From Skeletonema tropicum (taxonomy: Eukaryota; Bacillariophyta; Thalassiosirophyceae; Thalassiosirales; Thalassiosiraceae), in the NCBI GenBank assembly GCA_037178625.1, contig CM074137.1, positions 1,736,001 to 1,800,000 on the forward strand: a DNA stretch of 64,000 nt, in the 5' to 3' direction. The notes below the pieces were generated by a model. That model saw nothing but the letters and a program-made list of their open reading frames with translations, ran no database searches and had not been told where the DNA came from. Below, one piece after another: positions 1-64,000 of the stretch (its first letter is position 1; the number at the start of each line of letters is the position of its first letter). Made by a program: the position numbers and the translations under genes.

Positions 1-1123
1 AACAGAAAACATCGTAGAAGAATTCAAAAACGACCAATGCCATCTGAAACTGAAAATAACGAACTAATGACATAACATAAACATAAACAGCGTTCATAAA
101 TTCAACACCTTAACAATGTATCTTGTGCAAACAGTGAAAAAGATAGTGTCCCCAACAAAGAAAGCTGAAGGCAACACGATGTTTAGAAGTTCAAGGGTAA
201 GTAATGATGGCAGCGGCAAGCGTGCTAATGAAGGTGTTGGAGGACGGTTGTCTGGTGGTCAAGATATTCAACATAACAACCATAATGATGGTAATGGCAA
301 TATAGGATACGAGACCCGTGAACTCAATGCAATGAAGGAGATGATGGAGTGGTATAAGGGGAGAAGTGAAGAAAATGCAGCTGAGGTTGCACGACTGCAG
401 CTGCAGTTAGAGAGAAGGCAGTCTGGCCAAGGCGGAGTAGGGAAAAATAAACAACTCTTATGGGCAACGGCAGCAGAGGATGTGAGTAATGTCGTTGCAC
501 TCAAGGAAAGTACAGCTCAAATGATTTGGCCACAGAATAAGTTCTTGAACTTTACTGGAAGGTGGATGCAATATGATACAGACAATCCCCATCCATTTGC
601 AGCATTTGTCATGAAGCAGGTGGTTATTCCAGACTCGTTTGTGGGAAGCACAAATGATTACTTTAGGAATGTGGCACTGCCAAAAGTTGGGGCAAAGTTG
701 AGTACTTTGAGAGGTAACTGTATTGGGAGGTGTGGCAAGGCATTTAAAGGTAAGTAGTCTGTGTATCCTTGTTGATTCTGGATCATAATACAAACTAACA
801 TACATCATTGTGACTGCCCCATCTCGGGGGTGCACATTCGTTCTATCATCTGTAACAGACCTCCACAACACTCGCAGGAGCTTCGAGGGTGCTGGCAAAG
901 AGTTTGAGACATTTTTGTCTTACAGCGATCATGATTGGGTCAACGTAGCTCAAGATCACATGGCACTGAATCAGCTGCACAATCTAATTTATTACTATGG
1001 GTCGGAAGTATATGGTAGGAACGAAGTCAAGGCATGGCTGAAGGCAAATCAAGATAAATCTGTGCTCGACCATCTGACTGCCAGCGATCTTGCATTTACT
1101 GTACTGGTGTATGAGAACTATCA

Positions 1124-1293
1124 AAAAAAAAATTCTGATGTGTGACAGTCCGAATTCTGATGCGCGAAAGTTCAGATTTCGATACTGGATTTTCTTATTC
1201 TTTGACATCGGAATAATATCAGAATTTGAAGTTGACAAGAATTCTGATGAGCAAGATACAAAAACCCATAAAGGCATTATCCCACTTCAGAGG
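1124..1293 (+). repeat. Extra, diverged Plavaka-type terminus between target and giant element
   Basis: After an A-run (1124-1132) this 170-bp piece resembles the Plavaka right end. It holds several copies of ATTCTGATG and ends with the same last ~95 bp as 21907-22001, including CCCACTTCAGAGG. Its inner part differs from that end, so it comes from a related subfamily or a decayed copy. It has no partner terminus and lies between the broken accessory gene and the giant element's left inverted repeat. Confidence 0.75.
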
Positions 1294-1297
1294 AGCG

Positions 1298-1312
1298 CGG
1301 GCCCTCGGGGCC
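1298..1312 (+). repeat. Left terminal inverted repeat of the giant element
   Basis: CGGGCCCTCGGGGCC, a perfect inverted match to 21049-21063. The motif is itself partly self-complementary (GGCCC..GGGGCC), so it could form a small hairpin. Confidence 0.75.
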
Positions 1313-1763
1313 TGTAAAGTATTGTGTCGTCATCTTGCTCTGTTGGCCATTTGCCGTGTGGCTTGTCAGTAGTCTTTATACAACGGAATTCGGCTATAAA
1401 GTTGCTCTGCAATGACGTTGGCCTTAATTGGTATAATTGTGCTGTGCACAATTTTACCAATTAGTCTCTTTACAATAGAATACGGCTATAAAGTTGCTCT
1501 GCAATGACGTTGTCTTTAATTGTGTTAGAATTGTGAAAATCATCTATCTGTCCATCGGCACTAGTATTTGTGTAGGGATTTGAGAGAAGATTGCAGTGCG
1601 CCTGATCAAATTATATATAATTGTGCTGTGCACACTTATACCAATTAGTACATTGTCCGGCAGTCATTCGTCGTCTCAACTGTTTGTTTTCGGATCAGCT
1701 GTTTAGTTGCGCTTAGTGTTCACTGTTGTGCATCTCTTTCACTTTCAACTCATCCACTCGATT
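1313..1763. repeat. Left subterminal region: 55-bp direct repeat and two palindromes
   Basis: No gene is seen. Bases 1370-1428 and 1464-1518 are direct repeats sharing CGGCTATAAAGTTGCTCTGC followed by AATGACGTTG. Two copies of the element's palindrome lie at 1426-1462 and 1611-1647 (arm ATAATTGTGC, centre CTGTGCAC, complementary arm). They sit on the 3' side of the minus-strand gene that ends at 1764. Confidence 0.7.
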
Positions 1764-2165
1764 CTATCGTTTCAGTGCGAGTTTTTTATTCCCTCTTTTC
1801 CATGTTGGTGCCGGCATGTTATAGTTCACCTCTGTATATAGTATTGAGCCTGGTACCATAGTGTTCGTCCTGTCTGTCTCAGTTTGTCCCATCATTGCAG
1901 CATAATTGGTTCTATGTCTCCCCATATCTTTTATGTAGTCTGTTATGATGGATTCAATTGTGTCCTTCTCTTGTTCTGTTTGTGCACCTCCCAAGATTCT
2001 ATCTACTGCTAGTTTCGCTCTCTCTATGCTTCCCTCGCTCAGTTGCAGCAGTCTTGTTGCTATTCCAATTCCTCTGTCATTGTTTTGCAGCTTTAGTTGT
2101 TGCCGTAAACTTTCGACATCGTTTTTAAACGCGCTGTTTGATAGCTTAGTTGATCGTTCCATCAT
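1764..2165 (-). CDS. Small hypothetical protein of the giant element (133 aa)
   Basis: Intact minus-strand frame from ATG at 2165 (a second ATG follows directly) to the stop at 1764. The protein is hydrophilic and mostly helix-like, with LRQQLKLQNN and RAKLAVDRILGG stretches that could form coiled coil, and a basic C-terminal tail (TWKRGNKKLALKR). No signal peptide or membrane segment is visible. I do not recognise a family. It lies next to the element's left end, transcribed toward that end, with two palindromes downstream. Confidence 0.5.
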   Translation of the reverse strand: MMERSTKLSNSAFKNDVESLRQQLKLQNNDRGIGIATRLLQLSEGSIERAKLAVDRILGGAQTEQEKDTIESIITDYIKDMGRHRTNYAAMMGQTETDRTNTMVPGSILYTEVNYNMPAPTWKRGNKKLALKR

Positions 2166-2409
2166 ATTCAGTGAGAGTATCGTAGTGAAATAACTTGCCC
2201 CAATTTGGTTCTCATCAGTGGTTTCTCAAGCGATTGTGTTTGTGGCTATTTTCTCGTAATTACATATTTCTTGTGTTCGTCGCCGAACTGATACACATGA
2301 CCACAGATTCTTTTCTATTACACATAACTAAATACTCCATAACATAGACAGCTTTCAGCTGTCTCTCTCTAGACATCTCTCTTTGTTTTGTCGATGCTTC
2401 ATCATTTCA

Positions 2410-3279
2410 ATGGTGTATATTAGATCGAGGGACGTTCGTTCATCTCGTATCGTTGTGAATCGCCCTATACCAAGGACTAAGGTCTTGTCCTTGTTTGACA
2501 ATTACAGTGCATCATTTTGTGAGTTGCATGCTTGTAGTAGTAGCTCTTGCATATCGGTTGATGTGTTGGACGAAACCATCGTCTCACAGTTGTTTGGTTC
2601 CGATCAACGCTCTCTTGCATCGTTTCGGCTTGTAGGCGGCGTTTTGCTTCGATCGTCTTTGGCTGCTAAGCTGTTGAGCAAATGTGATGTTCTGTTCGAC
2701 TTATCAATATGGTATTTTTGGGATTTGGTTGTGATGCAATCAGGGTGGTCGTTATTGGACGTCACAGAGCTCAACGCTTGTCTCGGCTGCGCCGATGTTC
2801 TTTATTTGGGGTTAGTTCGTTTTCTTCCATCCCAGCTGTGCAACCAACGATGTGTTTCAAGCCATTCCCCATGCACATCTTCTTTGTGCACTATTCGCTG
2901 CGAGAGACTGTTCTCTGTCGATGTAGCTTATGGATTGTGCTCCGACATCAGCTTGTTGCTTTCACGGAAAGCTCTTGTCATGAAATCCGTCGCTGGGCCA
3001 GACAATTTCTCTATTAGAGAACTGGGTCAACTCCAGTACCAATTAGATCTCCTGAATCGTATGATTGAATGCAGACGTCCCATTTCAGAGACTTTTATGT
3101 TTTGCATGGATATCAACGCCCTTTTGGTGTCCAAGCGTGGTTTGTTGGACCGCGATTTTGACGTGTTCAATTTGTCTCATATGTCAGAGCTTCTTGCTGA
3201 CGAAGTCTTCAACAGCGTTCTTCTCAAGGTTTATTGTTTGAATTTCGAGCAGTTATCCGCTGATATTGTCGTGGACTAG
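2410..3279 (+). CDS. Hypothetical protein of the giant element (289 aa)
   Basis: The open frame begins at ATG 2410 (MVYIRSRDVRSS) and ends at 3279. There is no competing long frame on the other strand, which supports real coding. The sequence is rich in Leu, Ser and Cys, with possible helical repeats (SRKALVMKSV, LQYQLDLLNRMIECRR, SHMSELLADEVFN). No family is recognised and no catalytic motif is visible. It converges with the minus-strand gene ending at 3496; a palindrome copy at 3302-3336 lies between the two stops. Its 5' neighbour (1764-2165) is transcribed divergently from a gap of about 245 bp. Confidence 0.45.
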   Translation: MVYIRSRDVRSSRIVVNRPIPRTKVLSLFDNYSASFCELHACSSSSCISVDVLDETIVSQLFGSDQRSLASFRLVGGVLLRSSLAAKLLSKCDVLFDLSIWYFWDLVVMQSGWSLLDVTELNACLGCADVLYLGLVRFLPSQLCNQRCVSSHSPCTSSLCTIRCERLFSVDVAYGLCSDISLLLSRKALVMKSVAGPDNFSIRELGQLQYQLDLLNRMIECRRPISETFMFCMDINALLVSKRGLLDRDFDVFNLSHMSELLADEVFNSVLLKVYCLNFEQLSADIVVD

Positions 3280-3301
3280 TCTGATGTATCGTGTATCAAT
3301 T

Positions 3302-3336
3302 TCTATAATTGTGCATTGCACAGTTTTACTAATTGG
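3302..3336. repeat. Palindrome copy between convergent genes
   Basis: TATAATTGTGCATTGCACAG then TTTTACTAATTG: arms ATAATTGTGCA and TGCACAGTTTTA pair with few mismatches. It sits between two convergent stop codons, where transcripts from both sides would carry the hairpin in the 3' region. Confidence 0.7.
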
Positions 3337-3495
3337 GCGAAGTTCTTATGTTATGGTTCTTAGTTTTGTTACTTTTTATGGCTGACCAATTGTCTCGTGT
3401 TTCATCAACCCTTTCCGTCGTTATAGCCTGTTGTTGGTCGTCGGTCAAGCTTTCGTTGTCTCGCCTTGTTATGCTCCCCATTCCCCTGTTGTTAG

Positions 3496-6400
3496 CTATT
3501 CTTCTGTCTCATTTGGTACCATCCACCTGTAATTTGCGTTGTTTGTTGTTCTCTTAGCGCCGTCGACTGATGGTTCTCCGTAGATGTAAATTGTGTTGTA
3601 AGGATCGACGACAGTGTCACCTTTCTTGCCGCTCACGTTGAACACTCTCTTATATTCCTCTCCGTTTTTTCTGTGCAAAAAGACGATTGACTTGTTCATT
3701 TCCTTCACGATCTGCGTAATAGCTGTCTTCAAAGGTAAGCCAAACAAGTTCTTTGCCCACTTCTCAGCCATCTGTTGCTCCTTCGTAGTCAACCCAATAC
3801 GTTTGTTCGTTTTGTGCTTTTTCTTCCTTCCTCTCCATTTCATGTTACTCCACGCGAGGTTGATGACGTCAAAGAATCCAGTTTGGTCGTACTGTTTTCC
3901 TACCTCATATCCTTCTACTGCTTCGAATGTTGTTTCGGTTCTTGCCACGACATCGTCACTTTCAATCATCTCATCTATATCAGCTTCTGCTTCTGGAAGT
4001 GTAGGGAACAATTCATCAATGATTGCTTTTGCAATGTTTGTCATTAATCCTTCTCCCAAGATATCTTTACCAACTTTATTCTGTGCTGCTTTCACGGCTC
4101 TAGCTCTCAATTCATCCTTGCTCTCTCGTCCGTGGAGTTCGTGCTGCGTCGTATTGCCTGACTGTTGCGACACGATCGTTTTACTGGCACAATCATTGGT
4201 GCGTTGCTTTTTCGAATTTGTCTCCTCTGTATCAGTTGTTGATCCATTTTTGTCTTTACTTTGATGCTTCTCCGACTTCCTCTTCTTACTCTCCTTTCTT
4301 TTGCTTGGCTTTCCCTCCTTGGTAGCAGCAGGTTTCGTTGGAAGTGTGTACGTACGGATGAGCTTGCCCTTAAGTTGCGCAGTCCCTCTGATCAAGTCGC
4401 CCAGCTGCGTTAGCGATAACAACGATCCTGTCATTTGAAAGTCACTCGGTGATTCGATTCTAGATGTGACCGTTTCATTCCCAATCTTTAGAACCTTCAT
4501 CAACTGACTTGATGTTTTCACTGAGTCGCTTGTCGTTTTGAATCGCTTGTCTTTTCCGAAGAAGAGGTCTTGGAGCTTTCTCGGATTGCCTCTCTCTTTC
4601 TCTGCGGATCGAACCACATTCCAACAAAAGATGTGGCAAATGAGCTCTACTAGTGTCATATCACCAGGAGCTGTTACGATGGTCATCACATCTCTACCCT
4701 TAGTCGGTATCTTGCTTTGTCTTTTGGTTGAACTTGCACCTGTCTCATTCGTCACTCTGACCGCCTCAATGACGTTACTTGCCAATTGCTCTTTATCGAG
4801 ACGTGAAGTCTTGTCCTTGTCTTTCTTTCTTACCAAGAATTCTCTGATAGCTTCACCGACCAAATCCTGGTTGTCTTCTCTCAATAGGTCTTCACTAACT
4901 TGGATGTCTTCAGGGGTAGAAGCAATGAGTTGCATGTACTCGTGTAATAGATTCATTGTCACCATGAAGTTTAGTGCCGCGATATTCACATCTCTCTCTG
5001 TGCCTTCATCTTCCTTCAGCGTCTTCAGGACAACTGCGATCTCTTTTGCTGCCATACTAATCAATCCGAAACTTTTCGCTTGATTTCAATGAATAGATAC
5101 TTGTTAGTCAAGGTACAACGAGCACAAGTTTACGAATGAAATGATACCAAGCTTGTTCTTACCAATACTCAATCTCAAATCATTCGCCATATCTTTGGTT
5201 TGCGACATGATGCTGAAGGCATTTAAAGTTTGATCAAGCAAGGCATCTGCGTTGAACAGTTTGGCAGACTCGACTGTGTAGACCAACGCTGCAGTACTTG
5301 TCGCCATGATCCCTTCAACTGACCTGTCCCATAGTTTAGGCGTGTCATTGTATTTTCCATCAGTATCATCCTTGGGTATCACAATCGTGTTCACTCCTGA
5401 TCTTGGCATAATAATTCCGCCTGCCAACATTGCGCTTATCTGCTTTGAGGTAAATAGCTGCATTCCATCAGTTTCAAGCAATGACTGTACCGCTACCGCG
5501 AGTGGGAAAAATCTGGCCATGCTGTGCTCAACAGTCATCGGGTAGTTCCCTGTAGAACCGAAGTTGTCCATATTACACTTGACAGGCAATTTGAGTACAT
5601 CATTTGGTCCTCCACCATCAACTCTGAGCTGCACTTCGTTTTGGCACGTCTCGTATTCACGCATTGGATTCTCGTAGTATTGAGTGAGCGGCTCTTCGGT
5701 GAAACTTGGGTCATCTTCAAACTCTTCAAGTGTCCTTGCCGTTCGCGCTCTCAGCCCCTTTATGGTCAAAACTTTACCTTTGCTGACTATCTTACCGTTA
5801 GTACCAACTTCCTTCTCAGTCCAATCCTCATGGTCTCTTCTCACAGAATTATGCTTAGTTAAGCCTCTGTATATATTTAGTACTGTTGATCCAAGCTTCC
5901 TTTTGCTCACGTTCTTGCTTTTCTCGGCTAGAAGAGTTTCCGCGAGGTGAGGCGCGGGGAAAGATTCGGTAGCAGTCCTTGATGCTACTGTAATGTGAGC
6001 GTCGAAGGGGTGGCTCAATATTGCATCACTGTCCGATTTTTTCAATTTCTCAAGAGCATTCTCCATGGCGTCATGTTCGTTATCTTCAATTCCTACGAAT
6101 GAATTGGTCAAGAACGTCGGATCTCCGGGATTGCTTGGCTTGAAGAAGTAGCCTGACTCTCTCTTCACTTTGCATCGCAGCAGAGCTGCCAATAATGCTA
6201 TCAAGCGGTGGTTGCCTTCAACAGCTGTGACATAGAATTTCAATGAAGCAGTGAAGGAAGTGTAGAAATGACCAAATCCCTCGATACCATCTTGGACTGC
6301 CACATTGACTTCATTTTGACTTTCATCTAGCCAATGGTGCTTTCTTGCAGTGCTCAAAAGCTTTCGTTGACCTTCGACTGTTGTCACATTAGCAGTTAAT

Positions 6401-7439
6401 GCCTCTGATATTTCTCTTTTCGTTTCATCTGTGCCACTACCATCATCTCCGTTGAGTACGTCGATTAAGTGTGATAGCTCTGGAACATACGTGAATGGCA
6501 ATCCGTAAGCCACACTAGTCCTCGCTTCTTCACTGGATGCAATCAATGACATATGAGTTGCATTGACTGGTTCTGTCTTCTCCTGTTATTAATGTGGAGT
6601 AGCATCAATCAAGTGTTAGTTGTGAGTTCAGCAACGGATCTATAAATCAATATTCGTATAATCGCACAGTGAGCAATTATACAAATCAAGTAGCATGATG
6701 TAGTTTGGCTGCAGCAATCGATCGACGAATCAATATTACCAAAATTGTACAGTGATCAAATTTACAAATTCGTTCTGTGCAACATCGCAATCGATCAACG
6801 AATCAACATTCCCAAATTTGTACAGTGATCAATTTTACAAAATGGTTCGTTGCGCAGATTCAACAAAAGTAAACTCACGCAATCTTCCGCGGAATCATCC
6901 TCCGCTGCTTTCTTGCTGAAGTGTAAGTGTATCTGACTGTCGTTCATTTCTTTGTTGTCGCCGGATTTACCCGTAGCCACCAGTTTCAATAGCCCGAGTA
7001 TCTTCTCTTGCTGTGGTACCGCTTGATTTACATTCTCCGCTACCAATTTGCCTTCTTTATCCAAATGGGTGAAGCAAACGAAAACCGTAGCACTAATTTT
7101 TGTTGGCAGGCCCGTATTTGTGCCTTTGATGTAATGCTCAGGTCGATCTTCCTCGACTTGCTGCGTAGTCGTTTCTGTACCTGCTGTTGGTTTGTCAGGG
7201 GTGATAACGTTGTTGGTGGTTGGTCTGGTGACAGCCTCGGCAGTATGATCGGTAGGTGTGTTATTCTTTCCGGGGGTGTTCATCTGGTTGTCCGGCGGAC
7301 TCGTTGTCTCCTTTAACGTGCTTTTTGCGTCCACAGCTTCAGCTGCAGATTCAACCGCAGATTCAGTTGCATCTGTAGCTTCAGGTGAGTTCATGGTGTC
7401 GTCGTTATCGTGTTCAGTTGGATGTTGTTTGTCGGTCAT
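3496..7439 (-). CDS. Large spliced hypothetical protein of the giant element (three exons, about 1,187 aa)
   Basis: Three long open stretches join in frame through plausible introns: exon 1 7439-6879, exon 2 6582-5163, exon 3 5078-3496. The donors are GTGAGT and GTAAGA, the acceptors AACAG and ATCAAG, and the phases agree (0, then 1). The N-terminus is Thr/Glu/Pro-rich and probably disordered. Exon 2 holds VEGNHRLIALLAAL (6201-6240), reminiscent of the G-x-x-R core of ParB/sulfiredoxin-fold proteins, but only that motif supports the idea. Exon 3 has a Lys-rich patch (KRKESKKRKSEKHQSK) that looks like a nuclear localisation signal, and a C-terminal region with KWRGRKKKHKTNKR. No catalytic site is certain. 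Read separately, the three exons would look like three unrelated genes. The 296-nt first intron carries three palindrome copies. It is transcribed divergently from the MBD-like gene across 866 bp. Splicing is inferred, not shown. Confidence 0.65.
6640..6845. repeat. Tandem array of about 72-bp units, each with a palindrome, inside an intron
   Basis: Two clear units (about 6713-6784 and 6785-6850) each contain AATCGATC-ACGAATCAA followed by the palindrome (6738-6770 and 6811-6841). A weaker third copy sits at 6640-6690 with its palindrome at 6656-6682. All lie within the first intron of the large minus-strand gene. Confidence 0.7.
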
Positions 7440-8305
7440 GATTTGGTGGAGCGCTGTTGCGTTTTATGCGAGATCTGTGCGGCGGATTCGTTGGGTGCGG
7501 TGCTTTGCTCTGAATTACTTCCGGAACTTAAACTTGAAGTGTTGGGATTTTCCCCCCTCCTATCCCCGCTGAAATGCCCATTTTGATTGTCATTTAGATG
7601 CTATATCTTATGATTTAGATCTAAAAATCGCTTGATTTGTGCTAGAAAGGACTTTTCCAGGCTAATTAAGTCAGATTGTCGATGAGCTTCTTCGTTCTTT
7701 CCGGTGTGCATCCCCGTCACCATCTATTTTCTTCATTTTTTCTCTGAGTGACGTGGTAAACTTCGTTACTTAAGGAATTAGTACACTTGATTCCAATCGT
7801 CTTACGTCACAAAGTACCAGAAGTCAGGTGTTGGCAAAATCCAATGAACAAAAAAGTATTTAAGTTCATGCAGCAAGTACTCAGGTCGACATTGGCTCAA
7901 TTACATTATCTGCCGAGTCGTCTATTGATGCAAGTCTAAATAGACGCCGACGTTGGTTGCCGACGTGTTTGCATTTGAATAACTGCCGATCTTTGGCCAC
8001 GTACTGATCAATACGTCAGTTCTTAACTCCACGTCGACGTCTTGTGTTGAGCTGAATCTTTTTGTCGACGTGTTGTCGATGTGTTGAACCACAAGATCTT
8101 GTGTTGCCGACGTAGCTTACGAAGGAACTCGTTTACTTCATGACGTGGTTGGTTATTGATTGCATTGTTCTCTGCTGATTATTGCGCTGGTGCGTTGGCG
8201 GCGGTTATGTAGGCAGTTTGTACGTTGTCGAGCCGTTCAACAGCTCTCATAAATTATGCATTGCATCATTTACATCATCACATTTCTACATTGTCCGAAT
8301 AAATA
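7440..8305. promoter_or_regulatory. Divergent promoter region rich in TGACGT/GACGT motifs
   Basis: This 866-bp gap separates the start codons of two divergent large genes. TGACGT or its complement ACGTCA occurs at 7749-7754, 7804-7809, 8013-8018 and 8141-8146. The related GACGT core recurs at about 7952-7966, in ACGTCGACGT at 8031-8040, and near 8066 and 8108. TGACGT is the core of bZIP/CRE sites, and diatom CO2/cAMP-responsive promoters use such sites. Whether these sites drive the element's genes is inference. Confidence 0.5.
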
Positions 8306-11300
8306 ATGAAGTTTGGCAACACAAATCCAGTTATATCCACCGTTGGTAGTAATGGTAAGGGCTTCCGTGCCGTGCGGAATCGGAGCAATGTCGATGCACG
8401 TCTTACTTCGTCAGGGGTCAAGACTGCCGCTAAACCGTCGGCTCCTGTCATTGCATTGAGCGTAACAGACATCAATTGGCGTTTGGTGCGTACCGACGAT
8501 CGTATCTTCTCGCTGCTAGCGTCTGTTGCATTAGGCGATGGGTTTGACGTTGCCAAGTTGGAGAAGGAACAACTGCTCTTTTCTGCTCTTTCCGTCTTTG
8601 AAGTCGGGTCAATCAAGTACATCCTGAATGAACTGTCTGAACATTACCCGAATGTCCCAGTTGGTAAGACTGATTCTACTGACAAAGATGATCTGGTGTC
8701 TGCAGCGGTCAACTTCTTAATGTTTGCCGCTATTGCTCAGAAAGGAGGTACAAGCCAAGCGCCGTACACTTCAAATTGTGAGCATTTTTGGTAAGAGAGA
8801 AGGTTAACCTTCGTGTGGTTCAATGATTTTGGTATTTTTGTTCATTGTACCGTTTTACAAATTCTGTCTTTCCTTTTTACTTACAAGTTTTTTTTTCAAC
8901 CTTCAACTTCACACCAGTGATGAGAACGGGAAACTTGTACTTGAAGACAAAACTCATTCGGGCTCCCGTGATCAACCTGTTCAAGATGATGATGAACCGG
9001 ATTTGTCCGAGAAAGGTGCTGTCACGAAAAAGTCTAAACCGGTACCTGTCCGAGAGAAGGCCTCTCCTGATTCAACTATCATGTGAGTTTATTTTGTGTG
9101 CATGTGCACTGCCGCACTAAGTATCGCTTGCTTATTGAATCATTTTAGTATAATCGATCACTGAACAATTTTACCTAATAAATAAATGCAACTGCCTTCT
9201 ACATAGCGAGAATGAGTGGGTTGATTACACCCATTCAGATCTCTCGGATGGATGGAAAAGGAAGAGTATCAAGCGTAAGGGCGGCAAATCCCGCGGAACT
9301 ATTTACCACCATTACCTCTCCCCTGACAACAAAGTTTTCAAGAGTTTGACGCGAGCGAAGGCACATTCCTCTCCATCGAACGTCACTGAGACTGCTCCTC
9401 CCTCGTCTAAGTCGAATGGCAATCCTAATGACTTCGTTGATACTGTTGATTTGATTGCAAGAGGTGATATTGCTGATAGTGTACAACGACTCAGGAAACT
9501 CGTTGTAAATGAGTATCAAGAAACTTTTTCTGTTACGGACGATGTTGACAATTTGGCAATGTCGAAATTAGCAAAGAAGATGCGATTGAAACAAATCATT
9601 ACAGCTGGTGCGGATCATGTTCAGAGGCCGACCGGTGACAAGTTGGTACCGAGGAACACTTTTAGTATCCTCCACGCACTCGCTTGTGTAGTTGATAACG
9701 TGGCTCTCAACACAGAGGAGAAACTGCTGCCGTTCGTCGCTGATGTCATGTATATGGCTGCGAATGAACCCTTCTATCCTCGTATCAAAAGAGTGATGGA
9801 CGAATTCATTTATGAATGCGAATACTCATACAACAAAGTACATCGCTCGATTGACTGGTATTTCACATTGCTCGATGTATTGAGCACAATCATGTGTCTT
9901 GAAATTTGTGTGCTGCTGCCACCTGATGGATGCCATGGAGAAAGCGGTGAAACGAGGATTGTTTCCTTCGCTCCAGGCGGGCTAAAGTGCCCAAGAAAAG
10001 TCTATTTCAGGCTACTCATTGACCGCACTATTACTGATTGTCGCCTCGGTGATGGTGGTGACAATGTTGCTGGTGTGTCCGTTTATATCGAGAGGGATTT
10101 GGATTTGACCACTTCCGATGATGATGGTCTAGATGGTCATGACGATGATGATCAATTCGATGATATCAGTGGTACTGACGAGCAATCAAAGCAAAATAAT
10201 TCATCGGACCGCAGCAGTGATGAAATTGATGTTGTGAGGGATGATGGCTTTGTATCATCAGTATTCCAGCTGTTGAAGGAGACAAATAATTGGAATGAGT
10301 TGGAAGTGTCTGACCCAGGTGATAAGTTCGGCCTACCTTCATCAATTGCAAGAAGTTTACTTGCCTTTTTTCAAGAGACGAACCATCCGATGCAATGTTT
10401 TACTTACGAGTTATTCTTGAAATGGTGTGCTAGTCAGTTGGATGACTTTTGTAATAACGAGGTCTACGCTGAAGGCAGCAAAAAAGTTGTCGCAGAGTGG
10501 TTGAAAGAAGAGACTCATTTTAAGAGATCGCTCGCTCATTCAATTGATTGGTACAAATCTCTGTTGAGCGCAATCTGTGTGCGTTGCCAAGTTAGAGTGG
10601 CGATTGCAATACCCCCTCACAAAGACTGGTCTGCGAAAAGTTTTACAGTCATTAATTTACCTGATTGGGGGGCAAACAACATGACGGGTGTGGCGATTGA
10701 TGACAGAAATCTTGTGTTTCGTCTACTTTATCAAGATCATGATTCAGGTAACGATTGCATTGTTGGGGTCTCTGCGTTTCGTGTAAGCAAAGTTCAACCT
10801 GTGCAGAATCCGTATAAGAAACTGAGTGGTAGTCTTACCGCTGAGCAGAAGCGGGGTTCTATCCAGTTGACCAAAGCTACAAGCGAAGTAATTGAAGAAG
10901 TCAGTGATGCTAGTACTGCTAGGTCTCTTTTTACCACTCCTGTGAGGAAGAAGGTGGTTGGGAAGCCCACATCCTTGCTCGACCATGGTTCTCAACCGTG
11001 TAAACGCAGCATTGAAGACAGGTTAGCTCAAGAAAAAGCTGCTCTGTTGAAAAGGATCAAATTGTTGGAAAAGGGGAAGAGCAATGTTGTATCGTCTCCT
11101 GCAACTTCTTCGTCGATGGTTACTGCTGAAGAAGTGAAAGGTGAGTTCAAGTCGGGCGGTTCTACAAGCTTGACTGGTATGGAGGTTTGGGGAGCGAGAG
11201 TACTATAGGTGATCATAGTCACAATGGCGGTGGCGGTGGCGGTGGAGCATGGCAAAACGTGGATATTTCTTCTGTCACGACTGGTACATCTTCTCCTCTG

Positions 11301-12050
11301 AAATCATCGTTGAGTCCGATTACTGTTGAAGTGTCTTGTCCTATCACACACAACAAGTCCAGTAAACAAGTCTATATTATCTTCTTTACGGAGATGGGGC
11401 GTAGGGCCTGGTACCTGAAGGGTGAGCATGTCAGATCGATTCTACTGACTTACTGGAACAATGTATCCAGTGCTGGAGACACGGTGCCTAACTGGTACGA
11501 ATGTTTCACGGAAACCTTCATTAAGGAACAAAACTACTCCACCGACAACATTCTCAAGAGAAAACAAACTACATCGAATTATCCAGTGACAAAGTTGATT
11601 ACAGTGCTTATGGTACCTACTGGCAGCTTTCCGATCGAGACCCACTTGCGAAAGATCGAGAACAGAATGAAGCAATTGATGAGCGATGCAGAAAAACCAG
11701 CGTACATTGCTTTGAAGGTCATGGAAGAGAATAACAACACGATGTACAATCGATTCCTTGAGGGCAAGTTCAGGAACCGCCCCAAAAAGAACGTTCCATA
11801 CAAAGACAGGAATGAGCTTTTGCAAGACATTATTTCGGACTTTCAACATACTTGGAAATCTGGGTTTGATTCAGTCACTTACGGAGTACCTTTGAACAAG
11901 TACCTGACCGACTTCGGAATCAAAGCGCACCTTCAATCTATTGGTTACTCGTCGTTTGACGATGTCACTGAAAATGAGAGGAGAAATGTCTTCAAGAGTG
12001 GAAATTTTCCTGATTGGAACGAAATTATTGAGGATACTATCATGGAATGA
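8306..12050 (+). CDS. Spliced gene with an MBD-like motif and an internal duplication (about 1,149 aa)
   Basis: Exons 8306-8790, 8918-9082, 9207-11140 and 11185-12050 join in one frame. The donors are GTAAGA, GTGAGT and GTGAGT, with CAG, TAG and GAG acceptors. The last intron would be only 44 nt, so a one-base frameshift near 11180 is an alternative. Across the exon 2/3 junction (about residues 217-270) lies DGWKRKSIKRKGG, then YHHYLSPDNKVFKSL. That spacing resembles a methyl-CpG-binding domain (GW, basic strand, Y-Y-SP-x-x-K-x-F-x-S). Two similar segments follow, HRSIDWYFTLL (about 9841) and AHSIDWYKSLL (about 10533), each leading into a hydrophobic strand and PP. Their layout weakly recalls OTU-fold proteases, but I see no catalytic Cys/His. 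An acidic stretch and a run of Gly (11222-11247) are probably linkers. Palindromes sit in the introns. Confidence 0.6.
8827..8862. repeat. Decayed palindrome copy in an intron
   Basis: TTTTGGTATTTTTGTTCATT followed by GTACCGTTTTACAAAT keeps the outer arms of the element's palindrome with several mismatches. It is in the first intron of the MBD-like gene. Confidence 0.4.
9146..9179. repeat. Palindrome copy in an intron
   Basis: TAGTATAATCGATCACTGAA then CAATTTTACCTAAT, in the second intron (9083-9206) of the MBD-like gene. Confidence 0.65.
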
Positions 12051-12208
12051 TTAGCCACTGAGTTTGGGGAGTAGAATGGGGTGGGGAGGATTGGTGGGAT
12101 TCTATACATGAATTGGGATATATCTGCATTTCTTTTTAACAATAAGAAATTTCGTCGTCGTTTACTAATCAGCGCCTTTTTCTTTTAATTGCGTTCTTGT
12201 ACTTGCAG
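12051..12208. other. Gap between the MBD-like gene and the Ulp1-Helitron gene
   Basis: No open frame is convincing here. It ends in a good 3' splice site (pyrimidine-rich tract then TTGCAG at 12203-12208), so it is probably intron. That means the next gene has an upstream exon that I could not place, or that the two genes are parts of one transcript. Confidence 0.5.
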
Positions 12209-12333
12209 TTGTCACTCCGGTGAAGGAGTCACATGTAGGTGAATCGACGACAACGCCAAGTGAGTGTTGCCATCACGTTGTCGTACGCTTTGATTCGTAT
12301 TTGCTTTGGTTTGGTATCACTTACTGACTGACA

Positions 12334-12369
12334 TTTGTAAATCTGTCCACTGCACAATTTTACCAAATT
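12334..12369. repeat. Palindrome copy in the first intron of the Ulp1-Helitron gene
   Basis: TTTGTAAATCTGTCCACTGC then ACAATTTTACCAAATT. The arms pair over most of their length. Confidence 0.65.
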
Positions 12370-14019
12370 ACCAAGCGACTGTAATATCTTTGCCGCACAT
12401 CATACTTTTCGTGACGAGCTGGTTACGGACTGTCCTTGGAGTTAAGCAACTACGTAATAAAGGAATACTGATTAAGGTAATTAAAGAGCAAAGCAAATCC
12501 GTCGCTCTCAAATTACAGGAAGGTCACCGCGAGTCGGTGATACAATTCAATGCAAGAAAGGGAGGACCGTCTGAGCTGCTAACTACAATCATTGTAGTTG
12601 TGGCGTTATCCAGCATTGTTACGCTTCAGCAGCACGATGTCAAGAGTCCCAATGCGCGCACAGTCTGTGATGACTTGGTTCGTGCAGGCATACGACAACA
12701 GCAGAATGTGATCTCGGCTGAACCACCATCTGCATCATCGGTGACCCAGAAAAGCTTTACACCATTGCCAGTGGCAGTCGACATATTATCACAATGTTTC
12801 GTGATACCTTTCAAGACGAGCAATAGCAGCCTCTTGCTTGCAGACAAATGTTCGACTGACCTATCCCACAGGCTGGCAAAACTCATCGGGCAAGATGATG
12901 CATCAAACTACGCCGCATTTTTCGAGAACTCTCTCAGGGACAGTATGAAAAGGAATTTGATTGTTCACGGAATGGATCTGGCGACGCTTAAACCTGGACA
13001 GTGGTTAAATGACGCGGTACTGCAATTCTGGTTCAAGTGGATATCAACACCCAGATGCCCTGGCGACAACGCTTCTTCTGTGCACATCTGTTCAACGTAT
13101 CTCCTGTCAGGGGCCCTGAGCGAGGGGTACAGTGACACGATGAAGAAGTTCCTGAAGAATGTCAACATTTTCGAGAAGAAAATCGTCATGTTTCCTGTGC
13201 ACCTTGCCAGTCATTGGTCGTTAGTAGCGGTACTGAATCCAAACCTGATAAAACAGACCAAAGCAAGATTTGGGGATACGACCTACAGCAAAGATGTCAC
13301 AGCTATGATACACTTGGATTCACTTGGGAGCGGTACTCTCCACAACAGGAGGGAAATAGCGCAAGCTGTTCGAAACGTTCTCAACGCAGAGTGGAGAAGG
13401 CATCATGATGATGCGCTAGATAGATTCGAGATGCCTTTCTCTCATAGACACAAGTCGTTCCAATTGCATTTTCCCGAAGGTGAGCGAAGTCTATCAGTCA
13501 ATCAATTTCAGTTACTGTGTCGTTTCACTATCTCAATCTCACGCTCTTTTGTGTTATACCAGTTATGGACCAGGGGAACGGCTACGACTGTGGCGTACAC
13601 GTATGTCGCTACGCTTACAATCTAGTTCAGATGGTTGACTTGAAGGTCAAGAATAAAGATTTCACTGACAATTTCGCCAGCTGTATAAGCAGTCATGACT
13701 TGTTTGATTACAACGCAGACGACATCAATAGATTGAGGACCGAAATGTATGACCTCATAGTACACATCACCAGCCTGTATCGAAATCACCGAGATACATT
13801 GATTGACTGCTTGAGCGAAAGTGATGATGAGGATGATGACGATGATGTGGAGATTATATCTCCCGTGACACAGACAAGCGATGACTCAGTTGGCGATAAA
13901 TCCGATCATGTGTCCAACAGCGATTCGTCTTACTCTCAATTGGACGATGATGACGACGACCTGTCCGCTGATACCACAGGTGAGTTTATTTTGAACTATG
14001 TTGTACATGGTACACAACT

Positions 14020-14054
14020 ATTGGTAAAATTGTGCACTGCTCCATTTTACTAAT
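14020..14054. repeat. Palindrome copy in the intron joining Ulp1 to Rep-helicase
   Basis: TTGGTAAAATTGTGCACTGC then TCCATTTTACTAA, in intron 13980-14071. Confidence 0.65.
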
Positions 14055-17000
14055 GACATCATTTTGTGCAGGCGACCTCGATCAGATACATTACAGAACC
14101 GACAAGACATACAATTACATCGACCTGGATTGCAATCTCGCCCGCGATGACGGGGATGCCGACTCAAGCGACTTGAATGTATTCGTACAGCTGGGAGATA
14201 TCATAGAATACCGCAGTTCAAAGAAGGATGCACCCATGAAGGGTCAGATTGTGTCGATTGGGGCTCTCTCCTCTGACAGAATTCTCCAAGTATCGAATGG
14301 GACATGGCTCAGTAGGAAGGTCCACCAGGTAAAGCGCATCGAGATCGTTCGACCTATGGAAGACAAGAGGCTGGTCAATCCTTCGCCTAAGTGGAAGGGT
14401 CTCGACAAGGTGGTAGTCATTCCACCATTCGAGACGGTTGATGAGGACGACGAGGTAGACGGAGTGGTAGAGAATGATATCAATAGTGGAGGGACCGCTA
14501 CCACTGCTGACACCACCAGTCCAGCCGAGAGCAATGCTAGTGGAGAACCAACTGCAGGTACAAACCAAAAGGAAGAAGAACAAGAAGAAGAACAGATCCC
14601 CATGTTCACTTCTAGGTCGGAGAAAAATAAAAGAGAGAGGACGTCGTGTGGGTCAACAAATACCAGTCATTGGGGTGAAACAGTGAAGGTGAGGACAGAA
14701 GAGAAGTACTTGGATAAGAGGCGTGCGACACACACTTACATCCGATGGGCCAAGGACGGCGTTGAGTATGACAGAGCTAAATCAGCGGTGAACAAGATGT
14801 ATGTACATACGCTAAATTACGGCATCGTTGACAAATTCTACGAAAAGGAGCCATTTGCAGCTTCCACGAAGGATGAGTTCAACAAGTCAATTAAGTCTTT
14901 GAAGGACGCTGTGAACAACCGGATTAAGACGAATGGAGTCACAATCGCCATCAAATTTGACATCACCTTCATGGACAATCCCTGTTACGGCGAACACGGC
15001 CGTTCCAAAGAAACGAATCGATCGAGGCAGACTATCGAGGAGATGTTGAAATTCGAATATAAAATGAAGACGCTGCAGCTGCAAACTTGCAGTGTCTGCC
15101 GCGAGAACAGGCTCGAATTTTCGGAGAAAGTCAAGGAGAGTGCCACACGATGCGAGGAGGTCATCTGCTCCACTTGCAGAACGAAGAAACATAAAGAATC
15201 GGACTATTTCTTGAAGAACAACTTCCACCCAGTCTGGTACGAGCGGGACAGCGAAGGAGTTATGAAGATTGACGAAAATGGCAATCCCGTGGTAAGATAC
15301 GACATACCCAGTGAGCTGAAAGATCTGACTATGTCAGAGAAGCTCCTGATTCGGAGGTGTTCGCCCATGATTCCGTCGATGCACATCAAGGATGGTATCT
15401 ATGGCATTAACGGTCATTGCGTGTGCTTTCCTCAGGATATAAATAACATGTGCATGGAATTGCCACAGACTGAGACGAGTATGGTAACATTTGTGCGGCA
15501 TATCAGCAACCGCGTGACGGGGGAATCTATCAGCCGTCATTACAAAGTGAACAAGAGGAAAGTAATAGCGGCTCTCAAGTGGCTCAAACTTAATCACAGT
15601 GGATATCATGGAATCACAATTAAGGAAACCAATCTAGATTGGATCAAGAATGGATCATTGTATGACGTCGCGAAGAAATACACTCTGAACACAAAGCCCA
15701 GCAGACGAGATGCCGTGGCTGACGCCGCAGAAACACTGTCTGGCAATCAGACAGGTACACCAGAGGACAAGAACAACGAAGACGAGTTTGAAATGGAGAC
15801 AGTACACCCGAACTACAACAATACCTTACCGAACTCGAAACAGGCCAAAATCGTGAAGGAATTTAAAGTTATAGCCAATGCAACGAATCAGAAGGAAAAG
15901 GTCCTCAACTTCCCTCCCATCGACCACAATGCGCCAATAAAGTGAGTGTATTCTTTGCCATTGAATGATTCGATTGTGTTCAAATTACCACTCGATTTAG
16001 CTAAACCAGCATCTTTATCTTGTACTTGCAACATTATGCCAACGACAATCCATGTCAACCAATCGAAACCATCAACAGTGAGTTTGATTCGACGGGACAA
16101 GTGTTCGTGAATGCATTCCCTTGGCTCTTCCCTGGCGGTATTGGAGACGTGTACGATCTCAGACGTGGGAAAGTCAAAGATATCCGTAGCTGGGCCACTC
16201 ACTTGATACGGTACCAAGATGGAAGATTCATTAACGATCAGATGTTTTGCCTGTACGTCTTCAACATGCTGCAGCGTCATACGAACAATACCCAGGGCAA
16301 TTTCTTTTACAAAGACAAGAACTTCCTTGGTGCGAGTGTGAGAATGCCACCAACTGTGGAGGAGTTGCAGCAGCAGTTGAGGCAGGGTGATATGAGCTAT
16401 ATTAACAAGTTGCGATACATCGCTAGGGGTATACGTGGATCAGACAGTTTCTGGAGGGGGAAGCAGGACGAGCTAGAATCGTGGATTGACTTCCATATTT
16501 CACGTGGACACGGTCCGCCTACCCATTTCATCACGTTATCTTGTGCCGAAAACTGGTGGCCGGATCTACGTCGTCTGATGATCAGCCTTGAGCGAACTGC
16601 ACAAAATCTCAAACAGGTCGAATTGCTGCAGAAAAACGACTTCAAGGCCATGACCAAATCAGTCAAGAGATTCACAGTGTATGTCAATGATTTTTTCATG
16701 AAGAGGTCGAAAGTCTTTCTCGACACAGTTGCGAAGGACGCGCTTGGTATCGAGCATTACTGGGCAAGAGTCGAATTTGCGCCAGGAAGGGGTCAGATAC
16801 ATCTGCACTTGTTGGGCATTTCCAAGGACAAGGCATATCTGAATGACTTCTATCGAGCAGACACGGAAGAGGAAAAGGCCAAAGTGCTGGAAACATACGC
16901 GACAAATGTGCTCGACATGACAGCCGACGTCGAAGTGAATGAGAACCACGTGTCGGACAGATCTCCCGACTCAACAAATCCGCTAATGCATCGGTTCTGC

Positions 17001-17499
17001 GAAAGCGTGCATAAGGGAGAGGACGCCCGAATGCTGTGCCAGGAGTGCATGGTGCACCACTGCAATGTGTATTGCCTTGGTACAAATACGAAATGCGAAC
17101 GTCGTGAGTGTAGGTTTGGGTAGTACGGTACGGAGACAGAGTACGGCAAGTGTGATACAGATGGGAAACCACTCAGCAAAGTATCGGTGATAGTAACAGA
17201 TCAAAAGGGAGTGGAACACTTCCAACTACGCCGTACAAAGTCGCGAAAGTCATGTCAGCACAGTAGGACACTGTTGCAAACCTGGAGGGCAAACATAGAT
17301 ATCCAGCTACTGGTTTATAGGTCACATCCAGACAAACCCGATGTCAGCGAGATTGAGAACGTTTGCAAATATGTCGTAGCATACGCCAGCAAGAAGAACC
17401 ACACGTCCAAGAAGGAGAAAGAAGCAGTGCAGAACATTGTGCAAAGGTAAGTGTGCTCTGAAGATGAAAGTTGTCTCTCACACTGAATTCAGTGCAGTT

Positions 17500-17645
17500 G
17501 TGTATTCCGCCATCTTCTTTGGTAAAACTGTGCGGTGCACAATTTTGCAAATTGAAACAAAATCTTACGCTGGGTAACCTCACTGTATTCCGCCATCGAC
17601 TTTGGTAAAACTGTGCAGTGCACAATTTTGCAAATTGAAACAATC
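17500..17645. repeat. Two tandem palindrome units in an intron
   Basis: Intron 17447-17705 carries two direct copies, 83 bp apart, of a unit with CTGTATTCCGCCATC-like lead and the near-perfect palindrome TTTGGTAAAACTGTGC.. at 17518-17553 and 17601-17636. These are the cleanest copies in the element: arm TTTGGTAAAACTGTGCA against TGCACAATTTTGCAAA. Confidence 0.75.
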
Positions 17646-20540
17646 GAACACTGTTAACCCCACTGCTAACACAACCTACCGCCACTATTAATTCTCACCT
17701 CCCAGCAAAAGCTCCGAGGATATAAGTGGTGTCCAAACATTGGTGAAAATGTCACTGAACTGGATGACAAGCAAAAGGCTCATCAGCATACAAGAGGCGG
17801 TGCACGAGATTGATAGGCTGAGTTTAACACTCTGTTCAGATGTGATCACTTACGTGTCGGTTCAGAATTGTCTGAAGCTACGAAAATCATCCGACCCTAA
17901 GCCAAACGACTTGGTCTATAGCTATGCAAGCAGGGAGGAAAAGTACAGCAAACTGACCTTGGATCAGTACTTTTACAAGGAGTGGTGTAGGAAAAAGTTC
18001 ATGATAGACCCTGACAGCAATAGACGCATGAACAGGATACTCATCGCCAAAGGACTCAATTGCAGACCACGTTACCCGGTGGACTACGATTATGCAAGAG
18101 GAATGTTGTTACTTCACAAGCCATGGAGCTTCGACAAACCACTTAATTTACGCGACAGACAGAGAACAATCAATACATTCAAGTTGATGCTGCAGAAAAG
18201 ACAGGTCCCTACAAGTGTTTGGACCGAATACCAGAGAGCTGTTAGATACGCGCAAGAAAAAAGGATCGAATGTGTGGCAAGAAAAGGGACAATTCAAGCA
18301 GATGTCAACATTGACGAGCTCGACGATGACGAGGTAGATCAACACCTGAATCATTTGCACTCGACCCAACTCTCTGATAGGAAAGTGGATGAGTTACTTT
18401 TGGGGGGCAAGAAAATCGACGTAGGATTGAATCACGATTGGTCGAAGAGCTCGTTTGATGGAGAAAGAGACGTAACAATACCAGGGGAGGAGTACACAGT
18501 CAAACTCAGAGAGCAACGTGCCAGAGCCATGATGGACGATCATTCAGGCGCAACAATACCCACGAAATCTGACGGATCAAGTTACAACATCGAGGAACTG
18601 TCCGAGGAACAGGCGATGATCGTACTCGCCACTGTCGATACTGTGGTGAAATTCCTTGATAATGACGAGGATTACAAGCCGCTACGAGCAACAATTACAG
18701 GAATGGGTGGGTGCGGGAAATCGCTGGTAATTAACACCATCATTTCCATCATCAGGAAGCTGACCGATTCGAACAAGACAGTCCAGGTTGCTGCTCCTTC
18801 AGGCAGCGCAGCGTACAACGTCAAAGGGTGCACGCTGCACTCACTTCTGGGAATTAACGTACAGGTACCTTACAAATCATTGGACGCAAAAAGAAGAGAA
18901 GAAATGTGCAATAAACTGAAAGAGCTGCTCGTACTGATGGTCGATGAAAGAAGCATGTTGGGCTCACACGTAACATTCGGTGCAGAGGAGCATGTGAGAG
19001 ATTGCGCATTTAATGGGCACAATAAACGGGAGAGGTGGGGCGGTGTCCCGGTTGTGTTGTTCTTCGGTGACGACTACCAGCTGCCACCGTCCAACAAGGG
19101 GGGAGCAATAAACGGCTACCACGAATACCACAACAACGATAGGCCAAAAACAATGACAGGAAAGAGTAAAAACAATCAAATATGCGATTACGAGGGTAGC
19201 AAAATCTTGACTGAGATGATGACGGATGTGGTCTTCATGTTGACGAAGAATTTTAGAGCAAAAGACAAGGAGGATAGCGATCTCATGAACAGGATGAGAG
19301 TGGGGAACCAGACTGATGAGGATGCAAAGCGCCTGATCAAACTACACATAGACGAACTCGGAAAATATCATCCAAAACTGAGGGAAGAGGTAGAAAATGA
19401 CCCAAAGACGTTGTGGGTATACGCGAAACGGGACGATATGTCCCAGAAAAATGTAGACATGCTGATCAAAACACACGAACGACTGAAAGTACCAATAGCT
19501 AGGCTCAGGTGTCAATTCAGCAGCAGGATGGCGGGCAATAACACAGCATACCAGTCGCACTTTTACGGCAGGAGGCTATTCTACACCTTTGATGTGTGCG
19601 TAGGTGCACATGTTTGCTTGGAGTCAGCCAACATCGATCCCAACTCAGGATTGTACGTCTCAGCTATTGGGGTAGTTGTCGAGATCGTTTACGATAAGGA
19701 TCGCTCCGTTGGACCAAACGGTAAAGGTGAGGTTAGCCTACCGAAGTACATTGTTGTGGATTTCCCTACATACAAACCACCACCAGGCGAGGACCCATGG
19801 GACAAGAACAACCCAACGGTGAGTAAAAGTTGACACACGAAAGACACAAGACAATTGCCACTCTCTGCGAAAACACTACTAACTCATTTCATACTGATAC
19901 AAATGCATCCTACCCCAACTTATTGCGCACAGCACGTGCCAATCCCACCCTACGAGCAGATTTGCAACAGAGGATGCTGCACCGCATTATTCATGCCATT
20001 GCAAATTGCCTACGCCATCACCATCCACCGCTGTCAAGGACTCGAAGCTGGATTCGACAAAGGAGACCGCTGGAACCGCATGATAATAGATCCAGCAGAT
20101 GAGTTGTGGGAGATTAGCAAGTTTCTTGGAACAATGTACGTGGCTACCAGCAGAGGCAAAACACTTGGCTCCAAAGATCAAGCATACCCGTCGGACAGTG
20201 CCATATACTGGACCGGAAGCAACATTTCAACGAACCGATTAAAAAATTGCAAGAGAAAGCAAAATGGCCAGTTCTGCGAATCGTACAAGAAGCGAGCAAA
20301 TTGGGTGAAATACTTGGAGGGGAAGGCAGAAGAGTCGAAGACAAGGTATAGCAAGAGAAAGTTGGAAGAAATCACAGAAACATCGTACGCAGCAGCAATC
20401 AAGGGCAATTTCATCAAAGACAGGACAGACCTGACAACCAGGATTACCAACATCATAACCAACCCGAACAAGAAGTGGAAAGAAGCGAAGAAGGATCATG
20501 AAATCCCAAGTGATTACTTCGCAGGATCTTCATCTGGTGA

Positions 20541-20700
20541 TTAGTAAAATTGATCACTGCACAGTTTTACAAAACAGACACTTTCTCAACACAAAGAATA
20601 CAACAACTCAATTAAGCGTCTGCATCTGGTGATCAGTAAAACATCTGCAAGCGCACGATTCGATATATCAAGCACAGTTTTACAAAAAGACATTTTCTCG
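20541..20700. repeat. Two palindrome copies directly after the Rep-helicase stop codon
   Basis: The first (20541-20574) begins in the stop codon itself: TTAGTAAAATTGATCACTGC then ACAGTTTTAC. A second unit (about 20625-20695) repeats CATCTGGTGAT-AGTAAAA, with a longer centre, and ends with the same ACAGTTTTACAAAA arm. These are in the 3' flank of the last gene. Confidence 0.65.
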
Positions 20701-21048
20701 TGACGAAGAAAGACAAAAACTAAATCGACTAACGCCCGTGTAAAACCTGTATTTCTTTCTCGTACAGACCGATTTAGATGCTCAAAAAGCGCATCTAGTA
20801 CAGTCAATTTCTCGCTTTCAACAGGTACTTCTTGCTTTCTACATAGGAACACATACAGATCCTACGCCGGTAGTCTCTACCGAGGACTCTACGTGTCCCT
20901 AAAGTAAACCTTCTCACTAAAAAACACATGTACTGATTCCTACCTATAACTCTGTAGAATAATGGGGGTGAAAAATAATGAATTTTCCCACCTGTAATAG
21001 AAGGGCACCTGCGGCCCCCTATTACGCTGCTCTGCACTCCATGAACGG
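20701..21048. other. Right subterminal region of the giant element
   Basis: No gene is seen. Near the end GGCCCCC (21012-21018) can pair with GGGGGCC (21046-21052) around a 27-nt loop, overlapping the terminal repeat. A hairpin close to the 3' end is a known Helitron trait. Confidence 0.5.
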
Positions 21049-21063
21049 GGGCCCCGAGGGCCG
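21049..21063 (-). repeat. Right terminal inverted repeat of the giant element
   Basis: GGCCCCGAGGGCCCG, exact complement of 1298-1312. The next base (21064) is already target sequence of the interrupted Plavaka-like gene, or the 4-bp ATCA repeat. Confidence 0.75.
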
Positions 21064-21551
21064 ATCATCCCAGATGGATCAAGGAAATCGAAACTGCAAG
21101 AGAGGAGGAACAGAAGAGAAATGACACTCTTGATGTTGCTGAGAAGGAGGAGGAGGAGCCTGCTGCTGTAGGACAAAAGAGGAAGAAGAAGAGATCATCT
21201 GCCGGGCCCAAGTTGAAGTATTCAAAGGGTGCTAATGTCAAGAACAAATACCTCCAGTCGGGTTGGACCAAGGAAGGGATTCGTCACTTTAAAGCCCTCC
21301 AAGAATCTTTTGACAAGCTTATGAAAGATGAGAAAGCATGGCAGGTTTGCAAAGAGACATGGGATGACTTCATCTCCAACATGAAGCAGTTCAGCGATAA
21401 TTGCTGGGTTCCTCAGTATTTCAAACTAGATTTGGGTGATGATGATGAAGATAGCATTGCTGCTACAGATGAAGACAAGTTCGAGTTCATAGTGGCAGAT
21501 GCTCTTGTGGGAATGGGTACACTTGAAGTGCCAGATATGAGCGGAGTATGA

Positions 21552-22001
21552 GCAGAGTTATCAGTGGTTGAATCATCATTGCATATTGAATTTAATGTAA
21601 TAAATCATGTTTGTGTTATTTGATTTGATTCACCACAATAAATACTTCGATGCTTGAATTACAAATCCTAAAATATGCTTATAAATTTGATCGGGATCAG
21701 AATCAAATTGTGACAAAATAAGTGTGTCAAAATTTAAATTCTGGAATCAGTCACAAAATTCTGATTTACAAAATTTTAATTCTGATGCATGATATGTTTA
21801 TTTTGATGTTTAGAATTTGTGTCTGATGTGCGACATATTTATTTTGACACTCGGCCTTTTCTTACCAATGCAAGAAATTAAAGATTTTGATACTAGAAAT
21901 TCTTATTCTTTGACATCGGAATAATATCAGAATTTGAAGTTGACAAGAATTCTGATGAGCAAGATACAAAAACCCATAAAGGCATTATCCCACTTCAGAG
22001 G
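21552..22001. repeat. Plavaka-like right terminal region with ATTCTGAT subterminal repeats
   Basis: AT-rich, non-coding, with several scattered ATCAGAATT/AATTCTGAT units. It ends in CCCACTTCAGAGG. The same sequence occurs at 35188-35637 and 46054-46503 in the other orientation. Confidence 0.8.
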
Positions 22002-22865
22002 GAATTACTTCAAGAATTCCGAAGCATGCTCTTGGGTCAAAAGATTATCATTTACACTGATCACATCAACCTCACAAGAAACAACATCGGCCAATCTTCT
22101 GATCGAACACGCCGTTGGATGGTCATCTTGAATGAGTTTGGACCTGACATCAGGTACATCAAAGGTATTGATAACACAGTAGCCGACGCGATATCACGTC
22201 TTGACTACTGTCCAAAGACAAATCCCCACAAAGACGACGAAGTGGATGACGACGGCAACTGGAAAACCAACCGTCATGAGAAGTGGAACGCGATGGTTTC
22301 CCTCTTCAGCCATTATAAAAATGACTATGACCCGGAAGACTCACAGTCATTACCACAACCTAAACAAGTGATGACGCATCTCTTCTCACAAGTAGAACAA
22401 CAGGAAGACATGGTCTACCCTGTCACGATTAGTGAGATTGCCGCCGAACAGCGTGCTGATGCAAAGTTGAAAAAGCACTTTGAGAAACCTCAGCGTGACT
22501 CTCAGTTCCAACTTATGATCTACGATGATGTTGAAGTCCTCGTTAAGGGCAGAGACACTAGACAACCCAGACTCGTCATACCGGACTCCTTGCAGGAGAA
22601 AGTGCTGGCTTGGTATCACACGTACCTTCAACACCCCGGTAGAGACAGAATGATGGAAACAATTTCCGCAGTAATGTATTGGCACGGAATGAGTGCTCAA
22701 ATAAAACGGCTGGTCAAAACCTGCGATAAATGTCAGAAGGGCAAGTCGCGCAAGCGAAAATATGGCCATCTTCCGCCGAAAGATGCAATCGTTAGACCAT
22801 GGCACACCGTCTGCGTCGATCTCATTGGACCAATTGAGATTGAGGACAAAGCCGGTACTTGCATG
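22002..22865 (+). pseudogene. Ty3/gypsy pol fragment (RNase H to integrase N-terminus)
   Basis: Starting directly after the Plavaka terminus, the frame reads ELLQEFRSMLLGQKIIIYTD, the C-terminal RNase H region of Ty3/gypsy. It continues through DNTVADAISRL, a spacer, and the integrase zinc-binding segment (H..H at about 22630-22690; CDKCQKGKSRKRKYGH) to VCVDLIGPIEIE. The reverse transcriptase proper and the rest of integrase are missing. The left truncation is explained by the Plavaka insertion. The right end is an abrupt join to a second gypsy fragment on the other strand. The open frame running on to 23333 is only the antisense of that second fragment. Confidence 0.8.
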
Positions 22866-23840
22866 GATTGGACCAACGAGGTCCACGTCGCATTGCTTCC
22901 ATGGATTGAGATCTTGTACTTGACGAGGAGGAAAGTGGCCATAGCCTCGCTGACCAATCTTTGTACGCTGGCAAACATCGCACGAGAAAGCATTGATCCG
23001 GGCTGCCAATTGAGGATGATAGAACTTGGAGAGAGCATTAGTAACTGCTTTGGCTCCTGGATGATTCAACAGGAGATGGAAGTATTCAATAGCGGCGTCT
23101 ACCGCATTGTCCGTGAGGACTATCTTCAAAGTGGATTCATCTTGAGGAGTGGGGCTGTAGCAAATCAACGACGTGTCATGGCGACCAAACGTTCGACAAT
23201 GGTAGAACGTTGGGTAAGTTGTGAGCATCTGCTGAAGGGCAGGACAGCGGCTCTGCTCTTCTGCAAGCCATTCATATCGCAAAGGATTCTGGACGGTAGA
23301 AGGAAGGTTCATGAACTGTTGCACTTGGGCTAAAGGGAACTCATCATCACTGGCCAATTCGGCTAGTTGTTCTTCAAAGACACTGGGCTCTTCGTCTTCA
23401 ACTCGAGGAACATCGTGGGGAACTGGATTGAATTGAACTGGAGTGGAGGAAAGTTCATCCTGCCTCTTCTCGGCACCCGAGAAATCAAACTTGGGGAGAC
23501 GACTGTATGCATCTGCTAAGACATTGAGCTTGCCGGGGTGGTAGAACCACTCTGCATGGAAGGACTCGAGGAAGCACCGCCACCGAAGGACTCGTTGACT
23601 GTTTAAGTTGGAGAATGTTAAGTTGCGATGGTCCGTGAAAATCTTGAGCTTTGCTCCAAAGAGCATGGTACGATATTCCGTGAGGGTGCTGACGATGGCC
23701 AATAATTCCTTTTCCATGGTGGTGTATCGAGATTGTGCCGCCGAGAGTCTTTTGGAGTAATACGCAACGGGGCGCCCGCCAAAGGAGAGACCTTTTGGTC
23801 TAAGCGGTGATTTAGAAAGCTGAAGTCCAGCTCTTTCAAA
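22866..23840 (-). pseudogene. Second Ty3/gypsy pol fragment, opposite strand
   Basis: On the minus strand from about 23775 it reads GGRPVAYYSKRLSAAQSRYT, then EKELLAIVSTLTEYRTMLFG, IFTDHRNLTF, HPGKLNVLADAYSRL, the zinc-binding HPGAK..CDVCQRTKIGQRGYGH, and DVDLVGPIHAST before similarity ends near 22866. It covers the same pol region as the plus-strand fragment but is clearly a different gypsy lineage (different spacer and linker residues). The two meet tail to tail inside integrase. No LTR is recognisable around either piece. Confidence 0.8.
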
Positions 23841-24473
23841 CTGGCATATTTATAAGATGCATGTCTTCAATCTTTACCTATCTATATTAGCTTAAAGTGA
23901 GACACCTCTCTTGCCTGATGTCTTGGATGATGGCCCTGCCAGGGGCCATGCCGTAGAGCAGTCAGGACAGCTGGAAATGCTCCAAAATCATAGCCCTCTT
24001 TGGCCAACCTAATAGACACCTTACTGAGGTACCAGCCACCAACCCAGCAAGCAAGGGATAGTATATAATACCTACTACTAGTATGTAAAGGTGGTTTGGC
24101 ACGAAGTGCCAATGGCTACACTACATGCTGGCTGACCAGCGTGTTTATACCCTTTTCAAAATACCTAGCAGATTTTGAAAAAGTTTTTAGCGATATACTA
24201 TTCCTATGTAAGAGGTCTACGGGTATTTTTCAAAATCTATCGCCAAAATGGGACCTTACCACCAAATTTCATGCTTTGGAGTGCGCCAAAAATCCCTCTA
24301 CAGCCCGAGTTTCGGCAGTTAATAGGTGAGCTGTGCATTCCCCTCCTTTGAAACCCCTGTTTTTACAAAAAACAGGCTTAAATGATCAAAATAACTAGCA
24401 AAGCGTTGTCCTGCCCTAGCTTGGCTATGTTGAGATGGAGAAGGCAGTTTGATGAAGCCTAATTGCATCTATG
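23841..24473. other. Gene-free stretch
   Basis: No coding, RNA gene or clear repeat is seen. A short inverted pair GGCCCTGCC/AGGGGCC near 23932-23948 is the only local structure noticed. Confidence 0.5.
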
Positions 24474-24475
24474 CA

Positions 24476-24825
24476 TATCCCAACCATTTTTTGAAAACGG
24501 CACTTTTGTGCCGTTTTCCGTAGAGCTCTGGTATGTTTCTACGTGTGAGGCAAAACGGCACTTTTGTGCCGTTTTGCTACTCCGACGAAGGCCTCGTGCA
24601 ATTGTTAGAACAAAGCATGAGCCATTGCTGTGTGGCCTTAAGGTTACTTTCTTGCGTAGAAAGGCTACAGGTTTGTAAGGGAAAACACAAAAGGAGCTGT
24701 ACTTTACTCGCTAGCTTTGACACTAACAAGTCGGAGTAGCAAAACGGCACTTTTGTGCCGTTTTCATGCCCTTGCGGTGCTGAAACCCATTGGCAAAACG
24801 GCACATTTTCAAAATGGTTGGGATA
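24476..24825. mobile_element. Fold-back MITE with TA flanks and nested palindromes
   Basis: TCCCAACCATTTT (24478-24490) and its complement (24811-24823) are terminal inverted repeats, each flanked by TA, as in Tc1/mariner-type MITEs. Inside, the self-complementary unit AACGGCACTTTTGTGCCGTT occurs three times (about 24496, 24554 and 24741), with a decayed fourth near 24796. GCTACTCCGAC and its complement GTCGGAGTAGC extend the fold-back. There is no coding capacity. Confidence 0.75.
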
Positions 24826-25234
24826 TGAAGATCCTATGTTAAACTTGGCAGTGGATTCTCTGGCTTTGAATAGGTACCTTAAATGTGGCCCTAGTTAAAG
24901 TGTTAGTGGGACCTGAGAAGTCTCATACTGGCTCCCACCTTGAATTTTGACCCTCAGCAAGGGGATAACCGAATTCTACGTGAAATTTTGGTCTAGATAA
25001 GCTTCCAGGTGGAAATGGCGCGCCCGGATTGCACAGATTTGGGTTTGAGGATTTTTTTGGCCATCAAAACACGAAGATCATGAAGCTGCCGCATGTTGTC
25101 ACCATCCCATACCACGCAATGAAACAACAAAACAAGCATGATATTAATAAAATTTAGGAGGCACCATCATCGTCATCATCACTATCGTTGTCACTATCAA
25201 AATATTTGTCCAGAAATTCTTTATCATAGTTTCC
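24826..25234. other. Gene-free stretch
   Basis: Nothing is seen beyond a TCATC-rich run (25165-25195) just downstream of the SWIM-type gene's stop. Confidence 0.4.
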
Positions 25235-26540
25235 TCACACATCATCACCTGTAAGTTTGAGGCGCGTTGTTTGATGCTTCTGACGCAAGTCTTCATTGCG
25301 ATCGTCAGAGAAGAATCGGAGGTAATGACTCAAAGCATTATCGTCGTCAATCAACTTATCGTCCATCATTTCTTGGAGGCACTTATGGCGGACAAGCTTC
25401 ACGTATTGGCGTTTAGGAGGCAGCGTTTTGTGCACGACATCACGGTTGAATTTATGGATGTCATCCGCTGTCACCCGGGAAGATTTAGTCTTAGTCGCCG
25501 CATCACGAACCTGCACATTTCTACTATTGATCTCACCGTCGATCGCCTTTGTTTCTTTGCTCTGTTGCAGATGATCATCCAATCTCTGGCACAAATCAAT
25601 ACTCTTTACATCTCTCCCTGCCTTCAGGTCGCTCTGTAAAGCCGCCATCTCATCATCTGCTGCACTTTCGTCGCTATCCTTCTTGGCCGAATACCCCCTA
25701 ACCTCCTTGGCTATTGCCTTCCCAATGGCTTTTGAGGCGCTCTTTTCACTCTTCAGGACATTTGCTGCTGCCAGTGGTAGAATCTGCAATGATTTTATCG
25801 GAGGAGGCATGTATTTGCACAAATCAGCAAAACATCAATCATTTTTAATTTGCAACAGACGGATTAGAATGAAGAAGGCAAGGGAATGACTGCAAAATAA
25901 CCAACCGTTAGGACAATCGCATTTTGATTTCTCCGGGAGGTACACAACAACACTGCCGTCGGGTTTGAATGAAAGTGACACATCGTAAACTTCACTCTTC
26001 ATGCTTGGTGTACATTTGATCCGCAAAATTTGGATTGGTTCATCTTGTCCGTCTACCTTGGCAGTACCCAATGTAAGTGATTGAATATCTAAGCTGCCGC
26101 TCACAAATCTCAACCACGATCGTTCACGAATTCCATTCATTCCAGTTCCAAAGATTTCGTCAATGTATTTGCTGTTCACAGTTGGGACTACACTTCTGAT
26201 GAATTGTAGTAAAATAGACTTGTCATTATTCCATCTCAATTCTGAGACACCTGCCATCGTCTCCCAGGAAATGTAAGACTTTGTCTTTACGGCTTCGTTG
26301 AGGCTGATGCGCTCTCGGTCCAATGGCTGCTTGTTCTCGTATGCTAGTCGCACTTGCTTGATGAGAGACAATCTTGAAGTTCCCTTCGGCATAGGTACTC
26401 CATGACAAACCATCCAATCCAACAAAACATTCTGTGCCAGTATTCCAATCGGGCAGTCCTTGAAATATATCACTGAGTTCGGTGGGAGGTTACGAGTTGT
26501 GTCCAATGGGTCTTTTGGTAACGATAGTGGTACAAGCGGC
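25235..26540 (-). pseudogene. SWIM-zinc-finger transposon protein, interrupted by one TGA
   Basis: A single minus-strand frame runs from a possible 3' splice site near 26540 to the stop at 25235, broken only by a TGA just after QIKND (25833-25835). The first part holds the SWIM signature CDCPNGWLFCSH (C-x-C..C-x-H). The C-terminal part is basic and hydrophilic (KRQYVKLVRHKC). SWIM fingers bind DNA or protein and are common in transposon-encoded proteins. No ATG starts the frame, so an upstream exon is missing or lost. It is transcribed divergently from a DDE transposase starting at 26888, which suggests the two belong to one element. Confidence 0.65.
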
Positions 26541-26887
26541 TAGCCCATGATGGCATTTATGTTACTACTGCTAAATTATGCAACGCATCTTTACTCCTTT
26601 GTCTGTATCTGCTGCAAAGCGCAGAAAAATGTAGCGTCCAATATTTCATTGCCAAATTTTGTGATCTATCCGTTCATACTCGCATTTCAAACCATTCCGT
26701 TCAATATTCTGTATTCTCATTCTGGTCATAAAAATCAATATGAAGACTCGTAGCAATCAGTACAATAGTCCAAAGAGGAGAGTCCGCGGAGAGAAGAGGC
26801 AGAAGAACTCGCCATCCAAAAAGCCTTCAGATGACTCTCCATCATCTCGCTTTGCTGCCATCACTAGATGATCCAGTGACCTCGTTT

Positions 26888-27640
26888 GAATAATGCCTTG
26901 CGGCAAAGATGAGAATCAACTGTGGGATGTCCTATCGAACCATTGCATACATCCTTGGGCTGAACGCAGAGAACTCTCATGTTGCAGATAGAGTGAAGTG
27001 GTGGTTTGATAGATGGGGCGAAGCAGGAGAAGATCTCTCTATTCTTGATATAACTGAGGAATTCCTTAAAGCAACTTGTCCTCAAGCATTCAAGGATGAA
27101 GGTCTCGACAATGTTTGTGCAATACCTGACGGCAAAGACTTCAAGATATTTACTCCACGGAAGAATACACTCTTCACTCGCGCGTGCTATTCTGACAAAG
27201 TCCACGCTAGTGCAGTGCGTTGCATTTCATGGTGCACGCCAATGGGTTTAAGTTTTGAGCACACTAATTTTTTTCTTGCTCGTGTATCAGAGAAGGCGCT
27301 CGTTGAGCTGTGGGGACCACGGCTGAGGAAGTGTCCAACAGGATGGGTGATGCTATCAGATCGAGGCTTTTGGGACACAGCACGATACTATCCCAATATG
27401 AACAGGCAAATCACCCCCAAATTCTTGAGTGGTCTCGGCCAATTCACCGCCGACGAGGTGTCTGCTGATAGGACCATCTGCAAGTTGAGGTACACGTGCG
27501 AGGTTGCATTTTCTCGAGTGACGGATAGCGATGGGTTGAAGGATGTCATCCCGGCTTCATTTTACGGCATGTTGGATGCCATGAACCATTGGGGACACGC
27601 CAATGTAAATATTTGTAGGCCGCTAATGCCGCTAAATTAA
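26888..27640 (+). CDS. DDE_4-type (Harbinger/ISL2EU-like) transposase, C-terminal part
   Basis: The frame (first ATG at 26909, 243 aa) has a helix-turn-helix-like SYRTIAYILG, then the catalytic region: AIPDGKDFKIFTPRKN (first Asp), a conserved central block ending in TGWVMLSDRGFWDTARYY (second Asp), and TCEVAFSRV (Glu). The spacing and the D-R-G-F block fit DDE_Tnp_4 transposases, which cut and paste DNA between inverted repeats. An in-frame TAA lies just upstream, so the usual N-terminal DNA-binding domain is absent or on another exon. At 243 aa it is shorter than complete family members. Activity cannot be judged. Confidence 0.7.
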
Positions 27641-28530
27641 GTCGTCATTATTATTCTTTTCTTCTGTTTTTGTTGCCGTAGAGTGTCGAAGAGAAGACGA
27701 ACCGATGATGTGTTGATGTGTCGGGAGATCCGGGCAGTCAGCTTCTGCATGAATATTTAATAATAATAACTCAACTATGCCATAAAAATTGTTGCCGATG
27801 CACAGCCAGTCATGATAATTAACAGCGGCATCGCTCGTTGCTGTTTTTTGGTGGATAGTTTGCCGTGCATACGCATACAGTAGGTGACGACATGGTTGAT
27901 GTTTTGTGTTCGGTGACGGCAGGTTTGGAGCAAAAAGTTGCGCAAACCCAAGGCGGGGACAATATAATCTTTGAGTTACTATTAATACCCCCCCCACCTA
28001 GACACCGGTTTCAGGGCTAGTGGTTCCCCCGAGGGGATTTTCACCCCCGCTGTGTGGACCACTAAAACAAACCTCCAACAAGATGGCATCGGACACAACA
28101 CCAACACAATGGTACAATGGTTGTACTACCCTCTAACAACACTATTAGTTGAGTTATTTTTTACATCGCTTAGTTCTAAACTCATCGGCTGCCGCCCCCC
28201 AGCATCGCCATGGTGCTCATTGACGTGCATTTCTATCGGAGCACGAAAACATTTAATGCATAATGATAGATATTGATCCGCACGAAGGTGCGGGCAAATG
28301 ATGACCATTCGGAGTCAAAAAGCTCTTTGAAAAGGAAGGAAAAGATGTGACGGACGATGCTCTAGATGCCACCATCGGGCGTATTGAGACAATCACTGCA
28401 GATGCGTCTGACCCAGGTGCATGCAATCTTTGTTGAATTTCTCCATGAGGGTGATACGTTTGGTTCAATGATGTCTAGGTAGCGATAATGCAACATCTAC
28501 CTAATTTCCTAAGTGATATGATATGATACG
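27641..28530. other. Non-coding stretch with one arm of an inverted repeat
   Basis: Bases 27952-27983 (GGCGGGGACAATATAATCTT..) are the imperfect complement of 29664-29695 (about 3 mismatches in 32). C-runs follow both arms (27987-27996 and 29632-29642). No gene is supported. Confidence 0.5.
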
Positions 28531-28840
28531 TTGAAGGATTTACACTCTGACTCCATTCCCATCGTTACGAAAGGGATTTACATTCTTCTCCCAGACGAAA
28601 ATATCAATGTCGATGTTATCAATGTTGATCTTCCAACAGAGCCTGCAAAGAAAAAACTAAAAACATGTGCATTCAAGGCGGGCGATGATGGGCAAGGACT
28701 ACAAGTTTGTGGAACACCTCCGTTACGAAACAGATCTTGACGAAGAGACGCGCATCGACACTCAAATCTTGCACTATCTGTATGATTACCTCGAGGAAAT
28801 TAAACTCGGATATCGTGATGAAAAGCAAAAAATAAACTGA
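28531..28840 (+). pseudogene. Degraded coding remnant
   Basis: A frame from 28531 (69 codons, with NVDLPTEPAKKKLKTCAFK) overlaps a short frame from ATG 28688 to 28840 (50 aa, MGKDYKFVEHLRYETDLDEE..). The second is strongly charged and protein-like. A frameshift or intron near 28690 would join them. No family is recognised. Confidence 0.3.
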
Positions 28841-28873
28841 TGACCAATATACAAAAGATCAAAAGTACTCTGT

Positions 28874-29368
28874 GTGCTTTGTGCTGAAGTATTGGAAAGT
28901 CCTCCTTCGAGCAGAGTTCCCTACCCTCCCCGACAATACAGGAATGAAGAGAACGGGCACAAAGTAAGTTTATTGTTCAGTTCTATCTATATTCCTCCTA
29001 ACTTACCAGTTTTGTTGTCACGAAGAAAATATAATGAGCAAACCAGCCGTGATGACATAGATAGCAAAATCGCGACCATGAGCAATCTACGCTGGAGTGA
29101 GTTTGCTGTGCCCGTATTTGAAGAGGCCGTTGCTGCCATCAAGAAAGAAACTCAGCATATTGGCGATCTGCTTCATCGTCACAAGGACTTTTTAGCTGGA
29201 AAGGCTTCATCTATGAGGAAAATAAGATCTGGATCGAAGAAGAAAGTTGTGAGAGGCACTGTTGCGGCTTTTTCGAACGCTTTAAATCCTGTCCAGATCA
29301 GCGATGATGAATTTTATGCCGTCATAGACTCTGGAAAGAAGAGCAGCCGACCCAAGGGCAAAGGCTAA
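28874..29368 (+). CDS. Hypothetical protein of a decayed transposon (up to 164 aa)
   Basis: The frame ends at 29368 with a protein-like, charged C-terminus (NPVQISDDEFYAVID then a basic SGKKSSRPKGKG tail). The central part (SEFAVPVFEEAVAAIKKE, HIGDLLHRHKDFLAGK) looks helical. The first 35 codons are less convincing and include a possible acceptor at about 28978, so the real exon may be shorter. It lies between the arms of the 27952/29664 inverted repeat and may belong to that element. Function unknown. Confidence 0.35.
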   Translation: MLCAEVLESPPSSRVPYPPRQYRNEENGHKVSLLFSSIYIPPNLPVLLSRRKYNEQTSRDDIDSKIATMSNLRWSEFAVPVFEEAVAAIKKETQHIGDLLHRHKDFLAGKASSMRKIRSGSKKKVVRGTVAAFSNALNPVQISDDEFYAVIDSGKKSSRPKGKG

Positions 29369-30151
29369 ATGGATGGGTTCGCCGTTGTGTTGCGGCTGCT
29401 GTCTAGGTTGTTCAATGTCAAATGCTTACCCATTTGTATCATGTGCCTTCAGAGTGGCAAGAAGGTTGTCAAGGGGAAGTCGAAAGATAAATTGGAAGCA
29501 CGAGCGGAGCAGGCACATGCAAAGCAACGAGCAACAACTAAGATCATACACAACCATGCCCACTACTTACGACCTAATACTCTACTACATCCTCTACACC
29601 GGGGGTAAAAATTACGGGGGTAGAAAAGTTGACCCCCCCCCCTCACCACAGCAAGCTGCGCTTAATAGTAACTTGAAGATTAAATTGTCCCCGCCCAAAT
29701 CTGTGCAAAAATGGAGGGTTTGTACCGGGGGCTAAAGGGTGAAACTTAGTTACTGGCAGCCCCTTGTATCTTGGCCCACGTGGGCCGACCGTGGAAGCTT
29801 ATTGAGTCTTGCTTTACTTATTATTGTCGATGTTGCTCTCTGTATCAGCGTTGCCAAAATAGCCAGAGTACAGTTAGTATTTTGTGAGCTTTGTCTGTTG
29901 TGACAGTGAAAAAAGCATGTTCCCGCCCGATTTAGGTAGGAGTAGCTACTGTAGGAATAGTACCGCATACGTAGAAAAAAGTTGCATGCCAATCGATTTG
30001 GGCGTGCATGGCTTATGATGATGACTTGTTAAAAGTTCACTGATCTTTTAGATCTTGGCAAGCTGGGATGAGTGTGTGTGGATGGGTTGGCTCGGAGTTA
30101 CTATTATCGCGGATTTCTCGCTCGGAATAGTGTCCTTTAAATAACATTAAG
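29369..30151. other. Non-coding stretch with the second inverted-repeat arm
   Basis: Contains the arm 29664-29695 and G/C runs (29597-29645). The rest shows no gene. Confidence 0.4.
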
Positions 30152-31743
30152 TTAAGGTGGAACACAAGTGTTTTTGAATATTATTCCTACTGTACAATCG
30201 CTATTTTGGCCGTAGCTAGGGGGTTCGATTCCTTCGTACAGAGACCGTCGCTAACCGGTACCACTCAAAATCCACCCTCCAAATATATCTTTTACACCCT
30301 CACCATGATGTCCTCCACTCCTATGGCCACAGTTATGCACATCTAATAAAAACACCCATTATACTTGGCTCATCCAATCTTATACATAATAATCTAAGCG
30401 TCACCGACCACAATACCCAGTTGATTTACCGAAAACTAATAAATTAACGTCGCCATCAATGGCATAAAATCCACAACTTTTACCTCCCGTCACCCCTCCC
30501 ATCGACATTTCCGTGGTGATATACGACTAAAGAGAGGGTTTCCTCGCGTAAAATCGATATATATTACATGGAAGGCGTCTTTGGATACTTGGAGTGTTTT
30601 CAAACATCAACTAGTACGTGATAATGTACATTTTATCAGTGAGAGGTAATTTATTTTTCTAGCCAGAGTGTATGCAATGATCAACTTTCTAAAGAGCCCA
30701 TGACAGAAGATGGGTGGTTTTCTTTGTATCACACGTTCATATAATCGAATAGAAGACTTCTGTGTGTTGGTGGAGCATCAAGGTAGAGTATAATATCAGA
30801 TAAACTATGTTATTATTTGTTGGTATTTTACGTAAATTATTCTAGATGTAATACTTGATAAATATGATGATGTCCACAATATCCACTATTAATATTACTC
30901 TCATGGATGCATACTATCATAGTAATGATCTATTGATACTTGTTTGGTCGATACCTACGCCGTTTGCATTAATTGTCAGTTGATTGTTGATTCGACGGAA
31001 ACGACAAATTGTGTATTTTTTCACCACGTAGGCGACGTTGTGCAGTCATTACTTCCGCTCCAGAGTGCCAAGCCGTTGTATTTATAGCATAGTAGAGTCG
31101 AGGGAGCGGGTTGGTTGCCTTTAGGAATGGTTTATCGCCCCTCTTTACACAGCACCGCCGATATAAAATATTATATAAAATGTGTCGACACCAAGTAACC
31201 GACGTTCCGGACGGCGCAATCGGGCGAAGAAGCGGGTACCAAGACACTGATGCCTCCCTATGGATGTATAGTATCGATTGTTGCGTCATGGTGTCATCGT
31301 AAATGGTGGCAACGATGATTACCCAAGGCATTAGTCGACAACATCAGTTGCATCATCCAATTTCCGTTACGTCGCTGGACAAAAATTGTTTCTCTTAGGA
31401 TTTGTCGAACCATAGGGTACTTTTTCGAAGGGGATCTACAAATTGGCTCCTCCGCCTTCAACTTCAAAAGTACCCTATGGTACAGTGTCGATTTTGCACT
31501 ACTAGGCAGTCCACAATGGCATCATGGTGGTTGTGCTGTGGTTGTGTATTTGGCCGTTTATCGCGGTGAAAAAGTGTGAGACAGTGCAGTCCGAAGTCGT
31601 TGGGCGAGGTGGGGCGTGACTTGAAACGGCCGTTTTTGAGTTCGCATGAGGGTATACCAATTCCTATCGTCGATCTACAGGCCCATCTTCACTAGATAAA
31701 CGCTACTTTTACTTAGCGTTTTTTTACTTGTGTTCCACCTTAA
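30152..31743. mobile_element. Non-autonomous element flanked by TTAA
   Basis: GGTGGAACACAAGT (30156-30169) and its complement (31726-31739) are perfect 14-bp inverted repeats, flanked by TTAA at 30152-30155 and 31740-31743. TTAA duplication is the hallmark of piggyBac-type transposition, though these ends do not look like the usual piggyBac CCC start. The 1,584-bp interior has no convincing gene. An internal hairpin AAGTACCCTATGG near 31484 pairs with CCATAGGGTACTT near 31410. Confidence 0.65.
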
Positions 31744-32140
31744 GTATGTATGTGATTGCAGCTAGCTATCAATCGACTTGTTTGCAGTGGCATTGATTCG
31801 GAGATACTTTAAGTTGGAAATCTGGTACCGAAGCTTTTACAAGTCAACAAAACTGAGGAGAAGATAAATTACGACTTGCACAAGTACGTTAACGCGACTT
31901 GCGACTTGGTGAGGTAGGAGGCCTTTTGGCTCTCTGAGAGAGGCCTACCGGGATAGCAGGCGTGTGGGTGGTCAGCAGAGATGTAAAGTAGGTACATAAG
32001 TTCATGCATAGCTTTTCGACTCAAACCAAAACTGAGAAGATCTGATAATATATAGTACTTTACGGTCCGTCCATCACCACAACTATTCCCCTCCGATCGA
32101 TGTGTAGTGTGGTGGAAAGACAGGCATCTCAATGAAAAAA
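31744..32140. other. Gene-free stretch before the MULE
   Basis: No gene is seen. The MULE's true outer edge may lie in here, but I found no matching partner on the right side. Confidence 0.4.
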
Positions 32141-32194
32141 GCAACCGCCACCACCGCAGGCACCGTTCGAAAGCAACTGCAGGTGCGTCGACCA
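32141..32194 (+). repeat. MULE left inverted repeat
   Basis: Imperfect complement of 47599-47660. A related GTGCGTCGACCATGGTGCG motif follows at 32236-32254. Confidence 0.6.
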
Positions 32195-35185
32195 CCGCCA
32201 CCACCGTAGGTAGGCACCGTTCAACAAAGCAACTTGTGCGTCGACCATGGTGCGTCGATGTCCCAAATAACTCCGCACCGCAGTTCCCATAACAATCAAT
32301 TTAGGTGAGCTATTACTGGTTATATTTTTTCATATTATCGTATTTTGAATGTAACTAAGTACAAGATTTATTACTCATTTTATGTACAGGGGTTAGTCAA
32401 CACCAACACTTTTACTTCCTACGAATTGTATCTTGTCTGTCATATTATGGATTCCCCCAAGACGCCCAAGGATGACATGGCAGTGATACTTGGGAATGAT
32501 GATGATGGTGACAGCAGTGACGATTGGATTCATCATATGGACGATGCTTCTGATACATCAAATGAGGAAGATGAAGAGGTTGCAATGTTAAGTACTGCAT
32601 TTGATGAGATGTCTTCTCCCACATGCCGCTCTAATAGGACAGTGCCTCCCCCGCCTCCCCGGCCATCTTTTCCTCCAGTCATCAACAATAGTAGTGAAGA
32701 CAAAAGTGCACCATCCAAGAAGACACCTGCTGAAATTCATCAAGATTTGTTGGACAGTGAATTGCATCTTCTCACGGAAAAGGATTGGAAGGGAATCATT
32801 GTTCTTCAATGTGTGCCTATGACCAGTCTTGATGGTGCAGCTAAGGCAAGTGAGGCTCCCTCAGAGCGTGATATCTGTGAATACTTGAATGGTCAGAAAA
32901 CTCGTTACAGTAGGTTGAACTTTTGTACAAGTGAGTTTCCTCCCCCCACGAATCTTGATATGGCATTCCATTCCAAGGATAAGGTATGGCTTGCCCTGAA
33001 GAGCTACATTATACGGCAATCACGGGCTACTCTATCCCCAGTTTTCTGCAGTGGTAGCAGCTCAGACGGTAAAGGACGAATGTTTTCTTGTTACTCGTTG
33101 AATGATGCAAATAGCAAGAGCAAACTGGGGAAGCGTGTTGAAGAGGAATACCGTAAAACCATTCTTGTCAATGACGGAGAGAGGGGGGAGCGCATCAATG
33201 GAAGAAGTGGTCCTAGAAGAAGATCTACCCAGGATATATCGAATGGAAAATGCGGCTTTAAGTTTACAGTGAGGTGTGACAGTCTGGGATATTATGTTAC
33301 CCTTTTACGATGCGCTGGCCACTGCTATCATTGTCGTCATGTGAAATACAACTTCACTGATGTCGGAGTTCCTTTGCGACACTTGGAAAAGGAAGATTTG
33401 AAGGAATTGAAGAACGTACATGATACTCAAGCAGGTGAAGGGATCTGCAAAGCGTATTTTTTCAAGAAGACTGGATTTCTGATCAATAGAGGAAAGTTTG
33501 CTTATCTCTTTCGGGAAGTATCCCAGGATGGGGATACTTTCTCCAGCGATATCGACAGGGTCCTTAACGATTTCAAGGCAAACAAAGACATTGCCTATGC
33601 AGTCTTTTGGGATATTGGTTCCAAAGAGAAAGATGGTTGCAGACTAGTTAGTGAATGCTTCCTGGTAGAAGACGAATCTCCCACTGTGACAGATCTCACT
33701 GCTGATCCCAACATGGCAGAAGTTGTTGAAATGGTTCGAGATGATAGAAATGAACGCAAGATTGATTCCAGTCAGAATGTGTTCGTATCTATTATGTGGG
33801 CAGAGAAAGGTAAGTGGGCACTGATCACTTCCTAACTTGGACGTTTCATGGACTTGTTTCGTTTCTAACTAACTTTGCACATCCTCGTTACACACTTATT
33901 TACATCAGAAATGCTTCGATATTTCAAAATGTATCCAGAAACTGTTTCTGTAGATGTAACGTCTCACTCGAATGATAAGAAATTTCATCTCCTAACATTT
34001 TCCTGTAAGAGTGCCACTAACAATCAAGTGGTGTTTCTAAAAGCTTGGATACCGAACCAAAAGAGATTCTCTTTCCGCTGGGTATTCAAATATGGTATCA
34101 AATCAATTGGCTTGACTCCCTACTTTGCTTACACTGAGCTTCTCATGAAGGATGCAGATCCCCAGCAGCACAATGAGATATTGAATGTGTTGACTGACTA
34201 TTTTCCAAACGCATTTGACGGTACCTGTGCCTGGCACCTCATCAAACAGGGATGCGATAGAGATTGCCCTGGAAAGAATGCAGCAGGAAAAGAGAATGCA
34301 GAAAAATGGGAATACTTTAAAAGTCATGTGAAGAATTGGTTGTACTCTTGGGCACGTGCTGGATATTGCGAATCAGAGGATGAGTATCTGATCTCGAAAG
34401 AGCTCCTATTTCGATATATGTCTAGTGAGGCAGCACTCCAATCAGCAGGTGGCCGGCCAGAACTGCTCAAGACAGTAAAAGATTGGGTGCGGAAAGTGAT
34501 TACAAGCGAAAAGCTGTTCCGTTTTGATTTACGAATGCAGAAAAGAACTCTTCATACGTACTGCTCAAATGCTCACGAGTAAGTGTATCCATGCCTTTTT
34601 TATGCTTTTCATGTACACAACAACTCTGTGCACCATTACTCACCATCTGTTTATGAACTTTTAATGCCCAACAAGAGGCACAAACTTAGGTATGAAGAAT
34701 CATTCCATTCCATTGAAAGCTAGTGCATCCATGTCAAAAAATGCTAAGGCCCTCATCATGCAATCAAAGATGAAGACTGCAGCATTAAATGAAGAGGCAT
34801 ATCATAATGTTAAGAACTCCAACAAGAAATGGTCTAACTTCCCTACTGCTCCCTATCTGACACCTTTTGCAGAAGGACTCGTGCATTCCATCATGTCCAG
34901 ACAAGACCTCTTCACAGTGAAGCGAGTAGGGAAGCAAGAGTTTGAAGTCTATTGCAGTGCTTGTGTTGAGCCGTACACTGCTGACCCATCAGTCTCTGAA
35001 GAGAAATGCCCAATTCCTCGTTTTCATAGAACTAGGAGAGTGTTTGTCAAACTGTTTGTAGATGATGATGGATTCTGCTCATGTTCGTGATGTTATTTCC
35101 AACAAGTTGGAATCCCATGCCCTCACATGGCAAAAGTTTTTGATGCTGTGGATTCAGATTGGGATGGATTTCTCCACACAGATGT

Positions 35186-35187
35186 GT
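35186..35187. repeat. Target duplication GT (left) of the Plavaka-like element
   Basis: GT at 35186-35187 matches GT at 44576-44577. Deleting the element and one GT restores the MULE reading frame. Confidence 0.7.
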
Positions 35188-35637
35188 CCTCTGAAGTGGG
35201 ATAATGCCTTTATGGGTTTTTGTATCTTGCTCATCAGAATTCTTGTCAACTTCAAATTCTGATATTATTCCGATGTCAAAGAATAAGAATTTCTAGTATC
35301 AAAATCTTTAATTTCTTGCATTGGTAAGAAAAGGCCGAGTGTCAAAATAAATATGTCGCACATCAGACACAAATTCTAAACATCAAAATAAACATATCAT
35401 GCATCAGAATTAAAATTTTGTAAATCAGAATTTTGTGACTGATTCCAGAATTTAAATTTTGACACACTTATTTTGTCACAATTTGATTCTGATCCCGATC
35501 AAATTTATAAGCATATTTTAGGATTTGTAATTCAAGCATCGAAGTATTTATTGTGGTGAATCAAATCAAATAACACAAACATGATTTATTACATTAAATT
35601 CAATATGCAATGATGATTCAACCACTGATAACTCCGC

Positions 35638-37129
35638 TCATACTCCGCTCATATCTGGCACTTCAAGTGTACCCATTCCCACAAGAGCATCTGCCACTAT
35701 GAACTCGAACTTGTCTTCATCTGTAGCAGCAATGCTATCTTCATCATCATCACCCAAATCTAGTTTGAAATACTGAGGAACCCAGCAATTATCGCTGAAC
35801 TGCTTCATGTTGGAGATGAAGTCATCCCATGTCTCTTTGCAAACCTGCCATGCTTTCTCATCTTTCATAAGCTTGTCAAAAGATTCTTGGAGGGCTTTAA
35901 AGTGACGAATCCCTTCCTTGGTCCAACCCGACTGGAGGTATTTGTTCTTGACATTAGCACCCTTTGAATACTTCAACTTGGGCCCGGCAGATGATCTCTT
36001 CTTCTTCCTCTTTTGTCCTACAGCAGCAGGCTCCTCCTCCTCCTTCTCAGCAACATCAAGAGTGTCATTTCTCTTCTGTTCCTCCTCTCTTGCAGTTTCG
36101 ATTTCCTTGATCCATCTGGGATGATAGTTCTCATACACCAGTACAGTAAATGCAAGATCGCTGGCAGTCAGATGGTCGAGCACAGATTTATCTTGATTTG
36201 CCTTCAGCCATGCCTTGACTTCGTTCCTACCATATACTTCCGACCCATAGTAATAAATTAGATTGTGCAGCTGATTCAGTGCCATGTGATCTTGAGCTAC
36301 GTTGACCCAATCATGATCGCTGTAAGACAAAAATGTCTCAAACTCTTTGCCAGCACCCTCGAAGCTCCTGCGAGTGTTGTGGAGGTCTGTTACAGATGAT
36401 AGAACGAATGTGCACCCCCGAGATGGGGCAGTCACAATGATGTATGTTAGTTTGTATTATGATCCAGAATCAACAAGGATACACAGACTACTTACCTTTA
36501 AATGCCTTGCCACACCTCCCAATACAGTTACCTCTCAAAGTACTCAACTTTGCCCCAACTTTTGGCAGTGCCACGTTCCTAAAGTAATCATTTGTGCTTC
36601 CCACAAACGAGTCTGGAATAACCACCTGCTTCATGACAAATGCTGCAAATGGATGGGGATTGTCTGTATCATATTGCATCCACCTTCCAGTAAAGTTCAA
36701 GAACTTATTCTGTGGCCAAATCATTTGAGCTGTACTTTCCTTGAGTGCAACGACATTACTCACATCCTCTGCTGCCGTTGCCCATAAGAGTTGTTTATTT
36801 TTCCCTACTCCGCCTTGGCCAGACTGCCTTCTCTCTAACTGCAGCTGCAGTCGTGCAACCTCAGCTGCATTTTCTTCACTTCTCCCCTTATACCACTCCA
36901 TCATCTCCTTCATTGCATTGAGTTCACTGGTCTTGTATCCTATATTGCCATTACCATCATTATGGTTGTTATGTTGAATATCTTGACCACCAGACAACCG
37001 TCCTCCAACACCTTCATTAGCACGCTTGCCGCTGCCATCATTACTTACCCTTGAACTTCTAAACATCGTGTTGCCTTCAGCTTTCTTTGTTGGGGACACT
37101 ATCTTTTTCACTGTTTGCACAAGATACAT
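35638..37129 (-). CDS. Plavaka-like accessory protein, intact copy (460 aa)
   Basis: Exon 1 is 37129-36496 and exon 2 is 36386-35638, with a 109-nt intron (GTAAG..AACAG). The protein begins MYLVQTVKKIVSPTKK, followed by a Gly/Asn-rich part, a likely coiled coil (NAMKEMMEWYKGRSEENAAE), a central globular region with WPQNKFLNFTG and a second with SDHDWVNVAQDHMALN. A basic KRKKKRSS patch, KNKYLQSGWTKEGIRHF and an acidic LDLGDDDEDS tail end it. I do not recognise the family. It is transcribed divergently from the transposase across 244 bp, which suggests shared control. Two further copies in the window are broken (116-21551 and 46504-46877). Confidence 0.75.
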
Positions 37130-37373
37130 TGTTAAGGTGTTGAATTTATGAACGCTGTTTATGTTTATGTTATGTCATTAGTTCGTTATTTTCAGTTTCA
37201 GATGGCATTGGTCGTTTTTGAATTCTTCTACGATGTTTTCTGTTTCTCTTTCTGATAATTTTTAAAACAACGTTGGAATTGATACCCAGTGTCGAACTTC
37301 CTTGGGGGGTCTTTCAACGCTTTCCACTTTCCCTCTGACTCCTCCTACTCCTAATTTTGATACTTACCATAAC
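37130..37373. promoter_or_regulatory. Divergent promoter of the Plavaka-like element
   Basis: This 244-bp gap separates the two start codons. No TATA-type or other motif is certain; the only feature is an AT-rich stretch near 37150-37190. Confidence 0.35.
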
Positions 37374-40187
37374 ATGAGGACATCAACAATGCCACCAACG
37401 AAGCGGAAGCAGACAGGGCAGAAGCAGACAGGGCGGCAATGTGCTTGTGGTGTTATCTTCGCAACACCTAGAGCATATGGGAGGCATGCTACTGCCTGTC
37501 TTTATAACCAAAAAAGAACCTCAGCCCTTCATGTACACCATGGACGGCATTCAATCACAGGCACATTCAACAACATCAACAATATTCCCGTAGCACTGCA
37601 AGAACAGGGTGTAGGTGGTCTCTCACTGAGGCAGCAACGAAACATCATTGTTAGTCAAAAACCAGAATTGGAGGAAAGCCTGGCTGAAGGACGTCAGGAA
37701 CAGCATGCTTTATGGTATGCATCTCATCTTAGCAGCATGAAGAATCCTAACTCAAATACAACAAATGATCATGCCGATGCCACAAACAGTCAAACCAATG
37801 ACAATGATATGAACTGGGGAGAAGATGCCCATATGCTATCCAACACCACATTGTGTGACAGTCCCGATCATCAAGTGATTGATGAAATTGCCAAGAATGC
37901 CAATGATCAACAAGCAGAATATGAAAACTACACCTTCCCCCAGAGTGATCCTACTCCTGAACCTATCTTTCCCATTGATGGTGAATATCAATCCAAGGGA
38001 AACGTCAAATTCAGTGGGAAAGTCTCCCACTCAGCAGCAGCTGGACTACAACTCATGCATGTGTTGGGTAGTCATACGTCTGATCTCTCCCTGTATGATG
38101 ATATAGTTCGCTTCATTGGTGATCTTGCCAACACTGGGTATGATTTCAAACAGCGACTTCCAAGCAGACACACTCTGCAAACTACATGTGAAAAAACTTT
38201 CAACTACACCCAGCTCCAACCAAAGCTCGTGGAGGTGCCAGTGGCAACAATGACCTTACCAACTGTCAAGGTTCCGGTGTTTGATATCCAAGCAGTTCTT
38301 TCCAAGATGCTTTGTAATCCTATGTTGATGCAAAAGACAAACTTTGCTGCAGATTATGATATATACTCTGGTACTAGTAGTGTGTCGGCCAAAGATGAAA
38401 TTGCATACTATGATGAAATACACACAGGACAGCGTTGGAAACCAGCTGTTGACCATTACTGTGCTGGAAAGGACAACCTCTTTCCTTGTGGGCTGGTTGT
38501 GTTTTATGACAAGTCTCACTCTGATCGCCATGGCAGTCTGTGCGTGTCACCGATCATGTTCACTCTAACCCTATTCAACAAGACAGCTCGATCAAAGAGT
38601 AAGTTCTGGGACATCCTTGCATACATACCAAATTTGGATTATGGTACAACCAAGTCCTCTGATGGGTCCATTCAACAGGACACAACATCGGCACTGAAAT
38701 GTCAAGATGAACACAGCTGCTTATACACTGCTCTTCGTCAGCTACAAGAGGTCAATGATAGGGGGGGTATCCCAATGCAAGTCATGGGGAGAGATGTCAA
38801 ACTGAAAGTTTGGATCCATGTTGTTGTTGGAGATATTGCTGGTAATAATAGTTTGCTGGGCAGTTACAACAGTGCATTTGCACAGTGTCCATATCGCGAC
38901 TGCAGTTGTTCCAAAGAGAGTTTCGTAGATCCAGCATCAACATGCACAATGATACTCAAATCAGGCATTGATCGAATGAAAAATAACAACAATGTGGAAG
39001 CATTGAAAACTGCCTCAAAACACAATATTGTGAATGCATTTGACAAGATACCAACAGGCGACCCTATCAACACTATCTATAGGTCAACGCCACCAGAAAC
39101 AATGCATGCCATTTGCTCTGGTATAGCCCCAGCCATGCTTACTGCCTTTGGTGATGGATTCAAAAAAAAGCGCACTGCATCAGTCCTGCATAACTTACAT
39201 CTTCTATTGGCACAAGGGCATGCTTGGCAAAGTGAGCGTGACTTCCCTCGGCCATCAGTGCGTAATTTTGCACTGGATACTACCAAGACCCAAGCATCAG
39301 AAAACATGGGAAACCTATTTCTGTTGTTGTGTGCATTGCATACAACGATGGGCAAGACTATTTGCAAAGAGTCTGGTATAGAGGACTACCAAAGAAAAGG
39401 AAAGATCACTACAATCAAGATGATTCTTGCACTGGAAAAATGGTTCAATCGGCGCAATATCCAGTCTGATATTGATAGTGCCAAGATTACAGTATTTGTA
39501 CGTCAGACATTGATTCCAAACTTACAAAAGTTTTTCCCACGTAAAGAAAGCACTATGGAATGGATGTTTCCAAAAGTGCACAGTCTAACGAAATTTGCAA
39601 CATACATCCAAGCATATGGATCAGCTATTAACTTCTATGGTGGGTTTGGTGAGAGTCACTTGAAAGTGTTTATGAAACATTATGCTCACTACACCCAACG
39701 CCGGCCAGGCAAGTTTGCAGAACAGCTTGCAACTAATCATTATCGACATGGATTAATGGAGCACAGTTTAAACTGCATAAGGGAGCAAGCGAAGAAGAAC
39801 TATGCCCTTGTGCAGGTGCTGTCCAAGGAGGAGACTTTTACTGGCAAACATGAAATCACTTTTACAAGGCACAAAGCAAATACCTCCAGTGTTGCCAGTG
39901 TAAGATTCAGTACTCATGTCATGTGGCAAAAGAAATCCAGTTCCAAGACAATTGATCCTACATTGCAATATGCAATTAGTCATCACATGGCAGCATATGT
40001 CAATTATTCCATTTTTCGTGTAACAGCTTACACAGTAGCTAAACTTCCCAATGCCAAAGAAACACTTGAGGACTATGATGCCATTTCCAGTCATTCCATT
40101 TATAGGGAATTCCATAAACTTCTTAAGTTCAGGTGGAAGCTTGATTTTGGAGTTCGTGAGTTTTTCCTCAACACCCTTACAACTTGA
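37374..40187 (+). CDS. Plavaka/CACTA-like DDE transposase (937 aa)
   Basis: The start is taken as ATG 37374; upstream codons lack an ATG. A C2H2-like finger opens the protein (CACGVIFATPRAYGRHATAC). The transposase core follows: LVVFYDKSHSDRHGSLCVSP (likely first Asp), LFNKTARSKSKFWDILAYIP, VVVGDIAGNN (second Asp), CPYRDCSC and ETMHAICSG. Last comes KVHSLTKF and NFYGGFGESHLKVFMKHY (likely Glu). That order fits Plavaka/CACTA-type transposases, which cut and paste the element; a KDZ relative is an alternative. The frame is intact. Its last 420 bp overlap the open frame of the convergent Ulp1-like gene. Confidence 0.8.
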   Translation: MRTSTMPPTKRKQTGQKQTGRQCACGVIFATPRAYGRHATACLYNQKRTSALHVHHGRHSITGTFNNINNIPVALQEQGVGGLSLRQQRNIIVSQKPELEESLAEGRQEQHALWYASHLSSMKNPNSNTTNDHADATNSQTNDNDMNWGEDAHMLSNTTLCDSPDHQVIDEIAKNANDQQAEYENYTFPQSDPTPEPIFPIDGEYQSKGNVKFSGKVSHSAAAGLQLMHVLGSHTSDLSLYDDIVRFIGDLANTGYDFKQRLPSRHTLQTTCEKTFNYTQLQPKLVEVPVATMTLPTVKVPVFDIQAVLSKMLCNPMLMQKTNFAADYDIYSGTSSVSAKDEIAYYDEIHTGQRWKPAVDHYCAGKDNLFPCGLVVFYDKSHSDRHGSLCVSPIMFTLTLFNKTARSKSKFWDILAYIPNLDYGTTKSSDGSIQQDTTSALKCQDEHSCLYTALRQLQEVNDRGGIPMQVMGRDVKLKVWIHVVVGDIAGNNSLLGSYNSAFAQCPYRDCSCSKESFVDPASTCTMILKSGIDRMKNNNNVEALKTASKHNIVNAFDKIPTGDPINTIYRSTPPETMHAICSGIAPAMLTAFGDGFKKKRTASVLHNLHLLLAQGHAWQSERDFPRPSVRNFALDTTKTQASENMGNLFLLLCALHTTMGKTICKESGIEDYQRKGKITTIKMILALEKWFNRRNIQSDIDSAKITVFVRQTLIPNLQKFFPRKESTMEWMFPKVHSLTKFATYIQAYGSAINFYGGFGESHLKVFMKHYAHYTQRRPGKFAEQLATNHYRHGLMEHSLNCIREQAKKNYALVQVLSKEETFTGKHEITFTRHKANTSSVASVRFSTHVMWQKKSSSKTIDPTLQYAISHHMAAYVNYSIFRVTAYTVAKLPNAKETLEDYDAISSHSIYREFHKLLKFRWKLDFGVREFFLNTLTT

Positions 40188-43100
40188 CCCCTTGTCAATG
40201 CAAATAATAGACTTTGCGTAGTAATAACTGAGCATGTGCAGCACCCCATCACCTCGACCATCTCTGATCTCATATGCTGACACTGTTGGGTTGTCAGTTT
40301 CAAGGGTGCCTAATTCTACAGGTAACTCACCATTATATCTTGCAATGTCTTGAGTACCACTCCCAACTTGTTCTAACCCAACTTGTTCCTTGACATTTTT
40401 TTTGCCACTCCTTGTAAAACTGATATCTTTATCTTTGACAGAAGCAGAATCAGATTTGCGCTTGGCTCCTCTGTTGCTTGTTGAACCATGCTTTCCTTTA
40501 GCATTTATTCCTTTCTTCTTCTCCAAAAATTGGCACTTGATATGACCAGAACCCAATGCCCCCCAAGCCATCACAAGGTTGCGCTTTTTCATTGGTGATG
40601 ACTCACCTTCATTCTGCCGCTTTTTTGAGCCACTGGTCATTTTCGGGCTGGCCTTGCTTTCCATTGCCTTCCCTACTTTCAGGTCCTTAGACTCCCCCTT
40701 CTCCTTTGAAGATGACTCATTCTCCTTTTTCATGGATAAAGAGTCATTATTGCCTTCTTTCAGAACTGCCTTAGATTCCTCCTCCTCCTCCTTCTTCTTC
40801 TTGGCATCCTCCCATCCTGGTGATGCCTCATCTCCTTCATTGCTGCCATTGCCATCACTCTGGCGCTTTTCTGCCTTCTCCCCTCCTGACAGAGCCATAG
40901 GTGGAGCCATCACATTCTCATGGTTAATACCCCCTTTCATTGGTGATGCCTTATCTTCATTGCTGCCATTGCTTGGTGATGCCTTATCTTCATTGCTGCC
41001 ATTGCCATCACTCAGGCGCTTTTCCACCTTCTCCCCTCCCAACAGAGTGGGAGTGGCCGTCATCTTTGGGCCTGCCTTTTTATCAATTTCCTTCCCATTT
41101 GTCTCACAGATTTCATCAAGCCAAAACTGCTCCACCAATGCATCATCTTTCCCCGCATTCCCCACATTGGACTCCTCCTTCTTCTTCTTCTTCTTGGAGG
41201 TAGAGTCACTGTTGCAAGCAGCTTCCTTTTCCCCCATTCCTGATGGGGGATTCTTCAAGTCATCTTTCTTCTTCTCTGCTACCTCCTCACTGTTTCCTTC
41301 GTCCAAGTCATCTGCCAGAAATGAGTAATCCTTATTGTAATCCACCACACCATCCTCATCATCACTTTCAGTAAGATTAATTGTTCTACTCTTCTTCTTC
41401 TGGTCATGATGTTCCACCACTTTGAATAGAGTCTGCAGTTCCTGAAACAGGATGTCAGGAACTGCTGTTTTAGTTGTCCTGCATGAATCAAGCAAAATCT
41501 TGAACTGATGAAATCTATAAGACTGGTGTTGTAACACCAATGGCAGACTGCAATTGGATGAAGTGTACTCATCATCATTTCGACCAAAACCATCTATAGG
41601 ACGTGACAGAGTTTTTGTTACTCCAGCCAATTTGAATTTGACAACCAAACAATTGCTGTCTGTTTGAGCCATCATGTTTGAGGGCAAGTTCTTCTCCATA
41701 GTTTCAAGTATACCTCGAATGGTGCAAATTGTATCATACATTTGAGTTGACCACCCATACATAGTGAGCCACCATTTGCCATCTGGTGGCTCTTTAATCA
41801 ACACTGGGATGGAAATGTGACTGTAGCTGTGCCTAAATTCCTCTCTACAGCGATTTTCATCTAGTATCCACTCTATACAGTGACAAATCTTCCTCTTATC
41901 ATTTTCTACAATGGGACGACCATTGTCAAGAATCAAGCAAGCCCTCTTCATGTGGGTTAAAGTGTCACAAATGTACTGTGCAAAGACAGGAAGAAAGGCC
42001 TCACCTCCTGCAAATGACAGTTCCGACCAAAATCCACTGTTAGCCATATCCTGCAAGCATAGCACCTGAATACAGAGTCTGTTGAAGTGCAGAAGATACT
42101 CCCCAAACTGAGTTTGGAATTTTTGTACTTGCTGTTGAACTTTTGATTTATTCCGCCTATCATGATGATTAAAACATTTGGCAATGACTTCATTAGGAGT
42201 TCCTCTATGTAGAGTAGGGAATACTAACGCTTTCTCAGTTTTCAATAGCTTGGATAGGAAGTCATTTTCAGCAATGGTGGGGAATTGGAAGAGATCTGAA
42301 GCCAGAGCATCTTGTAGTAAGGATGACATCCCCTTCCCCCTCATTTTTGTTGGTGGCTGGTTGTTTGCTGTCTTGTTGTTTGCTGCTGGTTGTTTCTTAA
42401 GGGATGTCTGTTGCTTTGGGTTTGCTTTCTGTTGGCCCTGCTTTGCTGATGGATTCTTAGACAGTTTGCCCCCTCGTGATTTGTTTATCTGGTTGAAGTG
42501 CCTTTTCAAATCATCAGGTGTCATTGTCAAGCGAAATAGATTCAGGATGTTGGCAGCCAATTTGGGGCGGATATATTTGATAATTTGATGTTGGTCAACC
42601 AATAAATGTTTTGCAGTGGCAAGATCATCAGAAAGGGTGAGAATGATACCATTGATAACTTGAAATATTCCACAACTGATTGAGTCCATCTGTTCTGGCA
42701 CAGTAAGTGACTCATGAATCCATCCTGGGTGGTTTTCCAACCGCCCCTCCCGCCTTAGAGCATGGTTTAGCATGCTGCTCAAAAGTTTGAATACCCTCTT
42801 GTTAGATATCCTATCAGGTCCATAATGGTCAAAAGTAGCTATTCTGTTGTCAGAAGGGTATACAATTGCACCAACAAAGTGATCTCCACCAAAATGAAAT
42901 GGGAATAAGATCCGCTTCAATTCTAGAAGTGAGGTTGTGCCCTTCCCAAAAAAAGCATTGTAGGTGTTGTCATTTTCATTAGCTGCAGCAAATCCCAAAC
43001 CATTTTCACTGAATTGTGTGTTGCCACGGTCTGTCAGGTGAGCTGTACAGACATTATTACAAAACCAAATACCTTCTCGCAGCTTTTCATCAATCTGGTG

Positions 43101-43433
43101 CAATATATGCTTGTATAGAAAATGAAGGGAGGGGTCTGAAAGAAACACCTCTGACACAACTCGATAATAATCACTGAAGGAGCATCCATAGCTTGACTTT
43201 AAAAATGGTGTGCCAGACTGTTTGCATGGTACAGCAAATTTCTCGATTTGATAAACAGTTTGAAGTTTCTTATCCTTGTCAATCTTTTTGAATGGATACA
43301 ACGATTCGTCCAGTTCGTACGATTTCACTTTGCTCCTCTCCTCCTGTGTAAGTGGAGCCAAGTATGGCCTCAATGCTTCCTTTATGGCCTCTTGTAGGGA
43401 TGCTGCTGCTGATCCTTCCTTGGTTGAACTCAT
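39768..43433 (-). CDS. Ulp1-like cysteine protease with a long charged tail (up to 1,221 aa)
   Basis: ATG at 43433 (MSSTKEGSAAASLQ). Residues about 100-265 show the C48 triad: FGGDHFVGAIVYP (His), IATFDHYGPD (Asp), and PEQMDSISCGIF (Gln and Cys). Ulp1 enzymes cleave SUMO-like modifiers, and such proteases accompany several eukaryotic DNA transposons. A basic linker follows (KMRGKG), then a globular central part, then a Lys/Glu/Ser-rich tail with GSNEDKASP repeated (40930-41010). The frame runs 420 bp into the antisense of the transposase. The last ~140 codons may therefore be spurious, with a splice near 40187 ending the real protein earlier, or the two genes truly overlap at their 3' ends. 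Confidence 0.75.
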   Translation of the reverse strand: MSSTKEGSAAASLQEAIKEALRPYLAPLTQEERSKVKSYELDESLYPFKKIDKDKKLQTVYQIEKFAVPCKQSGTPFLKSSYGCSFSDYYRVVSEVFLSDPSLHFLYKHILHQIDEKLREGIWFCNNVCTAHLTDRGNTQFSENGLGFAAANENDNTYNAFFGKGTTSLLELKRILFPFHFGGDHFVGAIVYPSDNRIATFDHYGPDRISNKRVFKLLSSMLNHALRREGRLENHPGWIHESLTVPEQMDSISCGIFQVINGIILTLSDDLATAKHLLVDQHQIIKYIRPKLAANILNLFRLTMTPDDLKRHFNQINKSRGGKLSKNPSAKQGQQKANPKQQTSLKKQPAANNKTANNQPPTKMRGKGMSSLLQDALASDLFQFPTIAENDFLSKLLKTEKALVFPTLHRGTPNEVIAKCFNHHDRRNKSKVQQQVQKFQTQFGEYLLHFNRLCIQVLCLQDMANSGFWSELSFAGGEAFLPVFAQYICDTLTHMKRACLILDNGRPIVENDKRKICHCIEWILDENRCREEFRHSYSHISIPVLIKEPPDGKWWLTMYGWSTQMYDTICTIRGILETMEKNLPSNMMAQTDSNCLVVKFKLAGVTKTLSRPIDGFGRNDDEYTSSNCSLPLVLQHQSYRFHQFKILLDSCRTTKTAVPDILFQELQTLFKVVEHHDQKKKSRTINLTESDDEDGVVDYNKDYSFLADDLDEGNSEEVAEKKKDDLKNPPSGMGEKEAACNSDSTSKKKKKKEESNVGNAGKDDALVEQFWLDEICETNGKEIDKKAGPKMTATPTLLGGEKVEKRLSDGNGSNEDKASPSNGSNEDKASPMKGGINHENVMAPPMALSGGEKAEKRQSDGNGSNEGDEASPGWEDAKKKKEEEEESKAVLKEGNNDSLSMKKENESSSKEKGESKDLKVGKAMESKASPKMTSGSKKRQNEGESSPMKKRNLVMAWGALGSGHIKCQFLEKKKGINAKGKHGSTSNRGAKRKSDSASVKDKDISFTRSGKKNVKEQVGLEQVGSGTQDIARYNGELPVELGTLETDNPTVSAYEIRDGRGDGVLHMLSYYYAKSIICIDKGSSCKGVEEKLTNSKIKLPPELKKFMEFPINGMTGNGIIVLKCFFGIGKFSYCVSCYTKNGIIDICCHVMTNCILQCRINCLGTGFLLPHDMSTESYTGNTGGICFVPCKSDFMFASKSLLLGQHLHKGIVLLRLLPYAV

Positions 43434-44575
43434 GATATAATTCTAGATTTTACAGAGAGACAGTCACAATTGCTAGCAGTTCAGTCTTCCAACATGAACG
43501 GCACAACACAGTGAGGAGGGGGGGGTACACCGCCAGGACTCCCAGGTTGTGTTATCGCGCACGTCAGAGGGGGGGGATGAAATAATGATCAGTGCGGCAA
43601 AGTCCCTCAATTCTGACCTCGGCCTCTTTGTGAAAACATTCGGTTTCTAATCAGACACAATCACGTTAGTTGTCGAGGACTCCCAACTCACTATGTCAGC
43701 AAAATTTAATCCCCCCCAACGTCGATGCTAGCTATTATGATGCTTCTCTTGTATTATCAAAGTATTAATAATCACGGCAGTAGCCCGTCTGATGAAAAGG
43801 ACAGCAGAAAAAAAATGGTGAGATGAGGTGAAAAATACTATTACATAATTGGTAAAATCAATAATAATAGTTCCTCTGCTGCCGCCCCACTATTATTTCC
43901 TCTCTCGCTTTTTATTTTTATTAATACCATAATAATAATTATTAATACCATAATAATTACCCACCAATTCTGTTGCGGCCCCTCAAATTTATTGCCTGTC
44001 TGATGGTATGACTACAGTGTGGTGTAGTATTTGTATTAATGGGGGTGGTTGTGTGCTTGCCAAAACTCATGTAGCATCAGCATGATCAGTACATCATCGT
44101 AGTGCATGAGCTTCATGACATTGCAATCTATTGCAATCAAGAGGTGTAGACTTTGGCTGGTGCGGTGCCCAAGTACTTATGTGCGAGTGAAGGATGAGAA
44201 TGTGTAAAAAATGAGAATGTGTAAAAATGACATAAGTGGGGATCGCCTAATGGGAGTGTTTGCATGATGAGCACCTGGAAAATTTGAGCTCAGAACCTAT
44301 TTCAGCGGACGTTCTGAGAGGTAAGACATTTAAATCTGGTGTGACACAATTCTAGACTGAACCAATACCGGTTGATCAGAATTAAAAATTGTCAATCAGA
44401 ATTAACCTTTAACCATCAAAATAAATTCACCTCAATTAAGGTTAGTTCTGATTTCAGAATTAACTTCAGACATCAAAATTCAATTCTTTTTACAAACGAG
44501 TTCATTCTGATTTGTCACTACAAACCCTGACAAATCAGCATAAACTGCAAAATCAGAATAATCCCACTTCAGGGG
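43434..44575. repeat. Right arm of the Plavaka-like element
   Basis: Non-coding, 1.1 kb. The last 200 bp carry repeated ATCAGAATT/TCAGAATTAA units and the right terminus. A G-run (43517-43525, 43569-43575) and AT-rich ATAATAATTATTAATACC direct repeats (about 43925-43960) are also seen. Confidence 0.7.
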
Positions 44576-45643
44576 GTCTGTGCGCTGGAGGAGCCAGTAT
44601 CATTACTTTGCGTATCAATTCCCGGGTCATGGTGAACTCACGCAGCTGTTTCACAATGCTCGTCATAATGATGTCAAGGGACCGAAATTATGTTTGGACT
44701 TGCTCAACGATAAATGCATGTCCATTGAAGGTCGTTCCAACGATCTTGGTGCAGTGCATCGTCTGAAGAACTGCAACGTTGAGGATATCTCTCAGGCTTT
44801 AGGTGGTACTTTAGATGGATGCATTGTCTCCTGTTACACGACCCAGACTGAAATGGAGAGGGATATGCTTCTATCGCAAGATGCAAGTCCCGATCCACAG
44901 ATCTTTTCTATGTCACTTGAAGACTACCAGTTTCGACCTGACGGTTCCTTACCACCGGGCGTAAGTTTGAGAAGTGCACTTGGGGCTCAATGGAATGATG
45001 CCTGCAATACTTGCCAGAATCATCCACAGCTTAGTAAAGAGCTATCTGAAGCTCTCAAAATTATTGCTCAAAAAGGAAGAAAGCTAGATAGTGAGAAGAT
45101 GTCAAATGCTGAGAGGAACGGTAAAACAGTACCCATTGTAACTGGGAGGTACAATGGGTCTGCTCGAGTGTATAACACCAAAAATAATCCAATGTAATGT
45201 TACACTTTATCATCAATATTATATGTTGTGTCTCTGTCGCTTTCTCCGCACGTATCTGCTTGTCTTCCTCAGAGTCCCATCGATGACGATGATGGTAGCG
45301 CAGGTCCAGTGCAACCCCATCACTTTGGTTGGAAGCAAGCACTCCTGGTTATGCCAAGCTGGGGAAGATAGCAGCATGACCATAGAAGCAAGAGGCTGAA
45401 TAGGGCGGCAAAAGAGAGCTTCTTGTGCCTTCAGGGATTGTTGACAACAGCTCAGAGTTGCCCATTAAGGCTGGTTTCATTGCAGAAGCAAAAGGGCGTC
45501 CTAAAATGAATGCATTCCATGACTTCATGCCGGTGCCTAAGGCGGACGGCGCGGTCACAATCCCGCTTGGCGTAATTCCAATCCAGCCGAGGTGGATGCC
45601 ATGCAAATTTGGTATCATCCCAATCAATCAACTAATACTGTAG

Positions 45644-46053
45644 GAGATAAAGAAAGATATATTATTAGTGATATAATAACAATAATAAAATTAACAATAA
45701 TAACAAATGAATGAATTTACCTGATGCACAGTCTTTGACACAAACACGCACATAATTATCCAACACCGCAACTTTATTATAACATTATTTCAATTGGAAA
45801 GAAGGAAATTATAGGATCGGTAGTGGCAAATATATACACCTCTCTTTAGAGGCACAACACAGGAACTGTGATGGGCACTGGCCTCTCGACCGCACCTGTA
45901 TATAGCGCATAAATCCATGTAACAAATTGGGTTGGCAAATATATACACCTCTCTTTAGAGGCACAACACAGGAACTGTGATCGGAATCATGATTCTGAAT
46001 GGAATCAAGAAGGGAGGTCACAGACCTGAAAACAGAGGGTGATTCCATCTGGA
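45644..46053. repeat. 49-bp direct repeat, period 109, in the MULE 3' region
   Basis: Bases 45824-45872 and 45933-45981 are identical as far as I can read (TGGCAAATATATACACCTCT.. to ..GGAACTGTGAT). Each holds a small hairpin CTCTTTAGAG. No gene is present. Confidence 0.7.
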
Positions 46054-46877
46054 CCTCTGAAGTGGGATAATGCCTTTATGGGTTTTTGTATCTTGCTCAT
46101 CAGAATTCTTGTCAACTTCAAATTCTGATATTATTCCGATGTCAAAGAATAAGAATTTCTAGTATCAAAATCTTTAATTTCTTGCATTGGTAAGAAAAGG
46201 CCGAGTGTCAAAATAAATATGTCGCACATCAGACACAAATTCTAAACATCAAAATAAACATATCATGCATCAGAATTAAAATTTTGTAAATCAGAATTTT
46301 GTGACTGATTCCAGAATTTAAATTTTGACACACTTATTTTGTCACAATTTGATTCTGATCCCGATCAAATTTATAAGCATATTTTAGGATTTGTAATTCA
46401 AGCATCGAAGTATTTATTGTGGTGAATCAAATCAAATAACACAAACATGATTTATTACATTAAATTCAATATGCAATGATGATTCAACCACTGATAACTC
46501 TGCTCATACTCCGCTCATATCTGGCACTTCAAGTGTACCCATTCCCACAAGAGCATCTGCCACTATGAACTCGAACTTGTCTTCATCTGTAGCAGCAATG
46601 CTATCTTCATCATCATCACCCAAATCTAGTTTGAAATACTGAGGAACCCAGCAATTATCGCTGAACTGCTTCATGTTGGAGATGAAGTCATCCCATGTCT
46701 CTTTGCAAACCTGCCATGCTTTCTCATCTTTCATAAGCTTGTCAAAAGATTCTTGGAGGGCTTTAAAGTGACGAATCCCTTCCTTGGTCCAACCCGACTG
46801 GAGGTATTTGTTCTTGACATTAGCACCCTTTGAATACTTCAACTTGGGCCCGGCAGATGATCTCTTCTTCTTCCTCT
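46054..46877 (-). pseudogene. Plavaka-like end fragment with the 3' part of the accessory gene
   Basis: Matches 35188-36011 almost perfectly in the same orientation (offset 10,866), then breaks off inside the codons for the KRKKKRSS region. It keeps one terminus (CCTCTGAAGTGGG) and 112 codons of the accessory gene. ATCATGATTCTGAA occurs just outside the right break (46878) and also at about 45985, upstream of the left end. Confidence 0.85.
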
Positions 46878-47598
46878 ATCATGATTCTGAAGGCTAGTTC
46901 TATGAAATGAAATAAATGTGGTAAAAATAAAGTTTAGGGTTGACTCTGAGAATATCGTCATATGTTTACATGGAATGGACTCACCTTTAAAGGTTTAAAG
47001 TAGGGCAAGGGGTACAACAACTCCACTTACATGAGCAGACAGTCTTCCGTCAATTGTTGCTTGACCTTAACAAACATCCTTGCACGGAACAGAACACTGA
47101 GCCACCCGATGTTAATTGAATTGAAGCATAAAGCTGTTAAAGGAACCGTCAACTTCATCCTAGGGAAGCAGGTGGAGTATATTGTAGAAAATTCTTCCGT
47201 CCATTGCAGTGATGTGCAACACACACAATCATCATAGAATGAAGAGCAACCAAACATGGATGTAGCTATAGCTTTCCACAAGGTTCCCACCCATTACGAT
47301 GAAAATGAGCATAGATCACCACCTTCAATTGACGACCAAGATCATGCTGATAAACAACCGAAATGCCACCGTCTAGAAGAGGTTCCTGTGTGTGCGGGAT
47401 TGTTTCCGGATTCGATGAGTAACGACTTTTTTGGATGGTAAATGAAATAGACACATAACATTGTTATTTACCCGAATTTTCCTACGCTACGGGCGGCATA
47501 TGTTGATTGTGTTTGTGATGAATAGAGGAGGTGTTGACCTTGCTTCATGCTGGTTGCTGTTTGATGAAAGCAGCAATTATGTTGTGTGGCGTCGCGAC
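46878..47598. other. MULE right interior, no gene identified
   Basis: Short open frames near 47031-47237 and 47256-47441 are not convincing. They may be remnants. Confidence 0.4.
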
Positions 47599-47660
47599 AT
47601 GGTCGACGCACCTGCAGTTGATTTTGAACGATGCGTGCGTGCGGTGGTGATGGCGGTTGC
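47599..47660 (-). repeat. MULE right inverted repeat
   Basis: Imperfect complement of 32141-32194, with extra GCGT units. Two loosely repeated ~45-bp units follow at 47670-47765 (GTGTACGAGGGAGAGTGGAA and GTGTACAAGGGAGGGTTCAA). Confidence 0.6.
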
Positions 47661-48782
47661 ATTCGGGAACCTTCAAATTTGCCAGTGGTAGTGTGTACGA
47701 GGGAGAGTGGAAGGATGACAATCCCTGCCAACTTGCAAATGGTGAAGTGTACAAGGGAGGGTTCAAGGGTGACCGTCCTTCCTAAAAAAACATATTCTCA
47801 GTATAAAGTCTCTAGAAAGCTATTAATTAATCTTCTAAACTGAATACCACGACCTTGTCTCCCTTCGTCCAAAGCCTTGGCACTGATTTGTTAGGGGGGT
47901 TGATAATAAGTTCTTCGGCATCGACATAGTCAAGATCGGCTGGCTTGTACCCTATCACAACCTCTCGATACTGCCGTGCCTTCAGTGCAACGTCCCAGAA
48001 TGACATGGTGTCCTCCTTATCCAGATCCACAAACTTTTCCACCGGCCTGATGTATGTCTCACTTCCCTCCGCACTAAAGAGTTCCGATAGCACAACATTT
48101 ATGTCTTTTCCTCCGCAACTTGGGCCATGACCGAGGATACAATTTGATTTGATAATACATAACCCTTGCAGTTTGCAACTTTAAACAAACTCTTCGTTCG
48201 GGAGTCGAGGATTTCACTAACTGGGACACACGGTGGTTTGATCAACTCAGGATTAATCGCGAACTTCTTCTTCTTCACTTGGTATATCTTGTCAATCATG
48301 TCTTGGATGATCAACACAGCAGCCAATGATCGACTGTCACTCGAGGTACTGCCCTTTTCTCCACTCTTCATTGCCGTCTCATCAGAAAGAATTAGGATGC
48401 TATCGAATTGATCTAAAGTGACCTTTTCACCAGTGTACTCGCCTTGGGCATTAGTATCCCAGATCCTTTTCAAATCACGTCGTATTATGTGATCTCCTAC
48501 AACATTCTTCATTTTGAGGTTGTTGAGTTTGAGCTTGGCCTTGTTTCCTCCGTCGAGAAGGCGCTCCTCCCTCAAACACGCCGGAATTTTGTTCAGTAAC
48601 CACAACTCAGACCCCTCTGGTACGAACTCGTCAAGTTGAGAAATAAGATCGCTCATATCGCGTCGCCAGCCGCAAAACAAAACCTTTTCTGGTGGCCGAA
48701 TTGCTTCATAATCAGGAAGACATTCCTCTTCATCTTCACATTCACCTGCGGTCAGTGGATATGTTCCATCATTTGGTTCATA

Positions 48783-49027
48783 TGACACAGGAAATGATAT
48801 TTCGTGTATTTACGGATTCTTACAGTTATGGTATGTTAGGGGTAACATACGGTCTATGTAGATAGAGATTGCGTTAGGAGCGATTCCATCGTTCTTCTCA
48901 CAATAAAGGAAAGAAAAATAAACATAAAGACGTCGTTTGTCGACAACGTGCTGTCTTCTCCGTAGAAGAACACAACCTGCTATTACTACGCAACTCTCTT
49001 GTCCTGTATCATCTACAGTGATTTAGA
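48783..49027 (+). repeat. Copia copy 1, 5' LTR
   Basis: Begins TGACACAGGAAATG and ends GTGATTTAGA. It does not follow the usual TG..CA rule at its 3' end. Confidence 0.95.
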
Positions 49028-49045
49028 GATTAACAGGTATCGTTT
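49028..49045 (+). promoter_or_regulatory. Likely tRNA primer-binding site of Copia
   Basis: GATTAACAGGTATCG follows the LTR directly. The GAGATTA.CAG core recurs right after the other LTR ends at 58095 and 59617, as expected for a shared primer site. The priming tRNA was not identified. Confidence 0.5.
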
Positions 49046-49307
49046 GTTCTGTCTTTCAACCAATTTGGCTGATTTACTGAGCACCGGTACTTCATCGAGT
49101 AAGCAAAGTGAGCAACGCTGTTCCTTTCTACTCGTCTGTTATTGTCGTCGCCAACCCGGACGACCGGGAGTTTGGAAAAAGATCTACCCATCTAGTCAAC
49201 TATATGAGTAGATAGAGCTTCACGAGTGAGCCATTAAACCGGCCACAGACCTGTCGCGGACGTGAATCCACCCTAGAGGAACGATCCTCAACTGTAACTT
49301 ATCAACT

Positions 49308-52300
49308 ATGAGGGTTCTAATCACTAACGTAGTGTTATTGCTGCTCTTGTTGACAGTTCAAAACCTAGTTGCAGTCTCATCATCATCATCCCCCGTCCTA
49401 CCTGTCGTCGAATTAGATACAACGATGTCGTCTTATTCACCGAACAAGGAGATCCTACGGAAGAGATTTATTCACCTCAAGAATGAGTGGTTTCAACGCC
49501 ACACTTACATTCTCAGCGTCTTCTTAAGCGAAGGTATCAAGAGTTGGTACGATTACGTCGCTTTCATTGAGAATCTGGACGAAATTAATTCTGTTAAGAA
49601 TCGGAACGACTCATATCAAGATGACGATGATGAGAATTATGGTGGTGATGCCAGTGCCATCAGCTACTTCTGGAAGAAACGGATGATCCATGCCTTATTG
49701 TATGTCAATGAATTGCAAATCGAGCATGGACCACTCAATTCTGGATTGGTGGATATTCAAAGTCATGGTTACATTGAATTCTGCAACTATTGCGATGCCA
49801 ACCCCCCATTCCAATCCTTTTCGAACAGCCTTGCACGCGAACACGCTGTCAAGTTCAGGCTACTTGAACTCGAAGAGCGCAAGGCACATGCAGAGGTTCT
49901 TTCCGCGGAGGCTGAAGCAGACATATTGCGAGATAGGGCCTATGGCGGTAGCAGTGTGATGACAGATCCTGATCGTGAAGGAACAATTTCGAAGGCATCT
50001 GGTTCTCGGCATTCGCTCAAAGACAACTCCAGATTCCTTGGTACGATCGATGGTGGGGATAACCTTAGTTTGGATGGGGATAACCTCAGCTTGGGCAGCA
50101 ATTCAGTGGATAATCACCCAACCACTATGGGTAATCTTTCTTCTGGCTTCACCGGCATTCCATTTGGTCCGCTGAATTTTGGATCTACCAGCGGTTCGCA
50201 TTCACACCACTCACAACGCTCCTCTGGTTTGCATGGGCAGTCTCATCACAGCCCCTCCTCTTCGTCTTCATCACACAAGAAGAAGAAGAAGAAGAAGCCC
50301 TATGGTGGCGGTGGTGGTGGTGGTGGTGGTGGAAGCAGCAGCAGCAGCCGCGGCAGCAACAGTGGAAGCAGTATTCCGTCCCAAATCAGTGCTAGTGGAT
50401 CCAGCGGGTCTGGGGGAGGTAACGGTCGCTATGCTGGAGTCTACAAGAAGTCCGATCCTAGAGTTAGATTGAAGTTTGATTATCATGATGTCATGTCTGC
50501 CAATGGTGAAGTTGTCAGTCTACTTGTACCGTCAGTCCAGGATTCGTCTCCCGTTCCCTACAATATTGCATGTACTGGCTCCAAAGTTCTTGATAATTGG
50601 CAAAACACTCACGAGACTAGCCCTACTGATGGCGACGGTGTTTCCGAGATGTCTGCAGATGGGGAGGCTATTCGCTACCATGTTCATTCCACTGAGGTTT
50701 CTCATGATGAAGATAGCTCTGAGGCCCTCTCTGATGACACGTCCACTGATGATGACTTCCGTGAGCCAGATGCAGGTGATGACAATGCCACTTACCGTGT
50801 GTCAAGGAGTAAGCATCACACTAGGAAGGGTGATCTTGCAGACAGAGGCGCTAATGGAGGTGTCCAAGGTGATAGTCTTCGCGTTATCAACGTGATTCCC
50901 TATCTCCACGTTGATCTTTCCGGCCTCGACAACCATACCTTGGCTAAGACGCCGATTGGCACTTGCGGTGGTGTTGTTTTGACTCAGCGAGGTCCTGTTA
51001 TTGCGGTCTTTCATCGGTACGCTCTATTGGGGAGAGGACGCAGTATTCACTCGAGCATCCCACTTGAAGCTTATGGGAATACAGTCGATGATAGATCTAT
51101 TGCTTTTGGTGGTGGACAGTGCATTGAGACTGAGGACGGTTACCGCATTCCTTTGGATATTCAAGATGGCCTTGCCTATCTCAACATCCGTCCATTCACC
51201 AACGATGAACTCGAGCATTTGCCACAAGTTGTCATGACTGCTGACACGGCTTGGAGACCTACAGTTCACGACTCTGTCATCTCTGACGATCCTACTTGGT
51301 ATGAGCGTCAACCTAACGAGCCTCTTCCCAACGCTGAGAACTTCAATGCTGTTGGCGAGTTTCTTCACCGCGATGCGAATGTCACCGCATCCTCCCATCA
51401 CTCCGATCCAGAATCTCCATTCCCCTTCTATGAAGCTCCATCTGCCTCTGATCTCATCTCCGTCGAGGAAGATATTATTCCCTCAGTCAACGTCAACGAA
51501 CATTTTGGATTTCCATCTATGATTCCTGGACTCCTACGTGATGTCGAGAAATATGGGGAGCTTCTTACTGGGCAGGTGGTTGGTGTACATGAGACTCGTG
51601 CGCACGCTCGTGATTATGATGTTCTTCGTCCATTCTTCCTCAATGCACCCCGTGAGGTTGTTGTGCACACAATGCGGTCTACTACCCAGTGGTATAATTC
51701 CATCCCGCAAGCTAGTCGTCTTTATGACATGCGCAAGGCTCATTTTCCTGCTTGCAACATCTTTCGCCGCCACGAGGCTGTCGGTACAGACACGGTCTTC
51801 TTTGATATTGAAGCATGGGGAGGGTATCGCTGCTGTCAATTCTATATAGGTCGACGTAGCTACTACATGTCTGCTCATGGGATGCTTACGGATGGTCAAT
51901 TTGCTGGGAGCCTTGAGGATGAAATTCGGTACCGTGGAGCAATGGATCTGCTCATCCCTGACAGGGCTAAGGCTGAAATTAGTGCAAGGGTCAGGGAACT
52001 TCTTCGTGCCTTCCAGATTAAAGACTGGCAGTCCGAACCGCATCATCAAAATCAAAATATTGCAGAGCGGTACATCCAAGAACTTAAGAAGTATTGCAAT
52101 TGGGTCCTGAATACCTCCGGTGCTCCTCCAGAATCCATCTTTTTCATCATCAAGTATGCTATGTTCATCCACAATCGCACGGCGAGGGAAAACTTGGGTT
52201 GGAGGACTCCTCATGAAGCCTTGACTGGGCAAACGCCTGACATTAGCATGCTTCTTTGCTTTCGTTTCTGGCAGGTGGTGTATATCAAGAACTACAGAGA

Positions 52301-54479
52301 CATGGGAACTGGTTTTCCTTCGGAATCTAACGAGATCCTTTGCCATTTCTTGGGATACTCTGAGACCGTTGGTCACAGTATGACGTTCATGGTATACAAC
52401 CCCGAGACCCATTCCATCCTTTATCGGTCGAGCATTCGAGCGGAGAACGAGAATGATATCAAGAAATCACCTATCCCACCTCATAACAATCCAGATCAGC
52501 GAGATACTCATCAGCAATGGCATGATGCCTTCCCAACTATTGAGGAGTTTGTGCCTTCTCCCGAGGATGCAACTGAGCCAGCAACAGTTCGTCCAGAAGT
52601 TCCAACAACTGCCACAAATCGTGATGGAACACCACTTCGTCGTAGTCCAAGATGGCGAGTCCAGTCCACCGACAAGGAAGCAACCTCTACTTCTTCCAAT
52701 ACTACTCCACGCAGCCGTAGCCGCAGCCGTAATCGCAAGAAGAGTGATGAAGATGGGGGAGCAACCGCTGGGAAACCCAATCAGAACCAACCATCAGCTA
52801 AGCCATCCAACTTGAACCAGCTGAAATCTGATGAACTTGTGGGGAGGACTGTCCTTTTGAAAACTCGCGACGATGGGCAACGTTTCAGAGCTGAAATAGT
52901 CGGTATTCTTGAGGATTTCGAGGGGCAACGAGATAGCAACCCTGAGCTGATCAAATTCAAATGCCGTGTTGGGGATGCAAAGGTTGATGAGATTGTTGAT
53001 TACAACGATATGCTGGGACTCATTGAGGAGCAAGTACAGAATGAGGATGGTACTTGGAGATTTAGGCAGATCAAGGGGCATACGAAGCCATGTAGGCGCA
53101 GTGATAAGCCCAAGATTCTGATCGAGTGGGAATCTGGGGAGGTGACGTTGGAACCTGTCTACAATATTGCAATCAAGGATAGATGGATTGTTGCTGAGTA
53201 CGCCAGAGACAACAACCTTGTTGAGGAGTGGGATGAAATATGGCCAAGCTTGAGACTGCGCAACGCTGCCAAGAATGCGAAGAAACTAATTCGTATGATC
53301 AATGCCGCAAAGCGACTCTCCCACAAGTCAGCTCCTGTCTACATGTACGGGCATCGAGTTCCCCGCAATCACGATGAAGCTATGGAGTTGGATAGGATCA
53401 ACAAGAACAACAAGTGGCTTAAGAGTGAAGAATTGGAGAAGGAGCAGCTGTTCCAGTACAAGACGTTCAAGGACTATGGCCATAGATCAAAGGGTAGACC
53501 TCCTGAAGGATACAAGAGAATCACTCTTCATTTTGTGTATGCGGTGAAGCATGACGGTCGATACAAGTCCCGAGTTGTTGCTGGAGGCCATCTCACCGAT
53601 ACACCCGTTGAAAGTGTCTACTCTGGTGTTGTTTCTCTCCGTGGGATTCGTTTCGTCATCTTTCTTGCAGAGCTAAATGGGCTACAAGTCTATCAGACGG
53701 ATGTGGGAAATGCGTATCTCGAAGCATACACCAAGGAGAAGGTCTATGTTATTGCCGGTCCCGAATTCCAGAATCTTGAGGGGCATATCCTTGTTATTGT
53801 TAAGGCACTCTACGGACTCAAGAGTTCAGGTTTACGCTGGTATGAACGTTTTGCTGACGTCCTGAGAGAGATGGGTTTCGTTCAGTGTCCCGCAGAACCT
53901 GAGATTTGGATGCGAGCGCATCGCAAGGATGGTTCTATTATTTGGCCCAGTGACAACAAGGATGAAGGTGGCAATGGTTCTTCCGCTAGCTCCACAAGAC
54001 CTTCAACTACCTCCAAGTACCCAGTTCCCACCAATGATGGTTCGTATTACGAGTACATTGCGACTTACGTGGATGACTTGACTATCGCATCTAGGGACGC
54101 GATGAAGATTACGGAAACGCTAGAAAAGAAGAACAAGTTCAAATTGAAAGGAACCGAGCCTCTCAAATTCCTGCTTGGATGTGACTACTTCCGTGATGAA
54201 GATGGTGTTCTGTGTCAAGCTCCCAAGAAATACATCGAGAAGATGTCAGAGTCATATGAGCGTTTCTTTGGGGAGAAGCCGCCGCGTAAGGCATCATCAC
54301 CGCTGGAGAAGGGAGATCATCCTGAACTCGACGATTCAGATTTCCTGGATGAAAATGAGACGAGGATCTATCAGTCCATGATTGGCTCCGCTCAATGGGT
54401 AGTTTCTATCGGTCGTTTCAATGGGGAACACAATCCATCCGATGTATTGAGCAAGCACTGGGGATATCAAGTCGTATGA
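49308..54479 (+). CDS. Copia gag-pol polyprotein with damaged protease motif and deleted RNase H
   Basis: The frame is open for 1,723 codons. ATG 49308 gives a signal-like LLLLLLTVQNLVAV start, but ATG 49425 (MSSYSPNKE) aligns with the Gag start of the relative at 58495 and is preferred. Gag is followed by a Lys/Gly/Ser low-complexity stretch (50276-50360). Next is the protease region, where the D-[ST]-G-A site reads DRGA (50841-50852). The integrase has LIPDRAKAEIS and NQNIAERYIQ. The reverse transcriptase has YQTDVGNAYLEAYTKE, KALYGLKSSG and YVDD (54066-54077). After GSAQWVVSIGRF (54421) the frame jumps to NGEHNPSDVLSKHWGY, the very end of RNase H, so nearly the whole RNase H domain is deleted in frame. 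The enzymes would copy and integrate the element, but this copy probably cannot do so alone. Confidence 0.9.
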   Translation: MRVLITNVVLLLLLLTVQNLVAVSSSSSPVLPVVELDTTMSSYSPNKEILRKRFIHLKNEWFQRHTYILSVFLSEGIKSWYDYVAFIENLDEINSVKNRNDSYQDDDDENYGGDASAISYFWKKRMIHALLYVNELQIEHGPLNSGLVDIQSHGYIEFCNYCDANPPFQSFSNSLAREHAVKFRLLELEERKAHAEVLSAEAEADILRDRAYGGSSVMTDPDREGTISKASGSRHSLKDNSRFLGTIDGGDNLSLDGDNLSLGSNSVDNHPTTMGNLSSGFTGIPFGPLNFGSTSGSHSHHSQRSSGLHGQSHHSPSSSSSSHKKKKKKKPYGGGGGGGGGGSSSSSRGSNSGSSIPSQISASGSSGSGGGNGRYAGVYKKSDPRVRLKFDYHDVMSANGEVVSLLVPSVQDSSPVPYNIACTGSKVLDNWQNTHETSPTDGDGVSEMSADGEAIRYHVHSTEVSHDEDSSEALSDDTSTDDDFREPDAGDDNATYRVSRSKHHTRKGDLADRGANGGVQGDSLRVINVIPYLHVDLSGLDNHTLAKTPIGTCGGVVLTQRGPVIAVFHRYALLGRGRSIHSSIPLEAYGNTVDDRSIAFGGGQCIETEDGYRIPLDIQDGLAYLNIRPFTNDELEHLPQVVMTADTAWRPTVHDSVISDDPTWYERQPNEPLPNAENFNAVGEFLHRDANVTASSHHSDPESPFPFYEAPSASDLISVEEDIIPSVNVNEHFGFPSMIPGLLRDVEKYGELLTGQVVGVHETRAHARDYDVLRPFFLNAPREVVVHTMRSTTQWYNSIPQASRLYDMRKAHFPACNIFRRHEAVGTDTVFFDIEAWGGYRCCQFYIGRRSYYMSAHGMLTDGQFAGSLEDEIRYRGAMDLLIPDRAKAEISARVRELLRAFQIKDWQSEPHHQNQNIAERYIQELKKYCNWVLNTSGAPPESIFFIIKYAMFIHNRTARENLGWRTPHEALTGQTPDISMLLCFRFWQVVYIKNYRDMGTGFPSESNEILCHFLGYSETVGHSMTFMVYNPETHSILYRSSIRAENENDIKKSPIPPHNNPDQRDTHQQWHDAFPTIEEFVPSPEDATEPATVRPEVPTTATNRDGTPLRRSPRWRVQSTDKEATSTSSNTTPRSRSRSRNRKKSDEDGGATAGKPNQNQPSAKPSNLNQLKSDELVGRTVLLKTRDDGQRFRAEIVGILEDFEGQRDSNPELIKFKCRVGDAKVDEIVDYNDMLGLIEEQVQNEDGTWRFRQIKGHTKPCRRSDKPKILIEWESGEVTLEPVYNIAIKDRWIVAEYARDNNLVEEWDEIWPSLRLRNAAKNAKKLIRMINAAKRLSHKSAPVYMYGHRVPRNHDEAMELDRINKNNKWLKSEELEKEQLFQYKTFKDYGHRSKGRPPEGYKRITLHFVYAVKHDGRYKSRVVAGGHLTDTPVESVYSGVVSLRGIRFVIFLAELNGLQVYQTDVGNAYLEAYTKEKVYVIAGPEFQNLEGHILVIVKALYGLKSSGLRWYERFADVLREMGFVQCPAEPEIWMRAHRKDGSIIWPSDNKDEGGNGSSASSTRPSTTSKYPVPTNDGSYYEYIATYVDDLTIASRDAMKITETLEKKNKFKLKGTEPLKFLLGCDYFRDEDGVLCQAPKKYIEKMSESYERFFGEKPPRKASSPLEKGDHPELDDSDFLDENETRIYQSMIGSAQWVVSIGRFNGEHNPSDVLSKHWGYQVV

Positions 54480-54568
54480 CCACTATTGCGACCACTTTTA
54501 TTTTGGAAAGGCGACACAATGGATATTATCAGAGAAAAGAAAAAGAAAACTGTCGAATCGTAGGGGAG

Positions 54569-54813
54569 TGACACAGGAAATGATATTTCGTGTATTTACG
54601 GATTCTTACAGTTATGGTATGTTAGGGGTAACATACGGTCTATGTAGATAGAGATTGCGTTAGGAGCGATTCCATCGTTCTTCTCACAATAAAGGAAAGA
54701 AAAATAAACATAAAGACGTCGTTTGTCGACAACGTGCTGTCTTCTCCGTAGAAGAACACAACCTGCTATTACTACGCAACTCTCTTGTCCTGTATCATCT
54801 ACAGTGATTTAGA
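54569..54813 (+). repeat. Copia copy 1, 3' LTR
   Basis: Identical to 48783-49027 base for base as read. Followed by TCATA and the resumed channel exon. Confidence 0.95.
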
Positions 54814-56038
54814 TCATATGTATCGTCATCTTCAGCCAGCACAAGAATCTCTTCCCCTTCTTGATAAACATCGTCATTCAATGGATTCAAACGCACATCT
54901 CCGTCCGCAGAACGAAATCCAACAGGAATAGCATCATCAAACCGTACTGTAATTTCTTTGAATGTCTTTCCATAAAGCTCTGGCCACGTGTCGAAGTAGA
55001 ATTCGCTCCCTGAGACGATTAATGAAAATAGAGTAGAGCGTAAGATGCATGCCCAAGACATGGAAGGATAGACAGATAGAATGGACACAAGTGCGATTTA
55101 CCTTCAAACTCCAACAGAGAATCAAGCACATAAGCAAGCTCTGGCGTTCTTGCGCACTGAAGCATCAATCGTCCGATCATATCATGGTTGACAATAACCT
55201 CAGCAAAGTCAGGCGCTACCATCTTGATTAACTCTTTGTTATCGACGTCTTGCAATTCCACCACGACGTGTCTATCTCCATCACTTCCGAAATCCAACGC
55301 TTTTAACGCTAGAACCTGTCTCAACATGTTGGCATCTGCTTCATCACTGTCAAAGTCGGGTGGTGTCAATGCAATGATCGCCCTAGCAGTGTCGGCAGAT
55401 ACTTTTTTCAGATCATTCTCCAATATGGGGTTGCCCTGACGACACACAACTTCAGTCCCCATCAAATCGAGAGGATTCTCCTTTGCGTTAATTGCATTCT
55501 CTATTTTCTCTTCCATTTCCTCCTTGTCTAGATCTGATAACACCACCATAACTCCTCCCCCCTCCGACTCATTGGCCAATGCGATTTGCTGAATAACTGC
55601 AATGGATTTGTCATTCCAATTCAACATTAAAGTGTGTCCGCTCTCAAAGACACGGCTCTTTCCTGTCTTGAGATCTTCAATCTTCTCTCCGATACTCTCA
55701 CCAACAATTCCAATGAGCAAGGCAAAGACGAGCAATCCACCCAAAGTAACGAACAATGACACGGCACGTGGGATGAGTTCAGAGGGTGCGTCTGCTTGAG
55801 CCCCCGGATCAACTACATATGTCCAACTTGTCCACGCCGCCTCACTAATCGTATCATAGTCATCGCTGTCTCCAATAACGAGTAGACCGGCACCAAAGAC
55901 TACCAACACATACGATAGACCAAAGAGCAAGATAACTTTCGCCCATTCGTTGGTACTAAAGAAATAATCAAGCCGATAGTCAACGAGATCGTACCAAGAA
56001 TAATCCTTTTCCTTTGTATTCTTCAACGCACCTTCCAT

Positions 56039-57345
56039 GACATTCGATTTCTCCCTAAACAAAGTGATAATTTTTTCATATAACCGTCAGAAAATGTGGC
56101 TTATGTGAAACACGACCACGGCTATTTGAACCGTGACTGTAGTTTATTTGAAAGTGCTACTGCCAGCTTGATTGCACAGTATGAGCACCTCTACCAAAGA
56201 ATCACCCTCAGATCATTCATCTCCTCCTCAACTCGAACTATCGACATGGCCGACGCTTCCACTAGAGAGACACAAGATGCCATAACAAACAAACCCGTCC
56301 GTACGGTAGCATAAATTTATAAATGACATAAGCGCTATGTCATGGCGCAGCTATCCGTCAAGTTTCATCACTGCAGCTATTGTATTAATTTCCATAATAT
56401 CAATAGAGCAGCGACTGCTCACACGTCAAATCTCTCGCTCCGTCGCTCACTCCCATACCACCTCTTCTATTACCCCCCATGTTTAATAACACCCATATTG
56501 GCAGTAACCACGCCTTCCTAATAATAATTAACGCCCCCCTATTTATTATTATCCTCATAACTACGCTACACACTCGGATATTTAAAGCCACACAAGGCAA
56601 TAATATTTACATGTCCAACAATAAATACATATTAATTCACTTGAATTAATCCTTTAAATTAGCATTATTATTTATCATAGTTGCTTATTATTTAGTCGAT
56701 ACTATCGGCAATACAATTCTGTCATTATTCCTCTGCATCTTCTTTTGAAGGGTAATAATACTACATTACATCAATGCATCCCCATCTGTGCGCAATTATT
56801 TCATCATGTTGATGTCGGCTACCGATGCTTCTCAGGCGATGGCGGCGGATCAATAAAACCTTCACTGATCGATTGCGCTATGTATGACGTTGAAAATATG
56901 CCGCCATACGTCTTATTGCTCCAAGTATTGGCCGAGAACGAGCCGGTGCCGCCGGGCAAGTTATTGTGATGACTTCGCTCCATTTTCTCTCTGCAGAATA
57001 TTATTAGATATCATGCTACACACAATATTATTATTCAGTTCCTTCGCCCCTCATGTCGGCTATGATGATGCGGCCATGTTGGTGCTATTTTTATGTGCAG
57101 GATTTTTGTGTGCTGTCGTCTACATAGTAGTAAGACATCATCTCCCCATGGTGATGGTCTTCGGGTTCGGATCGGGTGGTGGGAGGTGGTGATGTTTCCA
57201 TGGGTGAAATCTCAAAAGTGGGAAAAGCCCATGTACACATCCATCGGTTGTGGTGTTCCATGGGTGAAATCTCAAAAGTGGGAAGAAGCCCATGTACATA
57301 TCCATCCGCGATCACTACTACAGCCCTACTTACTACAGCCCCCAA
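56039..57345. other. AT-rich gene-free stretch with a 60-bp tandem duplication
   Basis: Possibly holds the channel's promoter and first exon. No gene is certain. Two tandem copies with a 60-bp period start at 57198 and 57258 (CCATGGGTGAAATCTCAAAA..), differing at a few bases. Confidence 0.5.
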
Positions 57346-57743
57346 TGACAGCCGGAAAATTAGGGTACCTAATTTATAGGTTGTAAATCAGCACAAGATG
57401 TACACGTTGCACAAATTGAAACTCCTTACAGGCCGTACATCGTTGCACCGGTTCTTCGTTTGTTATCACGTTGCCTATCTCAAAGCCACTTATCTCTAAG
57501 CGTTTGTCTAGATGAGGAATCGACCTCACGTCAACTGGGAGTACTAATAGCACTATTATTGGTTATTCTTTTCTACTTTCTTCAATGAGACCCATCATGG
57601 TGGATTTCCCTTCATTCCCTTCGCGGAATATTGTTGACAGCACGCTTTCATTTACTTACCAGAAAGTACCCGTATGCTTACATATCAGTGAGTGTCCTTA
57701 TATATACCTATAAATTAGGTACCCTAATTTTCCGGCTGTCACT
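57346..57743. mobile_element. MITE with 36-bp perfect inverted repeats
   Basis: Bases 57346-57381 (TGACAGCCGGAAAATTAGGG..) are the exact complement of 57706-57741. CCCCAA flanks it at 57340-57345 and 57744-57749 and may be the target duplication. The 320-bp interior has no gene. Confidence 0.75.
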
Positions 57744-58494
57744 CCCCAACGACACGATATTGATATGTCCAAATCAAAAGTCTGAAGTGTATGGCTCCCC
57801 ATAACACTGACACAGGATGCGATATTTCGCGTATGTACGGATTCTATACAGTTATGTTATGGTAGGGTATCTAAGATACATTGTATGTAAGAGGTTGCGC
57901 TTTGAGAGGCTTTTGAAGCAAATCACGCTTGATCTCATAGAGAGGAAAAGAAATAAAATAAACAACAGTCAATTGACGCATCGGAACGATTTCTGAGGAG
58001 AAATCTGGAGCAATCCACTTCCTTGTTGGAGAGATCTGACAGAACCGCTATTACTACGCAACCCTCTTACTGCTGCAAGTCTGCGCAAGTTAAGAGATTA
58101 ATCAGTCGTCGTGTAGTTTCTATCTTCAATCAAATCTGGTTGAATATTTGAGCTTCCGGCGTTTCCACCGAAGTAAGTTAGACAAGTATGTTTCACACCT
58201 TCTGTGGCTGTTAATTTGTCGCTGCCAACCTGAAATCTCGGGAGTTTGGTCATAGGTCTTCCCATCAGCAACCTGTAGGGCAGATAGAGCTTCAGCGAGT
58301 GGACTTCTAACACAGCCACAATCTGAGGACGGGTGTGGACCCACAACGGAGCAAGTCTGTTTCAACCTGTGACTTACCAAAGCGAAGGAAACGTCTAACT
58401 AAATCTAGATTCATTTCTGTTCGATTGGGAGAACAAAACCTAGTTACAGTAACACTTTTATCGTCTTCATCACGGTCACACAACTTCAACAATT

Positions 58495-59163
58495 ATGGGG
58501 CGGCGTGGTAGTGCTAATGATGAGTTACTCCGAAGAAGACTCGATCATGTTTCGAAGGAATGGTTTGACAATGAACATTTCTTCCTCAGCATTCTTGTAA
58601 AAGAGGGTATCAAAACTTGGTACGATTATGTCGACTTCGTCGTTAACCTAGACGAAATCAACGCAATGAAGAATCGGAACCGCTCAGGGAGTTCGGATGA
58701 GGATGATATCGATGAGTATGACGGCTACATCCCACTGACGTGGAGGAGGCTGATGCTATATAGCTTATCGTATGTCAATGAATTGCAAATTGAGAAAGGA
58801 GTTTCTAATAATGGATTGGTCGATATCACGGGTGTCACTATCCGCGAATTTGACAACTATATCGATGGATGTCCTCCGATCATCAAGGTGTTCACAAACG
58901 ACCTTGCAAGAGAACACGCAGCGAAAGTTGAACGCCGCGAGCAGGAGCTGCGCAGAGTTAAGTTGGAAGCCGACGCTGCTCAAGCTAAATTTGACATCGC
59001 ATGGGATAAGGCCTATGGTCAATCTGGTGCAAGGACAAATTCTAGTCGGAGTTCGCGAGGTTCTGTAAATACTCCGCGTCTGTCAACTTATGTAAGAAAG
59101 CAGATGAGCGCAACCGCAATCGTACCAGTATGTCATCAATGGTACACTACTTATGGATATTGA
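58495..59163 (+). pseudogene. Copia Gag remnant (222 codons)
   Basis: MGRRGSANDELLRRRLDHVS aligns with the Gag start of copy 1, then WFDNEHFFLSILVKEGIKTW, YVDFVVNLDEINAMKNRN and the helical LAREHAAKVERREQELRRVK region. The frame ends at 59163, soon after similarity fades, so it is a truncated Gag rather than a natural product. It helps to place the Gag start in copies 1 and 2. Confidence 0.75.
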
Positions 59164-59853
59164 AGATACTCATATCCCGATTAATGGGAATCGTCCCATT
59201 TATCTACCGCAAGTTGAACGTCGAATCTTCCGCGATCGTCGGTTCAGCAGAACTTATTTTCCCGCCATATCTTTACACAAGATACTAAATCCAATGACCA
59301 TGGCGCTCACAACACAATAAATAATAAGAATAATGAAATAGTAATAACTACGTTGGAATACATCCGCTGCCTCAAGGCACACTGTACTACATCAATACTT
59401 CGATAGTCGAGTAGGACGCACAACAGCAGAGCTTCAGTGCTTCGTGTCCGGCTTAAGATAGAATTAGACGTCTCAACACTGCCTTCGTTTCCTGGTACTC
59501 TACGATCCTCCTCACAAGTCCACCGATCTCGCTCCGATCCGTGTATCCGCCTGAATGTTCGCTTAGATTATCCCGACTCTGTTTGACGGTCTTATGACAG
59601 ATAATTCTCAACTTAAGAGATTATCAGTTCTCATGCTTTAACAATAGCTTCAGATACACCGAAGAATTATCTGTCAAGCCTTTAGTTGTTGAGTCTTATG
59701 AGAAAATCCAACTCTCCCTGATTTAAGTGGACTCCGTTTTGCCAGGCAAACACCTTGCTTAATAGGCCTTCCTTTCATACCAAGTGGACACCCGTGATAG
59801 CTGCTCAATACAGCATAACATCTTTATCTGACGCCGATATCATCATGCAGGAG
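59164..59853. repeat. Possible LTR remnant of another Copia family
   Basis: GTTGGAATAC at 59352 resembles a Copia LTR start, and CTTAAGAGATTATCAG at 59612-59626 resembles an LTR end plus primer site. A hairpin GACAGATAATTCT/AGAATTATCTGTC lies near 59596-59672. No coding is seen. Confidence 0.35.
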
Positions 59854-60099
59854 TGACACAGGAAATGATATTTCGTGTATTTACGGATTCTTACAGTTAT
59901 GGTATGTTAGGGGTAACATACGGTCTATGTAGATAGAGATTGCGTTAGGAGCGATTCCATCGTTCTTCTCACAATAAAGGAAAGAAAAAATAAACATAAA
60001 GACGTCGTTTGTCGACAACGTGCTGTCTTCTCCGTAGAAGAACACAACCTGCTATTACTACGCAACTCTCTTGTCCTGTATCATCTACAGTGATTTAGA
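59854..60099 (+). repeat. Copia copy 2, 5' LTR
   Basis: Same ends as in copy 1, with A6 instead of A5 within GAAAGAAAAAATAAAC. Confidence 0.9.
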
Positions 60100-60379
60100 G
60101 ATTAACAGGTATCGTTTGTTCTGTCTTTCAACCAATTTGGCTGATTTACTGAGCACCGGTACTTCATCGAGTAAGCAAAGTGAGCAACGCTGTTCCTTTC
60201 TACTCGTCTGTTATTGTCGTCGCCAACCCGGACGACCGGGAGTTTGGAAAAAGATCTACCCATCTAGTCAACTATATGAGTAGATAGAGCTTCACGAGTG
60301 AGCCATTAAACCGGCCACAGACCTGTCGCGGACGTGAATCCACCCTAGAGGAACGATCCTCAACTGTAACTTATCAACT

Positions 60380-63300
60380 ATGAGGGCTCTAATCACTAAC
60401 GTAGTGTTATTGCTGCTCTTGTTGACAGTTCAAAACCTAGTTGCAGTCTCATCATCATCATCCCCCGTCCTACCTGTCGTCGAATTAGATACAACGATGT
60501 CGTCTTATTCACCGAACAAGGAGATCCTACGGAAGAGATTTATTCACCTCAAGAATGAGTGGTTTCAACGCCACACTTACATTCTCAGCGTCTTCGTAAA
60601 AGGAGGTATCAAGAGTTGGTACGATTACGTCGCTTTCATTGAGAATCTGGACGAAGTTAACTCTGTTAAGAATCGGAACGACTCATATCAAGATGACGAT
60701 GATGGGAATTGTGGTGGTGATGCCAGTGCCATCAGCTACTTCTGGAAGAAACGGATGATCCATAGCTTATCGTATGTCAATGAATTGCAAATCGAGCATG
60801 GACCACTCAATACTGGATTGGTGGATATTCAAAGTCATGGTTACATCGAATTCTGCAACTATTGCGATGCCAACCCCCCATTCCAATCGTTTTCGAACAG
60901 CCTTGCACGCGAACACGCTGTCAAGTTCAGGCTACTTGAACTCGAAGAGCGCAAGGCACACGCAGAGGTTCTTTCCGCGGAGGCTGAAGCAGACATATTG
61001 CGGGATAGGGCCTATGGCGGTAGCAGTGTGATGACAAATCCTGATCGTGAAGGAACAATTTCGAAGGCATCTGGTTCTCGGCATTCGCTCAAAGACAATT
61101 CCAGATTCCTTGGTACGATCGATGGTGGGGATAACTTTAGTTTGGATGGGGATAACCTTAGTTTGGGCAGCAATTCAGTGGATAATCACCCAACCACTAT
61201 GGGTAATCTTTCTTCTGGCTTCACCGGCATTCCATTTGGTCCGCTGAATTTTGGATCTACCAGCGGTTCGCATTCACACCACTCACAACGCTCCTCTGGT
61301 TTGCATGGGCAGTCTCATCACAGCCCCTCCTCTTCGTCTTCATCACACAAGAAGAAGAAGAAGCCCTATGGTGGCGGTGGTGGTGTTGGTGGTGGTGGCA
61401 GCAGTGGTGGAAGCAGCAGCAGCAGCCGCGGCAGCAACAGTGGAAGCAGTATTCCGTCCCAAATCAGTGCTAGTGGATCCGGCGGGTCTGGGGGAGGTAA
61501 CGGTCGCTATGCTGGAGTCTACAAGAAGTCCGATCCTAGAGTTAGATTGAAGTTTGATTATCATGATGTCATGTCTGCCAATGGTGAAGTTGTCAGTCTA
61601 CTTGTACCGTCAGTCCAGGATTCGTCTCCCGTTCCCTACAATATTGCATGTACTGGCTCCAAAGTTCTTGATAATTGGCAAAACACTCACGAGACTAGCC
61701 CTACTGATGGCGACGGTGTTTCCGAGATGTCTGCAGATGGGGAGGCTATTCGCTACCATGTTCATTCCACTGAGGTTTCTCATGATGAAGATAGCTCTGA
61801 GGCCCTCTCTGATGACACGTCCACTGATGATGACTTCCGTGAGCCAGATGCAGGTGATGACAATGCCACTTACCGTGTGTCAAGGAGTAAGCATCACACT
61901 AGGAAGGGTGATCTTGCAGACAGAGGCGCTAATGGAGGTGTCCAAGGTGATAGTCTTCGCGTTATCAACGTGATTCCCAATCTCCACGTTGATCTTTCCG
62001 GCCTCGACAACCATACCTTGGCTAAGACGCCGATTGGCACTTGCGGTGGTGTTGTTTTGACTCAGCGAGGTCCTGTTATTGCGGTCTTTCATCGGTACGC
62101 TCTATTGGGGAGAGGACGCAGTATTCACTCGAGCATCCAACTTGAAGCTTATGGGAATACAGTCGATGATAGATCTATTGCTTTTGGTGGTGGACAGTGC
62201 ATTGAGACTGAGGACGGTTACCGCATTCCTTTGGATATTCAAGATGGCCTTGCCTATCTCAACATCCGTCCATTCACCAACGATGAACTCGAGCATTTGC
62301 CACAAGTTGTCATGACTGCTGACACGGCTTGGAGACCTACAGTTCACGACTCTGTCATCTCTGACGATCCTACTTGGTATGAGCGTCAACCTAACGAGCC
62401 TCTTCCCAACGCTGAGAACTTCAATGCTGTTGGCGAGTTTCTTCACCGCGATGCGAATGTCACCGCATCCTCCCATCACTCCGATCCAGAATCTCCATTC
62501 CCCTTCTATGAAGCTCCATCTGCCTCTGATCTCATCTCCGTCGAGGAAGATATTATTCCCTCAGTCAACGTCAACGAACATTTTGGATTTCCATCTATGA
62601 TTCCTGGACTCCTACGTGATGTCGAGAAATATGGGGAGCTTCTTACTGGGCAGGTGGTTGGTGCACATGAGACTCGTGCGCACGCTCGTGATTATGATGC
62701 TCTTCGTCCATTCTTCCTCAATGCACCCCGTGAGGTTGTTGTGCACACAATGCGGTCTACTACCCAGTGGTATAATTCCATCCCGCAAGCTAGTCGTCTT
62801 TATGACATGCGCAAGGCTCATTTTCCTGCTTGCAACATCTTTCGCCGCCACGAGGCTGTCGGTACAGACACGGTCTTCTTTGATATTGAAGCATGGGGAG
62901 GGTATCGCTGCTGTCAATTCTATATAGGTCGACGTAGCTACTACATGTCTGCTCATGGGATGCTTACGGATGGTCAATTTGCTGGGAGCCTTGAGGATGA
63001 AATTCGGTACCGTGGAGCAATGGATCTGCTCATCCCTGACAGGGCTAAGGCTGAAATTAGTGCAAGGGTCATGGAACTTCTTCGTGCCTTCCAGATTAAA
63101 GACTGGCAGTCCGAACCGCATCATCAAAATCAAAATATTGCAGAGCGGTACATCCAAGAACTTAAGAAGTATTGCAATTGGGTCCTGAATACCTCCGGCG
63201 CTCCTCCAGAATCCATCTTTTTCATCATCAAGTATGCTATGTTCATCCACAATCGCACGGCGAGGGAAAACTTGGGTTGGAGGACTCCTCATGAAGCCTT

Positions 63301-64000
63301 GACTGGGCAAACGCCTGACATTAGCATGCTTCTTTGCTTTCGTTTCTGGCAGGTGGTGTATATCAAGAACTACAGAGACATGGGAACTGGTTTTCCTTCG
63401 GAATCTAACGAGATCCTTTGCCATTTCTTGGGATACTCTGAGACCGTTGGTCACAGTATGACGTTCATGGTATACAACCCCGAGACCCATTCCATCCTTT
63501 ATCGGTCGAGCATTCGAGCGGAGAACGAGAATGATATCAAGAAATCACCTATCCCACCTCATAACAATCCAGATCAGCGAGATACTCATCAGCAATGGCA
63601 TGATGCCTTCCCAACTATTGAGGAGTTTGTGCCTTCTCCCGAGGATGCAACCGAGCCAGCAACAGTTCGTCCAGAAGTTCCAACAACTGCCACAAATCGT
63701 GATGGAACACCACTTCGTCGTAGTCCAAGATGGCGAGTCCAGTCCACCGACAAGGAAGCAACCTCTACTTCTTCCAATACTACTCCACACAGCCGTAGCC
63801 GCAGCCGTAATCGCAAGAAGAGTGATGAAGATGGGGGAGCAACCGCTGGGAAACCCAATCAGAACCAACCATCAGCTAAGCCATCCAACTTGAACCAGCT
63901 GAAATCTGATGAACTTGTGGGGAGGACTGTCCTTTTGAAAACTCGCGACGATGGGCAACGTTTCAGAGCTGAAATAGTCGGTATTCCTGAGGATTTCGAG
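60380..64000 (+). CDS. Copia gag-pol polyprotein, copy 2 (partial, open at the window end)
   Basis: From ATG 60380 the frame stays open for 1,207 codons to the last base. As in copy 1, the second in-frame Met (60497, MSSYSPNKE) is the likelier Gag start. It differs from copy 1 in places such as VFVKGGIKSW for VFLSEGIKSW, GNCGGD for ENYGGD, and a Gly/Ser tract with V and SSGG insertions. The protease site is again DRGA (61919-61930). The integrase motifs LIPDRAKAEIS and NQNIAERYIQ are present. The reverse transcriptase and RNase H lie beyond the window. Confidence 0.9.
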   Translation, partial: MRALITNVVLLLLLLTVQNLVAVSSSSSPVLPVVELDTTMSSYSPNKEILRKRFIHLKNEWFQRHTYILSVFVKGGIKSWYDYVAFIENLDEVNSVKNRNDSYQDDDDGNCGGDASAISYFWKKRMIHSLSYVNELQIEHGPLNTGLVDIQSHGYIEFCNYCDANPPFQSFSNSLAREHAVKFRLLELEERKAHAEVLSAEAEADILRDRAYGGSSVMTNPDREGTISKASGSRHSLKDNSRFLGTIDGGDNFSLDGDNLSLGSNSVDNHPTTMGNLSSGFTGIPFGPLNFGSTSGSHSHHSQRSSGLHGQSHHSPSSSSSSHKKKKKPYGGGGGVGGGGSSGGSSSSSRGSNSGSSIPSQISASGSGGSGGGNGRYAGVYKKSDPRVRLKFDYHDVMSANGEVVSLLVPSVQDSSPVPYNIACTGSKVLDNWQNTHETSPTDGDGVSEMSADGEAIRYHVHSTEVSHDEDSSEALSDDTSTDDDFREPDAGDDNATYRVSRSKHHTRKGDLADRGANGGVQGDSLRVINVIPNLHVDLSGLDNHTLAKTPIGTCGGVVLTQRGPVIAVFHRYALLGRGRSIHSSIQLEAYGNTVDDRSIAFGGGQCIETEDGYRIPLDIQDGLAYLNIRPFTNDELEHLPQVVMTADTAWRPTVHDSVISDDPTWYERQPNEPLPNAENFNAVGEFLHRDANVTASSHHSDPESPFPFYEAPSASDLISVEEDIIPSVNVNEHFGFPSMIPGLLRDVEKYGELLTGQVVGAHETRAHARDYDALRPFFLNAPREVVVHTMRSTTQWYNSIPQASRLYDMRKAHFPACNIFRRHEAVGTDTVFFDIEAWGGYRCCQFYIGRRSYYMSAHGMLTDGQFAGSLEDEIRYRGAMDLLIPDRAKAEISARVMELLRAFQIKDWQSEPHHQNQNIAERYIQELKKYCNWVLNTSGAPPESIFFIIKYAMFIHNRTARENLGWRTPHEALTGQTPDISMLLCFRFWQVVYIKNYRDMGTGFPSESNEILCHFLGYSETVGHSMTFMVYNPETHSILYRSSIRAENENDIKKSPIPPHNNPDQRDTHQQWHDAFPTIEEFVPSPEDATEPATVRPEVPTTATNRDGTPLRRSPRWRVQSTDKEATSTSSNTTPHSRSRSRNRKKSDEDGGATAGKPNQNQPSAKPSNLNQLKSDELVGRTVLLKTRDDGQRFRAEIVGIPEDFE

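Follow-up and report, generated by a model that had tools for sequence, protein, structure and literature searches.

A 64,000-nucleotide stretch of the Skeletonema tropicum genome (the window) holds a large inserted segment, which raises the question of what kind of element this is and where it begins and ends. The initial annotation had proposed a giant Helitron-like element bounded by perfect 15-bp terminal inverted repeats at 1298 and 21063, in a gene whose uninterrupted sister fixed the insertion to the base. A large insertion was confirmed, with genes for Ulp1, DUF6570, Helitron_like_N and PIF1 helicase inside it (Pfam on reading frames). The sister is also real; however, the supposed target gene is itself a repeat, and the comparison gives an insert of 1120-21063, whose left edge is set at 1119/1120 with a 4-base ambiguity (ATCA) and not at 1298. 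The insertion and its surroundings have the following features.

1120..21063, reverse strand: whole inserted element, 19,944 bp (sister repeat without the element; 5' end common to the fetched loci and to further copies)
1120..1293, reverse strand: abnormal 3' end, made up of 174 bp of terminal sequence from a different transposon (B), ending TGAT (match to B in the neighbouring copy)
1294..1297, reverse strand: start of the 3' tail, CGCT on the reverse strand; the remaining tail with its hairpin is absent from the window copy
1300..1312, reverse strand: 3' asymmetric inverted repeat, identical 13 bp in inverted form; normal copies have it in a subterminal position
21050..21062, reverse strand: 5' asymmetric inverted repeat GGCCCTCGGGGCC, self-folding as GGCCC-TCG-GGGCC, directly inside the terminal C
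21064..21067, reverse strand: host target TGAT (ATCA on the forward strand), of the type TN[A/G]T followed by A (sister comparison; 5' flanks)
35188..37244, reverse strand: sister repeat showing the empty site (window 1-1123 corresponds to 37244-36122 at 99.7%, and 21064-22001 to 36125-35188 at 99.9%)

The right boundary at 21063 was upheld: in 30 of 30 loci fetched with a 124-bp right-end probe (the best 30 of 209 candidates, with L018 and L020 having the same host flank), the element sequence ends directly after window position 21064. On the left, other copies do not end at 1298, an outcome that the initial annotation had named as counting against it. Their conserved sequence extends 67 bp past it, and beyond 1294 on this side the copies examined continue with a 63-base stretch of their own that closes with TNAT. 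The inverted repeat is an exact match of 13 bp, as 2 of the proposed 15 bases differ, and it is terminal on the right but subterminal on the left in other copies, so the segment is not bounded by terminal repeats at both ends. Because the repeat is terminal at 21063 and subterminal at 1300-1312, the true 5' end of the element is 21063, the true 3' end (abnormal in the window copy) is 1120, and the Rep/helicase (RepHel) is encoded by the complement of the transposed strand. The intact form of the element measures 19,833 bp.

A GC-rich end motif occurs in 325 exact copies in the 78.4-Mb genome and a 23-bp right-end pattern in 186, versus 0 for either pattern reversed; chance does not account for the motif. 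In normal copies the 3' end lies ~69 nt from the 3' repeat, and in three tail types the repeat is followed by a stem. Stems are present at both ends; since single-strand folds of the ends were no better than shuffles (z -1.4 to +0.3; for the 5' end, the whole 85 nt), their support is positional, the 3' stem having an identical position across the three tail types. TNAT closes 23 of 24 distinct 3' ends of this family (family 1), the sole exception being L006, with A as the next base in 19 of the 23, and all 5 ends of a second tail type read TCAT; a good part of these counts reflects constant element sequence, so that they mark the end rather than independent events.

An AT or TT target had been anticipated, whereas the target found was TNRT (T-N-A/G-T) followed by A. 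Among 35 distinct 5' flanks the first place is T in 34, the third A or G in 34 and the fourth T in all 35, although this fourth place belonged to the probe that found L009-L038. Empty sites were found for four insertions (the window, C8:2897353, C7:193773 and site X on C11). None of these four shows a target duplication, and no duplication of constant length was seen at insertions of the element. For the copy on C3, the two flanks fail to rejoin in the repeat that holds its 5' flank.

The frames within the element were assigned to the following genes.

2332..3279, forward strand: gene G, 315 aa (family-2 homologue, 1e-27)
3496..5085, reverse strand: gene D, 529 aa (the family-2 frame in the same place gave no BLAST match and 18% identity in global alignment)
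5104..6585, reverse strand: gene E, 493 aa (frame intact and 100% identical in 28 places)
6795..7463, reverse strand: gene F, 222 aa (family-2 homologue, 24% identity, 6e-7)
9154..12050, forward strand: gene A, 965 aa in intact copies (a frameshift in the window copy gives frames of 684 and 301 aa)
12294..14053, forward strand: Ulp1-type (C48) cysteine protease gene (frames 12294-13625 and 13484-14053; Pfam 6e-10; SENP/Ulp1 chains; family-2 homologues)
13984..20544, forward strand: RepHel gene in pieces (Pfam on separate frames)
13984-15945, forward strand: RepHel piece, DUF6570
16005-17123, forward strand: RepHel piece, Helitron_like_N, HUH
17692-19833, forward strand: RepHel piece, PIF1 helicase
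19834-20544, forward strand: RepHel piece, helicase end

The proposed gene content (Rep/helicase, Ulp1 and at least four further genes) was borne out, with RepHel, the Ulp1-type protease and four to five others identified. RepHel has an HUH (HLH) motif and two putative catalytic tyrosines; in the window copy the motif is separated from the tyrosines by an in-frame stop at 17121. Pfam detected neither an endonuclease nor an OTU domain in the separate frames scanned in either family, and no DDE transposase in the element frames scanned. Gene A has a weak MBD-like stretch close to its N terminus. A profile search of gene E against PDB gave no credible match, and a structure-based reading of this gene was dropped because the predicted model had a pLDDT of 33. 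The Rep piece gave no PDB match by sequence up to 0.1, and 57 pattern matches to its relatives in viral_contigs yielded 0 confirmed cases.

The asymmetric repeats, the hairpins, the TN[A/G]T target followed by A and the lack of target duplication together place the element in the Helitron2 type, an assignment made by termini, target and domains in separate frames. An earlier suggestion of a Helitron2/Helentron variant thus agrees with the terminal structure, with Helitron2-type asymmetric repeats and no endonuclease domain in the frames scanned.

A second family carries the same genes in the same order and on the same strands. Its identity to family 1 is 58-80% for the RepHel pieces, 52% for Ulp1, 29-39% for A, 32% for E, 29% for G and 24% for F; codon positions 1 and 2 are conserved between the families, and position 3 is near saturation. 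The description of the element as giant and multigenic therefore holds both for the intact form and for this second family, and such a shared order in a divergent family indicates that the accessory genes are inherited and not recent captures. For the Rep piece, 16 of 59 matches are 100% identical, with the 480-aa frame open in 12 of those 16. The many near-identical copies suggest recent movement, and the element appears to have been recently active. The longer copies on C3 and C6, which include lengths of 24.5 and 25.4 kb, were considered as the full element and rejected on the basis of C3, where a 5.5-kb LTR retrotransposon whose 443-bp LTRs are identical makes up the excess. No description of the element was found by title or abstract start among open-licence PMC papers.

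Besides the RepHel stop and the gene A frameshift, the window copy has no normal 3' tail. In the neighbouring copy (C11:1.73 Mb), transposon B lies inside the 3' tail, between the inverted repeat and the 3' hairpin, and the tail portion absent from the window copy stands directly behind B. The inverted ends of B and the tail split around it are the basis for reading it as one transposon of ~4.3 kb; in other copies, ~1,750 bp of it were read. This neighbouring relative likewise contains the TGAT (ATCA here) of the abnormal 3' end. The two copies show 0 substitutions across three stretches of ~1.7, 3.1 and 4.5 kb, and they alone in the genome contain the B-junction pattern. We infer that the window copy is a defective daughter of a nearby element with the 4.3-kb B inserted in its 3' tail. 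The C11:1.73-Mb copy in its present form was rejected as direct parent, as neither the RepHel stop nor the 5' end seen in the window copy is now present in it, and its gene A is open through a further gap. For it to be the parent, sequence must have been exchanged on C11, where flanks are reshuffled, or switched there during assembly. A parent predating exchange with the C11:1.945-Mb copy would fit the compared markers, with an assembly switch between identical copies as the alternative. Read-through past the normal 3' end was also dropped as an explanation of the additional 174 bp, because the missing tail was found behind B, which points to a premature stop inside B. This end formed 174 nt past the displaced repeat, and the true end lies ~4.1 kb further on, so the sequences suggest that copying takes its stopping point from the inverted repeat more than from the distal hairpin and tail; this is one event, in which five earlier TNAT sites were bypassed. 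The window copy probably moved in trans, as its own RepHel carries a stop.

A rearrangement after insertion could also have produced the abnormal left end, by a deletion combined with an insertion, by gene conversion or through misassembly, in place of a transposition that created a new 3' terminus. Copies of 20 kb that are identical readily exchange sequence and are easily switched in assembly, and the reshuffled C11 flanks would agree with this; but apart from the 4-base ambiguity the empty site matches to the single base, the end is TGAT, resembling normal TNAT ends, and the 174 bp are the start of B as placed in the neighbouring copy's tail, which makes a rearrangement unlikely. The class of the element can be judged against three others. 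Canonical Helitron1 elements have 5' TC and 3' CTRR ends, insert between A and T and lack terminal inverted repeats, whereas this one ends in TNAT instead of CTRR and has inverted repeats. Cut-and-paste TIR transposons have inverted repeats at both very ends, a target duplication and a DDE transposase. True TIRs at 1298 and 21063, in such a transposon or in a new TIR-bearing rolling-circle group, could be read from the inverted 13-bp match and, on a first look, from the sister repeat, yet the left repeat is subterminal, with copies extending 67 bp past 1298, neither a constant-length duplication nor a DDE transposase (Pfam, frames scanned) was seen, and RepHel is present. This reading is highly improbable overall. 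Helentrons have an endonuclease fused to RepHel and insert in TT; here, no endonuclease or OTU domain was detected in the frames scanned in both families, and the target is TNRT followed by A.

Helentron partners (HINEs) are described as having palindromic repeats in subterminal positions, at 2-4 nt from the 5' terminus and 38-60 bp from the 3' terminus, and 'YWARVEF' ahead of our HUH motif resembles the diagnostic residues given there, but the second such residue is Q here versus S or L (PMC4067079). A Helentron instead of a Helitron2 is improbable. The additional genes could also be captured host genes, with size incidental, as maize Helitrons take up gene fragments up to 39 kb (PMC6431247). 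Against this, the same genes, order and strands recur in the second family at 24-80% identity, and intact gene E frames occur in 28 places, so that capture is very improbable.

Our preferred reading, to which we assign a probability of roughly 0.88, is a Helitron2-type rolling-circle transposon, 19,833 bp when intact, with RepHel, a Ulp1-type protease and four to five inherited genes, the window copy probably being a defective daughter that ended inside B. RepHel would nick the strand after the host TNRT just ahead of the 5' repeat and then displace it; copying would end at the 3' inverted repeat and 3' hairpin, at the terminal TNAT. The excised strand would be joined into a new TNRT followed by A with no target duplication, so that the host would provide the TNRT marking the new 5' end. 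In the window copy, copying would have ended 174 nt past the displaced repeat, at TGAT within B, ~4.1 kb before the true end. These enzymatic steps are our interpretation of the observed ends, target, asymmetry, empty sites, gene order, copy number and near-identical copies.

Helitron2 elements are described with asymmetric inverted repeats of 8-15 bp, the 5' copy self-folding and 0-2 bp from the 5' end, the 3' copy subterminal, directly before a hairpin and 20-30 bp from the 3' end, a RepHel orientation reversed in some, and insertion between TTTT and T or C (PMC3627910). The present element is similar in its 13-bp repeats, with the 5' copy directly after the terminal C, its 5' hairpin and its reversed RepHel; its 3' repeat is subterminal, with a stem following in three tail types, but lies ~69 nt from the end, and its target also differs. 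Its RepHel with HUH motif, two tyrosines, helicase and no endonuclease (Pfam, separate frames) is likewise as in Helitron2; its ~20 kb and gene set contrast with the single RepHel frame described for Helitron2 in PMC4067079. According to PMC5148889, FoHeli1/2 of Fusarium oxysporum also insert between TNAT and A, FoHeli4/5 also have RepHel in the opposite orientation, and FoHeli1/2 and FoHeli3-5 share asymmetric repeats, near-identical recent copies and multiple 5' termini; however, FoHeli elements are 5-11 kb with no more than one additional separate frame predicted (FoHeli3) and have ATTTT or CTCCTGT 3' ends. Proto-Helentron-Pi of Phytophthora infestans is also large (~14 kb), with several non-RepHel proteins and no endonuclease, but has Helitron-like ends (TT / CTAG), an insertion between A and T and a SET-domain gene, and the available description mentions no Ulp1 gene (PMC4067079). 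Helraiser, a bat Helitron1, similarly acquires new 3' ends and transduced sequence once its 3' hairpin is missing or bypassed, although it is described as a canonical Helitron (PMC4778049).

In the descriptions available, Helitrons usually conserve RepHel plus little else, and extra DNA is normally captured fragments. Because gene content and order are conserved between two divergent families, a rolling-circle transposon can sustain a multi-gene programme. A broader proposal, for which the balance is even, is that large Helitron2 elements form a lineage in algae and that their six to seven genes (RepHel, Ulp1-type protease, MBD-like protein and others) make up an inherited, selected module, with the inverted repeat as the measuring point of termination. 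If true, a rolling-circle element would here have a gene set the size of a virus's, and copying would have stopped within 174 nt of the repeat although a transposon had pushed the hairpin and end away. The role of the Ulp1 protease and the other proteins is now testable, and countering of SUMO-based silencing is a guess. The window copy and its neighbour form a natural experiment on Helitron2 termination, with repeat and hairpin 4.3 kb apart and the new end near the repeat, and the system, which seems to have moved recently, could be tested in the alga if it is culturable.

The sister repeat, an uninterrupted copy of the host repeat at window 35188-37244 on the reverse strand, aligned with window 1-1123 and 21064-22001 with a 4-base overlap (ATCA). 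These matches place the inserted segment at 1120-21063, and the left boundary of 1298 proposed in the initial annotation was not borne out. The perfect 15-bp repeat thought to be shared by both ends also failed: the end motif CGGGCCCTCGGGGCC is exact at 1298 and differs at 2 bases at the right end, and thus the inverted repeat common to both ends is the 13-bp GGCCCTCGGGGCC. In the assembly searched (78.4 Mb, 125 contigs), where the window spans C11:1736001-1800000, this end motif occurred at 325 places (174 + 151), compared with 0 for the pattern read backwards.

At the right end, the element stopped directly after the 124-bp probe in all 30 fetched loci (40 of 209 candidates were scored, so that these loci sample the most alike copies, and L018 and L020 have one host flank). 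Beyond the left repeat, shared sequence extended ~65 bp past the motif in four loci (L001, L003, L006 and L008) before they differed, and a tail of the same kind was found in L043-L058. On the reverse strand, the element starts with (T)CGGCCCTCGGGGCC and ends with GGCCCCGAGGGCCCGCG...GCGCCCCTGTTTAT. Its 5' flank is T-N-A/G-T, with T in 34, A/G in 34 and T in 35 of 35 distinct flanks; the last T lay within the probe that found L009-L038 and was partly selected, the other two positions being unselected. Normal tails ended in TNAT in 23 of 24 distinct 3' ends, followed by A in 19/23, and the second tail type ended in TCAT in 5/5. This TNAT is part of the element. Two bases in from the end of the sequence as typed, the 5' repeat forms the fold GGCCC-TCG-GGGCC. 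A like fold forms in the 3' repeat, and a CGCGC...GCGCG stem comes immediately after it in three tail types. Fold energies of the ends, compared with shuffles, were not unusual (z -0.4, -1.1, +0.3, -1.4). At C8:2897353-2897841 (L012), the 5'-end region is present twice more, as consecutive copies of 110-111 bp beside the 5' end; these resemble the multiple 5' termini of FoHeli in the available text of PMC5148889. Palindromes of the TTGGTAAAATTGTGC..GCACAATTTTACCAA type, imperfect or half, are repeated across the element's introns and noncoding parts (window ~1430, 1622, 3310, 12352, 14021, 17521, 17604, 20559 and 20672); elsewhere in the window, the patterns tried gave only 25513 and 39761.

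Empty sites were observed for the following insertions:

Window ~36122, in the sister repeat: empty site of the window element
C8:2897353: insertion, empty in another fetched locus, L028 (97% over 136 of 200 joined bases)
C7:193773: insertion, empty at ~window 39066; 3' end ~24 nt longer, also ending TGAT
Site X on C11: insertion, empty at ~window 39050

When 20 joined flanks were searched against just the window and those loci already fetched, an empty site was found for 2, the 5' flank alone matched for 1 (C3), another copy's flank only for 1, short weak matches for 1, and no match for 15. No target duplication of constant length was seen at the sites compared. The same host repeat family was struck by three Helitron insertions within 3 kb (~36122, 39050 and 39066).

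The Rep-helicase gene (RepHel) encodes DUF6570, Helitron_like_N and PIF1 helicase domains, and the element also encodes a Ulp1/C48 protease. Gene A contains a weak methyl-CpG-binding-like stretch (Pfam 0.014), and a two-family profile of it gave 18 PDB matches to methyl-CpG-binding-like proteins (best 0.017); both amount to no more than a hint. A Pfam scan of the frames of genes D, E, F and G gave no credible family. RepHel is encoded opposite the transposed strand, a feature in common with Helitron-2_CRe (available text of PMC3627910) and FoHeli4/5 (PMC5148889, likewise in part).

In a divergent second family (C5:2548301-2568300), the repeats at the two ends, the genes, their order and their strands all agree with those described above. 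Identity between the families is 29% for G, 32% for E, 24% for F, 29-39% for A, 52% and 39% for Ulp1, and 58, 80, 70 and 65% for RepHel pieces; the HUH motif HLH and CKYVVAY (two tyrosines) are identical. A counterpart of gene D occupies the same place but gave no BLAST match (18% identity), and its homology appears doubtful. Rep showed identities of 0.84/0.88/0.52 at codon positions 1/2/3, and E 0.40/0.55/0.33. Synonymous change is near or past saturation and a dN/dS ratio was therefore omitted; with positions 1 and 2 above 3, the frames have been maintained by selection. A 35-38% homologue of E had a family-2 RepHel within ~20 kb, on the other strand, at 14 of 16 places (by eye).

A Rep query gave 59 genomic matches, 16 of them 100% identical; among these a 480-aa frame was open in 12, a shorter 372-aa frame, left by a stop, was present in 3 (window, C88 and C11:1945180), and 1 was cut. 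Gene E gave 81 matches (intact 493-aa frame at 28 places) and gene A 58 (965-aa frame without a stop at 8). Over 14.4 kb, 4 mismatches and one gap separate the window copy from the C3 copy; the latter contains a 5.5-kb LTR retrotransposon, without which the intact element is 19,833 bp. Among 20 copies with both ends paired, drawn from the first 100 of the 325 motif places, 13 spanned 3.8-4.2 kb from repeat to repeat, and thus short non-autonomous copies are common. A separate 7.9-kb element (L076, C8:102698-110583) carries an N-terminally truncated part of family-1 RepHel, fused to a 3' half that is different and carries another tail.

By structure, the assignment of the element to Helitron2 is good. 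Its new feature is large size with an inherited gene set. Helitrons of 14 kb in fungi and of 39 kb in maize, with captured fragments, are described in part of PMC6431247, and a ~14-kb proto-Helentron in part of PMC4067079.

Intron-like breaks, retroelements and matches to the chlorophyll-binding family (at least 128, many as tandem arrays, and akin to light-harvesting proteins with solved algal and plant structures) mark the host as a photosynthetic eukaryote, probably an alga. Window 48783-52922 and 59854-64000 are direct copies (~4.1 kb, 98.8% identical), partly within a retroelement (RVT_2 reverse transcriptase, 1737-aa frame 49266-54479). Another mobile element may be represented by a 1224-aa reverse-strand frame at window 39768-43442, which matches Ulp1/C48 weakly (6e-5).

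The neighbouring copy at C11:1.73 Mb shows 0 substitutions relative to the window copy over three stretches (~1.7, 3.1 and 4.5 kb); the differences are gaps alone, mostly in single-base runs. Both share a one-base difference shifting the gene A frame, which a further gap keeps open in the 1.73-Mb copy. Unlike the window copy, this copy has no RepHel stop, and its own 5' end is missing. Its 3' flank and the 5' flank of the C11:1.945-Mb copy, whose RepHel frame has a stop, form one target site, base-exact; the window insertion lies ~2.9 kb from this split site, in the same host repeat. Two inverted copies (C11:1.71-1.73 Mb and 1.93-1.95 Mb) thus bear opposite sides of one site. Either a ~200-kb inversion by exchange between them or an assembly switch would account for the flanks and the RepHel stop, and the element before exchange would carry the window-copy markers.

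Window 1120-1293 is not part of the normal tail. Its junction occurs at two places genome-wide, the window and C11:1729849 (7.4 kb off, inverted), where the sequence past the junction is a mobile repeat:

C11:1729860-1734130 (L059, L082): transposon B (4,271 bp), flanked by a 2-3 bp target duplication and with inverted ends CC[T/C]CTGAAGTGGGAT

A 251-base B probe matched 30 places; besides the C11:1729849 copy, 9 reach its end at 95-100%, and the match of the window copy ends at base 176. L070-L072 have 1,750 bp of B in common; the border is sharp and their flanks are unrelated. The end of B has ~120 bp in common with the different repeat that hosts the window element. Since the missing 3' tail, ending CTGTTTAT|ATC, stands directly behind B on C11, B split the repeat from the hairpin and end. 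The window copy ends after 174 nt of B, at a TGAT.

Alongside the observed ends, target, empty sites and new 3' end, we infer that RepHel would copy by rolling circle, beginning at the repeat-bearing 5' end, that the 3' repeat would set termination, completed at a TNAT close by, and that the element would insert at TNRT|A. Pairing of the two repeats was proposed to set the end point (PMC3627910, in part), and hairpin deletion is reported to give new 3' ends and transduction (PMC4778049, in part). The window case separates the repeat from the hairpin and, in this single event, the stop was found near the repeat.
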